The notes under the pieces are model-generated. The model saw only the letters and a list, made by a program, of their open reading frames with translations. It did not search any database and was not told the origin of the DNA. A DNA stretch of 17,238 bases from Elusimicrobia bacterium HGW-Elusimicrobia-2 (GTDB lineage Bacteria > CG03): the NCBI GenBank assembly GCA_002841685.1, contig PHAM01000040.1:1-17238 (forward strand). Reading direction: 5' to 3'. The translations under genes were made by a program, and so were the position numbers. Of this stretch, positions 1 to 17,238 are shown in pieces (position 1 is the stretch's first letter; every line of letters begins with the position of its first letter).

Positions 1-24
1 TTTAACCGGTTTTTCTGTTCGCAT
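1..24 (-). CDS. 5' end of an unidentified gene running off the left edge
   Basis: Only eight codons are visible (M-R-T-E-K-P-V-K), open to the window edge. The start is supported by a strong AGGAGG eight bases upstream of the ATG and by a near-consensus promoter just before that, so this is probably the first gene of a new transcription unit on the same strand as the five-gene operon to its right. No function can be assigned from eight residues. Confidence 0.6.
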
Positions 25-32
25 GGTTACTG

Positions 33-38
33 CCTCCT
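33..38 (-). promoter_or_regulatory. Shine-Dalgarno AGGAGG for the left-edge gene
   Basis: AGGAGG on the minus strand with an 8-base gap to ATG at 24-22. This is one of the best ribosome binding sites in the window and is what decides the start of the truncated gene. Confidence 0.7.
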
Positions 39-47
39 TTTTCTGGC

Positions 48-76
48 AGTATATCATGAAAAACAATATCTGTCAA
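48..76 (-). promoter_or_regulatory. sigma70-type promoter for the left-edge gene
   Basis: On the minus strand a perfect TTGACA (76-71) is followed after exactly 17 bases by TATACT (53-48, five of six consensus bases). The expected transcription start is near 40-42, giving a short leader that contains the AGGAGG. The stop codon TGA of the preceding 86-aa gene lies inside the -35 box (75-73), so there is no room for a terminator between the two units, and read-through from the upstream operon is possible. Confidence 0.7.
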
Positions 77-333
77 TAATTTATGTTACAGAGTACTAGT
101 ACTACAAACACAACGGCTGGCCAAAAGGTTATAACATGTAACAGTCCTAGGCCAACTGCGCCCCCGGAGTTTGTGTTAATACCCATTGCTTCAATAAGAA
201 CAAGCAATAAAATAGGTCCCGTGCCGAAACCAAGAAGGAGCAAGCCAATTTTTAATATTACATTTATTTTTCTTTTGGGTTGCTCCCTATTCATTTTATT
301 ATTCTCTCTCCACTCAGTTAGTTTCTGTTCCAT
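73..333 (-). CDS. small membrane protein, two helices, unknown function
   Basis: An 86-aa protein that I do not recognise. I chose ATG at 333 because a GGAGG sits 8 bases upstream; a start at 372 lies further inside the upstream gene and lacks this site. Residues 1-25 are polar and basic (several K/R), followed by two hydrophobic segments at about 26-48 and 58-82, so a two-helix inner-membrane protein is likely. It overlaps the end of the preceding 156-aa gene by 20 bases, and its Shine-Dalgarno lies inside that gene, so translation is probably coupled. It is the last gene of the five-gene operon that begins at 5701. No cysteine pair or charged active-site pattern is visible; a structural or accessory subunit is the most one can say. 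Confidence 0.6.
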   Translation of the reverse strand: MEQKLTEWRENNKMNREQPKRKINVILKIGLLLLGFGTGPILLLVLIEAMGINTNSGGAVGLGLLHVITFWPAVVFVVLVLCNINY

Positions 334-784
334 TGCGACTTTCCTCCGCACCACTTTTTCCACTGCTCCCAAAAACCAAACTTCTAATTGTTGTGACTAT
401 GGTTAATACACACAACACAATACCTATTGAAGTGCCAATTAATATTGGAATTATCGTAAGGCCACCGGGAATTATGGGTAATGAAAGCCCTCCTATTGCC
501 ATAAATGGAAGCCATTTATTAAGTGTTGAAATATGAAAAAATCTGCCCAAAACAAACAAAGATATTCCTATAATTAAAAAAGCCGGATCAAATACCATAA
601 ATATCGCTAAAAATTGCATGCCGCAAGGTTCATACCAAGGCATTATTTTAAAAAGAGAGGTATAAATTATCAGTGACCATAACAACACTAATACCGACAA
701 TAAATTAAGAACAACAAATACAAATGACCTCATTATTGATTTTTCCCTTTTAAAAAAGTTCTTAAATGCTTCTATAAAACTCAT
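314..784 (-). CDS. polytopic membrane protein, unknown function
   Basis: A 156-aa protein with about four hydrophobic segments (roughly 20-42, 58-82, 91-106 and 108-134), a short basic N-terminus (FKNFFKREK) and a hydrophilic tail rich in G, S and E after residue 138. The start ATG overlaps the upstream TGA as ATGA (784-781), with a weak AAGG upstream, so translation is coupled to the redoxin-like gene. I recognise no family. Its place between a redoxin-like exported protein and another small membrane protein suggests a membrane partner of that system, which is inference only. Confidence 0.7.
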   Translation of the reverse strand: MSFIEAFKNFFKREKSIMRSFVFVVLNLLSVLVLLWSLIIYTSLFKIMPWYEPCGMQFLAIFMVFDPAFLIIGISLFVLGRFFHISTLNKWLPFMAIGGLSLPIIPGGLTIIPILIGTSIGIVLCVLTIVTTIRSLVFGSSGKSGAEESRNGTETN

Positions 785-2304
785 TTCTTACCTTTTTTCG
801 AATGGCTATTTCTTAGAATAGCTATTTTTAACTCCTTGTAGGTCTTAGAACCTTCCAAGACTTCAAGAACAAAACCATCTTTACTGACGATGAAAAACGT
901 GGGATATGTTTCCACTTTTGAAAAAGGATACGCCATAAAATCAACCATAATAAGCGTATAGTTAACATCTTTTGTTTCAAGTAAGCGTTTTGCCGTCATT
1001 TTATTCCCGCGACTTATTCCTATAATTTTCAGTTCCTTCTCCGAAAAAGCTTCGTTTAATTTATTCAGAACATCTATTCCATCATACGATGTTTCACAAT
1101 AGAGCTTGCATACTTCTGGTTTCCAAACATTGATAAGAATTAAGTCGGCGCCTAACCGCGACAATTTTACCAATTCCCCATTCGTGTCTTTAAATCCAAA
1201 ATCTTTTAATTCTTCTCCTTTTAAATGGCTAACTTCTGTTTTCCAGACGCCTTCTTTCCCTTTGCCTGCGGAATAAGCCCATTTGCGGTATTGTTCAACT
1301 CTCCACTGCTTACCCCATACATATTCATCCCAATCATCTCCAAGCCATTCAAAAAGTTCCTGCGCCATTTTTTTATCGTCTGCCTGACAGGCCATGCTTA
1401 AAAACTCGTTAAGGTGCCTGTTTGAAGTGCCGTAAAGTTCTTCAATATCTTTCATTCCCTGCTTTAGTTTTTCCCAATCCACATTCACAACGCCGAAAAA
1501 ACCATCGTGAGGATAATATCTGGACAGCATTTTACAGATATAAGCATAGATAGACGAACCCTTTTTTCCGCCGATTTGTTTTCGGATTTCTAGAGCGAAT
1601 TCTTCCCACTCTCCTTTCTTACCATGCCACCGCGGGAGGAGATAATGCGCTTTGGTATAATAAAAATCCTCAAAAAAAGGCTCACAAGCTATCGCCTCAT
1701 TGAAATGTTTTTCATATCTCTCTCTTTCCCAACCTTGGCCGAGGGCTGCCGTCTGCATAATACTGTACCACATGGGATCCTTCTTCCTCTTAGCTTTGCT
1801 CACTCCGTTTAGAACTTTTTCGGCTTCAGCCAGCCGGTTGTGAAAAACATCCCATTGGTTTTCATTAACGGTATAAGATACGCCGCCACCGCGGGCTTGC
1901 CATGCATAATCACATAAAAATGCGGCATAACCGATTTTTGCCGTTATAGAATCAGGATATTTTTTTATCCATTTTTTGAATATATTCTGATGATTTTTCC
2001 ATACTTCTTCAGTTGCCTTTGTTTTGCCCGGCACTCTTCTCAAGCCCGCATAAAAACAGACAATTTTCCAGTCCCCGCCCGGATATCGGCTTTTGGAAGT
2101 TCTTAAAATACCCGCTAATTTATCCAGATGCTCATATTCTTCATTGGCAAAAAATTCTGACATCCCTTCAATAAATTTTTCTTCGTTCGGGGGAAACTTA
2201 TACGCCGCGTCTATATACTGCCCAAACATGAGCAGTAAAATCAGAAAAAAAGGATGGTAGAAACCCCCTTTCTTTTCTAATTTCTGCGAATTTCTAAAAA
2301 TCAT
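781..2304 (-). CDS. DUF4034-like protein with C-terminal TlpA/thioredoxin-like domain
   Basis: 507 aa. Residues 16-34 form a hydrophobic stretch after a basic N-terminus (signal peptide or anchor; no lipobox cysteine). Residues about 45-300 resemble the DUF4034 family: an early L-D-x-L-A-G-x-L-R segment, GGDWK near 77-80, and a LLPRWHGKKGEWEEFA segment near 222-237. Residues about 355-500 read as a TlpA/AhpC-type thioredoxin fold: a short beta strand LILINVW (388-394), a cysteine pair C399 and C403, a second strand KIIGIS, then the cis-proline region ETYPTFFIVSKDG (465-477). The oddity is CKLYC, a CxxxC in place of the usual WCxxC, so classic disulfide chemistry is uncertain. Likely periplasmic. 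Start and stop both overlap neighbours (ATGA on each side), placing it third in the operon. The fold assignments are by eye; the thioredoxin part is the firmer one. Confidence 0.75.
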   Translation of the reverse strand: MIFRNSQKLEKKGGFYHPFFLILLLMFGQYIDAAYKFPPNEEKFIEGMSEFFANEEYEHLDKLAGILRTSKSRYPGGDWKIVCFYAGLRRVPGKTKATEEVWKNHQNIFKKWIKKYPDSITAKIGYAAFLCDYAWQARGGGVSYTVNENQWDVFHNRLAEAEKVLNGVSKAKRKKDPMWYSIMQTAALGQGWERERYEKHFNEAIACEPFFEDFYYTKAHYLLPRWHGKKGEWEEFALEIRKQIGGKKGSSIYAYICKMLSRYYPHDGFFGVVNVDWEKLKQGMKDIEELYGTSNRHLNEFLSMACQADDKKMAQELFEWLGDDWDEYVWGKQWRVEQYRKWAYSAGKGKEGVWKTEVSHLKGEELKDFGFKDTNGELVKLSRLGADLILINVWKPEVCKLYCETSYDGIDVLNKLNEAFSEKELKIIGISRGNKMTAKRLLETKDVNYTLIMVDFMAYPFSKVETYPTFFIVSKDGFVLEVLEGSKTYKELKIAILRNSHSKKGKK

Positions 2305-3575
2305 TTTTCACTCTTCCCTTTTTCCAAATCTTCAATTCTTTCATCTAGGAGTTCATTCCCTTTTATATTTTTGAACGGCTTAAGTTTTTCAGCTTTGATT
2401 TTTTCCACAAATAATTTTAATTTCTCATCAGAGGGATCGTATTTGATTGACCTTTCCCAATAGAGGGTTGCCTTTTTTATATCCCCAAGAGCGTAATAAG
2501 CCGAACCCAGCCGTTTCCACGCCAAAGCGTCTTTATCATTTTCAGCCAAAACTTCTTCAGCCAGCGAAATTGTTTTTTCATATTTTTTATCATAAAAAGC
2601 TTCCAGCGCAATATGGAGTTTTTTGTCACACTCGCTGTATATCACCTTATTCTTTTGTTTGTCCCTGCCCCAGTTAAACATATTTTTAAAAAATTGAGGA
2701 CAAAGCGGATTATTGCTGACTTCCCATACGTCCACAACCGGCATCCCGTTCTCAAATTCTGTGATTTCACCAAGTATGCGCTGGAAACGGGCGTGTTTCC
2801 CCATATTCATATGGAGTTTATCCACAGGATCAAATATACTGCCGATGCCTATTCCTTTTTTTGTAGAACCTTTATAAAAAAAGATATCATCCCTGTACGC
2901 CGTTACAGGCCAGTAAATTATAGTTCCCGAATACTTTTTCATATCATTAACTGCTTCGTCGTAAGAAGGCCCTTGACGGCCTAACTTTCTTTTGGCGAGG
3001 AGAAAATCATTTTTTACCATCTGCTGATAATATTCCGTCGCCAAAAAAGAGACCAATGCCCCTGCCGCGAATACCGCCGGAAACAGCCATTTATTTTTTG
3101 TCTTTCTATTTTGCGCGGCTAAAGTTTCTGTATAAATTCCATTTATTATCTCAATGGTTTTATCAGCTAACAAAATCATCTCATCTTCCGTAATATCCCG
3201 CTGTGGTAAAGCAATAACTTCTATATCCGGCAAAATGCTCAGAAAAGTTCTTTTAGCTATGTATCCGTAAAATTCCCGCCGCGTTTCCGCCATCTTTTCA
3301 ATCTTTAATTTTCCGGGCTTCTCACTTCTTAACACGGCTGAGCTGCCATTCCCCGTCGCCGTATCAATAATTATCACTTTATTTCCCTGACCGATGTTAT
3401 TCAGTTTTTCTGTGATATTATCGTCTTCACCGCAATCGCATCTGATAAGTTCTATATCTTTACAGAAAAATTTATCTCTGAATTCTTCAAGTTTTTCCAC
3501 CAGACGGGCAATGATATTTGTTTCGTCGCTCTGGACGTCAATTACAGTCAAAACAAAAAACTTTGAATTATTCAC
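2301..3575 (-). CDS. possible M52-like domain, one membrane helix and C-terminal TPRs
   Basis: 424 aa, starting at GTG (3575) with GAGG about 10 bases upstream; the GTG overlaps the upstream TGA as GTGA. Residues 5-150 resemble, by eye, the hydrogenase-maturation protease fold (HybD/HycI, M52): strand FFVLTVIDVQ, then SDE (16-18) and LVEKLEE, KVIIIDTATG with D71, a VLR strand, and IEVIALP near 118-124 followed by a long helix. In HybD the nickel ligands are Glu16, Asp62 and His93; here E18 and D71 fit the first two, but no histidine is found in the third region. One transmembrane helix lies at 163-182. A middle domain (about 210-290) is unassigned. Two TPRs sit at about 316-383, then a K/E-rich tail. 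With no hydrogenase genes nearby, a protease role is unlikely; a membrane scaffold is my preference. Confidence 0.65.
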   Translation of the reverse strand: MNNSKFFVLTVIDVQSDETNIIARLVEKLEEFRDKFFCKDIELIRCDCGEDDNITEKLNNIGQGNKVIIIDTATGNGSSAVLRSEKPGKLKIEKMAETRREFYGYIAKRTFLSILPDIEVIALPQRDITEDEMILLADKTIEIINGIYTETLAAQNRKTKNKWLFPAVFAAGALVSFLATEYYQQMVKNDFLLAKRKLGRQGPSYDEAVNDMKKYSGTIIYWPVTAYRDDIFFYKGSTKKGIGIGSIFDPVDKLHMNMGKHARFQRILGEITEFENGMPVVDVWEVSNNPLCPQFFKNMFNWGRDKQKNKVIYSECDKKLHIALEAFYDKKYEKTISLAEEVLAENDKDALAWKRLGSAYYALGDIKKATLYWERSIKYDPSDEKLKLFVEKIKAEKLKPFKNIKGNELLDERIEDLEKGKSEK

Positions 3576-5701
3576 TTATTCTTTTCCTCAATGAATTGCT
3601 TTAGCTCTTCTAAATCCTCGTCAGGCAAAGTAGCTTTAATAGAAATAGACGCCCTTAGAATCAGTGACCCCTTTGGCTGGTTTGCTACAACCATGGGGTT
3701 CTCTTTTAAAAGTTTGGGTATAACTTGCAAAGACACTACGCCGCTTGTACTGATATCTAAAGGAATATGACCGGACTTGGCGTCAATAAACATACGGATG
3801 TCTTGAATGCTCACTTCAGGATTCTCGCTCTGGACTGAGAAGCTAAGGCTCTGATTGGTTACCCCCTTGATGTGCGAGAAGTCTAACTTAGCTATTTTGC
3901 AAACTGTTCGATATGGTATTGTAGCCGGAGCTGATTCATCCTCCACCATAACGGCTGAGGTACTTCGCATTTCTCTCTTATATCCGTTCATTTTCGCCTT
4001 GATGGCGCCGAGATGTTCGTGGAATGTAACGCAGTCGGGAATAAGTTCAATCGCTCTCTCTATCTCCTCCTTTGCCTCGCTGTATTTTCCCATTTTATAA
4101 AGAACCCATGCCCTCGTATCCCGGTAATATCCTTCCCATGATTTTTCCAGACCCATCCTTACGGCTTTGTCCGCCGCCTCAAGAGCTGTCTCATAATCCC
4201 TTTCGAGTTTGTCGGCAAGAATGTATGCCAGCATATTGTAAACATTTGCCGAATATTCAAACTCCGCGAAACTTTCACTGTTTATCAGTTCTTCAAAAAC
4301 TTTCAGCGATTTTTCATATTCTCCGGCGTGATAATAGGTCATCGCCGCAAAATATACCGTGTCGCTATAGGCGGTTTTTCTGTCTGATATCGCTGCCAGC
4401 ATTTTGTCTATTGCCGGGACGATATTTCCGAAATATTCTTTCTTTTCTTCTTCCGGGATATCGGCGTAGTCGGGACACCATGCGCCGAGGATAAACCCCT
4501 GTTCGAATTCTTCCGCCGCTTTTTTGTATTCTTTAAGTTCAAGCAGTCTCCAGCCGAAGCGATAATGCATGTAAAGGTAATTGTCATTTACGCCGGTTAC
4601 TTGTTTTTTACAATACTCAAATTTATTTTTATTTCCTTTTATGTGATTAATTCGCGCCAGATAAGACCATGCCCATAGATTTTTATTGTATTTTTTTACC
4701 GCTTTCACAAGTAGTTTTTCCGCCAATTCCAAATTATCTTCACCGCCGAGAAGATAATTATAAACAAGCGCTATTCCATAATTGGTAAGAGCCGCCGGAT
4801 TTTTTGCTTTTTCCATTTTTGTTTTTTCAAATTTTTGAATATACGCTGACGGATCAGCATATATAAAATTATTCTCATAATTATGCGCAATTTCAAGATA
4901 GAATTTTTCCTTTTTTGAAAGTTTAAATTTGGCGTTGTCAATCCCCCATGGAGAGGTGAGTTTTCCGTAGAGAAAAGAATCTTTTTCCACGCTTTCGCCA
5001 ATCCCGTAGGACTCGGCGGCTTTTTTAAGAAAAATCATTTCAAGCCTATGCTTTAAAATCTCGTCATCCGTTTTTTTAATTCCCGCTAACCCCATTAATT
5101 TGTCTATAACTTTCCCTATTTTCAAGCCATTTTTTTTAGATTCTTTCGAGTATCTTTGCGTTTCATATTTGCGTATAATATTTTCTCTGAGCGTTTTTTT
5201 AAGACCTATTTTCCCCATTATCCAATTGAGTATTCGGATTTCACGCTCGACTATTAGTGTGTAACGATATGACATACTGCGCGGGCGAATGCGGCTTAAG
5301 GAAACCACTCCCGAATCTCCGTAAAATACCCATGACCACACATATTTACATTTGCCGTTTTCATCTTTTAAGTCCATTTCAGTGACGCCTATGACATGAT
5401 TTGAAATATGGCCGTATTCTTTTTTTAAAGCGTAAATAATAAAGTTGGGCGAATATTGTTTCTTCACTTTGTTATAGGCATAGTCAGGCACTGGAATTCT
5501 ATCCTCTATAACAACATTAAGACCAAAACGTTTTTCCGCGCGCGCCTTCAGAAATTGCATAATATCGTCATCAACATTTCCGACTGCAGCAATAACCAGA
5601 GGAAAAGATTGAGTTTTATCAGAAATTTCAGCACTTAATACCTGTGCAAAGTTAAAACAAAATATCATCAGGATGAATAAAGCAATATATATTTTTCTCA
5701 T
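3572..5701 (-). CDS. secreted TPR protein with archaemetzincin-like N-terminus lacking the zinc site
   Basis: 709 aa. Residues 1-23 form a signal peptide (basic start, hydrophobic core, VLSAE cleavage region). Residues 33-170 follow the archaemetzincin (M54) pattern: VIAAVGNVDDDIMQFL, a KKQYSPNFIIYAL segment at 80-92, HVIGVTEMDL at 102-111, and GVVSLSRIRP at 131-140. Where active members have HExxHxxGxxHC, this protein has NWIMGKIGLKKT (159-170): both histidines, the catalytic glutamate, the third histidine and the cysteine are gone, and only G-L is kept. Residues about 300-400 and 440-572 hold TPR repeats, the last pair starting near YNMLAYILAD and ending with KMGKYSEAKEEIERAIEL. Residues 595-690 look like a beta-rich domain, perhaps DUF2987-like (low confidence). 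It is the first gene of the operon; the Shine-Dalgarno before 5701 is weak. Most likely a periplasmic protein-binding scaffold rather than a peptidase. Confidence 0.8.
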   Translation of the reverse strand: MRKIYIALFILMIFCFNFAQVLSAEISDKTQSFPLVIAAVGNVDDDIMQFLKARAEKRFGLNVVIEDRIPVPDYAYNKVKKQYSPNFIIYALKKEYGHISNHVIGVTEMDLKDENGKCKYVWSWVFYGDSGVVSLSRIRPRSMSYRYTLIVEREIRILNWIMGKIGLKKTLRENIIRKYETQRYSKESKKNGLKIGKVIDKLMGLAGIKKTDDEILKHRLEMIFLKKAAESYGIGESVEKDSFLYGKLTSPWGIDNAKFKLSKKEKFYLEIAHNYENNFIYADPSAYIQKFEKTKMEKAKNPAALTNYGIALVYNYLLGGEDNLELAEKLLVKAVKKYNKNLWAWSYLARINHIKGNKNKFEYCKKQVTGVNDNYLYMHYRFGWRLLELKEYKKAAEEFEQGFILGAWCPDYADIPEEEKKEYFGNIVPAIDKMLAAISDRKTAYSDTVYFAAMTYYHAGEYEKSLKVFEELINSESFAEFEYSANVYNMLAYILADKLERDYETALEAADKAVRMGLEKSWEGYYRDTRAWVLYKMGKYSEAKEEIERAIELIPDCVTFHEHLGAIKAKMNGYKREMRSTSAVMVEDESAPATIPYRTVCKIAKLDFSHIKGVTNQSLSFSVQSENPEVSIQDIRMFIDAKSGHIPLDISTSGVVSLQVIPKLLKENPMVVANQPKGSLILRASISIKATLPDEDLEELKQFIEEKNK

Positions 5702-5800
5702 TTATTTTTCTTTGCTTTTTCTGAGGAAAACGGGGACGGTTCTGGTTCTAATTCTGCGGTTACCGCCGACAGACTGGCGATGTTTTTTTGTTTTCTTCAT
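5702..5800 (-). CDS. possible 32-aa basic peptide upstream of the left operon
   Basis: A short reading frame starts at ATG 5800 after a G-rich run that includes AGAGGTGG and stops with TAA immediately before the ATG of the archaemetzincin-like gene (TAAATG), a layout that would allow coupled translation. The product is very basic (MKKTKKHRQ at the start, R-R-I-R-T-R-T in the middle). Its middle codons are the REP-like sequence at 5732-5751, so it may be just the read-through of a repeat scrap. I do not recognise a family. Confidence 0.25.
   Translation of the reverse strand: MKKTKKHRQSVGGNRRIRTRTVPVFLRKSKEK
5732..5751. repeat. REP-like scrap (ggggacggttctggttctaa)
   Basis: On the minus strand this reads as a tandem of AGAACC units ending in GTCCCC. 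I recall this word from intergenic spaces and IS200/RAYT-type transposase surroundings in uncultured bacterial genomes, but cannot confirm it here. No transposase is present in the window, so it would be a stranded fragment. Confidence 0.35.
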
Positions 5801-5852
5801 TATCCCCCCCCACCTCTTTTTGTCACAACATTACAGGCTTGTCCGCCAGAGG

Positions 5853-5879
5853 CAGTATGTGCAAAATTTGCACATACTG
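5853..5879. repeat. 27-base palindrome with 13-base perfect arms
   Basis: CAGTATGTGCAAA (5853-5865), one central A, then its exact reverse complement (5867-5879). The arms are AT-balanced and there is no T-run immediately after them on the minus strand, so a terminator is not obvious. It lies about 45-70 bases downstream of the extended -10 at 5930-5938, inside the predicted leader of the left operon, so it could be a dimeric-repressor operator or a leader hairpin. Confidence 0.7.
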
Positions 5880-5929
5880 AATTTCTTTCAGTTCCCTTTC
5901 TTTGAAGATATCATCATTGCCGCTTTTTG

Positions 5930-5938
5930 ATTATACCA
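5930..5938 (-). promoter_or_regulatory. extended -10 promoter for the left operon
   Basis: On the minus strand TGGTATAAT gives a perfect TATAAT (5935-5930) with the TGn extension. No good -35 lies 16-18 bases upstream, which fits an extended -10 promoter. The predicted start near 5923 would give a leader of about 220 bases before ATG 5701, containing the palindrome and the possible small ORF. Confidence 0.5.
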
Positions 5939-6026
5939 AATGACAGATAAAAACAAAGGCTTTTTCCGCAAGTGTAGGGAAATCATTTTCCGCAAGCGCG
6001 ATTGCTGTTAATTTGCGCCCAAAAAC

Positions 6027-6063
6027 TCTTACAGATTGTTATTTGTATTGACAATCTGTAAGA
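6027..6063. promoter_or_regulatory. inverted-repeat operator at the ATPase promoter
   Basis: Perfect 13-base arms TCTTACAGATTGT (6027-6039) and ACAATCTGTAAGA (6051-6063) separated by 11 bases. The right arm begins inside the TTGACA -35 box and runs into the spacer, so a dimeric regulator bound here would block RNA polymerase. As an RNA hairpin it would lie upstream of the predicted start site, so a DNA-level role is favoured. Confidence 0.6.
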
Positions 6064-6076
6064 ATTTGGCTAAACT
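6048..6076 (+). promoter_or_regulatory. promoter of the DUF4143 ATPase gene
   Basis: TTGACA (6048-6053) is a perfect -35 and TAAACT (6071-6076) a four-of-six -10, spaced by exactly 17 bases. The predicted transcription start falls at about 6082-6084, on or next to the ATG, which would give a leaderless or nearly leaderless mRNA. This agrees with the lack of any Shine-Dalgarno before the start. Confidence 0.55.
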
Positions 6077-6081
6077 TGGCT

Positions 6082-7260
6082 ATGATAATATCAAGAACTT
6101 TGAAATCAGAATTAGTGCGGCTGGCAAAGAAATATCCGGTCGTCACGCTGACGGGTCCGCGACAATCAGGAAAAACGACGCTCTGCAAAATCGCGTTCCC
6201 TAAAAAACAATACATATCAATGGAAAATCTTGATATACGCAGATTTGCGCAAAACGATCCAAACGCTTTTCTAAAACAATTTCCCCATGGCGCAGTTTTA
6301 GATGAAATCCAGAGAGCGCCGGATTTATTATCTTATATTCAGACAATCGTTGATGAAAAAAAACATGCGGAGGGAATGTTCATTTTAACCGGCTCGCGTC
6401 AATTCGAGCTTATGTCTTCTATCAATCAGTCACTGGCCGGAAGAACGGCAATAACCCGGCTTCTTCCTTTTTCATTTTCAGAAATTTATTCTGAGAAAAA
6501 GAAATTGCCATCTCTTGAGACAATCCTTTATACGGGATTTTATCCGCGAATTTTTGACAAAAAATTGAATCCGACGGAAACTCTGTCTTTCTACACCACC
6601 ACCTATTTGGAAAGAGACGTCCGCGCGGTGCTCAATATTAAAGATTTATCCAAATTCGAGCTATTTTTAAAACTTTGCGCGTCGCAAACAGGCCAGATCC
6701 TCAATCTTTCAAATCTCGGCAACGCGTGCGGCATTAATCACAACACGGCAAAAAACTGGCTGTCTGTTTTAGAAGCAAGCTATATTATATTTCTCTTAAA
6801 GCCTTATCACAAAAATTTCAAAAAGAGATTGATAAAATCACCCAAACTTTATTTTATAGATACGGGGTTAGCCGCATTTCTGCTTGGCATACAGAACCCT
6901 GAACATTTGGACACTCATCCCCTGAAAGGCGCTTTATTCGAAACATTCATTGTTTCTGAATTCCTCAAAGCGCGTTTCAACAAAGTTAAAACCAATAATC
7001 TTTATTATTTCAGAGACAGCCTCGGAAATGAAATTGATTTAATACTTGATTATGGCGATACAAGTGTTCCCGTTGAGATAAAAAGCGGGCAGACGATTGC
7101 AAATGATTATTTTAAAAACTTGCGATATTATTCAAAACTGCGGGGAAACAAAACAATAAAAGCAATACTGATTTATGGAGGAAATTTATCCTACAAAGAA
7201 GGAACAATAGATATTGTCGGATTAACTGATTTCAATAATTTATTAAAAAATATCGGATAA
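6082..7260 (+). CDS. AAA_14 / DUF4143 family ATPase
   Basis: 392 aa from ATG 6082; a TTG six bases upstream is in frame but overlaps the promoter. Walker A is TGPRQSGKTT (24-33), Walker B is AVLDEIQ, and the sensor strand is FILTGSRQFELM, all standard for AAA_14. The C-terminal half is DUF4143: SFYTTTYLERDVR, a winged-helix-like stretch (LSNLGNACGINHNTAKNWLSVLEASYI), PKLYFIDTGLAAFLLG, then LKGALFETFIVSEFLK, YYFRDSLGNEIDLIL and VPVEIKSG. That tail (E..V, D-L-I-L, E-I-K) has the look of a PD-(D/E)XK-type nuclease core, as in other family members. These proteins are widespread, poorly understood and often genomic orphans. It is a single-gene unit, convergent with comEC (22 bases apart), probably autoregulated through the inverted repeat at its promoter. 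The gene is full length for the family. Confidence 0.93.
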   Translation: MIISRTLKSELVRLAKKYPVVTLTGPRQSGKTTLCKIAFPKKQYISMENLDIRRFAQNDPNAFLKQFPHGAVLDEIQRAPDLLSYIQTIVDEKKHAEGMFILTGSRQFELMSSINQSLAGRTAITRLLPFSFSEIYSEKKKLPSLETILYTGFYPRIFDKKLNPTETLSFYTTTYLERDVRAVLNIKDLSKFELFLKLCASQTGQILNLSNLGNACGINHNTAKNWLSVLEASYIIFLLKPYHKNFKKRLIKSPKLYFIDTGLAAFLLGIQNPEHLDTHPLKGALFETFIVSEFLKARFNKVKTNNLYYFRDSLGNEIDLILDYGDTSVPVEIKSGQTIANDYFKNLRYYSKLRGNKTIKAILIYGGNLSYKEGTIDIVGLTDFNNLLKNIG

Positions 7261-7282
7261 ATTTTCAGACCCCCGTCTTTTT

Positions 7283-9373
7283 CTACCAGGTCTCTTTTAT
7301 CACTTTCCGGCCGAGGCGTATTATGACTTCTTTGTCCTCGAACTGGGGGATTATCCAGTGTTCGCAGAATTCATAAACATCGCCTATGAAAACATCGCAA
7401 TGGCCGGGCGCGGTTTTCTCGCCGAAAGCATAGATTATTTTACGGAGCGTCTGAGCGCGGCCCACGCGCCGAGAGAGAACCAGGGCATCGCCGGAAAGAG
7501 ATAATTTGAATCCGTTTTCTTCGAGGGGCGCGCTGAAATCCCTGAACAGCCCCCTGCCCCTGCCCTCATAAAGAAGATTCTCAAATTCGTTTGTCCTCCT
7601 GACGCCTATCCTGAGATAAAATTTCCTGACCAGATCTTTTTCCATGAGCTGTTTGAATGAGCCAATGTGATATATGGACGAGCTGAGTATAAAACATCCC
7701 TCTATTTTTTTTATGCCGTGATATTTTATGAATTGGTCATATTCCGGCGCCATGTTCCCGGCTATATCCGAAGCCACTCCTATCTGGTACCATTTGCCGG
7801 ATGAGGTGAAAAAACAGCAGTCCCCCGAACCGAATGCCGGCACATAAAACCTGAAAGCCCTGCCGCTCTTTATCTGGCCGCACACAGCGATGGCGAAAAG
7901 TAGGCCAGCCGCGGCGATGATTCTCTTTTTCTTTGAAAAAATAGAAAAAATCAGAGCGTAATAAGCGATGTATGTTAATGCGCTTTGATGTCCCCATCCG
8001 GCCATAGCGTTCGGCACAATGGAGGTCGCTCTAAGAAGTTTGTCAATCAGCCATATAAAGAAACTTCCGGAAGCGGCGAAAACGCCGGCTGCACGCTCTG
8101 CTGCTCCTTTGACGGCGGACGCGAGGACAGCGGAAAACAAAAAAGAGGGAACCGGAAAAAAAGAGGCGCAAAAAAAAGAAAAAAGCGAAAATACCAGCAC
8201 TGCGGCAATAGGTATCACGAGCAAATTCATAACGGGTGTGATGACGGAAAATTCATAAAAAGTCTCGTTTAAAATAGGAATTACCGTTAACTGGCACCCT
8301 ATCCCCACAGCTAACGGCACAGCAATAAAAGCCGGCATAATTTTTTTAAAGGCCTTAGAAAGCGCAGGCGAAATAAAAATTATTCCCGCCACCGCAAGAT
8401 AAGAAAGTCTAAACGCCACCGTAAAAAGCCACAAAGGATTCACGATGAGCATAAAAAGCGCCGCCGCGAAAAGACTGCTCCCCAGCACTCCTCTTCTGCC
8501 TGTCCTTAATCCCACAGCCATTATGGAAAACATTATTGCCGCCCTGACGCTGGATGGCGTGGCGCCGCAAAGCAGAGAATATAAAAACGCCAGCGGAATG
8601 CTTACCAGCAGAGCGCTGCCGCGGCTGATAAAAAAAGACAGGAAAACCACCGCGATGGCCGTAAACAAACCTATATGCAGGCCGCTGACGGCTAAAAGAT
8701 GCATAAGCCCCGAGCGGCGGAAATTTCTTATGATGTCCTTTTCAAGGCCGGACTTTTCACCCCACAAAAAACCTCTGACATAAGCGGCCGAATCACTGTC
8801 AAAATATTTCCCTATGCTCTTATCCGCGGCGGATCTCAGCCCCACGACGAACTTTTTGAAACCCGACGGATGGTCCCTCATCTCTATCTTTTTGGCGAAT
8901 ATCCTTCCGCACACGCCCTGAGCCTCGTTTATTCTTTTCCAGTCGGTTGAAAAAGAGTTTTTCTTCTCATCCAGCCCGGAAAAAATCCCCGCGACGGTAA
9001 CGATGTCTCCGGCCTGCGGCAGGCTTGGACGCCCGCCCTCAAGCTTTTCACCGCCGCCATGCCACACGAGGACATTCCCCTTCTCCGTTTTCAGCGCGAA
9101 ACTGTCCTTTTTAGGGAACAACCGCACCTCGCCCGAAACGGTCACAGCGCCGGCGGGATATGAAGATCGCGGGATCGCTCGCATTGATAAATTGAGAAAT
9201 CCCATAACAAAGACGATCGCGTATAAAAACCCGGCCTTAACCGTGGGTGCGCTTAAAAGGATCAGGATCGCCGAAAGAACGGCGAAAACAGCGAAGTGTT
9301 CCCGCGCGGCGAATATTCCCAGTATGAAGGCGGCCGTGACCGGATAAATCGGCGGCAGCCGGAAAAGTTTCAT
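7283..9373 (-). CDS. comEC: ComEC/Rec2-type DNA channel with degenerate MBL domain
   Basis: 696 aa inner-membrane protein of the natural-transformation DNA channel family. N-terminal helices (about 10-62) are followed by a DUF4131/OB-like region (about 75-165: VTVSGEVRLF, AGDIVTVAGIF). The Competence domain begins with GLMHLLAVSGLHIG (222-235), the family hallmark, and runs through multiple helices to about 475. The C-terminal beta-lactamase-like part (505-696) is degenerate. Where ComEC has DVGQGDA it has VPAFGSGDC, where it has LIDTG it has YQIGVAS, and where it has SHxDxDHxGG it has LSSSIYHIGS. No second HHG or GD motif can be found. The tail also lacks the family's usual ending. Start ATG overlaps the SLBB gene's stop as ATGA (9373-9370) and GAGGAG lies close upstream. 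Last gene of the competence-type cluster. The channel function is plausible; nuclease activity of its own is not. Confidence 0.9.
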   Translation of the reverse strand: MKLFRLPPIYPVTAAFILGIFAAREHFAVFAVLSAILILLSAPTVKAGFLYAIVFVMGFLNLSMRAIPRSSYPAGAVTVSGEVRLFPKKDSFALKTEKGNVLVWHGGGEKLEGGRPSLPQAGDIVTVAGIFSGLDEKKNSFSTDWKRINEAQGVCGRIFAKKIEMRDHPSGFKKFVVGLRSAADKSIGKYFDSDSAAYVRGFLWGEKSGLEKDIIRNFRRSGLMHLLAVSGLHIGLFTAIAVVFLSFFISRGSALLVSIPLAFLYSLLCGATPSSVRAAIMFSIMAVGLRTGRRGVLGSSLFAAALFMLIVNPLWLFTVAFRLSYLAVAGIIFISPALSKAFKKIMPAFIAVPLAVGIGCQLTVIPILNETFYEFSVITPVMNLLVIPIAAVLVFSLFSFFCASFFPVPSFLFSAVLASAVKGAAERAAGVFAASGSFFIWLIDKLLRATSIVPNAMAGWGHQSALTYIAYYALIFSIFSKKKRIIAAAGLLFAIAVCGQIKSGRAFRFYVPAFGSGDCCFFTSSGKWYQIGVASDIAGNMAPEYDQFIKYHGIKKIEGCFILSSSIYHIGSFKQLMEKDLVRKFYLRIGVRRTNEFENLLYEGRGRGLFRDFSAPLEENGFKLSLSGDALVLSRRVGRAQTLRKIIYAFGEKTAPGHCDVFIGDVYEFCEHWIIPQFEDKEVIIRLGRKVIKETW

Positions 9374-9765
9374 TTCTCCTCGACGACTTCCATCGGCGGC
9401 AGAAAATAAGTCTTGGGCGGCGCTTCGCCTACGCCGATCCTCTTGAAAAAAGATTTTTTCGGCACGGCGATAGATTCCCTGTCATCAAGAAAATCATCCA
9501 TCTGTATCTTTTCGCCGTCAGCGCGCTTCGTAAACCCTCCCGCGGCGCTGATGAGATCCCCGACAAGGGATCCTTCGGAAAGATAATATATCCCGGGGTT
9601 CAGAACTTCGCCTGAGACAGAGCAGGCTATTTTAAGCGGCGCTTTGGACCGGGGGGAGACGATAGTGGGAGGGGTTTTCGGCGAACGGACAAATTCAAAT
9701 TTCTGCCACAGCAGGCCCGCCACGGCGACAGCCAGAAGAAGAAAAAGAAATTTCTTTTTGCTCAT
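9370..9765 (-). CDS. SLBB-domain protein (ComEA N-terminal-like)
   Basis: 131 aa with one membrane anchor or signal segment (about 5-20). Residues 45-103 match the SLBB pattern: VSGEVLNPGIYYLSEGS, DLISAAGGFTKRAD, then DDRESIAVP. In Firmicutes-type ComEA, an SLBB domain precedes a helix-hairpin-helix DNA-binding domain; here the protein ends after a short proline-rich tail with no HhH motif. It is directly upstream of, and coupled to, comEC, the usual comEA position. I infer a periplasmic ligand-binding partner of ComEC; DNA binding would need another protein. The SLBB pattern also occurs in polysaccharide export proteins, but the rest of that family (Poly_export) is absent. Confidence 0.8.
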   Translation of the reverse strand: MSKKKFLFLLLAVAVAGLLWQKFEFVRSPKTPPTIVSPRSKAPLKIACSVSGEVLNPGIYYLSEGSLVGDLISAAGGFTKRADGEKIQMDDFLDDRESIAVPKKSFFKRIGVGEAPPKTYFLPPMEVVEEK

Positions 9766-9810
9766 TTTTCAAAACACCCCAAAAAAGAGAAAATGCCCCT
9801 CATACAACGT

Positions 9811-9840
9811 GGGACAAGCCCTGAAATTAAAGACGTCCCC
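9811..9840. repeat. REP-like hairpin in the gap between HAMP and SLBB genes
   Basis: GGGAC (9811-9815) and GTCCC (9835-9839) can pair around a 19-base loop. The minus-strand reading GGGGACGTCTTTAATTTC resembles short words I associate with dispersed repeats in uncultured bacterial genomes. It occupies part of the 110-base gap 9766-9875, the largest gap after 14865 in an otherwise compact cluster. No T-run follows on the minus strand, so it is not a convincing terminator. Confidence 0.3.
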
Positions 9841-9875
9841 TTTTTCCGCCGCCTTAGCGTTTTAAGCTCCCGGCA

Positions 9876-10418
9876 CTATGTCTTTAAAGCTTTTTCTATT
9901 TCCGTGAGCGCGAGCTTTATTTCGGGCGAATCTTTGAATTTGTCCCTCGCGGCGGAGATCCTGTTTCCGGCGGCTGTCACTATCTGTTTATTCTGGGAAT
10001 GGTGCTGCTCAAGGCGGTCTAAAAGCAAGTTCACCGCGTCAACCAGTGACCCCAGCTCGTCGCCCTTTCTTATTTTCACCCTCATGGAATAACTGTCTTC
10101 GCCGCCTGTGAGTATCTCTCCTATGTCCTTTTCAAGCCTGTAAACGGGCCCGAGTATCCTGTTGGAAACGAGTATGCTCACCGCCACGCCTATGATCAAC
10201 AGCAGCACGAGCTGGCCGATGAGCGTCTGAGAAAGATTCTTCAGAAGAGCGTCCAGCTCCGGACCCCGGGGAACATACATATCAATATAATTCACGAGCG
10301 CCTGATATGTTATAAGACAGGTGCCGGCCACAAGGAGCATGGAAAAACCCTGCAGGGCGGCAAGTTTAAACTGGAGTTCTTTTTTTATCAGAAGCCTCCG
10401 GCGGACATATTGTTTCAT
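9876..10418 (-). CDS. solo HAMP-domain membrane protein
   Basis: 180 aa. A basic N-terminus (YVRRRLLIKK) is followed by one membrane helix at about 19-42, a short extracytoplasmic loop (43-66) and a second helix at 67-85. The HAMP domain (86-138) shows the typical entry RILGPVYRLEKDI (87-99) and the KGDELGSLVDAVN segment at 118-130. A short charged helix to residue 180 replaces the kinase, cyclase or methyl-accepting domain normally attached to HAMP. Start ATG has GGGAGG five to six bases upstream. It sits 21 bases after the tandem nuclease gene and before the SLBB and comEC genes, so it may transmit a signal to, or organise, the membrane DNA-processing complex (inference). Confidence 0.85.
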   Translation of the reverse strand: MKQYVRRRLLIKKELQFKLAALQGFSMLLVAGTCLITYQALVNYIDMYVPRGPELDALLKNLSQTLIGQLVLLLIIGVAVSILVSNRILGPVYRLEKDIGEILTGGEDSYSMRVKIRKGDELGSLVDAVNLLLDRLEQHHSQNKQIVTAAGNRISAARDKFKDSPEIKLALTEIEKALKT

Positions 10419-10439
10419 AAATCCCTCCCTAATCGCGGA

Positions 10440-12140
10440 CTATCTTTTTTTATTTTTCAGTTCAGAACCAGAGTCGTCCGGGCCCAGCTCGCTGTCATTA
10501 ACGCGAAGATCCTCGCTGATGTTCATAACCTCGGACTTATTTTTTTGCAGTATCTCATTTTTGAGCGGGCACTCGTCAAGAAAATCGCAGCCGCCGCAGT
10601 ATTTATTGATCGACGGCAGAAACAGCTTATCCGCCTCATCCTTCGGCTGTGACGCGGCCTCTCCGGTATTCCTCAGAATGCCCTCACCCAGACGGTCTAT
10701 CAGTTCAAGCATATTCTTGTAATCCTCATCCGTGCGGGCCGTGCGGATTATCTTGTTGAAGCGGAAGAAAACCAGAGCCGCTTCCTTTATTTTTATGCCG
10801 AAATACTTCTCGCACACCCAGCTGTACATGGTAAGCTGCAGGTCATTATCCACCTCTTCCTGGGTCCTGAGAAGAGGATCGGTTTTATAATCGTAAATAC
10901 TGTATGTGCCGTCGGCATTGGACTCTATCCTGTCAATAAAACCAACAAGCAGATGCCCCGCGCCTATACGGGGGCCCTGGAGAGGCGCTTCAAAATAAGG
11001 CTCGGTTTTCCACGCTTTTTGCCACTGCCCTTTCACGTGCTCCTCATAATAGTTCTTCATCCATTCCAGGCCGTTTTCAAAAAAAGCCTGCTCCTGCTCG
11101 TCGGATTCATAACCGCCGCTCTCCCAGTTATTCCGGTAGCTTTCCAGCAGGAATTTGAGGGACGGTTCACCGAGACCGTCATAAGAATAAAGATCCTCCA
11201 TCGCCTTATGCACCGAGAGCCCTATCGAGAAGAAATGGCGTGGCTTCGTCGCTATTTTGTCCACATATATCCTTTTGTAATTCCTCGGGCAGTTCTTATA
11301 CAGCGAGAATTTGGAATATGACATGGCCAGCCGCTTGCTTTCCAGCACTCTCTTATATATGCGCGGGTCAGGGAGAAGTTTTCTCGCCGGGCAAACCGGA
11401 GCGTATTCGCACCACGAACACAGCGGGCCCTGCTGGGGAGTGAAATAGCCCAGCTTTATTTTTTTAACCGTCTCGCCGACCGTCTTCTCGCAGTCGGCTA
11501 TATCTTTCTCCGTAGGCTCCACGGCGATCTTCACCCCGTGGTAAAGGTTATAGACGGAATATGAGCCCAATTTCCCTCCCCAGCGCTGGCGTGCCACGGA
11601 ATAATTGATGACACTCTGGATATCAGATCTCAGCGAAGCCTCGTTCTGAAATCTCTTGCCCGTCTTGAACTGCACGATCTCGATCTTCCCTTCCGGATTT
11701 CTGGACACCTGTCCATAGCGAACGTTAAAAAGATAACCCGCGAATTTTCCGGAGACATTTTCCTTCACCGCGATTATCCTGTTCCTGAAAAAGCGGTTTT
11801 TGTTCACGTAATCAATAAGCATCCTCAAACCCGCCAGCCAGAAAGTGTCTTCCTGCTGGGAAGACGCGTAGCCCTGACTCTTCCAGCAGTTCTTGAGTAT
11901 CTCAAAAAGCTCTTTGTCGTCGAGGTCCGCTATGGCGCCCGAATGCATGACTTCAACCGCGTCCTGTAAACTGTTAGCGAAAGACAGGTAATGGGAAGAC
12001 GCGTAACTTTTTTTAGCCGAAAGATACTGATACTGATATTTCTTCCCACAGGCGAGATAGGCGCTGATCTTGCCCGCGGAAAGAGTGCCGGCGCCCGTAA
12101 AAAAAGCCGCTATCTTCCTGAATAATTTTTTAATTCTCAT
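10440..12140 (-). CDS. tandem Fe-S PD-(D/E)XK nuclease (RecB/AddB/Cas4 type), first module inactive
   Basis: 566 aa from ATG 12140, which overlaps the upstream TGA as ATGA; an in-frame ATG at 12194 would overlap by 58 bases. Two PD-(D/E)XK modules follow one another. Module 2 (about 270-527) is intact: SYSKFSLYKNCPRNYK opening, H311, D403 in GFIDRIE, D417 and K419 in YDYKTD, Q435 in DLQLTMYSW, and cysteines C284, C515, C518 and C524 (C...CxxCx5C), the iron-sulfur staple known from AddB and Cas4. Module 1 (about 19-255) has the same order and the same cysteines (C31, C241, C244, C250), but Q59 in place of the histidine, N139 for the first aspartate and Q157 for the second (IVQFKTG), keeping only the lysine and Q175. 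So one dead and one probably active nuclease unit share a chain. Together with the pseudohelicase gene two positions upstream it recalls AddB, split. Confidence 0.88.
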   Translation of the reverse strand: MRIKKLFRKIAAFFTGAGTLSAGKISAYLACGKKYQYQYLSAKKSYASSHYLSFANSLQDAVEVMHSGAIADLDDKELFEILKNCWKSQGYASSQQEDTFWLAGLRMLIDYVNKNRFFRNRIIAVKENVSGKFAGYLFNVRYGQVSRNPEGKIEIVQFKTGKRFQNEASLRSDIQSVINYSVARQRWGGKLGSYSVYNLYHGVKIAVEPTEKDIADCEKTVGETVKKIKLGYFTPQQGPLCSWCEYAPVCPARKLLPDPRIYKRVLESKRLAMSYSKFSLYKNCPRNYKRIYVDKIATKPRHFFSIGLSVHKAMEDLYSYDGLGEPSLKFLLESYRNNWESGGYESDEQEQAFFENGLEWMKNYYEEHVKGQWQKAWKTEPYFEAPLQGPRIGAGHLLVGFIDRIESNADGTYSIYDYKTDPLLRTQEEVDNDLQLTMYSWVCEKYFGIKIKEAALVFFRFNKIIRTARTDEDYKNMLELIDRLGEGILRNTGEAASQPKDEADKLFLPSINKYCGGCDFLDECPLKNEILQKNKSEVMNISEDLRVNDSELGPDDSGSELKNKKR

Positions 12141-13144
12141 TCTTTCGCCGCCTTTATCGTCTTCCCGTCGGATATCAGCTTTATCCTGTCGCATTCATCC
12201 GTTCTGAAATATTTAATATGCATCATATCAAAAAAAGCCAGCATTTTTGAATTCGGGTATTCTTCTTTATTCCCGAGGCCCGAGGAAACGAGACATATTG
12301 ACGGAGCGGCGGTTTCCATAAAGGACAGCGAGAATGTCTGCCCCGAACAGAAATTCGGCGTCACCAGGACATCGGATTTGAGACTCTGATAGGCCGCCGT
12401 GTGGTCGAGCGCCGACAAACCGGCGTTGCCCGCGTATATCACGGCGGTGTTGCCGTAGACAAATCTCAATATCATTGACGCGTTGCTATCAAAATTCTCA
12501 AAACCCGAATAATCTATGAGAGGGCTCAAAACCTGCACGGTCATATCCTTCTCACTATAAATGACATCCCCCACCGCGACATTTTTCAGCAACCCCGATT
12601 TCTGCGCCTTCTCCGTTATATTCCTGTATGTTATGAAGCGCGGCCCGGGAAAATAAACGCCCGACGCCAGAACTTTTTTAACGGGAAAACCCTCCTCGAA
12701 CATCGACACCGCCCCGCCGCAGAAATTCTCGGCCGGCGATGTCAGTATGAGATAGTCAAGAGATTTTATTTTACGACGCTCGAGATATTTTTTAATAGCG
12801 GTTTTCCACACATCTTTGCCCTCCATAAGGCAGAAATCAGCGGCTTTTTCCGGCGTTGAGAGAACGGGGGGACCAGCGTCCACAAGTATGCTTTTTCCCG
12901 ACGGGGTGATGAACAGCATGCTGTAACCGTGCCCGACATTGAACAAAAGCGCTTCCGCCACAGCCGCGTCTTTTTTAACATCTGGAGCCGTTGGAGTCTT
13001 CAGGATCACCCACAGGGTAAGCGCCGCCGCCAGCACCGCGAAAAAAACAGCGAAGGGATGTATGACCATAGACGCTGATTTAAGTTTCGCGAAAGCGCGG
13101 GCCTGCTCTTTTCTGTGCTTCTGATATTCGGCTATGAATTTCAT
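12137..13144 (-). CDS. membrane-anchored ComEC-type MBL domain without metal ligands
   Basis: 335 aa. A basic N-terminus and one helix (about 28-48) anchor a single metallo-beta-lactamase-like domain of the ComEC C-terminal type, without the channel. The fold markers are all recognisable: LLFNVGHGYSMLFITPSGKSILVDAGP (about 66-92), SNASMILRFVYGNTAVIYAGN (220-240), SDVLVTPNF (257-265), RTDE..RIKLISDGKTI at the end. Every metal-binding position is changed: the HxDxDH motif reads TSPAENFCGG (135-144), GD reads GN (239-240) and HHGS reads NFCS. It therefore cannot bind zinc in the usual way. ATGA overlaps link it to the pseudohelicase upstream and the nuclease downstream. A structural partner or competitor of the ComEC MBL domain is the best guess. 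Confidence 0.82.
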   Translation of the reverse strand: MKFIAEYQKHRKEQARAFAKLKSASMVIHPFAVFFAVLAAALTLWVILKTPTAPDVKKDAAVAEALLFNVGHGYSMLFITPSGKSILVDAGPPVLSTPEKAADFCLMEGKDVWKTAIKKYLERRKIKSLDYLILTSPAENFCGGAVSMFEEGFPVKKVLASGVYFPGPRFITYRNITEKAQKSGLLKNVAVGDVIYSEKDMTVQVLSPLIDYSGFENFDSNASMILRFVYGNTAVIYAGNAGLSALDHTAAYQSLKSDVLVTPNFCSGQTFSLSFMETAAPSICLVSSGLGNKEEYPNSKMLAFFDMMHIKYFRTDECDRIKLISDGKTIKAAKE

Positions 13145-14865
13145 AAGAATTTCTTCAGCACCCTTCCCATAAGCCCCGGGCCGCCGCCTTTTTCAAATGA
13201 CGACGGCAGAAATCCCTCAAGCGGCGATGCCTCCGTCTCAAAAGGCTTCTTCCAGTATAATTTGGGCGCTCTTTTAAGCGGCCTGGTCAGAAAAAGGCCT
13301 TTGGCCGCGCGGGCCGCTATCTTGTAAAAGATCATTTTCATTCCCGCGGGATAGGTATAATTCTCAAAGGCCGGCACAAAAACAAAATCAAACTGATATG
13401 CTTTTGAATAATATTCCGGCACCAGTTTGACAGCGCGCTGGGACCTCTCTTTCATTTTCCGCAGATCACCTATAAGAATATCGTTCCTGTCTTTGATGGC
13501 ATCATAGGGGCCGAAACGCCTGAGCTGTTTTTCAAACCAGAAGCATGAAGCAGAAAACTGTTTAGGGGTAAAATTCTTCTTCAGCACCTCCAGGGCGGGC
13601 GCGGTGATGTTATTTTCCAGAAGGCCCGCCGCAGCCTCAGCCAGCGGGATGATCAGACCGGCGCCGGGATATTCCATACAGTCAAGGCCGTACTTTACGG
13701 CCAGCGGGGAAAACTTCTGGGGAAAATCATATCTCTCATATACCACGCCTATATCCGGGGCTTTGCCGCCGCGGGCTACGATCTGTTTCATCTGAAAAGC
13801 TATGAACTCCATCTCATCGTCTTCATCATCCGCGTCATGCCGGACGAACGCCTCGTCGGCGACTCCGGAAGATGAAACGATCTGCCTGCCGGACATGCTA
13901 GACAGGCATTCTATCACCGTCGGGCTGTGCCTGTAATCATCGTCGGAGACAAACACTTCCGACGGTTCGCCCATTTCAATATCACGCGGCTTGTAAAACG
14001 CCAGCGAGAAATCGCCGGCGGCGGTTAATACGCCGTCTTTTGAAAAAAGCCTCAGGATCGGCCATTCGCCGGGCAGAAACCTCTCGGCGTCGTCAACAAG
14101 CACCCTGCTGTATCCGGAAAAATGCCGCTGAAAAAAGTCCCTGTCAAAAGCGTAAAACCTTTTTATGAGATCGCCCATCCCCACCCTGTCAAAAAGCTGG
14201 CGGCCTTCCAGCGCCACCTCGTAAGAGCGGAAGATCTCCTCAACATCATCTCTCAGATCCTCCGGCACAGAAGCAAGGGACGCCGTGAGCTTGCGGTTCA
14301 GAACCATCCAGAAATATACTTTTCTGTTTATGCCGTTGCGGATGCCGCTTAGGATTTCCATCCACTTTGACGAATACGCGAAATCCTCTATCATTCCCAG
14401 CCGCACAAGCAGGGACTGTCCGAAAGAGGTGTCTTTCAGCGCATCCTGCAGAAAAAGGCTGGCCGTGGCGAATTTTATCTTCTCAAACGCGTCCTTTTTT
14501 TCGGGAAGCAGCGCCGAGAGTTTCGCCTTTATCTCCTCCGGCTGATTCTCAAAGGACACAAGAAATAATATTTTCTCCGGCGCTACGCCGGATAGCACAT
14601 CCATCGCCGTGATCCGCGCAAGCGCTTCCGTTGATCCTCCGCCTGCGGCAATATCGGCGAATGTTATTTTATTGAGAAGCGCTGAAAAAACAATTCCCGC
14701 CTGAGACAGGCTCAGGCCCTGGAGCGCTTTTGAAACGAGCGTCCAATCTTCTTCCGGAACGCCCAATGAATCAAAATGAGATATTACCTGCTCCGGAGCC
14801 GGACACACCGAAAAAAGCGTGTTCAGTTCATGCTGCAGTTCAAAATTCAATTCGTTAAAATTCAT
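13141..14865 (-). CDS. UvrD/AddA-like SF1 helicase with broken Walker A (pseudohelicase)
   Basis: 574 aa. No intact helicase motif set, but the order of UvrD motifs can be followed. Motif I is AAGGGSTEAL (73-82), missing the GKT lysine. Motif Ia is PEKILFLVSFENQPEEIKAKL (97-117), matching the TFTNKAA region. Then IKFATASLF (Ib), VLVDDAERFLPGEW (255-268) for the VDEAQD Walker B, LTAAGDFSLAFYKPRD (280-295) for GDPDQSIYxFRG with the glutamine lost, and DYRHSPTVIE (310-319) for NYRS. Later come DIGVVYER (371-378), FDFVFVPAFENYTYP (492-506) for motif V, and IAARAAKGLFLTRP (516-529) for motif VI with the arginine kept. ATP hydrolysis is unlikely. AddB proteins are likewise degenerate helicases that serve as DNA-reading scaffolds. 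First gene after the 114-base element; ATG 14865 has only a weak GGGAC upstream. The gene's end overlaps the MBL gene (ATGA). Confidence 0.75.
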   Translation of the reverse strand: MNFNELNFELQHELNTLFSVCPAPEQVISHFDSLGVPEEDWTLVSKALQGLSLSQAGIVFSALLNKITFADIAAGGGSTEALARITAMDVLSGVAPEKILFLVSFENQPEEIKAKLSALLPEKKDAFEKIKFATASLFLQDALKDTSFGQSLLVRLGMIEDFAYSSKWMEILSGIRNGINRKVYFWMVLNRKLTASLASVPEDLRDDVEEIFRSYEVALEGRQLFDRVGMGDLIKRFYAFDRDFFQRHFSGYSRVLVDDAERFLPGEWPILRLFSKDGVLTAAGDFSLAFYKPRDIEMGEPSEVFVSDDDYRHSPTVIECLSSMSGRQIVSSSGVADEAFVRHDADDEDDEMEFIAFQMKQIVARGGKAPDIGVVYERYDFPQKFSPLAVKYGLDCMEYPGAGLIIPLAEAAAGLLENNITAPALEVLKKNFTPKQFSASCFWFEKQLRRFGPYDAIKDRNDILIGDLRKMKERSQRAVKLVPEYYSKAYQFDFVFVPAFENYTYPAGMKMIFYKIAARAAKGLFLTRPLKRAPKLYWKKPFETEASPLEGFLPSSFEKGGGPGLMGRVLKKFL

Positions 14866-14901
14866 AAATTTTTAGTCCCGGCGCGCGAAACGGCGTAAAG
14901 A

Positions 14902-15015
14902 ACAGCAGACGGCATCCGGAGCGGGCCATATGAGTGAGGGGTTTTGCCCCGTGCTCCGAACGAATTGGCAACGAACCGCATACGTGAGCGGCCGTCTCCG
15001 GATGCCGTCTGCTGT
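14902..15015. repeat. 114-base inverted-repeat (MITE-like or attenuator) element
   Basis: Perfect 20-base arms (14902-14921 and 14996-15015; the right arm starts CTCCGGATGCC and ends GTCTGCTGT) enclose 74 bases. Four more bases (GGCC) pair just inside after two mismatches. The loop holds a small GGGG-TTTTG-CCCC hairpin (14938-14950) and two related words, CATATGAGTGAG and CATACGTGAG. It fills most of the 165-base gap between comEC and the pseudohelicase gene. There is no clear target-site duplication at the ends and no T-run after the arms. It could be a small non-autonomous mobile element or a transcript-stabilising/attenuating hairpin. Confidence 0.65.
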
Positions 15016-15030
15016 GATTGTTTATGGGTA

Positions 15031-17238
15031 TTAGAACACATCAAGGGAATCCTCATTGGACGCGGCGCCCTCCTGAGCGTCATCCAGTTTTTTCACGCTC
15101 GTCCAGCTGTATGTTTTACCGTCGGAGACTATTTCAACGGCGCCGTATTTATCCGTCCGCAGGGCCTTCGCGCCCATCGCTATCGCCTTATTTTCGGTCA
15201 AGAGTATATCCGAATCGGAAAAACTCCAATCCTTCTGATAAGAATAAGGCAGCACAACCAGAGAGGGGCTCGCCGCCTCAAACCACTCGCCGAGGCAGGC
15301 ATCCATGTGCCCGTGATAAGGGGCTATGAGCACATCGCATTTCAAATCCAGATTTTTATCCTTCAGCATCTCATATTCCGCGTCATTCATTATGTCCGAG
15401 GGCATGATCATTACGAAATCACCGTATTTTATTTTCAGCGCTATTGAGTTGTTGGCGAGATCGTCATTCGTGCCTACTATCTTTTTTTCCGGCGGCCACA
15501 GGACGCTCACAATAAAATCTTTGCCGGACACTTTTTCCGAATAAATTATATCACCCTTCTTCGCTCGGTAAAGGGGCGCTCCCTTTGTGGCGGAAATAAA
15601 TTTTTTGAAACCTGCCGCCGTCTTATAATCCTCAGCCGGTATCAAAGGAGTCCTCAGTATATAAAAATAATTACGGTACAGCGTCTGCGCGTAAAAACCG
15701 TCCCATTTTTCTTTCAGATTCTCGTCGGCGAGAAAATCAAGAAATGCCTGATATGACCTTTTTTTCACAAATTCGCGGGGCTCATAGGGCGTAAAGACTT
15801 TCTTTGCCTTAAAATACGGGAATATCTCCGCGGCGTTGCCCGTATTTTCCGGTTTGAGATTTGAAAGGACCACAGCTTCAAACGAATCGATGTGATAGAG
15901 GGTAAAGGCGGCCGCGAGACCGCTGAAATTAAAATCACCCTCATCGCCTATTGTCGTGTCCACGAGGATGCTTTTACCTCCGGGGGTGCGGATTATATTG
16001 CAATTCCCGAAACCTATGGCCATGATGGTGGCCTTGAATTCAGGCGCTGTTTTCTCTTTGAATTTCCAGCCGTAAAGAAAAAAAGCCAGCGCAAAGGCGA
16101 TCGCTATCGCCGAGGCCCTGATATACAGCTCACCCCTGGAATAATATTTCAGGCGCTGGATCATTTCTTCGATAAGATCGAAAACGGGTCTGTAAAAAGC
16201 GATTAGAAAAACGCCGGCGTAATACATTATCAGCCACGACGAAGTGAAAGTCGGCATAAAAGGATAGGTAAAGGCCTTGAAAAAGAAATGGGCGACACCG
16301 GTAAAACCTATGCACAGCCAGTAATTTCCGGCGTTAAGATAAAGAGCTAATAGCGCGCCCATGGCAGGCATATTGAGCGCCGAAAAGAGCGCCCCTATGA
16401 GCCCGGCGAGAAAACCGGCCATCACGATCAGCCCTATGAGCGGAATGGCTATGAAATTGGCGAAGACCCCCGCCGCCGGAAACCGGTGGAAATAAGCGGC
16501 TGAAAGAGGGATCATCATCCCTATCTGTATGGCGAACTGCGCGTAAAAAAACTGGACAAGACTCTGCAGGGTCGGCGGCATTCTGTTCATAGCAAGGCCG
16601 TCCAGGGGTTTGACCGCATGCAGGCGCGAGGCGAAAATAACGCTTAAAATAATCGCGACTGAGGTCATCATAAGAAAACTGCTGTTCCTCAAAACATCAT
16701 ATTCGACGCAAACGACAGCCGTGAGCAAAAAGACCCAGAAGAAAAAAACGATGAACATCCATGAAGTGACATATTTAGTAAAAAACTTTTCAACCGGGCC
16801 TGTCAGATAGCACAGCGACCACACGGCCATATATGAAAGAACGAAACTCGCTGATGGGAGAAGAAGAGGCCCGCCTATATTTATACCCAGCACTTTCTCC
16901 AAAAGATCAAACGAGAGGATTATAACGGCGGAAACAGGTATAGTGAGAGCCGTTGAAGCTTTAAGCCCCAGGCCGAAAGTGTTGAACAAAACGAGCATAG
17001 AGTACATCAAGGAAGCGCGCATCGTCGCGGGCCGGGCGCCCGTTATAAGTGTAAACATAATAAGGCCTATGGTGACCACAAACCATCTAGGCTTCGGCGG
17101 TATTCTTAAAATGGAACATATCGCAAAAAAAAGCGCCGCTATAAAACCCGCGTGAAGGCCGGAAACAGAAAGCACATGCGCCACGCCCGTGGCCTGAAAT
17201 TCGAATTTCATCTGGGGCGGCACCCCCCCGCGCGTTCC
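15031..17238 (-). CDS. comEC: ComEC/Rec2-type DNA channel, 5' end outside the window
   Basis: The frame is open to the right edge. The visible part starts inside the Competence domain, immediately before TGVAHVLSVSGLHAG, so roughly 200-250 residues including the DUF4131 region are missing from view. Numbering from 17223: the Competence domain with many helices spans about 12-345, a single helix 368-386, and a C-terminal MBL-like domain 396-715. MBL motifs are partly worn: AIGFGNCNIIRTPGGKSILVDTT (402-424) stands for DVGQGDA...LIDTG, VLSNLKPENTGN (452-463) for SHxDxDHxGG with no histidine, MIMPSD (605-610) for LLTGD, and VLIAPYHGHMDA for HHGS with one histidine kept. The end RTDKYGAVEIVSDGKTY is typical of ComEC. 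First gene of the visible cluster; stop TAA at 15031 precedes the inverted-repeat element. Confidence 0.9.
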   Translation of the reverse strand, partial: GTRGGVPPQMKFEFQATGVAHVLSVSGLHAGFIAALFFAICSILRIPPKPRWFVVTIGLIMFTLITGARPATMRASLMYSMLVLFNTFGLGLKASTALTIPVSAVIILSFDLLEKVLGINIGGPLLLPSASFVLSYMAVWSLCYLTGPVEKFFTKYVTSWMFIVFFFWVFLLTAVVCVEYDVLRNSSFLMMTSVAIILSVIFASRLHAVKPLDGLAMNRMPPTLQSLVQFFYAQFAIQIGMMIPLSAAYFHRFPAAGVFANFIAIPLIGLIVMAGFLAGLIGALFSALNMPAMGALLALYLNAGNYWLCIGFTGVAHFFFKAFTYPFMPTFTSSWLIMYYAGVFLIAFYRPVFDLIEEMIQRLKYYSRGELYIRASAIAIAFALAFFLYGWKFKEKTAPEFKATIMAIGFGNCNIIRTPGGKSILVDTTIGDEGDFNFSGLAAAFTLYHIDSFEAVVLSNLKPENTGNAAEIFPYFKAKKVFTPYEPREFVKKRSYQAFLDFLADENLKEKWDGFYAQTLYRNYFYILRTPLIPAEDYKTAAGFKKFISATKGAPLYRAKKGDIIYSEKVSGKDFIVSVLWPPEKKIVGTNDDLANNSIALKIKYGDFVMIMPSDIMNDAEYEMLKDKNLDLKCDVLIAPYHGHMDACLGEWFEAASPSLVVLPYSYQKDWSFSDSDILLTENKAIAMGAKALRTDKYGAVEIVSDGKTYSWTSVKKLDDAQEGAASNEDSLDVF

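Follow-up and report, generated by a model that had tools for sequence, protein, structure and literature searches.

Linkage of a tandem PD-(D/E)XK nuclease with Fe-S cysteines to ComEC spans at least four phyla of bacteria, that of the window and three others. In the window, the whole 17,238-nt stretch analysed here, its gene lies between two comEC genes together with those of an inactive helicase and a membrane-anchored MBL protein. We lean towards reading the cluster as a variant form of the machinery for natural transformation (DNA uptake), in which the tandem nuclease would serve as the dedicated cytosolic nuclease of the ComEC pore.

Layout of the cluster

The source organism is known from metagenome assemblies only. 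On its contig PHAM01000040.1 we find the following features:

15031..17238, minus strand: comEC1, 735 aa in the window, 5' part cut off by the contig end; Competence domain and C-terminal MBL domain without metal-binding motif
14902..15015, no strand: inverted repeat of 26 nt, 92% complementary, with a 62-nt loop, between comEC1 and pseudohelicase
13141..14865, minus strand: pseudohelicase, 574 aa; SF1A core of UvrD/PcrA type that has lost Walker A, Walker B and motifs III and V/VI
12137..13144, minus strand: membrane-anchored, ComEC-type MBL, 335 aa; single TM segment near the N-terminus (about 21-39)
10440..12140, minus strand: tandem PD-(D/E)XK/Fe-S nuclease, 566 aa; four Cys per domain
9876..10418, minus strand: HAMP-domain membrane protein, 180 aa; two TM segments
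9370..9765, minus strand: SLBB protein, 131 aa; ComEA-like (MAG0490 family), no HhH domain
7283..9373, minus strand: comEC2, 696 aa; Competence domain, C-terminal MBL remnant unrecognisable

The inactive UvrD-like protein, anchored pseudo-MBL and Fe-S nuclease that an earlier note on this DNA had placed between two comEC genes are all there, the first and the last at the lengths it gave (574 and 566 aa) and the pseudo-MBL at 335 aa. The longest form of the nuclease ORF is 584 aa (12194-10440); the conserved ATG at 12140, which is the start in its relatives, gives 566 aa. ATGA overlaps join pseudohelicase to MBL, MBL to nuclease and SLBB to comEC2. The earlier note had the genes all joined by such overlaps, and this stands for the first two junctions but not for comEC1-pseudohelicase, nuclease-HAMP and HAMP-SLBB, where there are gaps of 165, 21 and 110 nt. 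The first of these gaps holds the inverted repeat, which is recognisable in genome G003; none was seen in G002, G004 and G006.

Both flanking genes match PF03772 (E=3e-31 for comEC1, 2e-47 for comEC2), and ComEC1 also matches ComEC_Rec2 (TIGR00361, 8e-23). The SLBB protein, found by PF10531 (7e-12) and NF045978 (4e-8), is the ComEA-like protein of the window's cluster: it has no HhH domain, and some clusters of other phyla have an HhH ComEA.

Conservation and selection

Five further members of the window's family (genomes G002-G006, some loci being shortened by contig ends) repeat the order comEC1-pseudohelicase-MBL-nuclease-HAMP-SLBB-comEC2, and these are all the other genomes of the family where gene order is readable; pseudohelicase identity across the family genomes is 39-96%. 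Because of this recurrence, the arrangement is not due to chance. Pseudohelicase, MBL and nuclease are under purifying selection, with dN/dS of 0.12-0.16, 0.11-0.21 and 0.06-0.10, respectively, in the window's family. The earlier note had named missing conservation or decay as grounds for giving up its proposal; what we see is an order kept among relatives, intact ORFs and low dN/dS. The several active sites lost in the window's family could be taken to mean that a once active competence operon is in decay and these genes are what is left of it, but this has next to no chance of being right: the ORFs are full-length and intact in six genomes, dN/dS across the three genes (0.06-0.2) does not exceed that of ComEC2 or AddA, and the C-terminal nuclease site is retained along with all eight cysteines.

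Outside the family, the pseudohelicase drops out and the nuclease stays. Sister families (G008-G012, G014) have the order comEC1-nuclease-MBL-HAMP-SLBB-comEC2, and the HAMP protein is kept in the cluster throughout the phylum. In other phyla, the nuclease adjoins ComEC in G044, G191 and G326 (4/4 loci) and also in G246, G386, G387 and G388. The arrangement is ComEC-ComEA(HhH)-MBL-nuclease in G091 and G391, ComEA-MBL-nuclease in G392 and MBL-nuclease in G389. G254, G133 and G362 carry the nuclease with no ComEC within the sequence read. Pfam assigned no family to the neighbour L134:5382-8324.

The competence setting that had been proposed earlier is borne out by the ComEC flanks and by ComEA-type genes in some clusters, though not as the setting of a split AddB (see below). 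These organisms are not known to be competent. Nearly all bacteria have ComEC homologues (PMC6299819), and here they might serve other membrane transport or signalling in a cluster unrelated to transformation, the HAMP protein possibly marking a sensory role. We regard this as improbable, given that ComEA-type HhH or SLBB genes share the clusters in several phyla and that the linked proteins are nucleases.

The tandem nuclease

The nuclease holds two PDDEXK_1 stretches and all eight Fe-S cysteines, and with PF12705 it scores 139 bits against a cut-off of 22, as expected of the PD-(D/E)XK superfamily. The catalytic site of the C-terminal domain is intact (H329, D421, D435 and K437 in the 584-aa numbering); its residues and the Fe-S cysteines of both domains are invariant. 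The N-terminal domain is degenerate in the window's family: H, D and D are replaced by Q/R, G/S and Q/S, with the Lys kept. Judged by these residues, it is catalytically dead there and one intact nuclease site is left. In the structure model (pLDDT 83) the nearest folds are Cas4-family ACE1, AdnA and the AddB nuclease. A single domain finds its best structural matches in 9iac/9iab (Z about 17-18), and each half matches AdnA/AddB nuclease domains at Z of about 14-18, the AddB nuclease at about 14. Having Fe-S cysteines and no TM segment, the protein should be cytosolic.

Two known roles were considered and rejected. For Cas4 in CRISPR adaptation, the family models remain under their cut-offs (TIGR00372, 31 bits vs 65, E=1.6e-7; PF01930, 16.6 vs 22.7) and no cas genes were identified in the window. 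For a defence system, PADLOC returned Cas4-like nuclease matches and weak single-domain matches only, and no system.

MBL domains inside and outside ComEC1

The fused MBL of ComEC1 reads SNLKPENTGN where HxHxDH is expected. This metal motif is absent from all 19 nuclease-linked ComEC1 proteins and present in 17 of 30 control ComECs (Fisher p 3e-5, a statistic that ignores relatedness); the other 13 controls, without the nuclease, likewise have no motif. The separate MBL resembles ComEC C-termini most (C-terminal region of ComEC_Rec2, 9e-16), and its catalytic motifs are intact in most relatives outside the window's family. A separate MBL usually supplies the metal motif that the fused MBL of ComEC1 is missing. 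The window's family has LTSPAENFCGG and PNFCS instead, with neither HxHxDH (or HxDxDH) nor the downstream HHG; by its motifs, the separate MBL is dead there.

The pseudohelicase is very probably not half of an AddB

Scanned alone against Pfam and NCBIfam, the window's pseudohelicase gives no match; its identity depends on a six-sequence profile, which matches UvrD/PcrA (E=8e-8), and on a low-confidence fold (pLDDT 57), which Foldseek matches to PcrA (E=2e-8). None of the six members keeps motif I, II, III or V/VI, with GGGSTE in place of Walker A GxGKT, VDDAER in place of motif II DExQ, GDFSxxFY and other replacements. An active SF1A helicase of the UvrD/PcrA type was rejected on this ground, the fold being all that matches. 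The protein has no TM segment and is predicted to be cytosolic. In full length it occurs only in the window's family (6 of 386 genomes), and when this one protein was used to scan genomes more widely, only one locus came up, because the family is small. The pseudohelicase is an addition restricted to the window's family.

The earlier note had taken pseudohelicase and nuclease for a split AddB-like pair. As a split AddB, gene fission would have separated the helicase-like and nuclease parts, whose products would reassemble and act in recombination. Their lengths sum to fit, and both are distantly related to the parts of AddB (hhalign E=1e-7 for the pseudohelicase; Z of about 14 to the AddB nuclease). 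Both nuclease domains also carry the four Fe-S cysteines of AddB, which are common to Cas4 and so not specific. We nevertheless abandon this origin as very improbable. The pseudohelicase scores higher with AddA (116) and UvrD (76) than with AddB (70) in hhalign, and its HMM matches UvrD and AddA, with no AddB at E<1e-3, which places it nearer to UvrD/AddA by sequence. AddB is one polypeptide of about 850-1150 aa with a helicase-like N-terminus and a single C-terminal nuclease, whereas here the genes are separate, an MBL gene lies between them and the nuclease has two PDDEXK_1 stretches. Other families and phyla have the tandem nuclease next to ComEC but no pseudohelicase. Finally, the earlier note had asked whether the genome has an ordinary AddAB. 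It does: AddA, whose Walker A and DEFQ motifs are intact, and AddB are encoded on other contigs (C38, C28), both are intact in the relatives' genomes, and repair is therefore covered. No AddA was found near the window's cluster.

A model for DNA uptake

In the uptake model that we favour, ComEC1/ComEC2 would form the inner-membrane pore and the SLBB protein a ComEA-like surface component. A single strand would enter the cytosol through ComEC and meet the tandem nuclease, the partner to which this ComEC variant would delegate its nuclease work. The nuclease would bind the strand via its two Fe-S modules, the dead one binding and the live one cutting, and trim or degrade it. The pseudohelicase of the window's family may act as a non-hydrolysing, ATP-independent DNA-binding subunit, holding the strand or orienting it for the live domain, and the dead anchored MBL may be retained on the outer side of the membrane with a structural or DNA-binding role. 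The model draws on the four-phylum ComEC linkage, the dead fused MBL, the kept C-terminal nuclease site and purifying selection; DprA is encoded in the genome. A straight one-for-one swap of the ComEC MBL for the nuclease is not possible, because the nuclease should be cytosolic and the ComEC MBL is modelled on the outer face. Counting against delegation are the live separate MBL of most other clusters, the many control ComECs (13 of 30) that have neither the nuclease nor the motif, and the nuclease of G254, G133 and G362, seen with no ComEC in the sequence read.

The same cluster evidence would suit a digester coupled to uptake, for nutrition or as a barrier to foreign DNA, in which nearly all entering DNA is degraded and recombination is incidental. 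The resemblance of the nuclease to the degradative Cas4, AddB and AdnA nucleases fits this, as do the PADLOC matches, all of Cas4-type nuclease and none of a system. On the other side stand the presence of DprA, which is near-universal and so proves little, and a cluster in which no partner genes of toxin, restriction or CRISPR type were identified. On balance we hold the digester to be unlikely, though far from negligible.

AddB and RecC contain dead helicase modules and scan for Chi. By analogy, the dead helicase and dead nuclease domain of the window's family might form a reader on the competence pore, scanning the incoming single strand and deciding on its destruction by the one live domain. 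We consider this a long shot; if true, it would be a built-in sequence filter for DNA uptake on the cytosolic side.

Comparison with known systems

The system had been put forward as undescribed, and our search of the open-access literature agrees: it returned no description of a nuclease-ComEC linkage and no paper with both PDDEXK and ComEC. Which nuclease handles the strand is unsettled where ComEC is without an active MBL, H. pylori being the standing case (PMC12455585). The tandem nuclease is a named, testable candidate for handling transforming DNA with an MBL-dead ComEC1. Its carriers, in four phyla, are mostly uncultured bacteria, and all nuclease-linked ComEC1 proteins examined are MBL-dead. 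The step-wise replacement in the window's family, with two active sites lost and a dead helicase gained, would also illustrate the way in which pseudo-enzyme complexes of RecC/AddB type come together.

Among known systems, the Cas4 family, including the Argonaute-associated ACE1, gives the best structural matches of a single nuclease domain; however, the cluster nuclease has two domains and sits below the family cut-off, and neither CRISPR nor Argonaute genes were identified in the window. AddAB, AdnAB and RecBCD combine the same two folds, a UvrD-like helicase and a PD-(D/E)XK Fe-S nuclease, but the cluster differs from them in its separate genes, two nuclease domains per protein, lack of an active motor and ComEC context.

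EndA, a membrane-bound enzyme that works on the outside of the cell membrane, has a fold unrelated to the PD-(D/E)XK nuclease. The cluster shares with EndA of Streptococcus pneumoniae a dead ComEC MBL, with cutting assigned to a separate nuclease gene (PMC12455585, PMC5031224), but its own nuclease is a PD-(D/E)XK protein with Fe-S cysteines, predicted to be cytosolic. The MBL of ComEC is the usual strand-degrading nuclease; in S. pneumoniae EndA replaces a dead MBL, and H. pylori is without both (PMC12455585; PMC5031224). With the ComEC proteins that have an active MBL (Bacillus, Moorella, Legionella), ComEC1 shares the Competence domain and the fused MBL region. It differs from them in that the metal site of the linked ComEC1 is lost, an MBL is encoded separately as well, dead in the window's family, and a PD-(D/E)XK nuclease has been added.

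Layout and conservation of the competence cluster

The window makes up contig 80 of a metagenome-assembled genome of 1.78 Mb. On its minus strand we confirm the genes of the pseudohelicase, of a separate metallo-beta-lactamase-like protein (MBL) and of the nuclease where the earlier note had placed them; the start codon of the nuclease gene is at 12140, which gives 566 aa, a 584-aa form being merely the longest open reading frame. ATGA overlaps run from pseudohelicase through MBL to nuclease and also link SLBB to comEC2. Between comEC1 and the pseudohelicase gene lies a 165-nt gap that contains an inverted repeat:

14902-15015: inverted repeat, 26 nt with a 62-nt loop, in the gap that separates comEC1 from the pseudohelicase gene

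Judged by sequence, this repeat may be REP-like or regulatory; it is recognisable at the same place in G003, a genome of the window's family (f1), and was not seen in G002, G004 and G006. On the other side of the cluster, an AAA_14/DUF4143 ATPase gene adjoins comEC2 on the opposite strand (6076-7260). Overlapping TPR-protein genes form a row at 314-5701, one with a C-terminal AhpC-TSA/redoxin domain; G+C is lower in this row (0.35-0.41) than in the competence cluster (0.47-0.52).

The order comEC1-pseudohelicase-MBL-nuclease-HAMP-SLBB-comEC2 is identical wherever the family contigs reach (G002-G006, with G002 belonging to the window's genus; that of G001 starts within the MBL gene), and the same five genomes hold intact, full-length pseudohelicase orthologues with 39-96% identity. 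Within the genus, Nei-Gojobori dN/dS is 0.12-0.16 for the pseudohelicase, 0.11-0.21 for MBL and 0.06-0.10 for the nuclease, no higher than for ComEC2 (0.20) and AddA (0.18-0.27). The arrangement is therefore conserved in relatives, and decay of the genes is not supported.

The pseudohelicase and nuclease are not a split AddB

The earlier note read these two proteins as a split AddB-like pair inside a competence cluster. The observation is confirmed and the interpretation holds in part: the ComEC-linked cluster is conserved, but split AddB is the wrong name. An ordinary AddA (935 aa, with AGAGTGKT and DEFQ) is encoded on contig 38 together with the end of an AddB, a helicase-like stretch at the end of contig C28 fits the AddB start, and relatives carry complete AddB-AddA pairs. 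In sister families (G008-G012, G014) the tandem nuclease gene is flanked by comEC1 and the MBL gene, and a pseudohelicase is absent; as it also lacks this partner in three other phyla, it did not originate from an AddB losing its helicase part in f1.

Alone, the window's pseudohelicase matched no Pfam or NCBIfam model. A profile built from six members reaches UvrD/PcrA structures (E=8e-8), and PF00580 is matched by four of the six; the profile matches UvrD and AddA, not AddB, with hhalign ranking AddA first, UvrD second and AddB last. A weak structural model superposes on PcrA/UvrD/AdnB in Foldseek. All ATPase motifs are degraded in every member. Among 386 genomes, the full-length family is found only in f1, one further genome giving a partial, weak match.

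A single intact nuclease site

The nuclease consists of two PDDEXK_1 domains, each with a Cas4/AddB-type cysteine set; in a good model (pLDDT 83) each half resembles the nuclease domains of Cas4-family ACE1, AdnA and AddB. No transmembrane segment is predicted in it or in the pseudohelicase. The separate MBL, closest to the C-terminal part of ComEC, has a single N-terminal transmembrane segment whose N-terminal flank carries positive charge, so that by the positive-inside rule its domain is predicted to lie outside the inner membrane.

The fused MBL domain of ComEC1 lacks HxHxDH or HxDxDH in 19/19 nuclease-linked proteins (for instance TNPLPENIGG, TNPSLEHMGG or SNLKPENTGN at this position); in some f1 rows the motif column was misplaced in the alignment, and the motif was taken from a separate sequence reading. 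Control ComECs from a general sample keep it in 17 of 30 (Fisher p=3e-5, scoring by regular expression and ignoring relatedness). Outside the window's family, most clusters encode a separate MBL whose motif is intact or nearly so; in the window this protein has no metal-binding motifs, and throughout the family it is dead as well as the fused one. H, D and D of the N-terminal nuclease domain are missing in this family, a loss that is only partial outside it; all eight cysteines and the C-terminal site persist. The C-terminal PD-(D/E)XK domain is thus the only intact nuclease site of the f1 cluster, and loss of the N-terminal site and MBL motif coincides with presence of the pseudohelicase.

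Two single-domain proteins are encoded elsewhere in the genome. The first (244 aa, contig 17, L131:4797-5531), a relative of the C-terminal half of the tandem nuclease (6e-62), adjoins a dihydropteroate-synthase-type (Pterin_bind) gene and is present also in G002, G003 and G006. The second, a 257-aa PDDEXK_1 nuclease on contig 18, is directly followed by a RecD2 helicase gene (both within L116:3294-6249), and G001 and G004 have a similar pair.

ComEC-linked nucleases in other phyla

The ComEC-linked tandem Fe-S nuclease is real and conserved. It adjoins comEC in 4/4 loci from three genomes of one other phylum (G044 twice, G191, G326) and in four genomes of a second (G246, G386, G387, G388). 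In a third, the order is ComEC-ComEA(HhH)-MBL-nuclease in G091 and G391 and ComEA-MBL-nuclease in G392, with MBL-nuclease at a contig start in G389. At two loci of the first phylum (L145:1053-4634, L146:6053-9472) the ComEC-adjacent nuclease reaches 1139-1193 aa because its N-terminal nuclease domain contains an insertion of about 500 aa, which is unassigned sequence. Full-length nucleases had no ComEC in the sequence covered in G254, G362 and G133.

In G256, a 485-aa relative of the tandem nuclease is preceded, some 4 kb upstream, by a 695-aa ComEC-type MBL fused to four ComEA-type helix-hairpin-helix domains (L140:501-2588). In the phylum of G246, a 139-143-aa membrane-anchored protein stands beside comEC (L166:12347-12766, L164:2819-3250); it looks like a candidate small endonuclease fold, and its G246 counterpart (L135:3331-3756) matched no Pfam family.

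Possible role and known systems

The analysis shows that the genes are linked and constrained and that active-site motifs are lost, and it gives a predicted location for the proteins. We infer a mode of action in which the nuclease would handle DNA entering through ComEC, on the inner face of this pore, the dead modules would serve DNA binding, and the pseudohelicase would be an additional clamp or guide. The genome encodes DprA, which is near-universal; recombination, nutrition and exclusion of foreign DNA would look alike in sequence.

No open-access paper combines 'PDDEXK' and 'ComEC', and the excerpts of PMC6299819 (ComEC domain evolution), PMC12455585 and PMC5031224 (ComEC nuclease mechanism) name no PD-(D/E)XK partner of ComEC; the system is apparently undescribed in this literature. 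The same excerpts do report loss of the MBL domain or of its residues, and replacement of the ComEC MBL by EndA in S. pneumoniae. As modelling places the MBL of ComEC on the outer face (PMC12455585), a cytosolic nuclease is no simple stand-in for it; instead of an MBL-type role, the nuclease may shorten or degrade the strand once it has been imported.
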